DNA of 64,000 nucleotides, from positions 10,656,346-10,720,345 of the forward strand of contig JAJEKV010000020.1 of assembly GCA_021234155.1 (NCBI GenBank), read 5' to 3'. A program made the translations under genes and the position numbers. Numbering within the stretch: position 1 is the first letter of the stretch; every line of letters begins with the position of its first letter. The notes under the pieces are model-generated. The model worked only from the letters and a program-made list of their open reading frames with translations. It made no database searches and had not been told where the DNA came from. Source of the DNA: Isoetes taiwanensis. Lineage: Eukaryota > Streptophyta > Lycopodiopsida > Isoetales > Isoetaceae. This document shows, in pieces, positions 1 to 64,000 of this stretch.

Positions 1-416
1 ATGGTGACGTGGCCCAAAATATACGTATACATACCGTATATTTTAGGGGAACGTCACAAGAACTGTCCGCCGGCTAAAATGAAAGTGGTTGCATCTAACA
101 TAGCAATTTTATGTGCAACTAACTCTAAAATGAGTAGCCGCTTAGTGGATCTTTATGGCAGGTAATAACCTGGTTGTAACCGAGCTGTATTTGTTGCTAT
201 TCCTTGTCTCTAATGTTAATCTTAATCTAATCCAGGTGCTTGTATGAGACATTGCCTTTCGAGTGGAAGAGCAAAATCTTTTTTATCCCCCCATACAACT
301 ATATAAGGTTTAGAGAAGCTACCAAAGAAAGAAAAGAAAGGGTGAATCAAATTTGAGGATCACCGAATGTCATTGAAATAGTGAAATCGTGGGATGAAGG
401 GGATTGTGGTAGCTAA

Positions 417-1043
417 ATGCCATCATATCCTTGCACCTATCCTGAGAATGAACATTTTGTCTTGGTCGTTTTACGCCGCACCATCTCGATTCCAAGATCC
501 TACCCCGCACTGAATTCACGCCTTGAATCCTCTTATGGTGTTATCGACGAACCAGAAAGCAATCAAAGGGTATGTAATACTTTTAAGTTGTTGCTTTGCT
601 TTTCTTCGCTAATTGGCCCCAAGCTAAATTTCTCGGATATGTAGGCTGATACAAAAAATGTTAACCACATCGATCGGTCAAGTATCTAGAGGCGTCGATT
701 TCATGAAGAGAAATAATGTTAATCGGATTCAGCAAGTAGAGGTGCCACAGCAGCCCGATTTAACATCATGTGGGTTGTATGTGATGGGATTTATGCACAA
801 ATATGTTGAAGCTCTTGTCTCTGGTAGAGATATGGAAGTAAGTTGTATGCCTTCCCTTGTATGTACTGCATCTCATGTTCCTTTAAATATTTCTAACCTT
901 ATTTATGGATGTCACAGATTACATCTAAATGGTTCTCTCATGAATACGCCCTGTCACGACGACAATTTCTAATAGATGCTTTGGTCATGCATTGTGATGC
1001 CAATCCGAAAGAACGTATCAGCCAGCAGTCCTCTGATTTCTGA
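417..1043 (+). pseudogene. Ulp1/C48-type cysteine protease, C-terminal fragment (three exons)
   Basis: Encodes the C-terminal part of a Ulp1-like (SUMO/de-ubiquitin-type, peptidase C48) protease. Seen: ENEHFVLVVL near 447-476 fits the block that carries the catalytic His, and QQPDLTSCGLYVMGF at about 745-790 fits the Gln-x(n)-Cys block with the catalytic Cys. Exon 2 ends at 837 before GTAAGT. Exon 3 runs from 918 (after CAG) to the TGA at 1041-1043 in the same phase and reads WFSHEYALSRRQFLIDAL. The first exon-intron junction, near 570-643, is less clear. An in-frame stop lies just upstream of the ATG at 417 and the N-terminal half of the family is absent. Proteases of this type are often carried by plant DNA transposons, but I see no transposon ends tied to it. 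A 5'-truncated or decayed copy is most likely. Confidence 0.7.
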
Positions 1044-1199
1044 GCTGATCATGAGTCTGAGTATCTGATTTTGCAAGATGAACTATGTAACAGTCTTATA
1101 TATATCTTTTGTTCACATTTGTGTTCACATTTCCTATCATAAGGAATGTGTAAATGACACTATGTTGAATAGTATACTACTGATTGTATACTTTATGAC

Positions 1200-1860
1200 T
1201 ATGTAAGTTTTTTTTTTTTTGAAGAAAAAAGATTTCTGATTTAAAGAAGCCTTGTACCCCTTATGGTCAATCAAAACAAAGTACTTGATTGTTTCGACTG
1301 ATATATTTTGTGACCTTGTACCACACCAAGACCTCACAACACCACACCCACAATCACAACACCACACCACCACACCCCACCACACTCCACCACACCACAT
1401 CATACCACCACACACACTACACACACACCACCACACCCCCACCACCACACCCCACCACCACCACACCACCACACCACCACACCCCACCACCACACTCCAC
1501 CACCGCCCACACTCCACCATTTGGTGTATGGTGTATGGTGTGGTGAATGGGTGGTGTGTGGTGGGATGTGCTCGTTCCGTGAATATGATAGTTGGTGTAT
1601 GGTCTATGGTGTATGGTGTGTGGTGAATGGTGGTGTGTGGTGGGGTGTGGGTGAATGGTGTGGTGTGTGGTGGATGTGCTACGCTTCGTGAATATGATAG
1701 TTGGTGTATGGTCTATAGTGTATGGTGTGTGGTGAATGGTGTGGTGTGTGGTGGGGTGTGTGGTGAATGGTGTGGTGTGTGGTGGGATGTGCTGGATTAC
1801 GGTGAATATGATAGTGTGGGGCATGGTATGGTGCATGGTTTGGTGTGGTATACACACCCC
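1200..1860. repeat. CA-rich block switching to a GT-rich minisatellite
   Basis: After a poly-T run (1207-1220), 1320-1518 is almost only C and A (CACCACACC-like units). From about 1520 to 1850 the same strand is GT-rich (GTGTGGTGAATGG-like units). The GT part has a longer period: GAATATGATA recurs at 1581, 1690 and 1804, spacing 109 and 114 bases. Because the two halves are near reverse complements in composition, the block can fold on itself. The open frames across it on both strands (His/Thr/Pro-rich or Val/Trp/Gly-rich) are low-complexity shadows. Confidence 0.85.
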
Positions 1861-2433
1861 AAACAGCTTTAGTGTTCATTTCATGCGCATGGTATTGTTC
1901 AAGAGGTTTCGGACCAACATCCGTAAATTTTGGCGTAGATGCTTCCGGATGCTTCAAGATGCATTTAAAGAAAAATACCGAACATATTTTCTTATTGGTC
2001 GCTTGTTACCATATTTTGTTAGTGTGGGATCATAAAATTCTGCACCTTGAAATTCCTTGTTGGCTTTAATGTTTATTTTGGTATACTATTTCCCAAGAAT
2101 TGTACTTTGCATTTTATAATTAATGACAAAAACGTCATTAACTTGAGTTGCACCAAAACTTGAGTTGCAAACTAAGTACCAAACATGTTTCTTATATCTA
2201 TACTGAAAAAGGATAGAAATAGTTCGGGTTAACTAAAAAGAACAAAGGGAAACTCGTGAGAAACGTTAAAGCAAAAAAAATAGTCACAAAAACCGTAGAG
2301 AAGAGGAGTTCATCATTAATGAAAAAGCTTTACAAAAAATGGAGTCACAAGGACTATTGCAAAACAAGTTGAATTAAAAAGCTTTACAAAGAATAGTCAC
2401 AAGGACTATTACCAAAAAAATTGAAACTAGGGA
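1861..2433. other. Gene-poor spacer
   Basis: AT-rich sequence between the minisatellite and the CACTA flank. I see no supported reading frame, RNA gene or terminal repeat. The phrase AAAAGCTTTACAAA recurs at about 2324 and 2376, a minor local repeat. Confidence 0.5.
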
Positions 2434-2764
2434 TTACAAAAAACAAGGCTTGATCTTCAGGCCATCTTCAGCTCTATATGAAGGTCGCCCTCCATGGCAT
2501 ACATCTTCATTTCGAGGAGTCGCCCTCGCCGAGGTAAGCCTCATGCACCCACTTCGATCACCCGCAACGCTTGGCTTTGATGATCCATGATGAGCTTCTC
2601 CACCTCCGTGGAGTGAACCATACAGCCCGATCAGAATCGGGTGGCCTCCGGAGGAAGACACGGATTCTCCGGAGGAAGACACGGATCCTCCGGAGGAAGA
2701 GGAGGACCGTGCTGGTGGGGGAGGAGCAGGCACAATGGCCGGGATAGTGTTCTTGCGGAGTGTG
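2434..2764 (-). other. Low-complexity coding-like flank with a 21-bp tandem repeat
   Basis: A GC-richer patch immediately outside the CACTA element. Three 21-base units of the type CTCCGGAGGAAGACACGGAT lie at 2645-2706. On the minus strand they read as Ser/Gly-rich repeats (SSSGGSVSSSGESVSSSGG). It could be part of a host or transposon gene interrupted by the CACTA insertion, since the insertion is exactly at 2764/2765. I do not recognise a protein family. Confidence 0.35.
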
Positions 2765-2784
2765 CACTACAAGAGAATGCTAGT

Positions 2785-3175
2785 TTATCGTCAAAAAAAT
2801 CGTCAAAAATTTCCGCCGAAACCACATGATTTTCCGTATCAGAGTTCTAATGAATATTCGATATATATAATCAGCAAATTTTACGCCAAAATAATCGTCA
2901 AAATATCGTCCGGATTACGCCAAAACATGGCCGAATTTAAAATCGAGAAAATTGGCCTGCGCTTATCGTCGGTTAATCGTCAAAATTTTCATCAAGATTT
3001 TCGTCAGATCATTCGTCACAATATGCGTCAGATCATTCGTCACAATATGCGTCAGAGTTACATCAGGTTATTCGTCAGATTGTTCATCACAATATGCATC
3101 AAAATTACGTCAAGTTATTCATCAAAAGTTTCGTCAATTTATTCGTCAGAATTTTCATCAATTTTTTCATCGTAT
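2785..3175. repeat. CACTA left subterminal repeat array (CGTCA)
   Basis: Dense array of CGTCA-A/G motifs, with a local 30-bp direct repeat of the type TCGTCACAATATGCGTCAGA around 3010-3055. It mirrors the right-end array. In En/Spm such subterminal motifs are transposase binding sites; that role here is inferred from position and arrangement. Reading frames across it, rich in Arg/Gln/Ile/Phe, are artefacts of the repeat. Confidence 0.8.
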
Positions 3176-3885
3176 GCTTCATTACCTTCTGGTATATTTT
3201 TGACAATATTCTCGTTCTTTCTGGTATAATTTGTCATTATGCAAGACCATTTTTATTTCTGTCTAGATTATTTCTACATACTCTTGTATAACTTATAATG
3301 ATGCGTGGATTATAGATGAAGAAGAGATAACAGTATATATAAAATAAAAATTTCTTTATTTAAATCTAATCATAGTTACACAATCTTTCATGAGCCATGG
3401 CTCCATGAAACTACAGCCATTCATGAAATGGAAGAAATCCAAGACCTTCAAAGTACATCTTCAACTACAATCTTCAAGTAATAGCTTTCTCTCCTTCCCT
3501 CCATTGATGTCCTAAAAATCAAACAATCATCTCACCATTAGACTGAAACCAGAACCTTATCATTTTAAGTTAATGATCCATCTATAATTATATGCAATAT
3601 CATGTATAGAGAAGAATGTTTTTTAGACTCATGTAGTCCTATTGTATTTCTTCAAAATTACTGCCCATGTGATTGAGAATGGATGCTTAGATAATCATAT
3701 TCAAAAAGCGAGAATTACATGTTTATGTTGATTATAAACTTAACAAGAGTGCTTACCATCGTAATGGTGAGACAATTGCACAGTTCCAGTATATGTACAT
3801 TCCACTTTTGTATTTAAAACCAGAAGGTTTTATCATGTGCAAAGACATAAGATTTCTACCATAAATTGCAACCCGAAGTTTTGAG
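3176..3885. other. CACTA interior without genes
   Basis: AT-rich interior sequence between the subterminal array and the exon-like fragments. I see no supported coding, RNA or repeat feature in it. Confidence 0.5.
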
Positions 3886-4585
3886 TTAACGCTTCAGAAC
3901 AAACAGAAAGACAATGAATTGAAAGTTGGTTAGGAAAGCTGACCTTGACTGCTTGTAATGCCAATTATAGCCAATTTCATTGCACTCCTCTGATAATGCT
4001 CCAACAATTCTTGGAAGATCACAGCTCAAGTGTACTATTGCATGAACCGCCACGATATTGCAATAGCCGCACATAACATTTAGCAAAAATCCAAGTTAGT
4101 GAAGATTTCTTATATAAACCTTCAAAGTGCTTAAATTTCCAGAAGAGACTTGCCTTTTGAAAGCAAATGTTGTTATCAAATGGGATTATTTTAACTTAAA
4201 TAGAATGCAGACTTGTGATTATAATCCTGCAGATAGGTAATAAGATGAGTGCCATAAGAGATTCAAGGTCTCTGCAGCCCCTTTTGTTGTGCAAACACAT
4301 AGCCCATGATGGAGAATAGCAAAGACTGAAGGGGTTCTTGACTTATCCGAAGGGTTTTTAACTCGGTCTTCAGCATGTGTAGGATAAGAAACTTGTGCTT
4401 GCTTGTCCGAATGACATGCACTCCAATGTGATACGCCTTCAACCATAGTAAATAAAAAATTGAGAGATTAAATAATGAAATCAAACAATTGCTTACCATT
4501 GGATAGCCTTTTGTGAATTGGCATGCAATGATGTACAACCAGCATGCCTGATGGTATATATCTTCAATCACCTGCTGCAACAAAA
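3886..4585 (-). pseudogene. Exon-like gene fragments inside the CACTA element
   Basis: Three minus-strand segments look like exons. One, about 4572-4498, reads VIEDIYHQACWLYIIACQF, follows a CAG acceptor and ends before GTAAGC. A second lies at about 4445-4220, after an AAG acceptor, in one of two open frames. A third, about 4083-3945, reads NIVAVHAIVHLSCDLPRIVG and ends before GTCAGC. The splice-like borders and non-repetitive protein composition suggest captured pieces of a host gene. I do not recognise the family, so no function is assigned. Capture of host exons is known for plant CACTA elements; whether it happened here needs a homology search. Confidence 0.4.
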
Positions 4586-5720
4586 AATAAAATATTTACA
4601 CTTGCCTCATAAATAAATCTTTAGATAAAAATCATTACTCTTGCTTGGAGAGAAGCAACGGCAATCTACACATGTTAATATAGCAATCTAAGTAATCTAC
4701 ACATGTTAAAATAGCAGCCTAAGTATGTACATCGTTAAATACAGGACATATCCATTCACCACTTCACTTTCACCATACAGCCGCCTTCTATGCAAGGCAA
4801 TACAAAAAATCGTCTGATGTAATCCAACTCAATTATATGAGGTTTTTATGGCATAAATACTTTCCATCACCATTTCACTTCGAGCAAGCAAAGTAAAGCA
4901 AAATGCTAACAATCTGGCAAACAGTCAAGATAGACAAAACCATTTCGAACTCAATGTGTATCCAGAGTGCTCAGATTCATGTGTTTGCTTGCTAAAAGAT
5001 CTGGCCACATATGCTTGTGCACTAAAGTAAACTCTTACATAAACTAATGCAAGACTTTCCATGTCTTACACCTTAACACATATCAACATTTTAGAGCATA
5101 GTAATACTTATATTTAGACATTTAACATCTGAATAGGCTCATATGAGAACCAGGCATGTATCAACAGTCGTCACACTAAACAAAGTTTAAAATGAAACGC
5201 ACTAATTTGCTCAAAACGCACTTCAAAAGGAATCTTTGAAAGATTCCCTAAAATCCCCCCAAAAATGTCCCTTTTGTGGTATATTTGTGACAAGTGTGAC
5301 AATTTAAAAATTTTAGGCATCATTTTGGAGGGGGGTGTGAACTTAGCTTCCATTCAAAATTTTTTGACATCCCTTTTTGGCCCCCCTAGTTTGGGTTGCG
5401 AAATAGTAATATTTTCAAAAACTAAACAAAATAGACATTGGAAAAAACAGCAAGCACACTAAAGTGCCAAAAAGGTATTTTATTCAAAGTTTTCCAAATC
5501 AATACAAAACTATGAACAAAACTGTAAAAAATGCAACACATTTTGACATTGCCTCATTGAAGCAAACATTTTCACATGAAAGTATGCCTCATCACTTTGA
5601 AGCGCAAGTTGGAGTCGAAGACGCTCGCTCTTCGTCTTATATACTTGCTCTTATTTGCTCATCCGTCTTGCTATAGACTTATGTATACCACGATGAACGT
5701 CTTCAAACTAAATTTCTGGG

Positions 5721-6130
5721 TGGTATAGATTTATACCACAATAGGTAGTGCTGTGCGGATATGACATGCCAGAGAGTTCGCATGGTATAAATTTAGCGGT
5801 ATAAATTTATACCGCAAGAGGACTCGAGCGGTATAAATTTATACCGCGAGAGCTCTCGATTCATCGAGAGCTCTCAACGGTATAAATTTATACCGTGAGA
5901 GCTCCCTCGCTATACCACGAGAGCTCTCTCTGTATAAATTTATACCATGACAACTCTCTAGATAAATTTATACCGCCAGAAAAACCTTCGGACAACCAAT
6001 TTATACACATATATGTGTATATATATATAATATATACACATAATTACATATATATATCCGACAAGAAAAGAGAAACTCTTATGGTATAAATCTATATGGA
6101 GAAATCCAAGATAAAATTTATACCAATTGC
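5721..6130. repeat. Cluster of TATAAATTTATA palindromes alternating with GAGAGCTCTC palindromes
   Basis: Perfect or near-perfect palindromes centred on GGTATAAATTTATACC occur at 5721-5738, 5796-5815, 5828-5847, 5877-5896 and 5932-5945. Half-copies lie near 5783, 5955, 6081 and 6112, and one further copy is at about 9391 near the other end of the nested element. Between them are GAGAGCTCTC palindromes (5847-5876, 5910-5930). TA-dinucleotide microsatellite sequence (6008-6170) follows. No gene is seen here. Confidence 0.85.
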
Positions 6131-6170
6131 ATATATATATAAGACTTGTATATATATATGTAATATATAT

Positions 6171-7350
6171 ATGCAAAATCCGTAGATAAAGTATATATCG
6201 TGGTAAAATCTTTTGGGGTCTTTCTTGCTTTCGCCAAAGGGTTTGGTAACCGAAAACTACTAAAGTAACACACATAAGGGATAATTTTACACACTTTGTT
6301 CTTAGTTTTTTAGTCTAAAAAGTTCTAAAACGGTTCTAAATTTTCTGAGCTTGTAATGCAATGTTAGAGCATAAAGTAGTCGAATCATGTTGCTATTTCT
6401 ACTTTTTTTCTCTACATACATGCGAACTTCACTCCAGGCAGCTAAAAAATTGCTATTAAAGGCAAAGAACTCCAAAATATTATGGTGACACAGGTGTTTG
6501 ACTAGAAGGAAACCACATGGTTTATCCAGAGGAGAGCGAGGAGTAGCAACCCCTCAGAAGTTTACCTATTTATTTACAAAATATATAGGAAAGGGTAAGG
6601 CAGAGAAATGTGCATGGTGCCCACTGCTACAGATGATGTAATTGTGATGAATATCTAGCATAATAACAGGGGGTTTCCCTTGTATTTTTATACCTTTTTC
6701 CCTATGGTTTTCATATGATTGTTTGTCGTATTTCATGGGACATACTAATGCGTATATCTAGAGTGCGCATACGCTCTAATAAATTTTCATCATATTTTTC
6801 AATGGTTAACCCCTTAAACATGCAATATTTTGATATTTTAGGGTTCTCTACTTCTATATTCCTAATTCCTAAGAAACTATTATTTCTTTTACATGCATGG
6901 ATCGAGGACCATAAGGCTAGGGTTTTTCGTTGCTATCAGCTAAGAACTGGCCGCGTCCAGAAGCAACAATTCTTCATTCGACTTCCATAGTCTGGCGAAT
7001 CCTTCAATGCTCCAACACAAATGTTCGATACGAGCATGTTTGTTGCAGTTGAGCATGCCATCCCTTTAGGCTTTTACAGACCTTCCATTTAGTCTTAGGG
7101 TAATTGATCACGAGGTTACAATTTCGGAAAACTGTCACACTTAGAAGACCTCAAACGTAAAGACCCTCATTTGTATCCTGATGCAAAGTTGTCTTATTCT
7201 GTTATTTCTTTTGGTGATTTTTGTTGTGGGTCTTCCACAAATCATCGGTTTCATCCACCCGAGAACTATCTTCGGCTATTTAATCGCCTCTTTTCTCTAT
7301 TTTTGAGACCTTGAATTGTTTCTCGCAAATTTTTCCTTCTCCAGAGCAAA
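6171..7350. other. Interior of the nested element without a recognised gene
   Basis: AT-rich sequence. The phrase AGACCTCAAACGTAAAGACC appears at about 7146 and again at 8162 just upstream of the PPR fragment, so part of this region may be a diverged duplicate of the PPR 5' region. Short open frames (such as 6715-6990) have no support. Confidence 0.45.
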
Positions 7351-7351
7351 A

Positions 7352-7892
7352 ATGTCTTCCCCGATCCGGATGACTAGTGGCGGGCCTGTGCTTACCCGCG
7401 ATGACAAGTATGCAAGAGCGAAGTTCGGGATTCGGCTCTTGGAGCATCGGAACTAGGCGGTTTCCGCCTTATCAAGGTATGAGCCTTTCAAGCTTCAACA
7501 AGAGTGTGGAAAACGCTCCATTCTTTATTTCGCCATATGCCACACATCTGCCTCCCTCCTCCCATTACATCTCAAAATGTGCCATGCCAGTCCCCACTCA
7601 ATCTACATTAAGGAAGTTATGCTAGGATCTAAGCTTGTTCTTCACAAGGTTCTAGATCATGATCAAACTTCGTTCTTGGGACCCCTCTTTAGAGCCCAAC
7701 ATTGAACCTCACCAACCCATACATTTGTCGCATGTGTTTATTGCTAATGGTAGCACAATTCTTCAGCCATATGAGCTTATTGATGGGCTAAACGCTGTAG
7801 AAGATGAGGAGACTCAGCAAATGCTCTTAGATGGTGTGTTTGGTCTGATTCTACGCCTACTCGTGTGGAATTTTTTTGTGGAATTTTTTTAA
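7352..7892 (+). pseudogene. Unidentified broken coding fragments upstream of the PPR remnant
   Basis: A frame from the ATG at 7352 begins MSSPIRMTSGGPVLTRDDKY and continues with one stop after about 34 codons. It then gives LGSKLVLHKVLDHDQTSFLG-like sequence around 7620-7690. A second frame (7659-7892) reads LEPNIEPHQPIHLSHVFIANG. Composition is protein-like and unlike the AT-rich surroundings, but frames shift and stop. I do not recognise the protein. Confidence 0.3.
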
Positions 7893-7943
7893 GAAGATTT
7901 GCAAACGTTTGTAGCTTCAATGTAGCTAGTTCAAGATTGCTAA

Positions 7944-8763
7944 ATGTTGGTGCTTTTTTATCCAGGAAGCTATGATCTTGCCACCATGGGTGGCTCTTGC
8001 AGTTCATCCACGCCCAGGAGTGTGGGCGTATGTGCACTTTTAATGAAGCAGGGAATGGATGTGAGTTCTTATGGAACAGGGGCTTATGTAAAACTTCCCG
8101 GTCCTTCAATTCGAGAGCCAAATGTGTACTCTTTTGGCACTCCATATCAGTTGATCTTTGAAGACCTCAAACGTAAAGACCAGCATATTTACGTTTCTGC
8201 CCTAAAAGCATGCTCTTCAGCGTCATATCTTTGCCAGGGAAGACTTGTGCATAATCAGATCATTTGCAGTTCAAGCATCTTAAAAGCATGTGCCAGCATT
8301 AGGGCCATTGAAAGAGGCAGGTACATTCATGAGTATGTGATGGGATCCAAGTTTCAAGCTGCTGTTTTTAGTTTCAAGCTGTTGTTTTTGTGGCTAGCAC
8401 ATTGGTGGACATGTATGCAGCATGCAGAAGTCAGGGATAATGCCAGACACAGTAGTATTTGCCATTTTGAAAGCATTCAGCAGGACTGGGGCCATGGATA
8501 GAGCAAGGCATATTCATGAGAAAATTATGAAGAAGGGTTTCCAGTTTGATGCAGCAGTAGCAAATGCTCTTGTGGACATGTATGCAAAATGTGGTTGCTT
8601 GGAAGAGGCACATGAAGTCTTTCAGACATTGCCAATGCGGGATGTTGGATTGTGGAATACAATCATTTCTGGGTATGTCCAGCATGGTGACACCTTCCAT
8701 GCTTTAAAATGCTTTGGGGAAATGCAGGACGAAAGATTGAGGCTAGATGCAATGTCCCTTTAA
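7944..8763 (+). pseudogene. PPR (pentatricopeptide repeat, PLS-type) gene fragment
   Basis: PPR proteins are organellar RNA-binding helical repeat proteins. Seen in two overlapping frames: ALKACSSASYLCQGRLVH and SSILKACASIRAIERGRYIH (about 8200-8335), then a frame change near 8420. From there come AILKAFSRTGAMDRARHIHE, ANALVDMYAKCGCLEEAHEV and NTIISGYVQHGDTFHALKCF (8422-8760). The MYAKCG and W-N-x-I-I-S-G-Y motifs are typical of plant L- and S-type repeats. The fragment covers roughly four to five repeats, lacks the E/DYW C-terminus and stops at 8761. It lies inside two nested transposons, so it is most simply a transduplicated, dead copy. Confidence 0.88.
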
Positions 8764-11404
8764 CTATTGAGTATAACTATTTGGCATATTTTAAAATACT
8801 CCCTATAACTTGAGTATGTGATTTGGCAAATTCTAAAATATTTTTTATAACTTCGATGCACGTGGTGCAAAAGACCTCCTCGCTTTTTCAATGCATGTAT
8901 CTTGTTTTTTTTGTCTGATTTTGTTAGGGCCCGAAGGGCCCAATTTTTTTTTTTTTTAACTACCAACATATAACTAACAGTAACATTATTAATACAAACC
9001 ATTGCATCCAACACCTTTAAATGAAAATCCCCCTGAAACCCCCTTTGGTTTGGGTGCATATTCACACGGGGGGTTACGCAGGGCAGCGAGAGCCCCTAAA
9101 AACTTACAATACATGTACAAAATTAACACCATTAAGTACATTCCCTCAAATCTTATAGTATTTTTCAAACCTCAATATACAGTATATAAAAACTTGTACA
9201 GGCATACCCCACAAATGAGGATCTCTATATACGGTCCAGATCAATATGCTCAACATTGCTAAGGAGGTTGACTATCTTTTGAGCATCACCATGTTGTAGA
9301 TTGGTATGTGCGTTCAGAAATACATCTCCGAGAATAAAAAGGAGGGCATGTAATCACATGGCTTCATTACTTCAACTTTTGTATCCTCGGTATAAATTTA
9401 TACTGCATCATCAACTAAAACTTCAGCTTAACTACAAGACATCGTGGATGTATTGGTATTTGTAATACTATGTGATGCAAAAACAATGGTTTGTCATTCA
9501 AGAAGTTTGTTCAACTGCCTCCCAATGTGTTTTAGGGTCCATTAGGATGTTCAGCCAAAATGGTTGTGAAATAACAAATTTCCTGTCTTCTAAAACAACT
9601 AATATAAAAACTTTCAGGGACAAGGTACAAAAGCATCTAATTTCTTCATACGAATTTGCCCCATAGTCAATCTTTGAATTTCATTGTAGTTCTTTCCCCC
9701 TCTACAATGGGATTTTTTTTTGTGTGTGTTTTTCCTTAATATTAAGTCTTCTTAAAATGTCTGTTTTCACGAGCAGTTTTATAAATCTTTGGACTAACGG
9801 TAATAAAAGGGCCCTTTTTAGAGGGATTTTAGAATTTTATAAATTTTCAGAAGGAATCTTCCAAACGCACTTCTTAAATAAGTGCGTTTCATTTTAAACC
9901 TTGTTACTAGCAAAACTAGTTCAAGATTAAATCATTCTATTTAGAGATTAATCCGCATGCCTTGGCATTTTAATAAACTATGGCAGCATAAAGAATCTTA
10001 TATAAACTCTTCTTAGAAAACATAGTTAAGGCATTCAAGTTCTAACCTGATTGAGTGCATTTTCCATGTTGCAATCCAAATTTTCTCCTTTTGAACTCCT
10101 TATGCCAGCAATGACTTATGCTCCCCTTGTGTTAAACACCTACAATCCCTGTTGCCAGCAACAGACCTAGAATGGATTACAAGAAAAAAAACAACAAGTT
10201 ACATCAAATCCGATAAACCTAATTCTGGCTATGGCACAGAATACTAAACCTGGAGCATAAATCCGGAACTGAAAAATGTCGGCCAGAGCTTTAAAGCCAG
10301 TTTAGGCAATAAAAAAAACCCTTCTCAATGCAAAAACATGGATTCACACCAGTTTTTGCCATACATGGCATCAATCTGCTCTATGGATCCAATTCTTGCA
10401 TTATACACATAGGCAAAAAGTTAACCTAAGTTTAAAAGCACAAAATCGGCAACAACCTGATTTGGACATCAATGTTTTATCAGAAGGTGTTGGATACAAG
10501 TTCCATTTCCAGTTTTGGCCGTAGAAAAACCTCCAAACTGGCAGTTAAACTCCATCCCATTTGGGAACCACGCAAATGCTGCTACCTGCTCTGTAACCGG
10601 CAGGAAAACATGTGCAAGGGCGATCCCTGTTGATGCAAGTGGCGATGTAGCCGCTTGGCTCCGGTCGTGCCCTAAATCGATTTTGAAAATGCCTAAATTG
10701 ATCTTCACAAATACACCTTAAAAAATATTTTTAAAGGTCTAACATCTACCATATATTTTTAATATATTTTTAATTTATGTGCCATAGTTGTCATTTGGAA
10801 GGCTAAACAAATAGCCTATAATTTAAATTTTTAATGTGAAATGACTTGGCAAAAGATCAACATACCTTAGAGAACTTGTAAGGCATGAGACTCACGTTCC
10901 ATAAAGCTCATGAGTCCTTTTGTGAGAACAATAAGCCATAGCAAAGGTGACATGCAAAAGTTGCATGTTACACCACCACATGTCTGACATGCATGTGGGA
11001 AAAATGCATGCATATGTTTTAACATAATATCCATAAGCCTAATCATTTTATTACATGTCAAAAAAAGTTATGACTAATCGGTTTCCCAAGCCATAGTCTA
11101 AATCATATTGTGCTCATGTTATAAAAGCGTAGCACCAAATGGTTCATGATAGCACATTTTCCTGTTACAATAGCACCAACTACCTTCATGGTTTTTTCCT
11201 GCTTTGTTTCTTCATAGAACGTGAGCCCAACCTATGTATCGCATCTTTGGTTTTGTACAATGGCACAAATTTGTTATCTTGAGCTGGAGAGCTTCCTATT
11301 ATTCTAGGCTATATGAAAAAACAGCCCTCATACTGTACATCACTAGACAATTCATAGAGAGAGCTTTCTAACACATCAAATTTCATCCAAAACTGACTAA
11401 TGGA
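8764..11404. other. Right part of the nested element and CACTA interior, no gene seen
   Basis: Holds short diverged repeats (TTTGGCA-TTTTAAAATA type at 8790 and 8825), a GGGCCCGAAGGGCCC hairpin at about 8927-8941 next to a homopolymer A/T tract, and the right inverted-repeat arm at 9800-9905. From 9910 to 11404 I find no supported coding or RNA feature. Confidence 0.45.
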
Positions 11405-11454
11405 TCAAAAGTTATGATTAAAACTGTAGTAATAAAAAATCCAAACTTTCTGAT

Positions 11455-11766
11455 GAAATATCTGACGATTTTTCTGACGAATATGTTGACGATATGTCTG
11501 ACGAAATATCTGACGATACGTCTGACGAAAACTTCTGACGCAAAAACTGACGTTTCCTATGACGATACTTCTGATGAATTGTTTCTGACGATTATCCTGA
11601 CGATACATCTGACGCAACTCCTAACGTATAATCTGACGATTAATGTGACGATTTTTCTGATGCAAAATCGTCAGAAAATGCGTCAGAGAGTTATTCGTCA
11701 GTATTTTCGTCAGTATAAACGTCAGGTCAATTTTTTTTAGACACTCTGACGATTTTTCTGACGCTT
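11455..11766. repeat. CACTA right subterminal repeat array (TGACG)
   Basis: About twenty TGACG/TGACGA motifs, mostly in the phrase TCTGACGA, spaced roughly 10-20 bases. It ends immediately inside the right terminus at 11773-11787. It is the inverted counterpart of the CGTCA array at 2785-3175. The inference is binding sites for a CACTA transposase. Confidence 0.82.
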
Positions 11767-11790
11767 AACAGTCATTCTCTTGTAGTGGTG

Positions 11791-12460
11791 GTCTTGAACT
11801 TGGCCATGGCGGAAGTGAAGGAGATGGACGGAATGAGGAAGAAGTGAAGGAGATGGCGGAATAGACGATGGGGACGGAATGAAGCTACAGGGCAGAATTT
11901 TGGGAATAAAAGGGATGTTTGCATGCATACGATTTTGTTTTGGGAATTAGGCAGAAGAGGAAAGGGATGTATCCATGCATACGATTTCATACCTCGGGAG
12001 CCGATCCACCCACCTCAATATTTTTGCAAATGTAAAATGTATAGGTTGAACCATATTATGAGACCAATTGCTTGGTATCACATAGAGTTAGCACAACCCT
12101 AACACAAAGTTAGCAATATCCCACATGCATATATCACAAAAATCGCGGGCGATATATAAATAGGGTTTTCTTTGCTTCATTGATAAGTGTGGATAGAGAT
12201 TAGATGTTGAAAAGTTATGGCTCACCGGGTTTGTAATCTTCGATTCATGAGGCCGTGTCATAATCTTGTCAAGATGTAATCCTAGTCCACCTTTTTTTAG
12301 TAATGAGCTCAAATATCCCACATGCATTCAATGTTCCACATGTTACCAAATCAACAATTGCCAAATCAACAAATGCCAAATGAATGGATTATGTTAAGGC
12401 ATATTGTGTACCTATGCATATAATTGTGTTTGGTAAAGCGTGAGTCAACAATATAGAGAT
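11791..12460. other. Right flank of the CACTA element
   Basis: A GA-rich patch (GGAAGTGAAGGAGATGG twice at about 11809 and 11840) continues the purine-rich sequence just left of the insertion at 2.6 kb. AT-rich spacer follows. No supported gene. Confidence 0.4.
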
Positions 12461-12465
12461 AACAA

Positions 12466-12757
12466 GGAATATTCCTTATTACCTTGAAAGGAATATTCCT
12501 TATTGCATTGAAAGAAATATTCCTTAGCCCTTAGTTATCGGGAATATTCCTTCCTTGTACCTTCAAAGGAATATTCTTTAGTTTGTTTAAGTGCACCCAT
12601 AGTTACAAGGAATATTCCTATTACCTTGAAAGGAATATTCCTTAGTGCCTAGTTATCAAGAATATTCCTTATTACCTTCAAAGGAATATTCTTTAGTTTG
12701 TTTAAGTGCACCCATAGTTACAAGGAATATTCCTTATTACATTGAAAGGAATATTCC
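12466..12757. repeat. Cluster of eleven GGAATATTCC palindromes
   Basis: The palindrome AAGGAATATTCCTT and close variants occur eleven times in about 290 bases, as pairs separated by ATTACCTTGA-like spacers. A longer unit, from CTTCAAAGGAATATTC through TTTAAGTGCACCCATAG to the next copy, repeats with period 115 (12561 and 12676). Each core contains GAANNTTC, which matches the inverted pentamer pair of a heat-shock element. Whether any heat-shock factor uses them is unknown. They lie about 250-540 bases upstream of the ATG at 13006. Confidence 0.9.
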
Positions 12758-13005
12758 ACATTGAGTATAGCCCTTTCATTTGAGCTAGGCTTGTGGGATA
12801 TATGCCAAAGATCAACCATTGGCCAATTGGGTGGGAAAAAAGAGGACAATGGGATAGATTTTGAGAAATGTTGAACAAATCATTGGCACAAATCATTGGT
12901 TAAGGAACAAATCATTGGCATGGTACGGCCATAATGTAAACTTGGGGAGAAGGGAATAGACAGGGATAAAAATTCCTTTTTACCCGTGGTGACCGGTTGA
13001 TTCCG

Positions 13006-14188
13006 ATGGCGGAGGAGATCGAACGACTAGATCACAATCCATATCCCCAATTCAAATGCAAACTCACCGGGCGACTGATTCTTGAGGAGATCAATGCCGA
13101 ATGGAAACCAATTGAACAAAATCAAACGGAGAGGCAAATACGAGTTCGGAGGTACTCCTATTCTTAAACATGTTTTTGTTCCTAATCTAACAATTGCTTA
13201 TGATGTTCTACACAGATGCACAGAGGAGACTTAACAATGTTGGAAGCATGGATCGAGCTATGGGAGTAGCAGCGGACAAGGGGGATGAGGAACATGGAAT
13301 AATTTAAGAGCTAAACTTAGCTATTTGGCGATCTTTTAGCACATTTTTCAAAAAAATTTGGCTAAAGTAAATGGAAAAAATTGGAAAAAAAATAATAATT
13401 TTAGCTTAACTTTTTTCGGGACTGCACCATCCCTGGAGCTCTTTAGCCAAATGCTAGAAAATAAGAGAACGAAATTTTGTATTGTTTAGCCAAACCATAT
13501 AAACTTTTAGAATGAATTTCGGGCTAGTTTAGCTAACATTATTCTAGTTTATATGAAATATATGATTACTGGTTTAGTTTCTAGCATTATGAATTAATTT
13601 GGGTCCTAGATTTGCTAATTAGCATTATTTTAGAATGTTTTCACAAAGAAAATGACTAAAATAAGTGGAAACAATTGAAAAAAAGTATGTAATTTGGCTT
13701 AATATTTTTCGTTGGCCACACCAAAGAAATTTTTGGGATGATGTTTGAGTTAGTTTAGCTTAAGGCTAGAAAGTATGAGAGGAAAAATGTGTAGTGTTTA
13801 GTTAAACCACAGAAAGTTTTGGAATTAATATCGAGCAAGTTTAGCTAAAGTCATTCTGGCTAATAAGAAATATGCGATTAGTAATTTATTCCCTGATGAG
13901 GAATCCCAATTATCTAAAGCAGAACTAGAGAGTATTCTCATTCAACTTAAACAGGAAGTTGTGCATGCAAAAGCAATCAACAAAGTGCTGAAAAGGGCTG
14001 AGGTTTGGAGGTTCAATAGCCTCAAACCATACTTTACCAATCTCTATCATAAATGGCAACAGAAGCGAGAAGCACATGTCTTGCTTCTGTTAGACTTCAT
14101 CAACTTCCAAACAGCTGTCCTGGACACTCTTCTCACAATTTTCGAAACGGGACCATTGCCGATCTCACACCGCAGACCTTACGGATGA
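13006..14188 (+). CDS. Unassigned small spliced gene (hypothetical)
   Basis: Exon 1 starts at the ATG 13006 and reads MAEEIERLDHNPYPQFKCKL then LTGRLILEEINAEWKPIEQN. A GGAG|GTACTC donor-like site is at about 13152. A CAG acceptor-like site at about 13212 precedes a short frame ending near 13304. A third coding-like block (about 13884-14188) follows an ATTAG acceptor. It is hydrophilic and helical (DEESQLSKAELESILIQLKQ, then VWRFNSLKPYFTNLYHKWQQ) and ends at the TGA at 14186-14188. The intron between blocks 2 and 3 holds a tandem duplication. I do not recognise the family and the exon joins are guesses. Confidence 0.4.
13320..13890. repeat. Diverged tandem duplication, about 295-bp period
   Basis: Two copies share ordered phrases. 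AATGGAAAAAATTGG (13370) corresponds to GTGGAAACAATTG (13663). TTTTAGCTTAACTTTTTTCG corresponds to TTGGCTTAATATTTTTCG. GTTTAGCCAAACCATA corresponds to GTTTAGTTAAACCACAGAAA. The second copy ends near 13890. Rich in TTTAGCTAA-like motifs. No coding content. Confidence 0.7.
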
Positions 14189-16189
14189 ATCTTGAGTCTT
14201 GAATCTTGAATCTTGAGACCTTCTCACTTGTTGTTTTTACAACTTACACTAAGTATAACAGTCTTGGAACTATATAAACAATATATTAATGTTTGTGTTT
14301 TAATCGGTTCACATTCTCGATACATTCGGTTTGCAAGTCCATGCCTTCCGTGCATAGAAAAGTTACTTCAACAACAAGTTAACGACACGTAGATTCTACA
14401 ATCTCTCGGCAAATTTTCCAAAGAACATTTCATGCCAATAGTTAGTCAGTTCATATGCATAAGATGTACCTTTAATCTTATGTTTGACTGGCTCCAATGG
14501 AAATCTCACACCAATTACTGACTCGGGATGGACAAGAACTTTCTTTCCTTGAATAAGCCTGTACTTTTGATGGAAACCAGGAATCAATTCAAAGTAGTTA
14601 CCAGCTATAACTTCATTACCACAATAAAATTCATTTCCATAGTCATTCTTGGTGTCTTCTTCGAGGGCATGTTTCACTTCATTACCTTGGATGAGATAAT
14701 AAGGGACCCTTTCATAATTGTGCGGGGATGTGAATGATGCAAAATAATCTCCAACCTGCCTTTGTCTCATCCACATTGTCCACGCCATTTGCCCACAAGT
14801 CCTGCTTTGCATTCCATCTTCTTCAACATTGTCCCCGTTTGTAGGCTCTAGTTTTCTCAACTCCCACCTGCACAATGATCAATTCTCACAAGCGGGCCAA
14901 TCAAAATTGATGCATGCCTTACAAAACATGAAAGAGATCTACACATTAACTTTGTTGGATCATTTGGATCTATGGATAATACGCGTGAAGAGATTGCACC
15001 CCTTTCATTTGGGGAGCACATCAAATCTTTGGGAACGGTCAATGTCGGACACCTTCCAAAATACCTTTCCACATCAGAAAATTTTCTCTTCAAGAACCTC
15101 ACATGCAGTTTCTGCATTTTTTATCACTTTCCCATCCTTTTTTCTTTGTTCTGCATCGAGCCATAGTTTGGCTATGGCTCCTTCTCCGTCATGTGTGCCC
15201 TTCCCATGTCCTGAGCCAAAGAAATTCCAGTGCATTCTGATCTTATGCTCTTGATGATACCTAGTTACATGATAGAAAGCTCTTCTAAATTGAATTGGGT
15301 GCATACCCGTCGGACCAAACTAAGTGGTATTTCATATGACCATCACCATTTTCTTTCAATAATTGAGGTGCATCTTGAATGCTTTTTGTACAAAGTGAGT
15401 ATCATGTGTTTTGTCATCTGAAATAAACAAGTGCACACATTTCCTCATTTTACCCTATACCTTGAACATCGTGATGTGGACCAATATGCTGATTTGTTCA
15501 TTGTACCAATGTTGTGCTTGAATCTCGTTGAATGGCTTCAAAGTATAATTCTCCGAGAAATCAACAACTGATAATACGGTATCATCACGAAGACTCTTCA
15601 TGGATTCCTTGAATTGTTTGCTCTGCCAATGTGCCACAAAGTTATGATATACAAACTTCGACATATGATCAAACATGTTATCCAACATATTACTGGAGCT
15701 GCCTTTCTTGTCAATTAGCTTTAGTCTTCGTGAAGTTCCTTTCTTCGAGGGCTCATTAACATAACCATAGACTTGCCAATCAAGCGTTTGATCAATCTGC
15801 TCCTTGTATTCTCTTGGACACAACTCAATTAATTGTTTCCCACAATTTCCACAATCTGATTTGATACATTGTGTAGCTTATGCCACTTTTTCCTGCTGGC
15901 GCAGTCACATACCATAGCCCTCCAAAATGTGCTAACATTATCAAATGTCTTGTCCTTGGCTTGACATATTCCAGCATGAGCTTCAGATGCGCACACACCA
16001 CAATTGCACGAACAATTGTACAGATCTGATTGCTCATGTTTCACGCAACAACATGTGTTTCTTTCCTTTAGCTTTCTAATGCAAGAAGGTTTTAAGTATT
16101 CAAATTGCCTAAGCCCAATCCGAACCTCTGGATACTGATCCACAAAATTCTGGAATAATTCAGCCTGTAAAATTACAGTGAAATAAAAT

Positions 16190-16660
16190 TAGTCACTTCA
16201 TTACATTACATTACATTACATTACATACAAATCTTTTACATATTCAAGACCCTAAACTCCCACACATACATGTACATTCTGACATGAATTTTATTTCATT
16301 TACTATGAAGTCACATAATTTTTTGACAATTAATACATCTCCACACTAATTTCTTCTTAGTTACTGCCTACATCTAATACATCCAGAATATACATGTAAA
16401 CAAATATACATCCAGAATATACATGTAAATAAATATACATGTACGTGTTGCCATGAAATAATTTGACATTTCCATGTAGAACAACTAGGGCATTTGCATC
16501 TACATTACATTCAAAAGTAAAGAAATGCGTACAAACTTTTACATCAAGGTGTTACAAAATAAAAGACATCTTTATTCTCACAAAAAAGTAAAGAAATCTA
16601 CAAAATTTACACCAAAGTGTTACAAAATAAAACATCTTTATTCTGAAAACAAGATGCAAT
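16190..16660. repeat. Short tandem repeats within the transposase introns
   Basis: A (TTACA)n microsatellite at about 16198-16225. A roughly 30-bp repeat ATACATCCAGAATATACATG at about 16378 and 16407. A roughly 70-bp diverged duplication (GTTACAAAATAAAA...CATCTTTATTCT) at about 16550 and 16620. No coding content. Confidence 0.75.
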
Positions 16661-16869
16661 TCTGACTAAATTACTGTCGTTTTACTGTAAATGTCAATAT
16701 ATTGAATTGGTTGTGTCCTCTTCTTCATGATATCTCTAATTTTTGGTGAAACCTTTGAGTTATCTAACCAAAACTGAGCAACCATATCCTTCATAGCCTG
16801 ATCTATCGTATTTGTTCTTGGATTTCGACCTGCTAATGCCCACAGATTTGTTCCACCTAGTGACAACCA

Positions 16870-18680
16870 TCATTCATTTAAATTGGGATTATGTCTGTTC
16901 CAAAAGCACGCCACTTTTGCAAACCCCTTATTCAATATAATGATGTGGTGCTTGACATGTTGTTATGCAAAAGTACAATGTTTGAGTCATAATGAATAGG
17001 TGTTTTAATTATTATTTAAAATACGAGGAAGAAATTGATGTTTGATTAGCATTTACAGACACTAGCACATTCATACACGCAATATAATAATGGCAATTAT
17101 TATTGCTTTGATATTAAAATACATTGTCATTACCTTAAAAAAAAATCTCACTTAAAACCCTTGTGAGCTGTGTCAAATTGAAATTATTATAGAAAAACTA
17201 GAAAATTAAAGCCCAATAATACATTATTGAGACATTTACTTCTCAGATAAAATATACTATATTAGTCTTTTTTCCTTAAAGCATCAAACATGCTTGACTA
17301 GATTTATCAACATATATTCCATTGAAGAGAAATATAGCAGTGCTTTTTCTCTGTACTAAGCACATGATTTTGCAGTTATTAAGCAGATATGGAGCAGCAA
17401 TACACGCCAAGCGTGATTTGGGAAGGACCATTCAACAAAGTATCGGGCACAAAATCATGCCAAGCGTGATTTAGCCTGCCTTCATGATTTTTGAGCTGCT
17501 CTTTCCAAACCAGATAAACTCACAAAATTAGGCCAAGCAATCAATCAATTCCAAAAGCTGCTCAAAATATGATGCCCGCTTAACTAAAAAATACCGATTT
17601 GGGATTACCAAGCTTCTATTCGGTGATATAGAAGAATCGACTAATGGGCTTTGATTCAACTACGAGTAGCACTTTGCATGTGAAGCTCAAGGATTCTTTC
17701 TCGGAACTAAGGGCTTTTATTATTATTGTCCAATGCTTTAATACCAGTATTTGTGCAATGAAATTGATGCTGCCAAAGGGGAATAACAGCTTCATAAACT
17801 AGGTTTCAAGTTATACGAGAACAATTGGATCGTAACAATTGAATGATTGCTTTAACTTTATCCAATCAAAAGTAATCTAACATTAACAAAGCGATCCTTA
17901 CTCGATGAAGACCATATGCCCACAACAAAAACCGCTCTATCCGGTTCACAAATTCATAACAGAGCGGTCTTTTATAAACTGCATTCATAGTTTTAATTCA
18001 GCATATCACCAAAAAGGAACTCAGACAATCAATGCATGCCTAAATCAATGCACTACCGTTTTTCCGACACGATGCGGTTTCCAACACAAAAATCCCTCAG
18101 TGGATCTTCGTGCATAGCCAAGACTAGATTATACGTTGAGGCAATTAAGATTGCCATGAGCCCATATGCCATAGTAGCGGCCATTTTGAGAGAAGAGTGC
18201 TTCCTTGGTTTTGTAATTTGTTCTGCTTGTAGCCCATTGCATGTCCCTGCTTGGATTTTTAAAAAGACTCGAGACTTTTACCGAACTGCAAGCAGATAAG
18301 CACCAACGATTAAACACCAGCCTATCAGATTAAAAAAACTTTGAGAAGAAAGAAAATGATATTAGGAGCATCACCGGAGTTGGAGCATCACCGAAGTTGG
18401 AACATCGTTGCTGTCACCGGAGTTGGAGCATCACCGGGTTGCCATAACTGGAGTTGGAGGTGCTATGTCATCACCGAAAGAAAGGAAGGAGGCGTCGTTG
18501 TCATCACCGGAAGAAAGGAAGGAGAAGAGAAGAGGCGGTGGAGTGAAAACGCGGAAGAAGGGAAGATCAGCGAAAAAAAAATGGCGCAGAAGAAGAAAAT
18601 GGGAAAAAAAAAAAACGTCTTCGGGAGAGATTCGGGAGAGAGGGAAAAAATTTTGAATTGTTTTTAAGCGGGAGCCATTT
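16870..18680. other. Spacer within the transposase locus
   Basis: AT-rich sequence to about 18330 without supported genes. A GCCAAGCGTGATTT phrase occurs twice (17407, 17459). From 18365 to 18440 there is a small GGAGCATCACCGGAGTT repeat, followed by a purine-rich tract to 18660. It could be a large intron or an insertion into the transposase gene; no terminal repeats were found. Confidence 0.4.
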
Positions 18681-19060
18681 TCACGGACGGGAAAAGCCAC
18701 ACGGGTAAAAGGGACGCTCTCTAAAATGCCCAATTTCCTGACATAAACCGAAAGTAAATGAATGATGGTTTGACATTGTTTTCCTTCTCTCCACTGCTAG
18801 TTTCATATTTCTAGGATGTATTTTCAGCAATTTAGCTGCTAGTGAAGTCTTCTGTAATTCTCCTTCCTCTCCAACCACCACAGATAGTACAGAATGCTTT
18901 GCAGCAAGTCTGTCATTGCTATTTGCATTTTTGACGTCTTGGAGGCCATCCTTTAAATTCTTTACCAGATCTATTTTCACGATAGCCTCTTGAGGCCTTC
19001 CAATGACTTGGCTCAAATAGGAATTGCAATCTTTTTCCCTGCAATAATCTTCTTGCAAAT

Positions 19061-19800
19061 ATACTTTGCTGTTTTTGGAGTCAAATTAGATACCTCATTC
19101 ATTATGAGATTTACGGAAGCATTCACCTTTCTTCTAATTGGCTTTGTCAATGCATATCCACCCCTACAAACCCTCTGTTTTGATTTTCTTTGCCTAATTG
19201 TTGTAATTTGCTTTCCAAAACTTCATCAACGGAGGATTGAAATCTGAACCCGATGCTGACCTCGGCAGCTTGCATGAGAGTCCAATCCTTCTTCCATAGT
19301 TTCTTCTTCAACTGGTGCTTTAAGACATCGATCCATTCTAGAAAGGGGATACAACATCCCGCACAAAAAAATCAGATTATTAACCGATTTGTATTATCGC
19401 TTGAAGGGATTTGTATTACTTGCTTGAAGGAAAGGGATTTCAATTTCTTCAAGATACATTTGTTTCTTGAAATGCATTCGATTTAGGAGCAGCTATAATC
19501 GATTCGGGCCAAGTTTTCGTTGAGGTAGAATCCGAGACCATGTTTGATCGATTGAGGAAAGTTCAAAATGTGCGTAAAGTTTTTTTTTTTTTTTTTTTAG
19601 CAGGCAAGATATTTAGATTTTATTGATAGAGAAGCTAGTACAAGATTTGGGAGGATTTGGTATAATTATGGAGAATATTGTACGTCCAACCTCACTTTAT
19701 TAATGATAGGCAACTCCATGTAAAATTCAAAATGTACATTACAAACACTTTAACCCAGTTCAAATTTTTACATCAATATACAAAAAAATTCAATCACCCT
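19061..19800. other. Possible upstream transposase sequence and a poly-T tract
   Basis: On the minus strand 19170-19060 still reads like coding sequence (NASVNLIMNEVSNLTPKTAK) but in a different frame from the block at 19058. It may be the same decayed gene. A run of T at about 19579-19599 follows. Nothing else supported. Confidence 0.35.
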
Positions 19801-19809
19801 TTCATGCTT

Positions 19810-20705
19810 CTACCCCATTCTTGCATTACCAAGGTTGCACTGGCGTAAATGAATGATAGCAAGCCCTATCCTTACGTAGCTGTTCACGGGCCTCTTTAGG
19901 GATAGCTTGGAGGATATCTCTGAAAGCTCCCCAGTATTGGTAGACTTCTCTGGCACAGTAAAGGAAACTTTCTTCTCAGTCTTCTGATATCTAGTAGAGG
20001 CGGGAGGCCCTGGACTAGGTGAGCGCCCCCTGTATGGTGTATACCCCTTGCTCTGAGTGAATGAAGAGGGTCGTGGCGGCTGGTATTTCGGGGTGTCTTC
20101 TTCTAGGCTAAGTGCTTTAGCCTCTGCTTCTACAACGGTCTTAGGGTCTATTGCCCGAACTATTTTCTTTAAGGTAGGGGATAAGCCCTCTATATACCCT
20201 TTAACTGCCCTACACTCATTTATCCCTGGGACGTATAAGCGTAACCTCATGAACTCATCCGTATAAGACTGAACGATCATATTTTTCTATTCCAGGCGGT
20301 AGAAGGTTTGGATCTGTTCGCAACGATGGGCCCTGGGCATATAATGTGAGTTGAAAGCTTTGGCAAAGACCTTATAGCGGCACCTTCCCCTCGTGAGCCC
20401 ATGGGAGCGGGCATATCCTTTCCACCAGATGTGCACTGACCCTGTAAGATTGGTGGTGGTAACTTTGCCAATATCTTTCTCAGTCATTCCGTATGACTTA
20501 CCGAATTCCTGCATTTCATCCAACCATGATTCCGCATCAACTCTGGACCTACTTTTCCCTGAAAATTGTGCCAATTTCCGGTTCTTCCAAATGCTAGTGA
20601 TGGCCGAATCGCGGGTGGTGGCGGTTGCGGATTCTGTGGAGCAGGAATCTCTGGTCCATACTCGTGTGGCATTTGAGGTGGGTTAGCGCATAATATATCT
20701 GCCAA
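19810..20705 (-). pseudogene. Ty3/gypsy-type retrotransposon gag remnant
   Basis: Minus-strand pieces give a Retrotrans_gag-like domain. The first, about 20705-20484, is a Pro-rich N-terminus. The second (20574-20287) contains AESWLDEMQEFGKSYGMTE and then WWKGYARS and FNSHYMPRAHRCEQIQTF. The third (20280-19810) has YTDEFMRLRLYVPGINECRA and VKGYIEGLSPTLKKIV, then a basic Ser/Pro-rich segment before the zinc-knuckle position. At least two frameshifts separate them and no protease, reverse transcriptase or integrase follows, nor do I see LTRs. A gag-only relic. Confidence 0.8.
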
Positions 20706-20848
20706 GGATGATCATTACCATCGTCAAAAGCTTCCTGCTTAGTGCAGTCCCAATACGACCAAGTTCGACGAAGCGTAAGTTGTAAATGCTCAAACGTATG
20801 GTCGCGAAGGATGTTAACTATTGGAAGCCCTTGATGGGGTCGTACGGC

Positions 20849-20879
20849 TCTTCTTCTTCTTCTTCTTCTTCTTCTTCGA
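20849..20879. repeat. (TTC)n microsatellite
   Basis: About ten consecutive CTT/TTC triplets. The poly-Ser frame through it is not taken as a gene. Confidence 0.95.
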
Positions 20880-21289
20880 ATATGTTCTTACAAAGACTAC
20901 GGTCAGTTAATGTTAAAAAACATTTAAAATCCTCGTTCAAAGTAAGGACATGTCTCCCAATATCCACCCTGGTGTTTTTTGCTAGGCCACATCAGGTACT
21001 CCTACTTCTATTATCCCTTAATATAGTCAACATTTCACAATATAGCTTAAATTTGGATCTTATTGTAATATGTATAATATGTACTTAAACTTTTACTTGA
21101 AATAGTAATCATCCTTTCATTTATTTATCATGAAAAATATAATCGGTTTACAATATCAATTTACCAATAGAAAGATCTCACCAAGTTCTTGCCATAAATC
21201 ATATTCCTTCACGTCTTCAATCTTTTTATAACTCTTAACTCCAGCAATTTTAATTCCAAATATTCCCATCTCTTTCAAGTTAACGACCA

Positions 21290-21650
21290 CCCTAGAAACA
21301 AAATAGAGACAATTGGAGGAGAGAACCCGTACCTGCAGCCAACCAATACACAATTAGCATGATAATGGTAAATGTGGAAGGGCCAAAAGGTACATTGGGT
21401 TTCTTTTTTTTTTTTCTTTTTTTTTGTTGAAGGCACATTGGGTTTCTCAGTTTATCACTGATCACCAATTGTATCTTTTTGCTCTGAGGTGACATTTAAC
21501 AAGAAAGAACATTGGAATATTAATGTTTTTAGCATTATAGAATTCCCATTTGATCTCACTCATAGCCATTAGACGAGAACTAATTTCTTAGTTCCAAATC
21601 TAGCTGGCTATGACGATCTCAAAAATATTATTTCAGCCAGGATATGAAGT
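21290..21650. repeat. Duplicated block, copy 1 (partner at 30300-30600)
   Basis: Shares long near-identical stretches with 30300-30600 in the same orientation: AGGAGAGAACCCGTACCTGC, CTCAGTTTATCACTGATCAC, GAGGTGACATT and ACTAATTTCTTAGT. Copy 1 carries extra T-rich sequence (21402-21425) and a repeat of its ACATTGGGTTTCT phrase. On the minus strand the GTACGGGTTCTCTCC stretch follows CTGCAG and may be an exon (RYGFSPPIVSILFLG). Minus-strand sequence downstream to 21156 reads NLKEMGIFGIKIAGVKSYKK. The family is not recognised. Confidence 0.75.
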
Positions 21651-23100
21651 TTTAGAGCATTAGTCATTGTTAAAATATAGAGAATAGTGTAATCAATTTC
21701 TTATCATAACATAACAAGCATTATACTAAAGCCTATATCTCATAGTAGGCCCAGCACACGATATTCATGGCAAGTATATACTGCCCTGTATTATGCAATG
21801 CAAACTGCAAGAGCAAACTCATCCACATTTCGTGCATAAGACAATTTAGTCCAGTAGATCTCAAGAATAGAGTCCTTCTATTTCAAGCTCAGAATGATAT
21901 CACATATGTTCTATAGCTTGATATGTTTAGAAAGATATCACATATGGTTACCCTGATACCTAGTTCTATAGCATCTATCATTTTTTAAAATTTAGATTAA
22001 TGCAACAACCAGGTAAGTTAGGTCATAAGCAAGTCTCAATAAATCAGCCAGTGGAAATCTTGCACAATCATACAGTTTTTTAAGAATCAATAGCCGCATA
22101 AAGAAAACTATGGAAGTAATGAAATCTGTTTTTTATACTGCCACATGTAACATGACAGTTTTAGATCAACTAGAGCATAAAAACTTGAGTTGTTTTCGCT
22201 CCTATCATCTACCGGTTGTCTTTGCAAAGCCACTTGATTTTTCGCAGACCGTAATTTGGGCTACATGAGAGCTCTCCAGCCCTATGGCCTATATTTAATC
22301 CATGTGAACGATGTTTCTTGTCCTAGCGCCAATGACAAAATATTACTAAGTCATGTATTATAATAAGATCAGCATGCAAAGCCAGCATATCTTACGTTGT
22401 ACCCATAACCATATAGCATTTTTGTCATAGTTATTTATGCATGTCTACCATTGGTATCTTCCATTAGAATTATTTTGCAATATATAAAAGAGATTAGAAG
22501 AATCTAAGAGAATATCCTCCTCCACGTCTGCAAAGCCTTCAAAGAATTCTTCAAGGAAGTGTTGCAGTCCAGGTAACTGAATTTGCTAATGTGGTTTTCT
22601 ATCTATTGTAAAGATTTCAATGCCAGCATTCTTTTTAATAGGTAAACTTATAGTAGCCTTGCTCGAATTTATGGCTGTATGCAAACGAGCAATTCGTGTC
22701 CATTCCAGACTGATAGGAGAGGAGGACCAAGACTTCCACTCACAATTAGTAAATGGGTTCCAGTCATTGACCGCAGAATTGTCCCACTATATTCCAGCCA
22801 TTCTTTCAGAACTCTGATGCTTAATCCATCTTGTACACAAGTATCTAGGAAGCGATTCATATTTTGTAGGAAAATTTGGATTCATTTCTTCAAATGTGTA
22901 TTATATGGTCATCCCAATTTTCCAGTGGTATGTATATTCTGTGTATTTCAGATTTATTGTAAAGTACTTGTAACATTGGGAATGGATGAAGCAATCATAT
23001 TGTGCATACATTTAATTCTGACCAGAGAATACCGAAGTGTGCTGAGTCCTGTTAGTTTCCTACTAAGAGGGATCCAAACACCACAATCCCTCCCTCGGGG
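21651..23100. other. Gene-poor stretch
   Basis: Mostly AT-rich. Around 22620-22860 two overlapping plus-strand frames look weakly coding (HSRLIGEEDQDFHSQLVNGF in one), ending without a recognisable domain. No RNA gene or transposon end is seen. Confidence 0.4.
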
Positions 23101-23101
23101 T

Positions 23102-23159
23102 GTAGGACACCTCTTTTTATAAGGAAAGTAGGACCCCCCTATAAAAAGAGGGGTCCTAC
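23102..23159. repeat. Short inverted repeat with 18-base loop
   Basis: GTAGGACACCTCTTTTTATA (23102-23121) pairs with TATAAAAAGAGGGGTCCTAC (23140-23159), nearly perfect. It could be the core of a foldback element, but no target duplication was identified. Confidence 0.8.
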
Positions 23160-23199
23160 TTCCTTACACCAGAAGAAAGTAACTTACTTTGTCTAGAAT

Positions 23200-23525
23200 C
23201 TTGAAACATAGAGTATTTTGTTCATTAGACCCAGAATCTCTAAGCCTTGGTGCAATGGACCATAGGTTGTATTTAAATTTGAGTTGTACTACAGACACAA
23301 TAGGCCCTAATTACATGCCTTAGCACAATGGGCCAAAGGCAATTTAAAAATATAGAGTATCTTGAAACATAGAGTATTCTGTTCAATAGACCCAGAATCT
23401 CTAAACCTTGGCACAATAGACCATAGGCAGCATTTAAAGTTTAAATGTACTAAAGGCACAATAGTCCTTAAGTACATGCCTTGGCATAATGGACCAAAGG
23501 CAATTTTTGAAGCTATAGATGTATA
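23200..23525. repeat. Tandem duplication with 161-bp period
   Basis: CTTGAAACATAGAGTATT starts at 23200 and 23361. Each unit has two sub-repeats of about 80 bases built on CCTTGGCACAATGGACCA-like phrases followed by TAGGCAGCATTTAAA or AAGGCAATTTTT. Four sub-repeats in all. No coding sequence. Confidence 0.85.
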
Positions 23526-23952
23526 AAAGCTTACAGTATATTTGTGGCCTTTCCGAAACATCCATCAAGCCGGAACATCATAATTATGGGGTTCTCCAAC
23601 CACCACATAACCTGCATCCAAGAGATGCAGTATCTAGATAGTCTATTTCTGTACATCAGAAATGAGAGACAGAATATTGTTAGTCCCAAATAAAAGATCT
23701 CATATGAACTTCAATATCATAGATATTGAAATCATTCTCAAATCCATCACCCCATCTATGTGAAGTTAGAAAGATGAACCAGAGAATCAACCAAATAGAG
23801 TGGAGCTGTGTTAGTTAGAAGACTCTAACTAATGGAAGTCACATTTTCTTCTTATTCACATATTTACATCTAGACTTACACCATATATGCATATAAATAC
23901 AAAAATATAGTTCCGTTCAAGATGTAAACGTTTCCCACATACATATCCATCA

Positions 23953-25184
23953 AGGAAGGAAGGAAGGAAGGAAGGAAGGAATGAAGGAAGAAATTTTTAA
24001 CGTCCGCAGAACCCAATCGGGTTATGGGACCCAATACAAAAGAGAGGGCAAAAGCCCAGACTGAAACTCGAGGACCAAGCCCCGTGACCAAACCAAGAAG
24101 GCCGAAGCCAAAATCAAACGTGGGGACTAGCCCCAGTACAGAGAACTCGGGGGACTATGCCCCGTAGCAAATCACAATGTTAGAATAAAACAAAACAAAA
24201 GGGCATAAGCCCAAGCAGATCTCGGAGTCAAATCAGCTACACAGACACTGCCTATGGATCAAGTGGCCAGTGATCCCGAATGACAGCCTGGCCGCCTCTA
24301 GCCTCTATACACAGCCCACTTTCGGTGCAAACGAGCCTCGCGGACTTGACATAATTCATCCTTCCGTCGGCAGAGCTGTACTGGGGTAAGGTCTTCCTGG
24401 ACGGAGAAGGAGGTCCCTTGCAAGTGATTGCCATGGCGGAGGATGTGCAGCCTGGATAAAGCATCCCCGAAACTAACCTTGCTGCTCCAACTTGACGAGC
24501 CGAGAGAATGCCATCTGCCTTTACGTGCATCACCTCTGCAAAGAAACGGGTCACCTCAGCTGCCCCAGGAGTGTCGCTTGCTTCCTCCAAACCCACAATG
24601 CGTAGGTTCAGGGCTAACGGGTGCGCTGTGGCCTGGTCAGGCTTCGAAAGCGGGACCTGTGCAGTGGGCAAACAACCCTCGGATGATAGTGTGGTATCAT
24701 CGGCCTGGGACGTAGCATCCACATGCTCAGACGCTAACCCTGTGGGAGGTACGGGTGTAGCACTGCCGTGCTGCACTGAATCAGCTCTTGCCGACTGTAT
24801 CAGCATCTCTAGAAGCTGGACCCAGCTTCCCAAGGGCAACTGAGCCGATGTTCCTGTGAGTGTGACTGTCGATTGGATCGTGCAGATCCCGACCAACAAA
24901 TCTGGAGGCAATCGTGCGGATCCCGACCAACAAATCTGGAGGCAAACAATGGATCAGAGCATCAATCCTGGTCAAGGCTGCACCCAAAGATGCATCTGGA
25001 GCGGATTGCATGTCTGGGGGTGTGTCTGGGTCTGCCAGTATAGGGCGCTGAGGCCCAAATGATGGGGCTGCCTGAAGATATAGCACAATCGCGGGGTCAT
25101 AGGGCCTATTCAAGACCGGCTCTGGCAGCCTAACGAGGTTCTTTTCTTTACGGGTCTCCATGGCCATGCGCTTGATCTGACGAG
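23953..25184 (-). pseudogene. LINE ORF1-like remnant with 3' tail (left part, split by an LTR element)
   Basis: Minus-strand LINE relic. The (GGAA)n run at 23953-23990 is the complement of a (TTCC)n tail. The sequence just inside it (TTTTGTATTGGGTCCCATA on the minus strand) is shared with the 3' end of the plus-strand LINE at 35.8 kb. Coding pieces 25184-24781 and 24911-24252 contain ALTRIDALIHCLPPDLLVG and LNLRIVGLEEASDTPGAAEV followed by TRFFAEVM. This resembles the RNA-binding ORF1 region of L1-type elements. A 34-bp tandem duplication (24877-24944) shifts the frame. No endonuclease or reverse transcriptase lies between ORF1 and the tail, so the body is internally deleted. It continues past the LTR element at 29343. 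Confidence 0.75.
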
Positions 25185-25799
25185 TGTTTGCCGGGTTTTC
25201 CCCACACTCCAGCAAACGTCAAAAGGAAAAAGGAAAGATATGGAAAGAAGATGGGCAAACTGAATTTCAAGGCAAATGGGTAGAAATCAAGAAGGAAAGG
25301 TGAGTAAAGATATGGATATGAAGGGGGCAAAATTGCAAAACGTGAATGGAATGGAGCAAGTAAAAATTGAAAGCAAATGTAGAAAGAATGGTGCACCACA
25401 CTTTATTTCAAATAAGGAAGATGGAAATACAAATGAAGCCCTTCAAGAGAGCGCTACTCATGTCCTCAACATGGGGAAAGAGGCCTCACACTCCTCATTT
25501 CCTCCATGTGATTCCGTGAGCCAAAGAGGAGGAGAGCAAGTCTCCTCAAGATATTTATAATTTTTTTAACAAATCTTGGCCATCCATGTGTCATCATCTT
25601 GACACTCTCTTTTTACACTCATTAATCCCTTCTTTTTGTCCTCTTCTTCTTTTTAACCAATTTTGTTTTTTTCAACAACTTAATATGGGCCCTTGGATTC
25701 TAACAACTAGCACAAATGAATCTTTGATCTTTTCCCCCTTCTTCAATGGTTTTACTTCTTTTTCTTCATGTTGACCGGGTGCCAAAAACCCGGTCAACA
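25185..25799. repeat. Left LTR
   Basis: 615 bases, TG...CA ends. The last 31 bases form a hairpin: TGTTGACCGGGT, 7-base loop, ACCCGGTCAACA. The 94-codon open frame at 25276-25560 recurs in the other LTR and is not considered a gene. Confidence 0.92.
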
Positions 25800-28736
25800 T
25801 CTCGCCCAAACAAAAAAAATGTGGCCGGTCCCCTCGGCCCTTAGATGTAGCACATACAATTCAATAACAATTAATGTAAATAACAAGGACGCTCCTTCCG
25901 GGGACACACCCACATCGCCCGGTGGGGCTACTCTTTGGCCCTGACTCCACGTGTGGGTAACCCATTAACCATCATTCAAAAAAATTGAGAATATGTCTTA
26001 ATTTTGGTACTTTTTTCCGTCCGCGTTTTTTTTGTTTTTTATTCCCCGTCCGCCATTTTTTTTGTTTTTTCTCTCCATCCGCCTTTTTGTTTTCGCTTTC
26101 AATTTTCAATTTTCAGATTCCCGCCTGTCCGTTTTTCCCCCCTTTTTTTTAGTCTCCTATTCTTTTGCTCCTCTCCTTATTTTTTCCCTCCTCTAAATTC
26201 CCCCGTCCCTTTTCTTTTACTCCCTCCTCGCTTTTAGTTGCTCCGCCTTCCGTTTTTTATTTTGTGTTTCTTCGTTTCTCAACAAAGAGGTCCACGCCTC
26301 TTTTATCATATCGGTAGGTTTTTCCACAAAGCTTTCCACATCGAGCTTTTTTCACATGGTTTTCCATCGAGCTTTTCCACATCGAACGTAATGTGGAGCG
26401 CTTGGAGCCGCGGATGGAACACCGGTGGATGAAGCACGGAGCACGGCCCAGACGCAACAATACAATACTCTGTTATCTCTTCGATAATTGCTAGGTATAT
26501 CTCATCTGTTATCTCTTCTAGATATTACTCTGTTATTGCTAGGTAGACTCGGCAGGATGGTAATAGTCCAGATTGCTGGAGAGAAGCCCTTGTAATTTTG
26601 ACTTGATTCACAGTTGCTTGCTGCAATACAAATTACGATGTTGAATCAGCCCAAAATGCTTAAAATACAATTATTGAAGGGGCTTTGGGGTTGGGCATGA
26701 TCTAATCAAATCCGACCTACTTTGAAGTGTTATATTGCTAATTTCAAGATCAAAGCAGAAATTTGCTCAATTTAAATGATGTTGCAGGATTAAAATTTTC
26801 TCAATTTCGTGATGTTGCAGGGTTTTGTGAAGAGCCACATAGTTGAAATCGCTACCGCGGCGATTTGAGGGAGTCACCGACTGAAAAAAAAAAAAAAAAA
26901 TAAAAAAAATAAAAAAAAAAAAAAAAAGTGAAAATGCCGTGGCGCCGATTTGAGGTTAGCCTATTCCTTATTTTTTGTCATTTTGGACATTTTATGACAT
27001 TTGAGAGTGATTGTCCTATTAAATCGCCGGTAGCGATTTTGTATTTACTTTTTCCATAAAAAGTTGTTCTTTAACTGCTTTTGTAGGATGTTTTTGTTAT
27101 TATTTTCTCTCTAAACCGGTTTTTTTTAACTATTTTGTAGGACATTTTAAGTATTTTGGGCAGGATAAAATCGCATCGAGCATTATAAAGACTCTTCCGC
27201 TTGTAAAATCGTCTGTTTTGACGATTTTGTAGGACATAAATTTTATTGTTTGTATAAATATTTGAGTTGAATCTGCATAAAGGCGCGATTTTCATTTCGA
27301 AAATAAGGACTTTCTTGCAGTTAGTTATTCAAATATACTTGTTATTTTACTCTACAAATTTCGCGGTTGCGGATAATTGTGTTTAAAATATGCAATTTTT
27401 TAGGTTTTTATGTTGTCAAAACATAAAATTTTTAGGTTAAATTCCATCATATTTTACAAGTTTCATCAAATTCAACACATGGTTATATAGCTAAAATGGC
27501 CTATAATAAGCCTATTCGGCGCGATTTTGGACCAGACATAATCCCAATTTAATTGAATGATGGTTCATTCTTGATAGGGCATAGAAACATTATAAGATGT
27601 GCAAAATATGGACCTTAGGAAGGGCTTAAAATCAATAGGGCAATGGTCATAAAAATATTGGAGGAGAGTAACAGAGTTGCGCCCAAACAAAAATGTGCAT
27701 CAGGATATATGGATGAGCTATAAGGGCTAAGGATATCGATATAACGGCCCAGAAATTAAAGACAATGGTCGAATTTCAAAAAAAAAGCGGTGTTTGGAAG
27801 ATAGAATAAGAATTATTCTAGGGTAAAAATAGGGCCACGAAGTTTTTGGAGCTCGCAGGCTATGGCGATGACACAGATCGGGCAACATACAGGGTTTTCG
27901 GCTGTTTGGATGCAGTCCAGAGGAGATTTCGGACTCAACAGCAAAAGAAGGAAATCGCAGCGAAGGTTAAGCTCAATGTTTGTGGAAACTATGACATTCT
28001 TGCTTCTTTTCTCCTTCTTTCCCATTTCGTCCCTTCTTTTTCTTACGGAGTTCAGAACAGAGGCGACAAAGATTCGCCGGAAGAAATGGCAAATATTTGA
28101 CTTCGCTATGGCAAAATCCTTCATTTCTCCCCACCCTTTTTTTCCCACAGTCTATGGCCAGCCGAGAGATGGAATAACATATCTCGAGCACCGGATGGAA
28201 CAAGAACAAGCATTTCAACTTTTAAGAGCTAGCGAAGGTAAGGTTCGTGGACAGAAATGGAGTAGAAGTTTTCTACGGTCATGGCGTAAAAGAAAACAAG
28301 AGCAAAATTACAGCAGAAACAAGGCATGAGCAGAAGTCTTCATTCTTCAAAAGCAGAGATGGAACGGTCTCAACGAAAAGGCAAAGACATAAGGAAAGCT
28401 TTAAGAAAATGGCAAACGAAAAGCTTGAAATGTTGGACCAGAAGAAAGGGCCCCGTGACCGGGGCAAGAAATCTCAAAATAGAATGGTACTATGCTTCTT
28501 GTCTTCTTTATCGCACTCAAGTATTCTGCCGCAAACGAAACCAATGGGATCCGTTTCACGAGAAGAAAGAAACGAAATTGCTCAATTCTTTTTTCGAAAA
28601 GAAACTCTGATATTAGAACACCTTCTTCCAACTTCCAAGAGCCAAACACCATCATAGGATTATAAAACCAGCCCAAGCTTTTTTGGGGAACAGATCTGGT
28701 GCAGGCAAAAACCAGATCTCGGTAGGACCTCCATTC
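25800..28736. other. LTR element interior without retroviral domains
   Basis: A C/T-rich tract at 26000-26260, a mixed A-rich homopolymer tract at 26884-26929, and AT-rich sequence with repeated ATTTTGTAGGACAT-like phrases (27085-27240). Plus and minus frames between 27800 and 28660 overlap each other and have no recognised domain. No tRNA-like primer site was confirmed. Confidence 0.6.
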
Positions 28737-29342
28737 TGTTTGCCGGGTTTTCCCCACACTCCAGCAAACGTCAAAAGGAAAAAGGAAAGATATGGAAAGA
28801 AGATGGGCAAACTGAATTTCAAGGCAAATGGGTAGAAATCAAGAAGGAAAGGTGAGTAAAGATATGGATATGAAGGGGGCAAAATTGCAAAACGTGAATG
28901 GAATGGAGCAAGTAAAAATTGAAAGCAAATGTAGAAAGAATGGTGCACCATACTCTATTTCAAATAAGGAAGATGGAAATACAAATGAAGCCCTTCAAGA
29001 GAGCGCTACTCATGTCCTCAACATGGGGAAAGAGGCCTCACACTCCTCATTTCCTCCATGTGATTCCGTGAGCCAAAGAGGAGGAGAGCAAGTCTCCTCA
29101 AGATATTTATAATTTTTTTAACAAATCTTGGCCATCCATGTGTCATCATCTTGACACTCTCTTTTTACACCTCATTAATCCCTTCTTTTTTGTCCTCTTC
29201 TTCTTTTTAACCAATTTTGTTTTTTTCTCAACAACTTAATATGGGCCCTTGGATTCTAACAACTAGCGATCTTTTTCCCCCTTCTTCAATGGTTTTACTT
29301 CTTTTTCTTCATGTTGACCGGGTGCCAAAAACCCGGTCAACA
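28737..29342. repeat. Right LTR
   Basis: 606 bases, nearly identical to the left LTR. The main difference is a missing block corresponding to CACAAATGAAT of the left copy. The same terminal hairpin occurs at 29312-29342. Confidence 0.92.
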
Positions 29343-30000
29343 ACGAGCCATTCAGAGCGACAAGAGGATGGGCGAGCAGAACTGCTTATAAGAAAAGAAG
29401 GGAGCTCCAAACCTGGTGTGAAGCTCCACCGGATTCAAGGTAGGTTGTGAGTGACAAAGGGGGTCAGAGGTGATCAAGAAATCAAAACTGTAGGATACTA
29501 GACACCAAGTTAGCGCAGGCATCAAAAGCAGAAGCAAAGTAAGGGACTCTGGCGAACTGTCGTGATCTGCTTGTGTCGTGTTTCCCTGAAGCCGAGGCCA
29601 GAATCCGCTGCTACTGTCAATTCCAAAGCCAAAAGGGGCCGCCTAGTTTTGTTGTACTGGGCCAAAAACCCCGGCCTCTAGAGCCGTGCTTGAAGAAGAA
29701 CCGGGCAGGTGTAACACATCCGTCAACCAGGCTTTAAACCGACACCAAACTAAACAAAAGGTAACCCTGGTATGGTCGAATCTGGATTTGGATAGAACCA
29801 CGACTTCTGGAAACTAGCCTACTCGCATGAGCTTGAACAGACCCGGCTGTTGATGCTGTTGATGCTGGTGATGCCAGGCTATGGCATAACCGTGTTTGTT
29901 GCTTGATGATTGCCCCTGCAGCCTCACATGAGCTTGATCGGGCCTGGGCGCTCAGGCGGTAGGGCAAGTAAAACCCAAGCCACAACACGAGGTAACCTTT
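29343..30000 (-). pseudogene. LINE ORF1 remnant, right part (5' side)
   Basis: Continuation of the minus-strand LINE relic on the other side of the LTR element. It begins with the second copy of ACGAG. The minus strand contains short protein-like frames (QQTRLCHSLASPASTASTAG). The 5' end cannot be placed exactly. Composition becomes AT-rich again after about 30000. Confidence 0.5.
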
Positions 30001-30299
30001 ATTTGGTTGGAATTATGATCACATATAGCAAAATAGATGTATAAAGATTATTTCACAATAAGTATTTTTCAGTCTAGTCAATTTCAAGATGTAAGAAATC
30101 AGATAGCAATCTTAAGAATGTATAAAGTTTTCCATTTGATTTTCAAGTAGTAATCAGTACAAAATATAGAGTATAAAGGACGAGAGTATACTTGCCATCT
30201 TGTATAAAACACATTTGTATACATATCTTATCGGTATCACTGTCAAAATGCAGCTTGTTACAGATCCAGCTATTCCAATTCCAAGTCAACGCCAACTCT

Positions 30300-30600
30300 A
30301 ACAGCAAAATGGAGACAATTAGAGGAGAGAACCCGTACCTGCAGCCAATCATGCAAACGTTAGCAATAATCCCAGTAACGATGCCAAAAGGTACATTGGG
30401 TCTCTCAGTTTATCACTGATCACCAATTGTATCCTTTTGCCCTGAGGTGACATTAACAATAAAGGAAACTGGAATATTAATATTATAAACATTATAACGT
30501 TCACAATTGATCTCAAGCATAACCAATAGATGAGAACTAATTTCTTAGTCCCAAATCTAGCTGGTTATTTTGATCTCAAAATTATGATTTCAGCATATAA
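30300..30600. repeat. Duplicated block, copy 2 (partner at 21290-21650)
   Basis: Same order and orientation as copy 1, without the T-rich insertion. On the minus strand the CTGCAG-bordered exon-like stretch reads RYGFSPLIVSILLLELALTW. The two blocks are about 9 kb apart and flank the LINE/LTR nest. Confidence 0.75.
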
Positions 30601-30659
30601 ATCCATATACAACACCAAAATATTTTTGTTAGTTCACTTTAGAAAAATATTTCATCATC

Positions 30660-33600
30660 TATTACAATGTAAAACCCCCAAACCCCCAAAAGGTGCTCTG
30701 CCCGCCTTTCTGAGTCCCCAAATTGGATTCTAAGCACCCTTTAGGCAACCAGAGACCCCTCAAACTTTGGAACCCCAGCCAGAGACCCCTCAAACTTTGA
30801 AAGTCATGGCCATAGAAGATGGGCCAGCCTGGGAAACCCAAGGCGAGGGGCCGCCGCGCAAACGGTCCCGATCAGCCATCATGGACAGGGGAGAGTCATC
30901 CTCCATGAAGAAGGAGGCTCGGGCTAAGGCTAAGGCCCCCTCAGCGAGGCCAGCCCGGTCGGAAGGGATTGATTGCTCAGACCACATAGGAACTCACCCT
31001 CGGCGGAATTGGAGCCATGTCAAAGCGGGGAGTGGAGGCTACTGCCAGCTCGTATTGAGGCTGCACGGTGCACCACGGCTAGCATGACAATGGAGATGGA
31101 GTCCTGCGGCATCCCATGTGCTCAAAAGGCAAATGGTGGTCGAGAAGAACCGCATCACAAATCGGAGACCCGCCGCGGCGCATGTGGAAGATGGCCTTGG
31201 CCTGGCACACCGGCGGCAACAGGCCGAGGCGGGGAGGTTGCCGACATGCGGCCGCCTGGACTCGTGTTCATCACTCGACACCATGACCACGAGGAAGGGA
31301 GCGTGCAATGCAAGAGACGATGGTCCGCGGTGTGTCGGCCGGCAGAGTGGAGGCAGCCACCACCATGGCACGCGAAGCGCAGACGCTTTTGCGAACAGCG
31401 AACCTTCGCCGGGATCTTGAGTAAGATCGAACGTAAGCCCGCCCTCGGCGCCCGTCTGGCTAGAGGCTCCTGAAACACGCTCGCTACTCGGGGCACAGAG
31501 CTCCGGGGTTGCGGGCAACCATCCATAAACGAGCCGGGGTCTCCCTACCGAGGTTCATAGTCAGTGGCCGGTGCGGCGGGGAGATGGCTAGGCGGCCCGG
31601 CCACTGCGAAGAGCTGTGCTCCGCCTTCCTGCCGGGGCGAGAGCTGGCTCGAACCGCTACCCGCCACGCCTCCCACGCCCGGCCAGCCAAGCCCCGCGTG
31701 CTGGCGACCCACCACCACCACCCCCCCCAAGACAGGACCCGGTCCCAGCCCCACCTTTGACCCAGCGGGCCGAGGAACTCCGTGGCGCAGCGGAGAGCCC
31801 ACACCGGTAGTTCGAGGCATGCCGTAAAAGCAGGGGAGAATCTGCACCATCCGGGTCCGAACATTTCGATCGGATGACATTCCGGGGCAATTCACATTTC
31901 TCGAAAGGCCCGTCATGGGGCTCGGGCCCCGTCGCGTGACCGCATTGTCATATTCACGGTTGCGGATGCACAGTGCGTGATGCCATATTGCGCCCGAGCC
32001 CGGATCTTTGAAGGGGACATCCCTATACGTGGACCGGGACCTCACACCCGTGCAGCGGGAGAATGCCAGGTACGAGGAGCTTGTCGGGTCGAGGGCATTC
32101 GCCAACAGGGGGCGCCCGATTGGTTCGGCCGGGGATGCACATTTTCCGGCGACAAACTGCTTTCGCGGAACCCGCAGCCCCAACCCGCGGTATGTGGCCC
32201 CGCCGGCTTCCCATACCGGCCCCCTTCTCCTGCTCCTACTCCTCCTCCTCCCGACCCGTGCCCTCTCCGACCACATCTTTGCCTCTTCCATCTACTTCTC
32301 CTCACTCGGCCTGCTTTCCTCCTCCCCGTGACTTCAAAGTTGCATACCATCCCTCGCCGACAAATAGGAATTGTGCCTCCGGGTGGTCTCATGGAATTGT
32401 CGAGGCTTCCCTTGGCGAAGGGGCGGTCCCGAACTTCAGTGGCGGCCGATATGGATCTCATCTTTCTCATGGAGACATGGGAGCATCTTTGGCACAAAGC
32501 TACGATCTGCGGGTTACCAACATTTCTTGGTCTTCAATGCACATGCAGGGACGGAGGGTCATGGTGGAGTGGCTTGCTACTCTGGGACAACCTTGGCACA
32601 TTCGGTTACCCTCCGGAAGACAAACAGGACACAACCGATACTTGTGGGTTCGTGTGCATAATACCGGTGGCAACCCTCTTTTTACGGCGCTGTTATTTCC
32701 CTCACTTGCGAGAGCACCTTCTATCGCCAGCCACCCGATCGCGGATAGGATGGACCTTTATGTCGATCTATATGATGACATCTGACAACACCGGCGATTG
32801 GGTAGGGTCGTCCTTCTTGGAGATTTCAATGCAGGGCGAGTAGAGCAGCCCATGCGACTTGACCCCCTGGCGGCGATGTCCTGCGGCTTCGCCCCTTGAA
32901 GCGGCCTGGCCACGAGGGATCGGATGGCAGCCGGGTCACTTTCGCTTTAGACGATTGCTCCTGCTATGTGTGGTATTTTTGACTTGATAATTTGCAATGG
33001 CCTGTCCACGGTGGCCGATTCGCAAGTGCACATGCGAGGCAGGACAATCGGGGAGGCCCGGTGTGGTGGACTATCTGCTTCGTAGTTGCGCCAAGATATG
33101 CATCTCATCGATCGTTTACGGGTGGGCGCGAGCGGTCGGGGATGAGGAAGGTTGACTCGAGATCACCTTCCACTTTATTTGGACCTGGTTTGGCAAGCCG
33201 CCAGAAACCCCCACTATGCCAGCCCCTCGCCGTCCCTCGGTTGAGACTAGGCTTGGGAGGACTATCTTAGAGGTGCTCATGGGCGCCTCCCGGGAATTCT
33301 CGCGGACCTCCACACTAGAAGCGGCGTGAGCAGGACCAGTTGACCCGCTATTACGGGATCACGGCGGACCAGGTGCTGGCGGACCTCCCAGCGTGCCGCT
33401 TCGGGTCAGCAACATTCCAGCAGAACCGATGGTTTGATGCGGAGTGTAAAGAATGCAAGCGGCAGCTCCGTCACGATACGGATCCGGTGCCCTTGCGGGG
33501 CCACCACCGCGATCAGCGCCCATCCGGAAGGAGACAAAGGCGGTACTTTTCCGTGCATCGAGAGGAGATGTTGGCTGCTGGACACTCATCCTCGAACCTT

Positions 33601-35885
33601 TGGCGCAAAGTGCTTGAAGGCCAGCCCGACCCTACAGGGGACATCACACCCAGGCGTGGGAGCGATACTTGCGGCAGCTCTATGACCCGGCCGGGGACGC
33701 GTGCGCCCATACCCCCACGGGATGGCCCCCCATTAGTTCTCGTGGAGGAGGATGTTGAGGAGGGCCCGCGAACGGGTGGCTAATGGGAAGGCGGTGACCT
33801 CTCGATGGTATCGCGGTAGAGTTACTCAAATGGGCGGGGCAGCTTGTGCCGGTCCTCACTACCTTGTTCAACGAGCATTGCATGAAGGTCTCCCCCACAA
33901 TGGACCACAAGCGGGGTTGTTCCCATTCACAAGGCGGGCGACCCACCTTTGTCCCACCAATTCTGGGGCGATCATGGTCGGTTCGATTATTTGCCAAACT
34001 CTTGGCTAGCATTCTCGGCGGCAGTTGACCCACGGGCGGAGGCCGCCAATGCGGGCTCTCACACGAAGTGAGCTTTAGACCCCCGCCACTCAACGATTGA
34101 CCATATCTTTACACCGCGGGCACTCGATTGAAGACAAACCGGAATCATCGGCGGGACTTGTATTGCTGCTTTGTGGACTTCGCGAAGGCTTTTGATACGG
34201 TTCCCGGAAAAGGCATGGGCTAAACTGCGTCAATCTGGGGCTCCCCGCTGCTGTGCGAGAATGCCATATACAAAGTTGTATGAGAGTTGTTTTGGCGGGG
34301 ATGCACCGGCCAGGGGCGGCATTCACCATAGTATCGGGGGTCCGGCGGGGTTGCCCTCTCTCGCCAACACTTTTTTTGCCTCTACATTGATCGATTAGAG
34401 CCACGGCTTCTTGAGCATGGGGGATGACATCACGACTTTTTGCACGGGTCATCCGCCCGGCTCATCTATCTTGCGGGCGATGTTGGCTTTTGCTGGCCCA
34501 CACCCGAAGCTATGTAGTCTCACTTGGATGCCCTAGACACATTTTGTCGGAGCTCTGAGACATCTTGGCGTGAATTTGGCCAAGACGGGGTGGTTCTCAT
34601 ATCCTCTTCCGTCACCCCATGCCTCCTGCACTCACATATCGGGGCAGCCTGTGGGCGCCACGCCCACCTACAAGTGCCCTGGGGTGGAGTTCCCCTCCTC
34701 CTTCTGGCGGGAGGTGTCTATCCGCTTGGGGTGACAGCAGGCTGGAGCGCTTTATGCCATCTTGGAACAAGCGATCCGGCAGAGGCTCTATGATTGGGGC
34801 CATCAGGTCACATCTGATTCAGAACGGTGTTAGGCACTGTCATACATGCGGGGTCGAGGTTTGGGGCCTTGTCGTCTCTTTGGCGACTGGAATGACTTAG
34901 GCAGTCACGAAGGCATTTTTGCCGCGGGCACAGGGTTAAACCAGTCCCCTATCGGTTACAACTGCGGGGAAACCCGGATTCTTGCGCCGGTACGGCCCCT
35001 GATAGACACATCGTCTATTTTGAAGTAGTTACTATGGGTGATGCTCGGCTCCCTTTTGGCTTCTACTTGTGGCAATGGGTCCTCGGCTTAGGGCTGTTGG
35101 AGGGTAAGAAGACATCGGTGGTTAGCTAGATGGAGCGTCGCGAGAACACCGTGTCGATGCGTCTTGGTGGACCTGGCGCGCAGTGACGATCGTGGCGACT
35201 GCGGGAGTACCTAGGCAGCTTGTTTCCTTGGCAAGCTCACGGGACCCGGCGCTCTAGAAGCAGAGTTAAAAGCGGCCCATTACAAGGAGCACATCAACCC
35301 GTGTTAGCGGGGTCCGCGGCTCTACCCCGTTCCCGGTGCCCCACGAAAAAGCGCGACTCATTGCCTCCGATTCGCCACAGTGCCCACCATCTTCGCGCTC
35401 GAGGCAGGCGGGTGGATTGGGAGCCCGCCGGGGCGGGCTCTGTCAGTCTTTGTCAAGCGGGTGCCATTGAGGATGAGTCTCACACTTTCGAGTTGTCAGC
35501 GTTGATCACATCCGGGCGGAATCGCTCCCTTAGAATGCGGCGGGACTTGCCCTTACATTTGCCGATGAACACACGTCGATGCGTGCCGCAAGGTGCCCTT
35601 ACATTGAGGGCGTTGGACTGCCTGGTCACCTTTGCCCCTTTGGCTGTCGGCGATTGGGCACCTCGGGTGCGGTGCATGGCCCGTATATATTTGGGTGTTT
35701 ACGCATTGTATATGTTAGGGCGGTTTGTCAGCGGCCGTGATTGTTTACACGGTTTTCCCTCGAAAACCCTTCGTGAGGGTTTTTAATCCGCGATGAATCC
35801 GGGCTTCTTGCGTTTTTGTATTGGGTCCCATAGACCGATTGGTCTCCGTGGACGATAAAAGTACCTTCCTTCCTTCCTTCCTTTC
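30660..35885 (+). pseudogene. GC-rich non-LTR retrotransposon (LINE) with endonuclease and reverse transcriptase, frame-broken
   Basis: Plus-strand LINE. Order of seen motifs: a basic ORF1-like segment (30767-31087); an endonuclease with VVSWNCRG (about 32386), MDLIFLMETWEH in another frame, VVLLGDFNAG (about 32803-32832) and DHLPLYLDL (about 33160); a reverse transcriptase with CCFVDFAKAFDTVP (about 34169-34205), FFCLYIDRLEP and a damaged catalytic box at about 34460 (IYLAGDV where YADD is expected); a C-terminal CQAGAIEDESH zinc-ribbon-like motif (about 35457). It ends in a (TTCC)n tail at 35864-35885. Many frameshifts and stops. GC content is clearly above the surroundings. The 3' 70 bases match the minus-strand LINE at 24 kb. 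Confidence 0.85.
35864..35885 (+). repeat. (TTCC)n LINE tail
   Basis: Tetranucleotide tail ending the LINE; its complement (GGAA)n at 23953-23990 ends the sister element on the other strand. Confidence 0.9.
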
Positions 35886-37200
35886 ATGCTATAGAAATTC
35901 GGATTTCAAACTACTATCCTTATTGCTTCATATAAGATATTAAATTCATTCCCTTATTGCTTCACATCACAAAGCTATAGCAGCATAGAAACACATTGTT
36001 TTATTGCTAATATATTATAGAAACTTGCAGAAGCTCCATATCTAAAATCATCCATCATTCTCAAATGTAAAAATGGAAAATATAACGTACCGTGGCATTT
36101 TAAAGCGCAGTGGCAGCCTAAAGCATTTGCATATTCATATTATAGAACAAAGCATAAAGCATATGCTTATGTAAAGCATAATGCATATGTCCGTTTAAAG
36201 CATAGTGGCATCATAACGCATGCCATGGAAGTAGGCAATTAAAGAACAATGAAAGCATAAACTAAGTGTAGCATCAATCACAACACAACCGTTCTTATCC
36301 ATCTAGAATTTTAAGTAATAAGTCAGACCTTATAATGCACGTCCATCATGTTCTGAAGCTGCAAGTCTAAAACATGCATTTGAATCATTGTGTAACGTTC
36401 CTGAAACCATCACCAAAAAGAAACACGTCCTGCTACAACATCAGCATTCAGTTCTTTAAAATAATCAGCATTACCTTGAATGCACAAGCAAAAATCCCAG
36501 GTTCAATGGCATAACCAACTTAATGGTTTCATTAAAAAGCCAAAACTTACCCTGGTAAATGCACAAGGTTGCAGTGAAGCTGTTACACCATAATCTAAAC
36601 CAGCAGGAATAAGCATAGAAGGGTACATTCTAATTTGCATCATCACCAAAAAGTACCAAAAAGTAAAAGATCATTTCAATAGAAAATGCCCCTAAACTTG
36701 GGACATTTTGGGCAATTTTAGTAAAACATAAGTGTATTTTGGAGTTTTTTCCTTAAAAAGTTAGGGCAAATTGGATGAAGTTCAAATTCAAACAAAGGTA
36801 CTAAATTACGCATCACTTCTATGGTGATGATATAGTTTGTATAGTTCTTATTCAACATTTGGATGCTTCTACTTTCAAAGATCATGCAGTTACTTTAATT
36901 CCATTTCATTTCAAAATGCACTGAATAATATATAACCTAGGATAAGAGGCTTTTGTGGTCTTGGCACATGATATTGAAAATTTTTATCTCCACTGGATGT
37001 GTACATATTTAACCATGAACAGAAGATCCTTACAATATTGGTAAGGATGGATATTATCGTAAACTCTTAAAAGAATTGGAACTGTACATAATTTGATGTC
37101 CAGTAGATATTATACGCGTCAAAATGTGATTCAGAAACTTCAAAATTCTTTGCTGCTACTTGTCAAGATAGTGCAACTCAAGTTGTTTAGTTGTGATATC
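35886..37200. other. Downstream flank of the MFS gene
   Basis: AT-rich spacer. At 36085-36225 the phrase AAAGCATA recurs about seven times. No open frame, RNA gene or transposon end is supported. The last few hundred bases may contain the transporter 3' UTR. Confidence 0.5.
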
Positions 37201-39409
37201 TCATGCTGGAGCAAGAAGTTCTGTCTCTGACTCATGAGACTTTGTTACAGACCAGTCTTCAGCAGGCTCTGTAGACAAGATAATACCAGTTAGAAATTTA
37301 AGGAAAAAAAACCATCTGCATAATGAAACAGTCAAGGGCTTTACTAGTTTTATGCTTGTCTGAGACAATCATGAGTCGCCTCTGCAGAATAGCAGCAATA
37401 ACCAGGAATATTGCGCACATTCCAAACATCACAGTGATTGGAAACGCCTCCACCTGAATTTGTAACAACATCAGTTGCATTGTCAGCCAACTGTTTGAAA
37501 CGAACCATGCAACGAATGAACCAGGGCAGATATTTACATTATATAGAACCACACAGACGAATATGTTCAGTGGAATTCGGAAGAAGTTCATAATTGTGCT
37601 TCTTGACTCCTCTGGTATGTATTGAGACCGCATTTTCATGATAGATGGCCAGAATATGCCAACACAAGCTTCAAACACACAAAATCCTAACAGTAAAAGC
37701 TGACCAGCAGCAGTGATTGGTCCCCCACGTTCTTGCGAGACTGGTAAAAAGACCTGCAGAAGTTCTATAATTTTAGTTGTGTAGAAACAATGCTATTTAC
37801 CAGCATCTTAGCAGCATACTTACATTAATAAGCACAGGAAGGAGGAGCGACCCTGCAGACACAGCAAAGACAATTTGCATATATGATTCTACCCGTGCTA
37901 CTGCGTGCCATCAAGCGAGAAGTGAAACTCCTACATAGATGCTACCATGAATGTAGCAAATATAAAACCATGTGGAATGTCTTGGTCACCTGGACTTAGT
38001 GCAGGAGTCCATAGAAAAACAAAAGTGTACATGGAACCTTCAAATAAGGACTGTATTGCGCCAAGCAAGGCAATCTTTTCATCTATTAAGATCAGAAAAA
38101 ATTAGTCAAACATCCAGGGTAGAAAGAAGGAAGTACTTTATAATACCTGAAGCAATAGCACTAGCAGCAGCTTGAAATTGGGACATGAGTGTTTTCCCTT
38201 CAGATGGGTCACCATAGTTTTCTGGCCAGGTATATATAATGATGGACATTCCCACTGCTAAAACACAAGCTGCAGCATCGAAAGGTGAAACAGGACCAAG
38301 ACCTAATGATCCTGCAAGAGTGTTTGCAAGAAGACCAGAAATTATAGCCACTAGCCCATTCCCCAAAAAATATAGCTTTGAAAATGTCATTGACAACCAG
38401 TGTGCTTCAAACCCTCTCTGCAAAACGAACGAACTTAGTGAAACCCTATAAAGGGAATGGTAATAGAGAAATCTGAGGTGTTTCTATTACAGACCTTAAA
38501 ATGCTCGGCAACTAGCCAAGATTCAAAAGCAGAAAACAGAAGAGATGTAGCAATTCCACCAAGAATACGGCCCAGCATTAATACTTTAAACTGGGAAGAA
38601 TGTTTGGTGAAACAACTCAGTATATATGTAATGCAATACGTAATGCTGGCTCTTTTGCGACCACTGCAGCAATCACCAAATGCATCAGCCTCTGAGGGTG
38701 TTTATGATTAGAGATTATAAGGATTAAGTTGCTTACTGTTTGTCGGCAAGCGATCCAACAATTGTCCCAAACAGCATGGAAGATCCAAAGCCAGCAATAA
38801 ACAGCCGGCCAATGTCTCCCTTACTATAACCATAGTGACTATAGAGATAATACACATATGGTCCCTGTAACCAGTCTCCAGCTGTAAATTATTCAAGCAA
38901 CCGTCAAACATCTTCAAGCAGAAGAAGGCCCAACTTCAACAGACAAATCTCATATACACAAGATCTCGTATTATATGCAAAACATGGACATCTCCTCGTC
39001 CGATTTACCAATGTAGCAAATAGATGTGCATTTTTAAAACTAGGAATGACAATTCTTCCGTATCCATGGTATCACAGATCTTCAGAGCATAAAATACGCT
39101 AGATCTACATAATGCGACTAAAAGTATTCGTATAATTTGAACAAACGAGCAGATCTTGTAAAAATTTTCGCAAAATCTTGCAAACAAGGGCTCGTTGCAT
39201 ACATTAAGAAATCACGGAATGCAAATGGAGATCTGACAAAATGCGAGCTAATACGTACCCATCATAAGAGAATAAACAATGAGATAGTTGTTCTTGAAGG
39301 CATTGAAGGCCGCCGTAGCAACAATGCGGTCCTTGCCAGTTTTGCTCAGTTCTAGAGCGGCCACAACGGCAAGAAGGACTCCAAAAACGACGAAATAGAA
39401 TGCCTCCAT
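37201..39409 (-). CDS. MFSD5: MFSD5/molybdate-anion-transporter-like MFS protein (eight exons)
   Basis: Major facilitator family membrane carrier related to plant molybdate-anion transporters and animal MFSD5. Exons with GT/AG borders and matching phases: 39409-39259 (MEAFYFVVFGVLLAVVAALE), 38881-38737 (GDWLQGPYVYYLYSHYGY), 38663-38495 (GRILGGIATSLLFSAFE), 38417-38147 (GFEAHWLSMTFSKLYFLGN), 38082-37824, 37753-37538 (FEACVGIFWPSIMKMR, NFFRIPLNIFVCVVLYN), 37453-37345 (FPITVMFGM) and 37268-37201 (ends ETELLAPA). Exon 5 is broken: in-frame TAG after ATFMVASM near 37943, with a net shift before VESYMQIVFAVSAGS at about 37897. The rest is clean, so this is either a recent pseudogene or a local sequence error. 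The 84-base intron 37537-37454 has no stop in frame. Confidence 0.9.
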
Positions 39410-39520
39410 AGTCGCAACTAGGGAAAAAAACTAGCTCCAATTTTCGAAGCCGAACTGCCGGACCTGCGGCTTGCCCTCCTTGCCGGAGTTGAGAAGCAAG
39501 CTCGGCTTAAGTCCAGTGTA
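39410..39520 (-). promoter_or_regulatory. Likely 5' UTR/promoter side of the MFS gene
   Basis: Sequence immediately upstream of the start codon on the minus strand is locally GC-richer (GCCGGACCTGCGGCTTGCC at about 39453-39471) than its surroundings, as expected near a 5' UTR. No TATA box or defined site can be claimed. Confidence 0.3.
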
Positions 39521-39847
39521 GAAAATATATTTGTTTATTAAAGTAAAACGGAACTTCTTTTAATAATTTTGTTAATTAAGAAACAATTGGGTTTGACGTT
39601 TTGGCCATCATCTGAGTAAAAAAATAAAAATGTAGATCTACCCTACCTTCATGTGGCATGTACCCATTTGTAAATATGACCTTTGAAATCTATGCCCTAA
39701 GTTAAATAACGAAAATAAACGGTGCTGCTCGCAAGGTATTGGATTTAATGATAGTGCCCCATGGTGGTTTAGATGTCGGTGTCGCCGTCATGTTTGTTGC
39801 GAGACGGCACTTTCGTTTGGTCATGTCTCTGGCGTTGATCTCTGTTA

Positions 39848-39989
39848 GGGCCGGTTCACATGCAACCATCTTTGGAGAGGGGGCCTGTTTTGCCCAATGC
39901 AAATTGGCAATGGTGGGCGATGGTGGGCGTAAAATAGTGAGCCTTTTTACGTGATGGTGAGGGTCGTGAAGGTGCATGTGAACCCAGCC
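39848..39989. mobile_element. Tourist-like MITE (142 bp)
   Basis: GGGCCGGTTCACATGCA at the left end and the complement of GGCTGGGTTCACATGCA at the right end (14 of 17 matching), flanked by TTA on both sides (39845-39847, 39990-39992). A TTA target duplication with a GG-starting TIR fits PIF/Harbinger-type MITEs. It lies about 440 bases upstream of the transporter start. Confidence 0.7.
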
Positions 39990-39992
39990 TTA

Positions 39993-41630
39993 GCCATGTA
40001 GCTTGGAGGGCATTTTTGGCTCTTTAATAAGCATTACAATTAAACATTTTGCACTACTAAAAAATATTTGAGGTATAGATTCCTTCCATTGCCACTGCAT
40101 AACATATTCTCCAGTTATAATCCTTTTGCAATTGATGACAAGGTGACTTGGAGTGTAATGGGGATTTTCTTACTAGTATTGCTGTTGCATGTTTGCATAA
40201 TATATTAGTCATGACAACGTTTTTATCAACGTCCAATTTATATGCACTTATCGATTTTCCATCTTTTGGCATTTTTTCACCGTTTTTCCATTCTAACATG
40301 ACATGCAATGGATTTTCCTCTATCTTTCATAATTGTCAACTATAAATCTCAAAACTACGGAATTTCCATGATGCCCCTATATTATCTATTAACATTACAA
40401 AAATTATCGTAGCGGCAAGTCACCACAAGTGTAGTTTGTGTCACTTCAGAACATTGTGAAAGATGCCTGGTGAAACGTATGATCAGGCCATTGCAAAATG
40501 CACAATCAAACTATTGTGAAACCTAGTAAGCCTAGACGGCATTTGATGTGAAGAAAATACTAAGATTCCTCTAAGATTCTCTCAAAGTTTGAATGTGGCC
40601 AGTGCAAAGGGCATCTATTGTGAAAGACGTCCCCACTCTTTTAGTTTCCATATCTTCTTTTTTAAAGAGGGATGGTTTTGGTACTTGTGCCAAGGAATGC
40701 CGCATGTAACTTGGTTGGCCTCTATTAAACATCCAGAAGAAGCAAAGATGCGGATAAAATTGTCATTTAAAGTGGAGTTCCTACATTAGAAAGGGCAGCC
40801 AGAACAATGAGATACTATAAACGTGTGCCCGGTGATGCCGTGCATTAGTCATGGACACGTGGAATGGGTATATGTGTGGAGTTTGTAGGTGAAATAAAGA
40901 GTTATAAATGTAATCACGTCCATAGATGTAATAATTTGTCAAATAATGTCCATAGACATAATGGAGTAATATATGTAATAGGACTTGGAAGGCCAGGCAT
41001 TAATCATGGACACATGGAATAGGCAAACATAATAGAATACCAAAAACCCTAAACCAAAACCTTTGAAATTGTCTCTGTCTACAAAAGATGTAAAAACAGT
41101 CACCAATCCTACATTTCTAGCCCTAAAATCTAAACACACAAATCCTACATTCCTAGCCCTAAAACTTAAACCCTAAGTTTGTGGTATGGTGACATGGTTG
41201 ATAGCATTGCCTACTCCATCTAGGAGTTGCATATTAGGTTCTATTTTTTTAGAATTCAGAATATGATAAAGTTGTAACCCTAAAGCCTAAATTGAACCTT
41301 TTGGAATGGCCATGTTTAGCCATCTAACTAAACACACTCTAAATCATGGTGCAGTGACATAGTTGATAGGATTACACATTCCATCCATGAGGTAGAATTC
41401 GTATTATGATAAGACCATTGCCACTAAACCCTAAAACAATGTCGAGCAATAAAGCTTAAATATGGCACTGGTGTGTGCCAAGAGAGAGAGCCCCCTACCT
41501 TATTATAATATGTCTTCTTCTATTCTTGGATTTGGACAAAAGTGCTATGTATTAGGAATGTCAGAATATGAAATGTCAGACATTATTCTGTCATAAATTG
41601 ATGCCATGCCCTTTGAATTTCAAGATAATT
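39993..41630. other. Gene-poor stretch
   Basis: AT-rich sequence with a repeated phrase of the type ATTAGTCATGGACACGTGGAAT (40845, 40999) and repeated CCTACATT-CTAGCCCTAAAA at 41108 and 41147. No supported gene. Confidence 0.45.
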
Positions 41631-41639
41631 AAGGTGTCG

Positions 41640-44600
41640 TCTATCGTTTTTGTGCATATCTCTCTCCTAAGGGTGTCGGATTTGGATGATTTTTGATGCG
41701 TTGGAAAGCTTGGATTGCAAGCTTTTCGGGGTGTATGGCATCAGATAGTTCAACATTGGAATCATTGCCGGATTTGAGGTTTACCATTTCGGCCACTATC
41801 TCCTCTGATGTTACTTCTTCTGTCAATTCTACTTCCAAGGCACTTGATATTCTTTTGTTGCCATTTCTACTGTGGAATCTGCCCCTTTAGTGCAATCTAA
41901 TGCTTTTGTAATTCCTCTTGCTTTGATGTCTAACTCTTGTCTTAATCCTCTTGCTTTTGCACATCCATCTGCTACTGCATTCATTCATTTGCAACAATTT
42001 CCACCTCTTGGTGCTCCATCGTCTACTGCAACTATAGGTCCTTGTCCTCTTGTAAATTCTAGTCCTCGTGCTATCCATCCACCTGCTACCTCTGTTGGAA
42101 TTCTGCCTCCTCCTTCTTCCTCTTTCGTGGGTCTTCTGCCTGTTCCCGCTCCTGCTTCTTGGACCTCTAGTGATATAGTTGCTCATGTGTCATGATGATC
42201 TAGTGACTGGATAAAGCGTGATATGACATCTGGCGTGTGCTCTGCTCATGTCATTGCTGATGTGAATATTACGATGGAGAATAATAAGAAGGAGGTATCT
42301 GCATATTTGAAGGAGTTACAGGCTGTAGAGGATAAGATGGACATTCAACTTTCTTCTATAAACTCATGAATGTTCTAACGTCTTCACCCAAGTAGGACTC
42401 CCTGTTGTTGAGATTAATCATGATACGCACCTAGAGTATATTCAAAATCTTGTTTCTCATGCTATTGTATGTCACTTTACTGGTCAGATTGTCGATCTTA
42501 GAAGGATGGGCTTTTGGTCAAAGCAACATTTACAGAGTTGGATGTACCCCAGCATGAGTCTTTGAAGATCCTTGACAAGCAAAACAATCACTTTCTCATC
42601 ATGTTTGTGTTCCCCATAGCAGTTGATAAGCTGATGGAGCATGTGATAGATCCTTTATGGGGACATTATATTTTATATCAGGCATACACTCCTAGCTTTC
42701 TGCCGAGCAAAACTAGTACACTTCGGATGCCATGTTGGTTTGCCCTAGAAGACTTTCCTATTGAGTTGCCAGTACCAGAATTCATGATAGCCATTCATAG
42801 TGGCTTGGGCCTCCATCTTGCTCATTCTACCATCAATGATCCTCGTATTTATATCTCTTTTTCAGGTGATGCATCATTTCCAAAATCTGTTGTTGTCAAA
42901 AGTGGTCCACTATTCTTCAAATACAATTTGTTTTTGCTAAATGGACCTGAGCTTGCAGACATGTTTCCAAATGCTGCGGCCATCTCTAGTTTTTGTGTTA
43001 GAAGGACACCTCCCTCTGCCCATGCAATATCTTCAACCCCTGGGCAGATGTCTCCATCTCCCTCTGCTCCTGCTCTAGTCTTGATAGCTTTTGATTCTAG
43101 CCATCCTGCCCATGCTCCTGTTTCCATTCCTGCTCCTTTACCTCTTCCTTCCCCTGAATCCCTTGCCACTTTATCTGATGAGCACCATTGAGTGCTTGCA
43201 AACAGGAACGATTTGAAGCATCTCCTGGTGAGTGATCCATCCCTCATATGAAAAGCCAGTCGGAGAAACACTTTTGCACCACAACCTCTTCTTGATAAGT
43301 ATGTTTCCCCAGATGTTCCAGTAGCAGCTACCATTGTTATAACACTTCATGTAATGTCTAGATTGCCCTGGACTGATCAAGTGGAAGGATCGTGTGCTAA
43401 TGGTGACTCTTGGATTTGGAACAGCGGCCACCAGACCCTTTTGCACCATGAAGTTAGTGTCTTGGAATGTTCGGGGTGTTGCTTCTTGCTCAACCAAACG
43501 GAGCAGACTTTCCATGGCTCTTGCTAGGTTGAAGTCAGATTTTTTGTTGTTTACAAGAGCATAAGTTCAAAAAAGAGAGGGTGTAAAAGGTTATAGTTGG
43601 TAGGCAATATAACGTGCTGGTGGCTCCAGCATACTCGACAGAAATAGGAGTTCTTATAGCATGGAGGCACGATATTGTAGTCACATTTACTCACACAGAC
43701 AAATTTGGTGGCTGGATCATTATCAAGTGGTTTGATAAGGGACAAGAGTGGGGACTAGTGAGTGTGTATGCGCACAATAGACCTCGTCAGAGAGGTACAC
43801 TCTAAGCTGCTTTAAGGTCCAAGCTAGTTTAATTGGGCTCTCATGTTGCGTGGTTGTTGGTGGGTGACTTCAACATGGATGAGTTGGAAGCTGATCGATG
43901 TGGGAGAGGATCAGAAATTATCCAAGGCTTTGAACGTGAACAATGGCATCACTTTATGCATGATTGTGGTTTTGTAGAGATGGATGGTGATCGTAGCTAC
44001 ACCTGGTGCAATGGTTGGCTTGGAGAGGGTAGAGATATGCACGTCATAATAGAAAAACATGCTATTTTGGATCACAATCCACATTTTTTCTCTTGTTTTC
44101 AGGACATGATGCATAGCAAGACCAAGACTTACTTCAAATTGAATATTTTATTCTTGAAGGATGAGGAGTTTAAGAATGGATGGAATGGAGACAAGCTTGG
44201 ACCTCTGTCGTTGTGAGAAGGAAAGGAATGGCTAGGATTGTTGATGCCTTGGCTGCTGTGAAGTCCTTTGCTAAGAATTGGGGCTGTCAACAAGTCACTG
44301 TTAATCGAGGAATTCTGATTGGTTTGTACCAGCTGTTAGTGGCTTGTAGATCATTTGTACCGTCAAATGCCTAGGAGAAAAAGCAGGTTTTTGCTAGCAT
44401 TAGATGGATGGAAGCCGGATAAATTCATCACTCTCGAGTCAAAGCGGGCCTGCAATGGTTCAAAGAGGGGATCGCTGCACAAGCTTCCTTTTCAAAACTG
44501 CAAAAATTTGAAGACAAGCTTCTGTAATAGTGTCTCTCCAAGTTCAAGATAGGCCTTTTATTTCTGATCCTGAGCAACTTAAGCTCTTTCTGCATAGTCA

Positions 44601-44985
44601 TTAATCTTCTTTCTTTGCTTCTCGGTGCCTTTCCTTCCAACAAGACTTTCAAGAGGCATTACTTCCTAAGGTACATCCTATTGTATCTGAGAAGCAAAGG
44701 GCTTGTTTAGTAGCAGAGATTATGGTGAATGATCTAGCAGATGCTACCTTTCTTTTGAAGAGAGGAAAGTGTCCTGGAATTGACGGTATTCTTATGGAGT
44801 TCTTTCAGGAGTTCTGGGATTGGGTTCGTGTTGATGTGTACGATGCCTTTCTAGATTTCAAGCAGCGGAGGCGTCTAGACAAAATTATCAACTTGGGATG
44901 CATTTTTCTTATTCCCAAGTGCAAGGAGCCTTTATCAATTTCAGATTGGTGCCCAATTACCTTGCTATCTTCTGTGTATGTCTTC
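41640..44985 (+). pseudogene. L1-type LINE (ORF1 with DUF4283-like domain, endonuclease, partial reverse transcriptase), 3'-truncated
   Basis: A second LINE type, not GC-rich. ORF1: 42514-43191 contains PCWFALEDFPIELPVPEF and IAIHSGLGLHLA, resembling the DUF4283-like region of plant L1 ORF1, then a Pro/Ser-rich tail. ORF2: MKLVSWNVRGVASCSTKRS begins at 43448 and stops after about 38 codons. The endonuclease continues in pieces with WLLVGDFNMDELEADR (43851-43898) and RSYTWCNGWLG. The reverse transcriptase starts with KCPGIDGILMEFFQEFW (about 44768-44818) and IINLGCIFLIPK to ITLLSSVY (about 44980), then ends abruptly where the minus-strand hAT gene begins. The catalytic YADD part is absent. Confidence 0.85.
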
Positions 44986-44989
44986 ATGT

Positions 44990-46542
44990 TCAGGACCATC
45001 TCTAAAGAGAGGGTTTAGGAAATACCCGACTCTATGTAAAGGTGAGTGAAGCATTGTCGACCTTGCTTGCAATCCCTCGTGCTCATCTTGTATACGATTT
45101 ATGATGGACTGAATTCTAGAATAAGGCACCTTATCTTTTATACCATTGAGAACCTCAATCAAGTGACGCATGCACTCATAGATCAAACCCATAGTTGAGC
45201 TTTCCCTATCCGCTAGTCTCAAAACTTTCAACAAAGGGGTGAGCACATAAACAATCTCCTTGACTTGGATAAAGAAATCAATGCTTCTAATCAATGCATA
45301 AACTTCCTTACCATTGGGTCTTTTTGAGTGCTTCCAAACACTCCACTCGTCGTTCATGATCATGCTCACTAATGCTTTCTCAATTTCCTCACTTGCCAAT
45401 TTCTCCAAAACTATGAACAAGTATGAGAATCTAGTAGCTACTAGTTTCAACAAGGATCTCTTGCGGAACTTATGCCATAAAGAAATGTCGCTCTCCTTGC
45501 ACATGAGAAATGTCACAATCTTCTTTGCACCATTCACCACAGGAAGAACCCAATCCAATCGGCCTATATCTTCAAAGCGAAGATCTAAGCAATGGTATGC
45601 ACAACGTGTATAAAAGATAGATGGAAACTCCAATTCTAGCATCTCACCGGCTCTTACACAATTTGAACTATTATCAATAACCTGCACAATGTTCTCTTTC
45701 CTAACTATGTCAATATTAACCTTTTTGAACTCATCAAACAAAAAGATAGCATCTTTTTTCTTGCCGCTTGCATCAATAGATTTCAAAAACATGGAATCAA
45801 AACAATTCGAGGCCACAAAATTAATAATGGGTCTCTTCCTTACATCAGACCACCCATCTGAATAAATTGAAACTCCATACCTCTTCCATGTATTCTTCAC
45901 AGGCTGCAATCTTTGTTCCACAGAATTGTATTCTGCTTGTAAGTGTTTTTCCTTCAAATCACCGAAGCTTAATGGTTTGTATCCTGGACCAGCTTTAGCC
46001 ACCGCAGTACAGTACTTCTTGAAGAGTTTACTTTGTGCAATATTGTAAGCAATTCCACAGCCATAGAACAACCTGCGTTGTGCTTCATCTGTGTGTGCCT
46101 AAAAAGTTTTTGGATGGAGGATCCACTCCCAACATTATCCTCTTGGCGCTCTTGCGTGAAATATTGTTATCATAAACTGAAGATAAAGAGAGTCCACCTA
46201 TAGGAAGAGAAAGACAATTACAAAAAGAATAATTAACAAACATTAATTATGAAAGGGAAAAGTTATCTTACCGGCACTTTCTATAGAAGCAATACCCCCT
46301 AAGGCTAAGGATTCTTGCAGGAGTTCTTGTATGCAAATCCTAGCATCATCTGGATTGAATTGGGGATCAATCTCCTTGGCCTTTTTTACGGCCCTTGCCT
46401 CTTCCTTCTTTTCAATATCATTAAAGACATGGCTAGGTGCTCTTGGACACTTTTCTACACCAACTCCTTTCTTACCAATAATATGAGCACGAATCATATC
46501 AGCTCCACCAGTCCATGAATGGCCACAATACTTGCATTTCAC
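44990..46542 (-). pseudogene. hAT-type transposase, C-terminally truncated
   Basis: Minus-strand gene. The N-terminal exon (46542-46243) carries a BED-type zinc finger: CKYCGHSWTGGADMIRAH with a downstream His/Cys pair. After an intron and a short exon (about 46200-46105, NNISRKSAKRIMLGVDPPSK) comes the long block to 44990. It has a DUF659-like region (SDGWSDVRKRPIINF, IVQVIDNSSNCVRAGEM, CAYHCLDLRFEDIG) and the start of the catalytic C-terminal half. A one-base shift separates the second and third blocks near 46100. The hATC dimerisation domain is missing: the frame runs into LINE sequence at about 44990. No terminal repeats identified. Confidence 0.85.
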
Positions 46543-46640
46543 TCATGCTTGTCCAGAAAAATTTGATTCCTTAATAATTATGACATGTTGCCATTCTAGT
46601 CCCTTCAACATTCTAAAAGTTGATAGGAAATTCAAGATTA

Positions 46641-47095
46641 GCAATTGAAATACAATACTTGGCTGGAAAAAGAAAACATTTCCTTGATACAATCTGAAAT
46701 TTGTGTTTAGGAATACAATGCCTTTTGATATTTTCTGATATGCTTTTAAAATTTGATCAACATCTATAGAACATGGAGAAAGGATCCATGAATCGAACTT
46801 ACCTTTGGTTTGCTATGGCTCCAAAAAAGTATCAGAAGCAATTGAAATACAATACTTGGCTGAAAAAAGAAAGCATTTCCTTCATACAATCTGAAATTTG
46901 AATATTTCCTTGATATGTTCTGAAATTCAATGCTTTCTAATATTTTCTGATATGCTTTTAAAATTTGATCAACATCTTTCTGCAACCCATTTCTGAAATA
47001 TCTTTTAAAATTCGATTCAGAAATCCATCTCTGATACATCTTCAATAAAATTCGATCCCCAACCCATTTCTGATACATCTTCAATAAAATTATGC
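46641..47095. repeat. Diverged tandem repeats downstream of the hAT start
   Basis: GCAATTGAAATACAATACTTGGCTG starts near 46641 and 46831 (about 190-bp period). Both copies end in TTTTAAAATTTGATCAACATCT. They are followed by three shorter repeats of CCCATTTCTGATACATCTTC type (46985-47090). No coding content. Confidence 0.8.
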
Positions 47096-47099
47096 TTGA

Positions 47100-49630
47100 T
47101 TACCTTGCCTCTAATTCGTTTGACCTCTAATTCGTTTCATAAGCCCGAGCTATTCTGTCTGAACTGAAACAAAAAGTATAGAACACCGGAGAAGGGATCC
47201 AAGAATCGATCTTAACTCTGGCTTGATGTGGCTCCAAAAAAGTATCAGCCTGGATGTGGCTCCAGCATACACCAGAAGGATGTGGCTCCAGAACCGATTT
47301 GGATCAAAAGGAGGTGACTACAGAACCGATAAATCTCGTGGCCTCCTTGTAGCTCTGGCACAAACCGAGAGCAAAATGTATCAGACGAAATTTGGCGGCA
47401 GATAATAGCTCTTTTAGGTTAGATCTTTGCATATCTTGATTCGTCTCCAAAAAATAAACAGAATGGTTTTTTTTTTTCAAAATTGACATCTGTCATATTC
47501 TGACCAAAAAATAACAGGTTAGTTTTTGTTAGTTATTTTGCTAATGCCTAACGCGTTACAAATTTGGGGATAATGCATTATCTGCTAACTATGGATGCAG
47601 TTGATGCATCTAGTGGCCAAGGGAAAGTCCGAGAATAGGTATCAACAGCCGAACAAGGGATAGAAAACCACATGGTATTGGAGCAAATAAACAAACAGAA
47701 GCCAAGCAATCATAAACCAAGGAGTAAGAAACAGAGGTGAAGGATCGAAGGGCCTAAGAAGACGAAGAAAAAGAAGCAGATTGGAGACAAATTAAAGGCT
47801 GGATCCAGAAATTACAGAAAAAGAAGCGGATTGGAGCAAAATAGAGGCAAGAACCAGATTGTAAATGGCAGAGGGATAAAAGCGATCCAAAGGAAAGGAA
47901 CGAAGAATGGTTGATCTTGTAAAGGACTGTAAAAATGCAAAATTTCAGAATTCGACCCGTCAAAAAAGGCAAAGAAGGATCGAAGGCCTCAAGGACCACC
48001 GAACAAAGGAAGCAGAATGGAGAAAATTAGGATGATGGAACCAGATCGGAATGGGTAGAGGGGAAGAAACCAATCCAAAGAAGGAAAGAAGAATGATCAA
48101 ACTTGACAATCCATGGCAAGGGAAGGCAAAGAACATGGGTTTAAAGCCCACAAAAATTGGCAGGAAGACCTATGCTGTGTTCTATTGCTAATCGATGTGG
48201 CAAAAGCTAAAGAAGCTGATCTTAAGGGCAGATAGATGGCAAACTTCCGGAAACTAGGAAAAGGCAGAAAGCAGTTGTCCATGGCAAAACACTGATCTAT
48301 CAAACAAAAAACACTAATCCAGACACAAGCCGATTCATGCATTGGAAGGAAAAGAGCAGTAGTCCACTAACCAACCAACAACCACCCTCGAATCCATGCG
48401 ATACAACCCACGCAGTCGATGCAAATATGAACTGAAAAAAGCAAAGCAAATTAAATCGTCGGGAAGAGAAGACCCATATCTTGCTAGCTAGAGATAGCTC
48501 TCTTGTGGGTGTTGGACGGAGTAGGCGTGGATGGAGAGGCGTGGACCTAGGAGTCAGGCAAGCGACGATCAACAAAACTGGACCCTGGCTGTGGATAGGA
48601 AATCGAAGGGAGCTAGGTAGGGCCAATAGCGCCTAACAACAAAGCTCAAGAGAACTCTGATAGCAAATGAGGCAAAAAATGGGCTATATATACGATGATG
48701 CGATGATGGAGTATCCCCATCCAAGAAATGTCGGTTCTATTCGTCATAGAACCGTGGCAATACAAAGATCTCTAATGGATCAGATGCAATTTAAGTAAAA
48801 AGGATCCCACTTGGATCTGAATCATCTCTGTAATTTATACATGAGCCTCTCTCAACCTCTTCTTCTGTCTAACCAGTACTATAGTATTAACATCTTTTCA
48901 ATTAAAAAGAATATTATAGGAGCCAAATGCTCATTTTCCAAAAGCTCTAGACAAATCTTGAATGCTCCAAAAAACCTCTTGCAAAACTAGAAATGCAGAG
49001 AAAAAAGATGAAGACTAATCTGAACAATTTTCTTGTACTGCCCAGAGAAGTCAAAATGCTACAAACTATGATCAAATTCTAGAGTTTTACTACTAAATGC
49101 AACTGTATTGTCGGGATATGCCAGTCAGCCAACCTGCAAAGCTAAACACACATCCTAGCCACCAAAACTTACCTCTAATTTTGGTTTATAGTATTTGGTC
49201 TTGATATGGAAGCATCTTCCTGGAAACAATTAGATCCCTAGCTCGGTAATCTCAAATAAACTGACGTCCTATTTTAAAACCGTAAAATTGAAATCAAGAA
49301 TGTACTCTGGCTCCTTAAAAGAAAACATCTCTAGATCTTTACACTAGCAAGAAAGAGCAAGAGGAAGGGGAAAAGGCCAACAATTCAGAAGATCCGCCAT
49401 TAATTAGACTGCCCAGAAAAGCATACATAAAAACTGCTCTCTTTATATTTCTGTTGATAATCTACTACCTTATGGGCTCTATGTCCTTTCGGATCCTGCT
49501 CTAAATAAGGAAATATAAATTCTAAGAAACTTACATGATCTTGCTCAAACCAGCTTGAGCAAATCAGGCCACGTTAGGTGGCATCTTGCAAAATCATAAA
49601 AAGCATGATTTAATTAATTGGAGAGAATAA
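47100..49630. other. Gene-poor stretch
   Basis: GGATGTGGCTCCA repeats three times at 47228-47295. Purine-rich sequence at 47740-48120 contains two diverged copies of a GGATCGAAGG...GAAGCAGA unit. Minus-strand frames around 48300-48626 are hydrophobic and Ser/Leu-rich without a family match. AT-rich after 48850. No supported gene. Confidence 0.4.
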
Positions 49631-49639
49631 CGCAATTTT

Positions 49640-50690
49640 GAGAATTTCAAGCACAGCTAATTTGCTCAAGCACAAATAGTTTCACCTACTTCTTGAGCCC
49701 AAGATACATGAGGTCACATGATACATATATCCATACAAATTATGCATTATACTTGTACGTGTACATGATACTTGTACACGCTCAATAATGGCGCTACAAT
49801 GTACACCTCCTCGTCCAGAGCACATCCAAACCATCAAGTGCTCCATGAGCTACAATGATCTTTTGCGTGAGAAAGGGTGTCAAACTTGATCCCTATCTGC
49901 AATCCAAAGCTAATGGTCCTGAGATTCGTTGCCTCGGGCTAATTCGTGTTGTGATCCATCTTATTTGGATTCCTGAGCGCGAGATCTATGAGCTGAATGC
50001 CATTACCTCAGCAGGTGTTGATGATGAGTGAATCAGTTATGATTTGTGCACCTGTTAAGGATATAATGATATAAACACTTCTGAAATATGTAAGGATGTA
50101 TAAGCATAGTGAATATTATTTGATGTATCGAACCTGAGTAATTTGTAAGGTTGTGCTCGTCGACCTCCACTTTTTCTGCAAGCAGTCCCTAATTTCAAGC
50201 ACACCTAATTTACTCAAGCACAAAGACTTTTACCTACTCAAGTCCAAGATATATGATTACGCATGATACATATGTCCATACAAATTATGCGTTGTACTTA
50301 TAAGTGTACATGATACTTGTACGTGCTCAATAATGGTGGCACAATGCACATCAATAATTCACATCAATAATTTTACTTGACTATAAAAGCAGCTCCATTC
50401 GTTAGTAGAGATCATTCATCTCCAATGGATTATTCGCCTACTCTTGTGCACCACATCGAGGCGATCAAGTGCTCAATGAGCTACAATGATCTTGTCGGTT
50501 GCCAAATAAGGGATATTCTTCTAGATCCCTACCTGCAATCCAAAGCTAATGGTGCAAAGATTCGTTGCCCCAGGCCAACTCGTGTTATGATCCATCTTAT
50601 TTGGCTTCCTGAGCGCAATAGCTATGAGATATCAGGGATCACCTTAGCAGGTGTTGAGGATGAGTGAATCAGAATTTCAGCAATATATAA
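49640..50690 (+). repeat. Tandem duplicate units each ending in the same short open frame
   Basis: Two units of about 550 bases. Both start TTTCAAGCACA-CTAATTT (49647, 50192), pass through ACATGATACTTGTA-CGCTCAATAATGG, and end in a frame reading YLQSKANG...RV.IHLIW.PER...GV.DE before TGAATCAG. The second copy has an open frame at 50377-50667 (96 codons, MTIKAAPFVSRDHSSPMDYS...) including IRDILLDPYLQSKANGAKIR; the first (49793-50032) has a frameshift. The protein is not recognised. Between the units sits the 124-bp inverted repeat arm. Confidence 0.75.
50057..50180. repeat. Left arm of a 124-bp inverted repeat bracketing 50-64 kb
   Basis: Aligns without gaps to the reverse complement of 63877-64000 with 5 mismatches in 124 bases. 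The inner boundary of similarity is sharp (50181 versus 63876). The outer boundary cannot be seen because the right copy runs off the window. Confidence 0.92.
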
Positions 50691-50695
50691 TGTAG

Positions 50696-51318
50696 CAGGG
50701 ATAGGTTCTGTACGTATGAAATCTAAATTCCTGACGTATAAAGTTAAAAAATGCGTATTTTTTTGGAAAAAAAGCGTATTTTTTTTAGTCGGCGGCGTAT
50801 TTTTCGCGTCGCCGATACCTTGTTTAGTCGGTAGAGGTTTCAGCGTCGCAAAAAAGTAAAACTAACGTCTGGGGGGAGGGGACCTTATAGTAATGCAGCC
50901 AAACTATCAGACGAGAAAAACCGATATCTCCAGCGTCACATGGGTTTCATACGCCAAAACAAATTCAAAAAAAAAAAAAAATTTTGTGCCCACTTTATCA
51001 CAGGTTTAAGAGGTTTATAAGATTTCGCGTACCACCGAAATTCAAATTTCAAATTTATGCACGGATTTTTTTTTTCCGCGCGAAAAACCTTTTGTTTCGC
51101 GAAACTATCCATAGACGAAAACATGGTCCGTTTCGATACTGTACGGTTTTCGCGTGAAAAAACCTTTCAGCGTCTGTAAAATGTTTTCAGCGTCGCCTGG
51201 AAAAATCTTCCGATGCCAGAATTTTTTTCTTGGTATTTTATACATCAAATATGTCTTGGTATCATACAATTTATACATTATTCCATATAAAACCGTCTAA
51301 ATAAATTAAACCTATCCA
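50696..51318. mobile_element. Candidate hAT-like MITE with GC-containing subterminal repeats
   Basis: The left end CAGGGATAGGTT and the complement of the right end (TGGATAGGTT) pair over GGATAGGTT. The seven bases AATGTAG lie directly outside both ends (50689-50695, 51319-51325), near the 8-bp duplication expected of hAT elements. Repeated CAGCGTCGC/CGTCGC and TTCGCG motifs fill both flanks (50780-50850, 51060-51220). No coding sequence. Confidence 0.5.
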
Positions 51319-51806
51319 AATGTAGTGATGTCCCTGGATTTTTTTGCTACATATTCTAAGCGAGGTGCACCTTTTGTTTACGGTCGCCGGATCTGTCAAT
51401 CCGACGGCCCCGCATCAGATGTTGGAGCCTCACGAACACCTCTCGTTCGACAGATGCTCAATTATGATTGGGGACGCCTATGATTTTAAGATGTCGAATC
51501 TGAGTTTGCCTAAGGTTTTTGATGGTATATCAAGAAATTCTATGTTTTTCACAAGCTTTTAGAATATGAAATCTTGATTTGAACCTCTACCAAAATAACT
51601 TTCCTAATAAGACTACTTTAACCAATCTAACCATAGCTAATGTGACTATTTTTTATCTTAAATCTATGTTTTTTTTTATAATAACCCATTGAATTGTTTT
51701 AGGGATATGGTCTATGGTTTCAAGAATTATATCTATATCAAATCCCCCTGGAACCCCCTGTTATTTTGCTACATATAAGATATAGTAATGCATAAGAGCA
51801 CTTGTA

Positions 51807-54800
51807 TTAATCTGAAAAATGCAGAGAGTAATAAAAAATAACTATTTTAATGTACCTTGAAGACTCAAGTTTCATCTTCGTCCTCTGAGGCCTCTTTGGC
51901 AAGTAACTTTGTAATTGAGCCGCTACACTCGCAGGTATCACTACCATCTGAGGCTTGTCCTTGACTGACCAACCATAATCTATGGTTTTGAGATGTTGAT
52001 AACGCGGCCTGTCGTTCAGATTTGGCCTCCACCTTTTATGCCAGCAGTCCCTATACTGTTGTTCATAAGAGGTACCTTTTCTTGCTATCGGCTTCCACCA
52101 AGACACGAACAACACCTCTTAAGTGTGGGGAAGAGTTGGGTCTTTGCCTGAGGCTCCTCTTCAGCAAAAGGCCATCCATCACGAAGATGAGTCTCCTGGT
52201 CTAATGAGCAAGAGCATACCCTTCTTGACATCTTGGTAGGGATCGAATGTTTCAACTGGGTTTTGTGGTTTATCCTTTGCAGGGCCGACATAGTGCGGAC
52301 GTGTTATGTACTCGTCGAGCATTACTGACTCAGGCTCCATTAGCACGGACTGTGTAGTGAGAGGCCAGAAGTCTTTAATTTCCTGGGTTCCAGGTGGGAC
52401 CTGTCCAAGTGCATGCATCAGAGTCGACCAGTAGTCAATAACCTCATTCATGTAGGCATTAGACCATGAGTTTACACCACCATGAGATATGTTTGCCCAA
52501 TGCATCATGTACTTTGCAATGGACGAGCGTAAGGCACCCATATCTTTGAGGCTATCATATGGCTTCACAGCCTTAGGTGTTATTGGCATACCATCTGCAT
52601 CTGCCTTCCACATTCTTATTCCATTCTCAGGGAGCCATTCTCGATGCCCTGGCCTCATCTTGTAATATATAAGTGGCCATCCATCTTTCATGACAAATTT
52701 GAAGAGCAGGGGCTCCAGGTGCCCAACCAAGCAATCCTTCTTGTCTGGAATCTATCCTTTCACAAATGACTTCCAATCAGAAACTTCAGTGACTAGGTAC
52801 GGCGTCGGTGCTTTGGTACTACACTCTCGAAATAACTGCATGAGTTCAGGAATGGTGAGTGCATCTGACCTGCGCAATAATGTTGAGTAATTCCCGAACA
52901 ATGCATCAATGTCATCATGGGTATGGCCGACCATCATAAATCCAAGCTGTATCTGATAAAAAACCCCCAGCCATACAAGATAAGAAAGGTAGGAAAAGAG
53001 ATATCTGTTCTTGTTCTGGCCAAAGCAATTGTCCAGTTGTAAATATAGCCTTCTAGATAGATGTTTGGGGTGAACTGGAGCACTAGGAGGGGCCATAAAT
53101 TCTTGTCCAGTGCTACTGACCTTTTTAGTCCTAAATGCCATAGTGTTGAGGACTGCTGCTCCCCATGCACAATCAGGGCGCTCAACTTCTCTTAAATGGC
53201 CCCAGTTGTCTCTCGAAGCATCCTCCAGGGTTTTAAGCGTGTGGTTCAAGGACCCAATATGAAAATTAAAATCATCCTTCCACAAATCTAGTGAAAAATG
53301 GCCCAGAGCCCCAATACCATGGCCATGCATCAATGCACCTGTCACACTTACTTTCAAGTGTTCTCCTCTACACACTCATTTGGCTAACTTCTCAAATCTA
53401 GGTACCATTGTCTTGTTCTGATCCATCTTGTCATGAATGATTGTCAGAGCTTGCTCAGGAGCACGATGTGATAAAGCTCTCCACGACCAATACAGGCTCC
53501 TACAAGAAATCTGTGTTGTCATGTGTGCCTTCCTTTCGATCTGCAATTCTCTTCTCTCTATTGGATCTCTTGTCTTAGCCATTTTCTCTTTTATTACAAT
53601 ACAGCTATTGCACTTGGAGAAAGCTATCCTCTTCGCAATTGCAACCTCTGGGTGATGTAACTTCCATCCCCCTAAGAATGATGATTGGGAGATGTGCTTG
53701 CATGTCATCTCCACTACACTGGCATCCACCTCGTGGAGAATGTTCTTCTTTGTTAGGACAGAAGGGAGCCTCTTCACATTCGCTCTCACACCTTCATTAG
53801 AGATTTTTGACCTATGGGGCATCGTCTTTGCATTCTCATCTATGTACATAGACAGTAGGGCATTTCATGCTAGAGTGTGCGACCTTGGTTTCTTTGAGCC
53901 CGTATTACCATGTTCAAACCCTATGACCAGCAAGGAAAAGTTTACGCCACTTATAGAAAGTTGACATTGGAATGCTGCAAGCTTTGTGCCATGCTTTCAA
54001 GCATACTTGCTTGTTATTCAGCATCACCTTCCGGACTTGCCCATTTTCTGAGCAAAGGTCAAGCATGTTATAAGCAAAGGTGGTCCTGCCCGATGCACTT
54101 ATGTTCCAAAAGAAACTTCGCATGCATTTGATCTCACAGATGGAGAAAAGGGCACAGCATCTGCGAATGCAGCAAATCGTGGACTTGAAGTCTAGAATAG
54201 AGGCCGCAGTGATTTTCTTATCAACCTTGCATGGGGTAGCAGGTGTTCGTGGTGTTCGATTTACCATTCTATAAGACCTCTTTCGAGTCTTAGGAACTTC
54301 CGCTTGCATTGCATATGGTTCTGCTTCGATATTCTGTTCTTTCACAGCCTTTATGAAAGTCGATACTGGGATATTGTCAACTAGCACGAAGGCATTGGAC
54401 CACCTCACCAGATCGTGCAGTTGCGGCATTTCAGCACAAGCTTGGCATCTCATAGACGACTTCTCTGGCATGGGGCATATCTTCATCACGGTGGCAGCCA
54501 GGAAGTCTTCCCCTAACCTTATGTCGCCAACTACCTGGTTAGGATAAGTGAAAATGATCATCCCGTGTGCATATGGCATGTAGTAGCAGTCATGCATCAG
54601 CATGCAGTTCCTCTTCACCAACTCATCTCTTGAAATGCCTCTATTAGAACAGGTTTGCTTGACGGAACTTTCCTCGTCTTCGACTACCTGCCAGTTAATT
54701 TTTTTTAATTGCGCTGGCGGAGTCAATATGTCACCTTCTGATGCGAGGGACGCTATAGAATTAACAGGCCATACAATGAAACTCCCGAGAGAATCTCCGA

Positions 54801-54975
54801 GTTTTGAAATCTCCACTTCTGGATATGGCAAGGGTATGTTGCCATCCAAAATCTTATCCATAGACACTACCATGGTGTCCCCCCGCAAGGGCAAGTTGTG
54901 ATGTTTGTTGAAGTCATGTACTTTGCCCTCGCCAACTTTGACACCGTTGGATAATATAGATCTTGCCTCAGTCAT
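51807..54975 (-). pseudogene. DDE-type transposase gene with DNxxxQNKN and GHTHDDID motifs, decayed
   Basis: Minus-strand gene in consecutive blocks. 54975-53914: N-terminal region with LPLRGDTMVVSMDKILDG and KLGDSLGSFIVWP, resembling a domain of plant transposon proteins, then CLKAWHKACSIPMSTFYKWR (helix-turn-helix-like). 53849-53376: AFSKCNSCIVIKEKMAKTRD and IIHDKMDQNKTMVPR. 53375-52752: LYLQLDNCFGQNKN and FMMVGHTHDDIDALFG, the strongest catalytic-type signature. 52730-51812: C-terminus with WANISHGGVNSW and QYRDCWHKRWRP. The family is one found in oomycetes, animals and plants (possibly Pfam DUF7869). In-frame stops lie at 53376-53378 and near 52750, with shifts near 53905 and 52120-52190, so this copy is not functional. 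Confidence 0.75.
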
Positions 54976-56650
54976 CTTGAACTGACAGGGCCGACATTGC
55001 TACTAGAAATTGCGGTGGCGATAATGCGTAGTACTAAATGCTTTTATGAGGGAGGATGTTGAATAGCAAGAAAAACCAGAGCTGTTGAAGATCGCGCCCG
55101 CGATCTAGCTGAGGACTCCCGGGCTTTTACAAGTAGGGTCCAATGCTGAGACACGATTGCTCGAATGCCAAAGCACGTTTGCTAGAATGCTGAGATATGC
55201 CTGTTTTTAGCTGATGAAGATCGCTGTCGCGATCTAATTAAGGACCTACAGATTTGTCCACACAACGGACATTAAATTAGTTAGTTTGCTACGACGTGTG
55301 AATAAAGACATGTGAAGCAATTTCTGTAGAATTATGGTTTTTGGAAGCAATTGATGATTTGATTGGTACACCAGGTTGATGTTTATGTTCTGAAATTCAT
55401 TTCAGACTCACTCAAGAAGTATTTAGTATAAAAACGTGTAACTACTACTGCTCTCTAACTTGTTCATTAGATATAATGATGTTAAAATGATATAAAGAAG
55501 TTATATAGATGTTTTAGTAGTATGACTTGCCTGTTTACACTCTTCACATTGTCGAAAACTTTCGCAGATGTCGCAGCAGTCGAAACTCAAGTAAAATCTT
55601 TATAAATATTCTAGATCGCCTTCCCTGTGCGGTTGAGCGCCTCAAATCCCAGCAATTTAAAACGATCGGCTTCGAAGAAATATTCAGCGCCTCAACAGCC
55701 TCCTCCTCGAGTCCAATTCAAATGAATGGCTAATGTGCCTGTGTAGCTGGGTCAAATGTTTTTGAATTTCAAATGCAGGTAGTTTCGGCAGGGCATTTCA
55801 GTTCCGTATTGTTACTCTGATATTCCTAATTAAACTCGCGTGCCATGAGTATTATGTTTTCCTGCAAAATGTCCGATGCCGTATTGTGAGTGTCACTATC
55901 TCATTTAAAATGGCATGCCTCAACTAGTCAGATCTCCCTCCCCTGTCACATGGTATAGAATTTTGAACTCGGTGCGTGGACGTTCGTATACAGAATAAAA
56001 GTTTGAAATACGGCCTTTTTAAGAATATTCTTGAACCGCTGCCAGAATTTATTTCACCAGCTTTATTTAATTCGCCCGCGAAAATTACTGCGACCGTCGA
56101 AAATCAATTTTATGGCAGTCATTATGGCGGGCTATTAATGACCCCCATTCCATAAATTAAGGAAAATTCCAGATTACGGCCACTTCGCGAACCTTTTCAA
56201 GAGCGCCATAAAAAAATTTCGAGCGCCTTCGACCACCGCCATGTCTCGATCAGCCGCCCTAAAAGAAGGTATTTTCCGCGCTTTTCAAGACCACTGCTAT
56301 CGTTCTAGCATTACTTGTCCTGTTTTTAGCATTGTATATGCTCGAAAGGATCGCGACCGCGATCTTCACGAGCAATATTTCTATATTTTCACAGTCTTAA
56401 TGCCCGTGAGAATCGCGATCGCGATTCCTTTCACCAGTATGTATAGTATAGTCTGGTTGGATTGCTCAAAACTATCGCGGGCGCGATCCTATTGAGCACT
56501 TTTTCTTTTTATCATATCTTTGGTCGCTCATAAGGATGTGATCCGCGTTCCTTGTGACCTCTGGCTGTTAGCAATGTTTTTAGAAGCTTGGCAAAGATTT
56601 TCGGCATGTTCCAACGAGTTATTTTCAAAGTCGACTTCTCATCACTTTCA
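54976..56650. other. Spacer holding the 16-bp palindrome family
   Basis: Between the minus-strand transposase and the plus-strand gene fragments. No supported gene; the short frames at 55527 and 56241 overlap palindromes and AT-rich sequence. This is the natural place for divergent promoters of the two genes, but no core promoter can be identified. Confidence 0.5.
55090..56488. repeat. Five 16-bp palindromes of the form GATCGCG-NN-CGCGATC
   Basis: Copies at 55090-55105, 55219-55234, 56349-56364, 56411-56426 and 56473-56488. The first two sit in a diverged direct repeat (TGAAGATCGC...GCGATCTA-x-T-x-AGGAC). The motif is notable because the surrounding DNA is AT-rich and such CpG-dense palindromes are otherwise rare in the window. 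Confidence 0.88.
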
Positions 56651-57050
56651 TTTTGCTAGCATCAGGTCCTCGAGGCATTCGAATGCCCAACGCCGAACCC
56701 CATTTTTGTAACTCCGATAGAAGTCGAAAGTGGTGCATGGAAATAGATCAAACCAAACCACATGTTGCAGGAGATCGACGAAAGGACTTATGTCTGTTCT
56801 TGAGGAACAGAAAGGGGCCAGAAGACTTTGAACAGATGGGCATAATAATTACTATGTGCGAAGGCACCAAAAATAACGTTCAGGATGCAATCATATGCAC
56901 GGCGTGAAGGATACACAAACAACATCCTACGGTTTGTGGAATATGTTTTGCGTTGGCAAAACTATGATCCATCTATCATGACCGTAAGCAAAGCGAATAA
57001 GCCTGCTAGTGGGAAGGGGGTACCTACTAGTGCCAAAGGATATGGCTAGA
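56651..57050 (+). pseudogene. Second copy of the N-terminal domain of the ParB-methyltransferase protein
   Basis: Frame 56653-56907 includes KWCMEIDQTKPHVAGDRRKD, LCLFLRNRKGPEDFEQMGI and NNVQDAI. This parallels the gene at 59861 (WCMEIGNIHPGSQTNHLKDL, LLYFGEKGTRKMHSAGI, NDEFQIDVEHTI). A second frame from 56889 continues REGYTNNILRFVEYVLRWQN and ends at a stop near 57049. The match is by eye and moderate in identity, but the order of WCMEI, KDL, G-I and the charged Asn segment agrees. No ParB or methyltransferase part follows. Confidence 0.5.
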
Positions 57051-57059
57051 ACTTGCTAT

Positions 57060-59800
57060 CTTATGATTCTTTGAGCCTTATCTTGTGGATAAAGTGCAAT
57101 AGTGATATACTTGTTGGCTTCAAAGATGTGTAGGAAGGGCCTTTATAGGCGATAAAAACCTCCATCCATTGCATTGAAGGCTAAAAAGGACAACAAGATG
57201 CCTTTCGGGATGGACCGCATGCCGTTGCGGGCAAGGTTGCCAAGAAAGGCCTTGATCCCTTCCTCCACACAGCCATCGACTCCAAAAGAATCCTTAAGGT
57301 CATCTCCGTACGGAGCACAACTCCTACAAATCCGTTCATTTCAGGAAGTTGTCAACCACACAAAAGTTTTGTTACGTTACAAAATATGCTTATGCCACTG
57401 AGTAAGGGATTCCCATACACATAGGGGACCTCTTCCCAAGAAGATAAGTACCTTCAAAATTAAACTTGAAATTTAAACGAAGAGACAAGGCTTGGATTTA
57501 CCTCATCTACTCCCACCTCCTCTACCAATCCTATAGCTGTATACTTCCTTGTTAACTTGGCCATCCCTTATCAATTATGCCATATGAATTAAAATTCAAT
57601 CCGGATGAAGAAAAAGAAGTTAAAGGGGGAGCAGGGCACGGAAGGTCAAGCTAGAGGAATTTAAAAGATTTTATCCTATGGGAGTGAATTGGTTTCAAAA
57701 GATCGGCATTTTTTATTGTGAGACAACCCTGCTAATCTAACTCATAGGGTTCGATCTACAATTGACCATGTTATGTAAACATTCAATCGGGGAGTTTCAA
57801 GAGATGCCCAACAAAGGTTCTCCGCGCTTTGCCGATGTTATGCCATTTGACCCGGTGTCAAGGTAAGGTTCATTGCATTTTTTCCTCTCATTAAGTGCCG
57901 CCCAATTTACAATGCCTATTGATTGATGGGACATTAATGGGGAAATTGATCACTTGGTCTCCGTCTGGGGAGACTCTTGAACAAAAATTCTATATTATTT
58001 CGTTTTGAAATCATAGTATTTTTTCCTTGACAAATTCTATGCTCTATGATGGGAAAAACAAGCAACGGCTTGAATTTGCCAAAGCTTATACAAAACGGAG
58101 AAGTCGGGTTTTAAATGGAAACCTATCCAATAAAAAGCATAATTTCATTAATTATGGACAATACACGAATTTATGGACCATTTTTAATACACTTGTATGA
58201 ATGACTCTTTTTTCATACACTAATTGACATCCTCGGAAGTCTTGCATATGCCTCCAATTACCACCCGTTCTTCTTAATTACCATTAGGTAATGTTTTTCT
58301 TGTTTTATGTCCCAAGGCATGATTCGATAGTCTCTAGTTCTATGAAGTCACTTGCGGTCGTTGGCCTCCATCTCTTGTCCGACCAATTGGCATAATTATC
58401 CTTTCAGACTTCATGGCAATTAGACATCGAGATTGGCTCCCACCAAGTCACCGAGAATAAACCTTTGGAGTTCTCCTTCTTGATTATCCATTTGAAGATG
58501 GTTTCGGTCGAAGATAACAACCTAGCCAAGAACCTCTTGCTAGAAAATCATGAAGGTTTGATAAACATTTAAAACCCAAATTCCTCCGTTCTTTGAATGT
58601 AATTTTTTTCCCCTATTTTCAAAGTTAAATGTAAGCCCCTCATTTCAAAGGAAAATGTCAGCCCCAACTTTTTAAACATATATTCCCTTCATGGTGCCGC
58701 ATGATTAAAATTAAAATTCCATGGGCCTTAAAGGAATTGGGCCTTCCAACTCTCGGATATTAATACTTTGAGATCCCGGAGACCAAGGTACCACCCTCTG
58801 CAAACCCTAGATTCCCTTTTAACACTAGTCGTGCCACTCTTATAGGCCTTTCATGTTGTTGCCGAACATGTCATAAACAAAAAGTAACCCTATCACTAGA
58901 TTTCATGGCAAGGAATTCCTTTTAGCATGTTAACAACTTGATTGGTGAGAACTTGGCTTAACACCTATTTTTGCATCCACAAGGTCCTCCCCTATCATCG
59001 AGGATAGCATTCCCAATGGTGAGACGAACAAGTTTTGGTGGCCTTACAACCTTCCCGGGCTATCTGAAAAGTGTATGTCGTTTCTCATAATTTGGGTGCT
59101 TCTAATGCTATAAGAACTGAACCCTGCGGACACTATATCTTTCTGTTGTGGTGTCTGCGCCCAATATCTCTCGAGACCTTCATTCCGCCAACACTTAAGG
59201 GTCATTGTTCCATCTCTCACGAAGTCCCCGTTTGGCCATATCAAAACATCCCCGGCAACCCATGTTCACTTTGAGGACCCGGTTGTGGCTACTCCCACAA
59301 ACTTAAAACCCCCACCGGTCACCTCTTTCCATCATCAAGGCCGCTGAATGATATGAATCCTTTTTCCGCAATAATGGAGTGCACAAGAGTGCCATATGTC
59401 ACAATCCATTTCAAATAAGGGGTATATCTTGTCGGGGTTGTGCCTCCTTTCCCACCTCATGGGCCATTGTCAAATTCTGGGGACGTCATTTTGCTAGGAC
59501 GACTCACGAGCATCTTCACTTTTCAGAACAAAATGAGCCCCGGCTTAATTTATTGTGTTTGCATCTGAGTTCGGCCAAGGAAGGGGTATGGTGGCCTTCG
59601 ATCCTTCCCAATATACCAACGCTCACTACTCCATGTTGATTCCTTGAAGTGGCATTGTGTCAAATTTGCCCCACAACTCCTTTTGCATCCATCCATTTCA
59701 TTAAGGAAGAGATACACAACTAGAATAAGGGTTTTAATAGTTTTAAACCATGGCCGAGGAAGACGAGAAAGCAATGCAAAAAACATAGGGGGATGCTAGA
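57060..59800. other. Gene-poor stretch between the two N-terminal-domain copies
   Basis: No convincing frame or repeat. Short open frames (57174-57401, 59379-59639) have no domain and typical noncoding composition. No transposon ends were recognised inside it. Confidence 0.4.
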
Positions 59801-59860
59801 ATGCACTGGGAAATTTTGCTGGGGCCGTGTTCTAACACTTCTTTCCATTGTGTAGGAATT

Positions 59861-62800
59861 ATGGCGCAAACAAAGCAGACTGCTCAAGTTTGTGGGCCCG
59901 CACCGAGATTTGCAGAAGCTATAGCCGAAGCAAGAACGGAAGAAGACAAAGAACTGTTTGCTGGCATCACTGCAGTGCCCCATGAAGTTTTGACGGTTGC
60001 TGCAGCATGGACCTGGTGCATGGAGATAGGGAACATTCACCCTGGGTCCCAGACGAACCACCTCAAGGACCTTTTGCTTTATTTTGGCGAGAAAGGGACA
60101 CGGAAAATGCACTCAGCGGGTATCCTCATCGACATGGAGGTCTCACCTGATAACAATGATGAATTCCAGATCGATGTCGAACACACCATAGATCGGGCTT
60201 TCGTCCGTTATAAGCTTCCCCTTTCTGGCTACGAGCCCTGTATGATGCAGGCAAGCATAACTGAAAGCCCACAATCTTGCGCTCATAGAGGATGGGTGCT
60301 AGACTCATATGAAAGTTTAGAGCGCTCGGGCATCAAATCAAGAACTGATATCATGGATGGCTTCTACGCTGTCCGGCAGTGGATATTTGAACACAAACAG
60401 AATAGGTCTAAAGCATTGTATATGGAGTATCAAGGCAAAAACCAACCCAAAATCTACGATACTAAGTGGCTTAGGTCTAGATATGGAGTTCCAAAGAAGA
60501 GCGAGATAGCACAAGCGCCCGTGGAGACGCCGACAATTGCAAAGAAGGCTAGGACACCTGCCACGGCTATTCCCAGTAAAGCTGCCCCTAAACTTTTATT
60601 GGGTGGAATGTCGAGGACATGAAGGTCGCCTGAGGTCAGTGCAGAAGAGAAACAATCGTCTGAAGAGGAAGCCGGTAAGCGCAGAGGACAACTTGTAGCT
60701 GGTCCGTCCTCCAAGAGACACAAGCGGGACATCTCACTTGGGAGCCCACATGCTTCGGAGAGGGAGTCTTTGTCTGCTTCTTCAACTGAAGAACGGGAGA
60801 CTAGCCGGCAGATCGTAAAAGTCACTCCATCTAGTGGCGACGTCACATAGGAGAGCAGACATGAGTTGTCCTAGAGTGCCATTGTCAACATCAAGCACAG
60901 GGAGAGAATTTACCCTCTGGGGGTGGGCTTCGAGATTGAAATCGATATGTTCAAGATGCACAAAGCCCCTGCAAATATGACATGTAGGGTCATAAGTCCA
61001 GAGCACTTGGATACTCTGTATGAATCATTTATCAGCCATCAGATGCACCCTCCCTGTGCTGATGTCATACCATTTGATCCACAGACAAGACGAGCAATTA
61101 AGTGGAAGAAGGCACGGCCCTGCAAAATGCAGAATTTTGGATTGTCAATGGCAACCATACGATGACGGTTGCTCAACTGCTTGTCACACAAGCTTTGGCA
61201 TGGCCTCCTGAAAGAAGACTATACACGAAGAAGTATTCTTTGAAGAAATTCAGCAGTTCAAAACCAGTGGGCATTCTACGGGAAGCCTCAGAAGGGAAAA
61301 CACGGCCAGTCCCTGGGTGGAGATTATTCTGTGAGTGCTCTCAACCATTTTTTTTGATACTTCGTGCTATCTTGTAGTGCCAAATTGGGCACCCGCCCAA
61401 TTTGAGACATTGAGACACTGAACTCAAATTGGGCGGGTGCCCAATTTGCCTGAATGAGTGCCAAATTGGGCGGGCGCCCAGTTTGCCTCAAAGAGTTACA
61501 AAATTGGGCGCCCGCCGAATTTGGCAAATTGAGCGCCCGCCGAATTTGGCTAATGTGTATGGGCCTTATCTAATGCATTCTGTGTACTGTAGGATTGGGT
61601 GACTGTGGCGCTGTAGACATTGAAAAAGACAATTATGCGGGACTACGACTACTTTGTTTATCTGGATGACGAAACGTGGTCCATGTGCAGTGAAGTCGCC
61701 CAGTTATTTTACGAAGATCATTTGAAGGATGAGAAGGGAGAAAAAATTGAAGTGAAAGATAGACTGAGACTTTTCACCAACAATTCCTGTCGCCCATTGA
61801 AGTCCATGCATCCTCTAGATCTGCAAAGGCTGATGAAGGAGATCAAGAATGGCTCCACATTCCTCAAAGGAAGCAAAGATTATGGAAGACGTACCATGAA
61901 AGTCAGGGCCCTTGAGCTGAAGAAGATTGGAACAATGGAGCGGGCGCTTGTCAGATACCTGAAGGAAGTGAAAAAACTACCATTTCAAGACATGGCTGCC
62001 TTGAGGCAAGCTCACCCCATATTCACAGAGAATTTAATGCTTATGTTCGCCAGCAGTATTAGTGGATGGGCAGAAGGCCGCAAAGAGATCGAGAAGGAAA
62101 GCTTTTCGGAGTCCCTCTACGGCAAAGTAGACGAATATCTTCTTGGGCAAGTTGAGGAGGGGGGCAAACCGTTCAAGTGTTTCCACGTGAGTCCATTAGG
62201 TTTGTGCGTAGACGTGGTGAACACTTCTGCCCGCTTCGTTGGTTGCGACTTCAGATATACAAAGAAATGGGCAATGGAAGATTATCAAAAATTCCTTGAC
62301 CAGCTTAGCACGATGACGGACCAACAGCTTTACTGGATAGCTATATTTATTACGCCGAACCGCCTCAATGAGTGCCTATCCGCCATGAAGACAATAGACA
62401 GTGGCAGCCGTGTTTGGGTTGGTTCCTACCAGGACCCCCCTGCCAAAAGTGCTTCTACCTCTAAAGTGCGAGAGTTGCAAAGTCTTGTCTTGCTAATGTA
62501 TGTTGCCAGAGATGCTGCGGCTCTGCCATCTCTAGATGAATTAAATATTTGCTTTGCCAATTCCGACCATCCTAAGCAATATGCTAAATTTTCCAAGCAT
62601 TTGCGAGAAAAACAGGACATCGAAAAGAATTTGCCTGATCATGAGTGTGCAGCAGGTATGCATTTCAAATTGGGCGCCCGCCGAATTTCGTTGTAGACTG
62701 TGAATGTTTCTAACATTTGTTTTCCCTGCAGCTTATTGGCTATATCGTCCCTGGTGCGATAAGGGTGCAGCAGGTGGGGGAGGAGTTCTCGTCCAGAATC

Positions 62801-63578
62801 AGTTGGATTGTAGGACGTGCACATCTAATACAGAAGTTGATATTAGAAGGTTGCACTATTCTCGACTTCTTTTCTGGTGGTGCTTTTAGCCGGGCTGCAT
62901 TGTGTAAGGGCTATAAATCATTGTCGTTTGAGACAGAAGAGAAGCTGGAAACTAAGCTTGTAGATATTCGAGCAACTCGACGTCATGTTAGACGAGAAAA
63001 AATCAAGAGCTCGAGCATTACAAAAGATCAAAGAAGGAAAGAAGAAGGCCTCCACTTCCAAAAATATTCCTTAGCCTCAGCTTCCTGTTCCTGAGACACC
63101 TTGTCCGTTCTCCTCTACAACCATAAATGAAGTGCAATCCATTTTGAGATAGGACAAGAGCTCGATTCAAGAAGAGCTCAAAAAAGCAGCGGCCCTTGGC
63201 TCTCAGGATTTGCAAGTTTTTAGGAGAAGAAAAGATACCATCAACGCATTGGCAGGGACCGCACTGGTGAATACTCAGGACATGATTGAGGGGACCACAA
63301 GGTTCGAAAAACAGGTTGCTAGGGATCCTGAGTCTGTGATCGTCATGGAAACTCAGGAAGGGGCTGAAAAGGTCCCCAACACATTGGACAATCAAGATGG
63401 AGAGGAAGAGGTCCAGAACACATTAGACAATCAGGCTGCAGATGAGGAGAATGAGGAACTGGGGTCTGAAGATTTCGTGCTGAGGATGGAAAAAATCAAG
63501 GAGGCAGCACAACAACCTCCGCCCCAGTCTGAAGAACTCAGAGAGGAGCATTCAGAAGAGGTGCCTCCAGACGCATGA
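59861..63578 (+). pseudogene. ParB-like plus DNA-methyltransferase-like protein of a mobile element
   Basis: Start chosen at ATG 59861 (MAQTKQTAQVCGPAPRF). One frame runs to 61165 with three in-frame stops (60620, 60848, 60872): an unknown N-terminal domain, a charged linker, then YPLGVGFEIEIDMFK and RVISPEHLDTLYESF. After a shift near 61110 comes AEFWIVNGNHTMTVAQLL, matching the G-x-H-x core of ParB/sulfiredoxin-like domains. An intron (about 61331-61616) precedes a 359-codon exon ending at about 62656. A second intron (about 62657-62732) precedes ILDFFSGGAFSRAAL, resembling methyltransferase motif I, with the tail KLILEG before it. The order fits beta-class N6A/N4C enzymes, but the DPPY motif expected near 62215-62240 reads VNTSARF. 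An acidic C-terminus ends at 63578. ParB-methylase fusions are known in bacteria and phages; a plant-transposon role is inferred. Confidence 0.62.
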
Positions 63579-63832
63579 GGGACTTGTGATTACAACCATG
63601 AACAGATTGGAAAACATTGTAATTATTTTTTTTCTAATGAATGATAATTTTTCCTTCAGTTCCTTGTCTTAAAGTTTTCTAGTTTCCTTTGCTACCCAAA
63701 TTGGGCGGACGCCCAATTATGGTTACCGTAGAAGATAGAACCTATAATTAAATTTATTTAACACCCAATCTACTTGCTGTGAACTTGAGACCTTCATTGT
63801 CCTCTGGCGGAAATTGGGCGGGCGCCCAATTT
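61382..63832. repeat. Eight copies of a 22-bp palindrome (AAATTGGGC, core of four, GCCCAATTT)
   Basis: Copies at 61382-61403, 61426-61447, 61463-61484, 61501-61522, 61526-61547 (all in the first intron of the ParB-methyltransferase gene), 62667-62688 (second intron), 63698-63719 and 63811-63832 (downstream of the stop). Most are perfect or have one or two changes (GCCGAATTT in three). I found none elsewhere in the window. The intron-and-flank distribution avoids coding exons. Function unknown; candidate protein-binding sites. Confidence 0.92.
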
Positions 63833-63876
63833 AGTAGCTATCAGTGTCCGCAGTTGAACGTGAGGTGAAGTGGAAG

Positions 63877-64000
63877 TGCAGAAAAAGTGGAGGTCGAAGA
63901 GCACAACGTTACAAATTACTCAGGTTCGATACATCAAATAATATTCACTATGCGTATACATCCTTACATATTTCAGAAATGCTTATATCATTATATCCTT
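63877..64000. repeat. Right arm of the 124-bp inverted repeat (runs off the window)
   Basis: Reverse complement of 50057-50180 with 119 of 124 identical. It begins just after the last 22-bp palindrome and continues to the last base of the window, so the true length may be larger. Confidence 0.92.

Follow-up and report, generated by a model that had tools for sequence, protein, structure and literature searches.

Organization of the locus

The window analysed here, a stretch of 64,000 nt from Isoetes taiwanensis, contains a gene region at 59861..63578 on the plus strand. The splice sites of the gene were set by alignment to other genomic copies, and both introns are GT..AG. Exon 1 (59861..61330) covers an N-terminal domain, a Ser/Lys-rich linker and a ParB-resembling core; exon 2 (61593..62655, given as 61617-62656 in a preliminary description of the locus) covers a helical middle region and the first half of a methyltransferase-like domain; and exon 3 with the C-terminal tail (62732..63578, the end of the open frame) carries methyltransferase motif I (TILDFFSGGAFSRAAL..). 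Intron 1 (61331..61592) holds five type II palindromes at 61382, 61426, 61463, 61501 and 61526, intron 2 (62656..62731) holds one at 62667, and two more, with no strand assigned, lie 3' of the gene at 63698..63832. Exon 2 is the longest open frame of the region with 359 codons, the largest in 500 first-order Markov shuffles of 59861-63580 being 268. The open stretches that had been described were confirmed at their positions, and the motifs AEFWIVNGNHTMTVAQLL and DFFSGG are present in the gene as had been quoted.

The window copy of the gene is broken. Its reading frame is interrupted by stops at 60620, 60848, 60872 and about 61614 and shifts near 61105, the sequence is scrambled from about 61210 on, and exon 3 also contains a frame change. 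When the pieces of this copy were submitted to Pfam, two chance-level matches only (E 0.036 and 0.064) were returned, and the joined pieces gave no match at E up to 10. Protein databases gave no match at E up to 1e-3, nor, in a second search, up to 10; nothing relevant was matched among PDB sequences. PHROGs gave a single match of no known function at motif I (E 0.022), NCBIfam a single weak and irrelevant one, viral contigs no useful relatives and a phage search two matches only, each at E 8. Structure prediction of exon 2 only, from the single sequence, had a pLDDT of 37 and was unusable for fold reading.

Two nested elements lie in this part of the window, each with its own palindrome type. 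Element 1 has a DUF7869 transposase on the minus strand at 52179..54999 (open pieces 52179-52751, 52752-53375, 53376-53864 and 53914-54999), whose Pfam match (E 5e-40 in 52755-53375) is the only clear domain near the window gene and which has at least 150 relatives in the genome. Five type I palindromes (GATCGCGNNCGCGATC, 0-2 mismatches) at 55090, 55219, 56349, 56411 and 56473 (55090..56488) lie between its two genes, the second of which is element 1's own relative of the window gene (56731..58141, plus strand). This relative is broken and diverged, is truncated at the start of element 2, and matches the window gene by tblastn with 37% identity over 49 aa (E 0.005) plus collinear pieces. Element 2 begins with a left TIR-like end at 58137..58161 (plus strand; three mismatches to the family end in 25 bases), followed by scraps of its transposase region on the minus strand (58324..58942), of which 58324-58397 and 58765-58942 match element A (see below) by blastn at 78% and 73%, respectively. 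Copies of element 1 elsewhere align to the window from about 52151 and end at 58141 or 58144, and individual copies cover 57186-58141 and 56904-58144 and then stop. Because these alignments end at the TIR-like end and the scraps follow it, element 2, which carries the gene of the preliminary description, seems to have landed within the accessory gene of element 1. The right end of element 2 was not found up to 64154.

The gene had also been placed inside an inverted repeat. The repeat itself is real (50057-50180 and 63877-64000, 124 bp), but it extends beyond the window: from 63877 on, the tandem unit at 49643-50180 recurs in inverted orientation (neighbouring unit 49643-50036; read by eye). 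As part of an inverted tandem-unit copy that continues past the window, it was ruled out as the terminal repeat of a transposon.

Copies in the genome and selection

The window's own assembly (1,658,258,908 bases, 1.66 Gb, in 1,110 contigs) was searched for paralogues, as had been proposed. Exon 2 gave at least 125 matches, a lower bound since 117 of 2591 first-look candidates were scored, with a few matches being two pieces of one copy. The matches group roughly by identity at about 90%, about 70% and below 60%. At least 150 DYW-deaminase domains were also counted in this genome; as the domain is expanded in land plants, this points to a land-plant host. The gene segments keep the same order in the relatives, and they therefore belong to one gene, as had been described; the possibility of unrelated adjacent genes was dropped on this ground. 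The protein is estimated at about 1,200 residues in the relatives, as pieced together from several copies.

Exon 2 is under selection in the family. Among 11 hand-picked pairs of exon 2 copies, dN/dS was 0.092 to 0.185 in the four close pairs; dS was saturated in the seven distant ones, with pN of 0.14 to 0.30. The best exon 2 match was stop-free in 25 of 28 loci, which were picked partly for open frames and hence are not a fair sample. Many copies, including that of the window, are broken.

Bounded elements and two subfamilies

Two bounded elements, A and B, were defined by comparing two 29-kb contexts, in which similarity starts and stops abruptly. Their ends are inverted copies of GCACAGTTTCATTA(A/T)(A/T)TATGGAC, flanked by the duplications AGTC (4 bp) on both sides of A and CCTAA (5 bp) for B, with one or two bases per end assignable either way. 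The element length is about 11.3 kb (element A, 5557-16823 of its context). Both elements encode a DUF7869 transposase on minus and, head to head with it, the gene on plus, the transposase domain being detected by Pfam in A (E 8.9e-41) and recognized in B by eye from the same motif. A transposase between terminal inverted repeats with a target duplication places A and B among the DUF7869 transposons.

The arrangement of transposase on minus and gene on plus was also found in L043, L044 and L046, so that the pairing holds in all five loci examined for it, A and B having been chosen by their gene and the other three by their transposase. In L043 to L046 a relative of the gene accompanies a transposase of the other subfamily (in L045 only a piece of this relative lies within the stretch retrieved); the transposase DNA is 91-94% alike to that of the window in L043 to L045 and 70% alike in L046. 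The transposase beside the gene in A and B is of a different subfamily from the one at 52-55 kb in the window. The description of the gene as lying beside a transposase is thus right for A and B, but the transposase that it pointed to belongs to element 1. The DUF7869 transposase was at first suspected to be a chance neighbour, which was ruled out by the transposase beside the gene in A and B. As a separate observation, only the window pair lies within 10 kb among the gene and transposase matches listed, in a comparison by eye.

The methyltransferase-like domain

A test profile was built from 101 ParB-methyltransferases, 96 from a database search seeded with L003 and 5 from phage records. Against its motif I, the window exon 3 scored 15.5 bits and L044 scored 14.8 bits, with 0 of 2000 shuffles as good in either case, and an alignment of 21 family sequences gave an hhalign probability of 94.9% (E 4e-8; 0 of 80 column shuffles as good). 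In Pfam, L044 matched the last quarter of N6_N4_Mtase (PF01555) with E 0.0092, under the curated cut-off. Motif I, on the SAM-binding side, stands at the C-terminal end, as in beta-class N6/N4 DNA methyltransferases. These comparisons support a C-terminal domain derived from a methyltransferase, with a motif I matching that of bacterial ParB-methyltransferases, and the DFFSGG motif I of the preliminary description is borne out by the profile tests and, weakly, by Pfam.

The full-length profile of six phage proteins matched at motif I only (P 0.019) and that of five phage proteins ranked 48 among 887 scored (of 2001), away from motif I; the full-length 101-protein profile ranked 5 among 1864 scored (of 3001), its match being limited to motif I. 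The family profile gave no match to the joined L034 protein, exon 3 of which is out of frame. Weak Pfam matches to AIMP2_LysRS_bd, bPH_9 and Saf4_Yju2 were taken as noise.

The motif IV stretch was matched by 134 of 2000 shuffles against the profile and by 20 of 60 shuffles in hhalign. At the likely motif IV position, as placed by eye, subfamily II mostly has VDVVNTSARFVG or near (NTSAR), with a few rows differing and none having DPPY, and subfamily I has IFIDMRS or IFIDIRG (DMRS or DIRG), so the catalytic (D/N/S)PP(Y/F/W) was not found at that position. The catalytic DPPY seems to have been lost, a reading that rests on motif placement by eye because the region scores no better than shuffles.

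The ParB-resembling core

The stretch that had been called a ParB/sulfiredoxin-like core reads RVISAEHVDTLYESFI..QMHPPCADVVPFDP..FWIVNGNHTTAVAQIL. FWIVNGNHTTAVAQIL or near in most rows, and FYIISGNHSIFAAQIL in L043, resemble the DGHNR of the box II-like G(N/H)H(R).., but without Arg. The profile tests of this part failed: 803 of 2000 shuffles scored as well against the profile, hhalign gave 0.4% with the alignment on the motif, and a further hhalign comparison gave 0.8% with the best alignment off the motif and 11 of 59 shuffles as good. No ParB was recognized by Pfam, NCBIfam, PHROGs or PDB sequences, nor was there profile-level similarity of the core to the ParB/sulfiredoxin superfamily. The ParB part of the earlier claim is thus reduced to a motif-level resemblance, and ParB identity is not supported. 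The exon 3 piece scored 2.8 bits when compared with the ParB part, a value equalled by 22 of 2000 shuffles and taken as noise.

Palindrome arrays

Palindrome II is a 22-bp sequence, AAATTGGGCGNNCGCCCAATTT, of which the introns and 3' flank of the window gene contain eight copies with up to 3 mismatches, compared with no copy in any of 100 shuffles. When up to one mismatch is allowed, the whole genome has 5,256 sites, compared with 0 for the reversed pattern. The 20 gene loci examined (178,520 bases) contain 205 sites, at least 3 per locus, where the genome-wide density would predict 0.57. Elements A and B have 26 and 27 sites, respectively (up to 2 mismatches), all inside the element and none in the flanks, and these form clusters ahead of the transposase and ahead of the gene, within intron 1 and 3' of the gene. 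In element A they span 8773 to 15750, which leaves more than 3 kb without sites on the left and about 1 kb on the right. Among 268 sites, the commonest base accounts for 84-99% inside the palindrome (the two centre bases excepted) and for 26-60% outside; since the sites were picked by palindrome match, only the flanks are informative here, and likeness between the sites ends at the palindrome edges. Arrays within one locus stem in part from tandem duplication.

For palindrome I, six matches occur in the window, five of them between the two genes of element 1 (shuffle mean 0.44; 0 of 100 shuffles reach six), and 836 exact sites occur in the genome compared with 1 for the reversed pattern. Exact sites are found within 8 kb 5' of 6 of 11 transposases, namely those on contigs up to C513 among the relatives listed (chance 0.004 each), the other five being without an exact site nearby. 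In L046, despite its transposase DNA being only 70% alike, palindrome I is kept before both genes and in the intron. In L044 neither palindrome was detected at the thresholds applied.

The palindrome arrays differ between the two subfamilies and stand at equivalent places. Subfamily II has 219 sites of palindrome II and 0 of palindrome I in 24 loci (20 gene loci and 4 flanks), and subfamily I has 8 sites of palindrome I and 0 of palindrome II in 3 loci, so that the types are unmixed in the 27 loci counted; the comparison covers two palindrome types, with four type I loci. Transposase and palindrome type change together from one subfamily to the other.

Comparison with known systems

The nearest published counterpart is Sola1-1_Ec32 of the brown alga Ectocarpus, a giant DNA transposon in which an accessory protein of 1104 aa with ParB-like and DNA methyltransferase parts is encoded opposite the transposase strand (available passages of PMC12477816). 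The same source cites green and red algal proteins of like kind and suggests that such proteins bind their own sequence and modify it; in its available text 'palindrom' occurs nowhere, and the passages on the protein name no target. The present gene likewise codes for a large multi-domain protein opposite the transposase strand inside a bounded DNA transposon (in A and B). It differs from the algal case, as far as the latter is described in those passages, in its land-plant host, its DUF7869-type transposase, its element length of 11.3 kb, domains too diverged for Pfam cut-offs, the apparent loss of DPPY and the candidate target arrays found here. On the evidence of these passages, ParB-methyltransferase transposon genes were already known from algae and the palindrome arrays are new here. 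Among the top-listed open-licence PMC papers no such protein from land plants and no palindrome targets were found, and DUF7869 is mentioned in none of the open-licence papers searched.

VANC, the accessory protein of Arabidopsis VANDAL elements, binds a short motif of which its own element carries tandem arrays, both in introns and in upstream regions, and it brings about a loss of DNA methylation, the motifs differing between related VANDAL families (available passages of PMC5735166). An accessory protein, and motif arrays in the non-coding DNA of its own element that differ between related families, are likewise found here. Unlike VANC, for which binding and methylation loss are demonstrated in those passages, the present family has candidate sites known from sequence association. 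On the protein level, no Pfam family passed the cut-off in the present gene.

Bacterial and phage ParB-methyltransferases (L002, L003, L004; Bce_0392, PMC5512222, as far as available) also have a ParB-like part followed by a methyltransferase with motif I near the C-terminus, to which the profile match of motif I corresponds. They are of about 400 residues, with DPPY intact and with precomputed Pfam ParB_N in some listed hits; the present protein is diverged and has about three times that length, and its gene contains introns. ParB-parS partition systems share with it a ParB-resembling core and clustered palindromes near the gene, but differ in the missing ParB profile match and in their setting.

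Proposed function and alternatives

Taken together, the gene probably belongs, as a conserved accessory gene, to a family of plant DNA transposons about 11.3 kb long whose defining feature is the DUF7869 transposase, and its product is probably a self-targeting accessory protein binding its own element; we give this joint reading a probability of about 0.6. Judging by association, the protein would bind the palindromes of its own subfamily, which occur ahead of both genes, within introns and on the downstream side; with binding limited to these it would act on its own element only. Most likely, it would relieve silencing of that element specifically, or regulate its own transcription, in the manner of VANC. 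Spreading from the clustered sites, as in ParB systems, might extend its coverage to the whole element. Methylation of the element's DNA by the protein is less likely, and a methyltransferase domain that is dead would speak against self-modification in the present lineage.

A more far-reaching form of this proposal, tentative and as a whole unlikely, is a eukaryotic counterpart of ParB-parS, in which a ParB-derived transposon protein would load at its own clustered palindromes and spread, the catalytically dead methyltransferase domain would serve as a SAM-sensing or base-flipping DNA reader, and the plant silencing machinery would be excluded from that element alone. Protein and palindrome would then co-evolve, giving sister families without cross-reaction.

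The palindromes could instead be bound by the transposase or by a host factor. If they were transposase-binding sites, the gene product would do something unrelated, such as aiding excision or protecting the ends. Transposases of other elements bind repeated short motifs, and those of the two subfamilies differ along with the palindromes, which fits such a role; the palindromes, however, flank and interrupt the accessory gene rather than the ends, and the sites of element A, unlike subterminal sites, lie far from the ends, so we consider this explanation improbable. Another alternative, rather more doubtful in our view, is that the protein is an active ParB-methyltransferase by which the transposon carrying it is marked with N6-methyladenine or N4-methylcytosine. 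The conserved motif I with its match to ParB-methyltransferases, the N6_N4_Mtase match of one copy under the cut-off and the suggestion made for the algal relatives (available passages of PMC12477816) speak for it, while NTSAR in most subfamily II rows and DMRS or DIRG in subfamily I at the likely DPPY position speak against it. The earlier view of a transposon carrying a DNA-binding and modification-type protein holds for the carriage by a DUF7869 transposon, as seen in the two bounded elements, but its term 'modification-type' is doubtful because of these readings at the likely DPPY position.

That the gene is a passively carried host or bacterial gene fragment, with the palindromes an unrelated satellite or MITE, would agree with the many broken copies; it is highly improbable in view of the low dN/dS between close copies, the pairing of gene and transposase in the five loci and the palindrome type that follows the gene subfamily. 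Passive capture was disfavoured on the first and last of these grounds.

Under the self-targeting reading, the two subfamilies offer two different 16- to 22-bp candidate targets, each inside its element, and self-recognition is therefore testable with two proteins and two oligonucleotides. If the reading is true, the VANC strategy would have arisen in plants on two or more occasions, from seemingly unrelated proteins, a bacterial-type DNA-binding and modification protein would have become an element-specific chromatin factor, and the two subfamilies would represent a pair of orthogonal protein-site systems.

Other features of the window

A DUF659 protein, of the domain found in hAT-like transposases, was encoded on the minus strand at 44968-46098 (E 3e-41). 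An open frame on the plus strand at 7944-8498 began with an Ssu72-like segment (E 1.6e-21), downstream of which the sequence, by eye, resembled PPR repeats. A weak Ty3 capsid-like match at 19813-20286 on the minus strand (E 0.00048, under the cut-off) is probably a leftover of an LTR retrotransposon. Tandem units of about 0.4-0.5 kb each flanked the nested elements at 49643-50672 and 63877-64000, the copy on the latter side being inverted and running on for at least 154 bases beyond the window end at 64000. A short conserved reading frame (LDPYLQSKANG..IRC..) was recognized in these units by eye.

Palindrome arrays

Two fully bounded relatives of the gene-carrying element were compared, element A (L039, L026 and L040) and element B (L041, L030 and L042). 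The period of their palindrome arrays varied with position inside a single element (about 52, 69 and 72 bp), and this inequality suggests that tandem growth was repeated and independent, with the 22-bp core staying fixed. Palindromes were also carried by both introns of the studied gene (61331-61592 and 62656-62731), and because of this intronic position they could form hairpins in its unspliced RNA.
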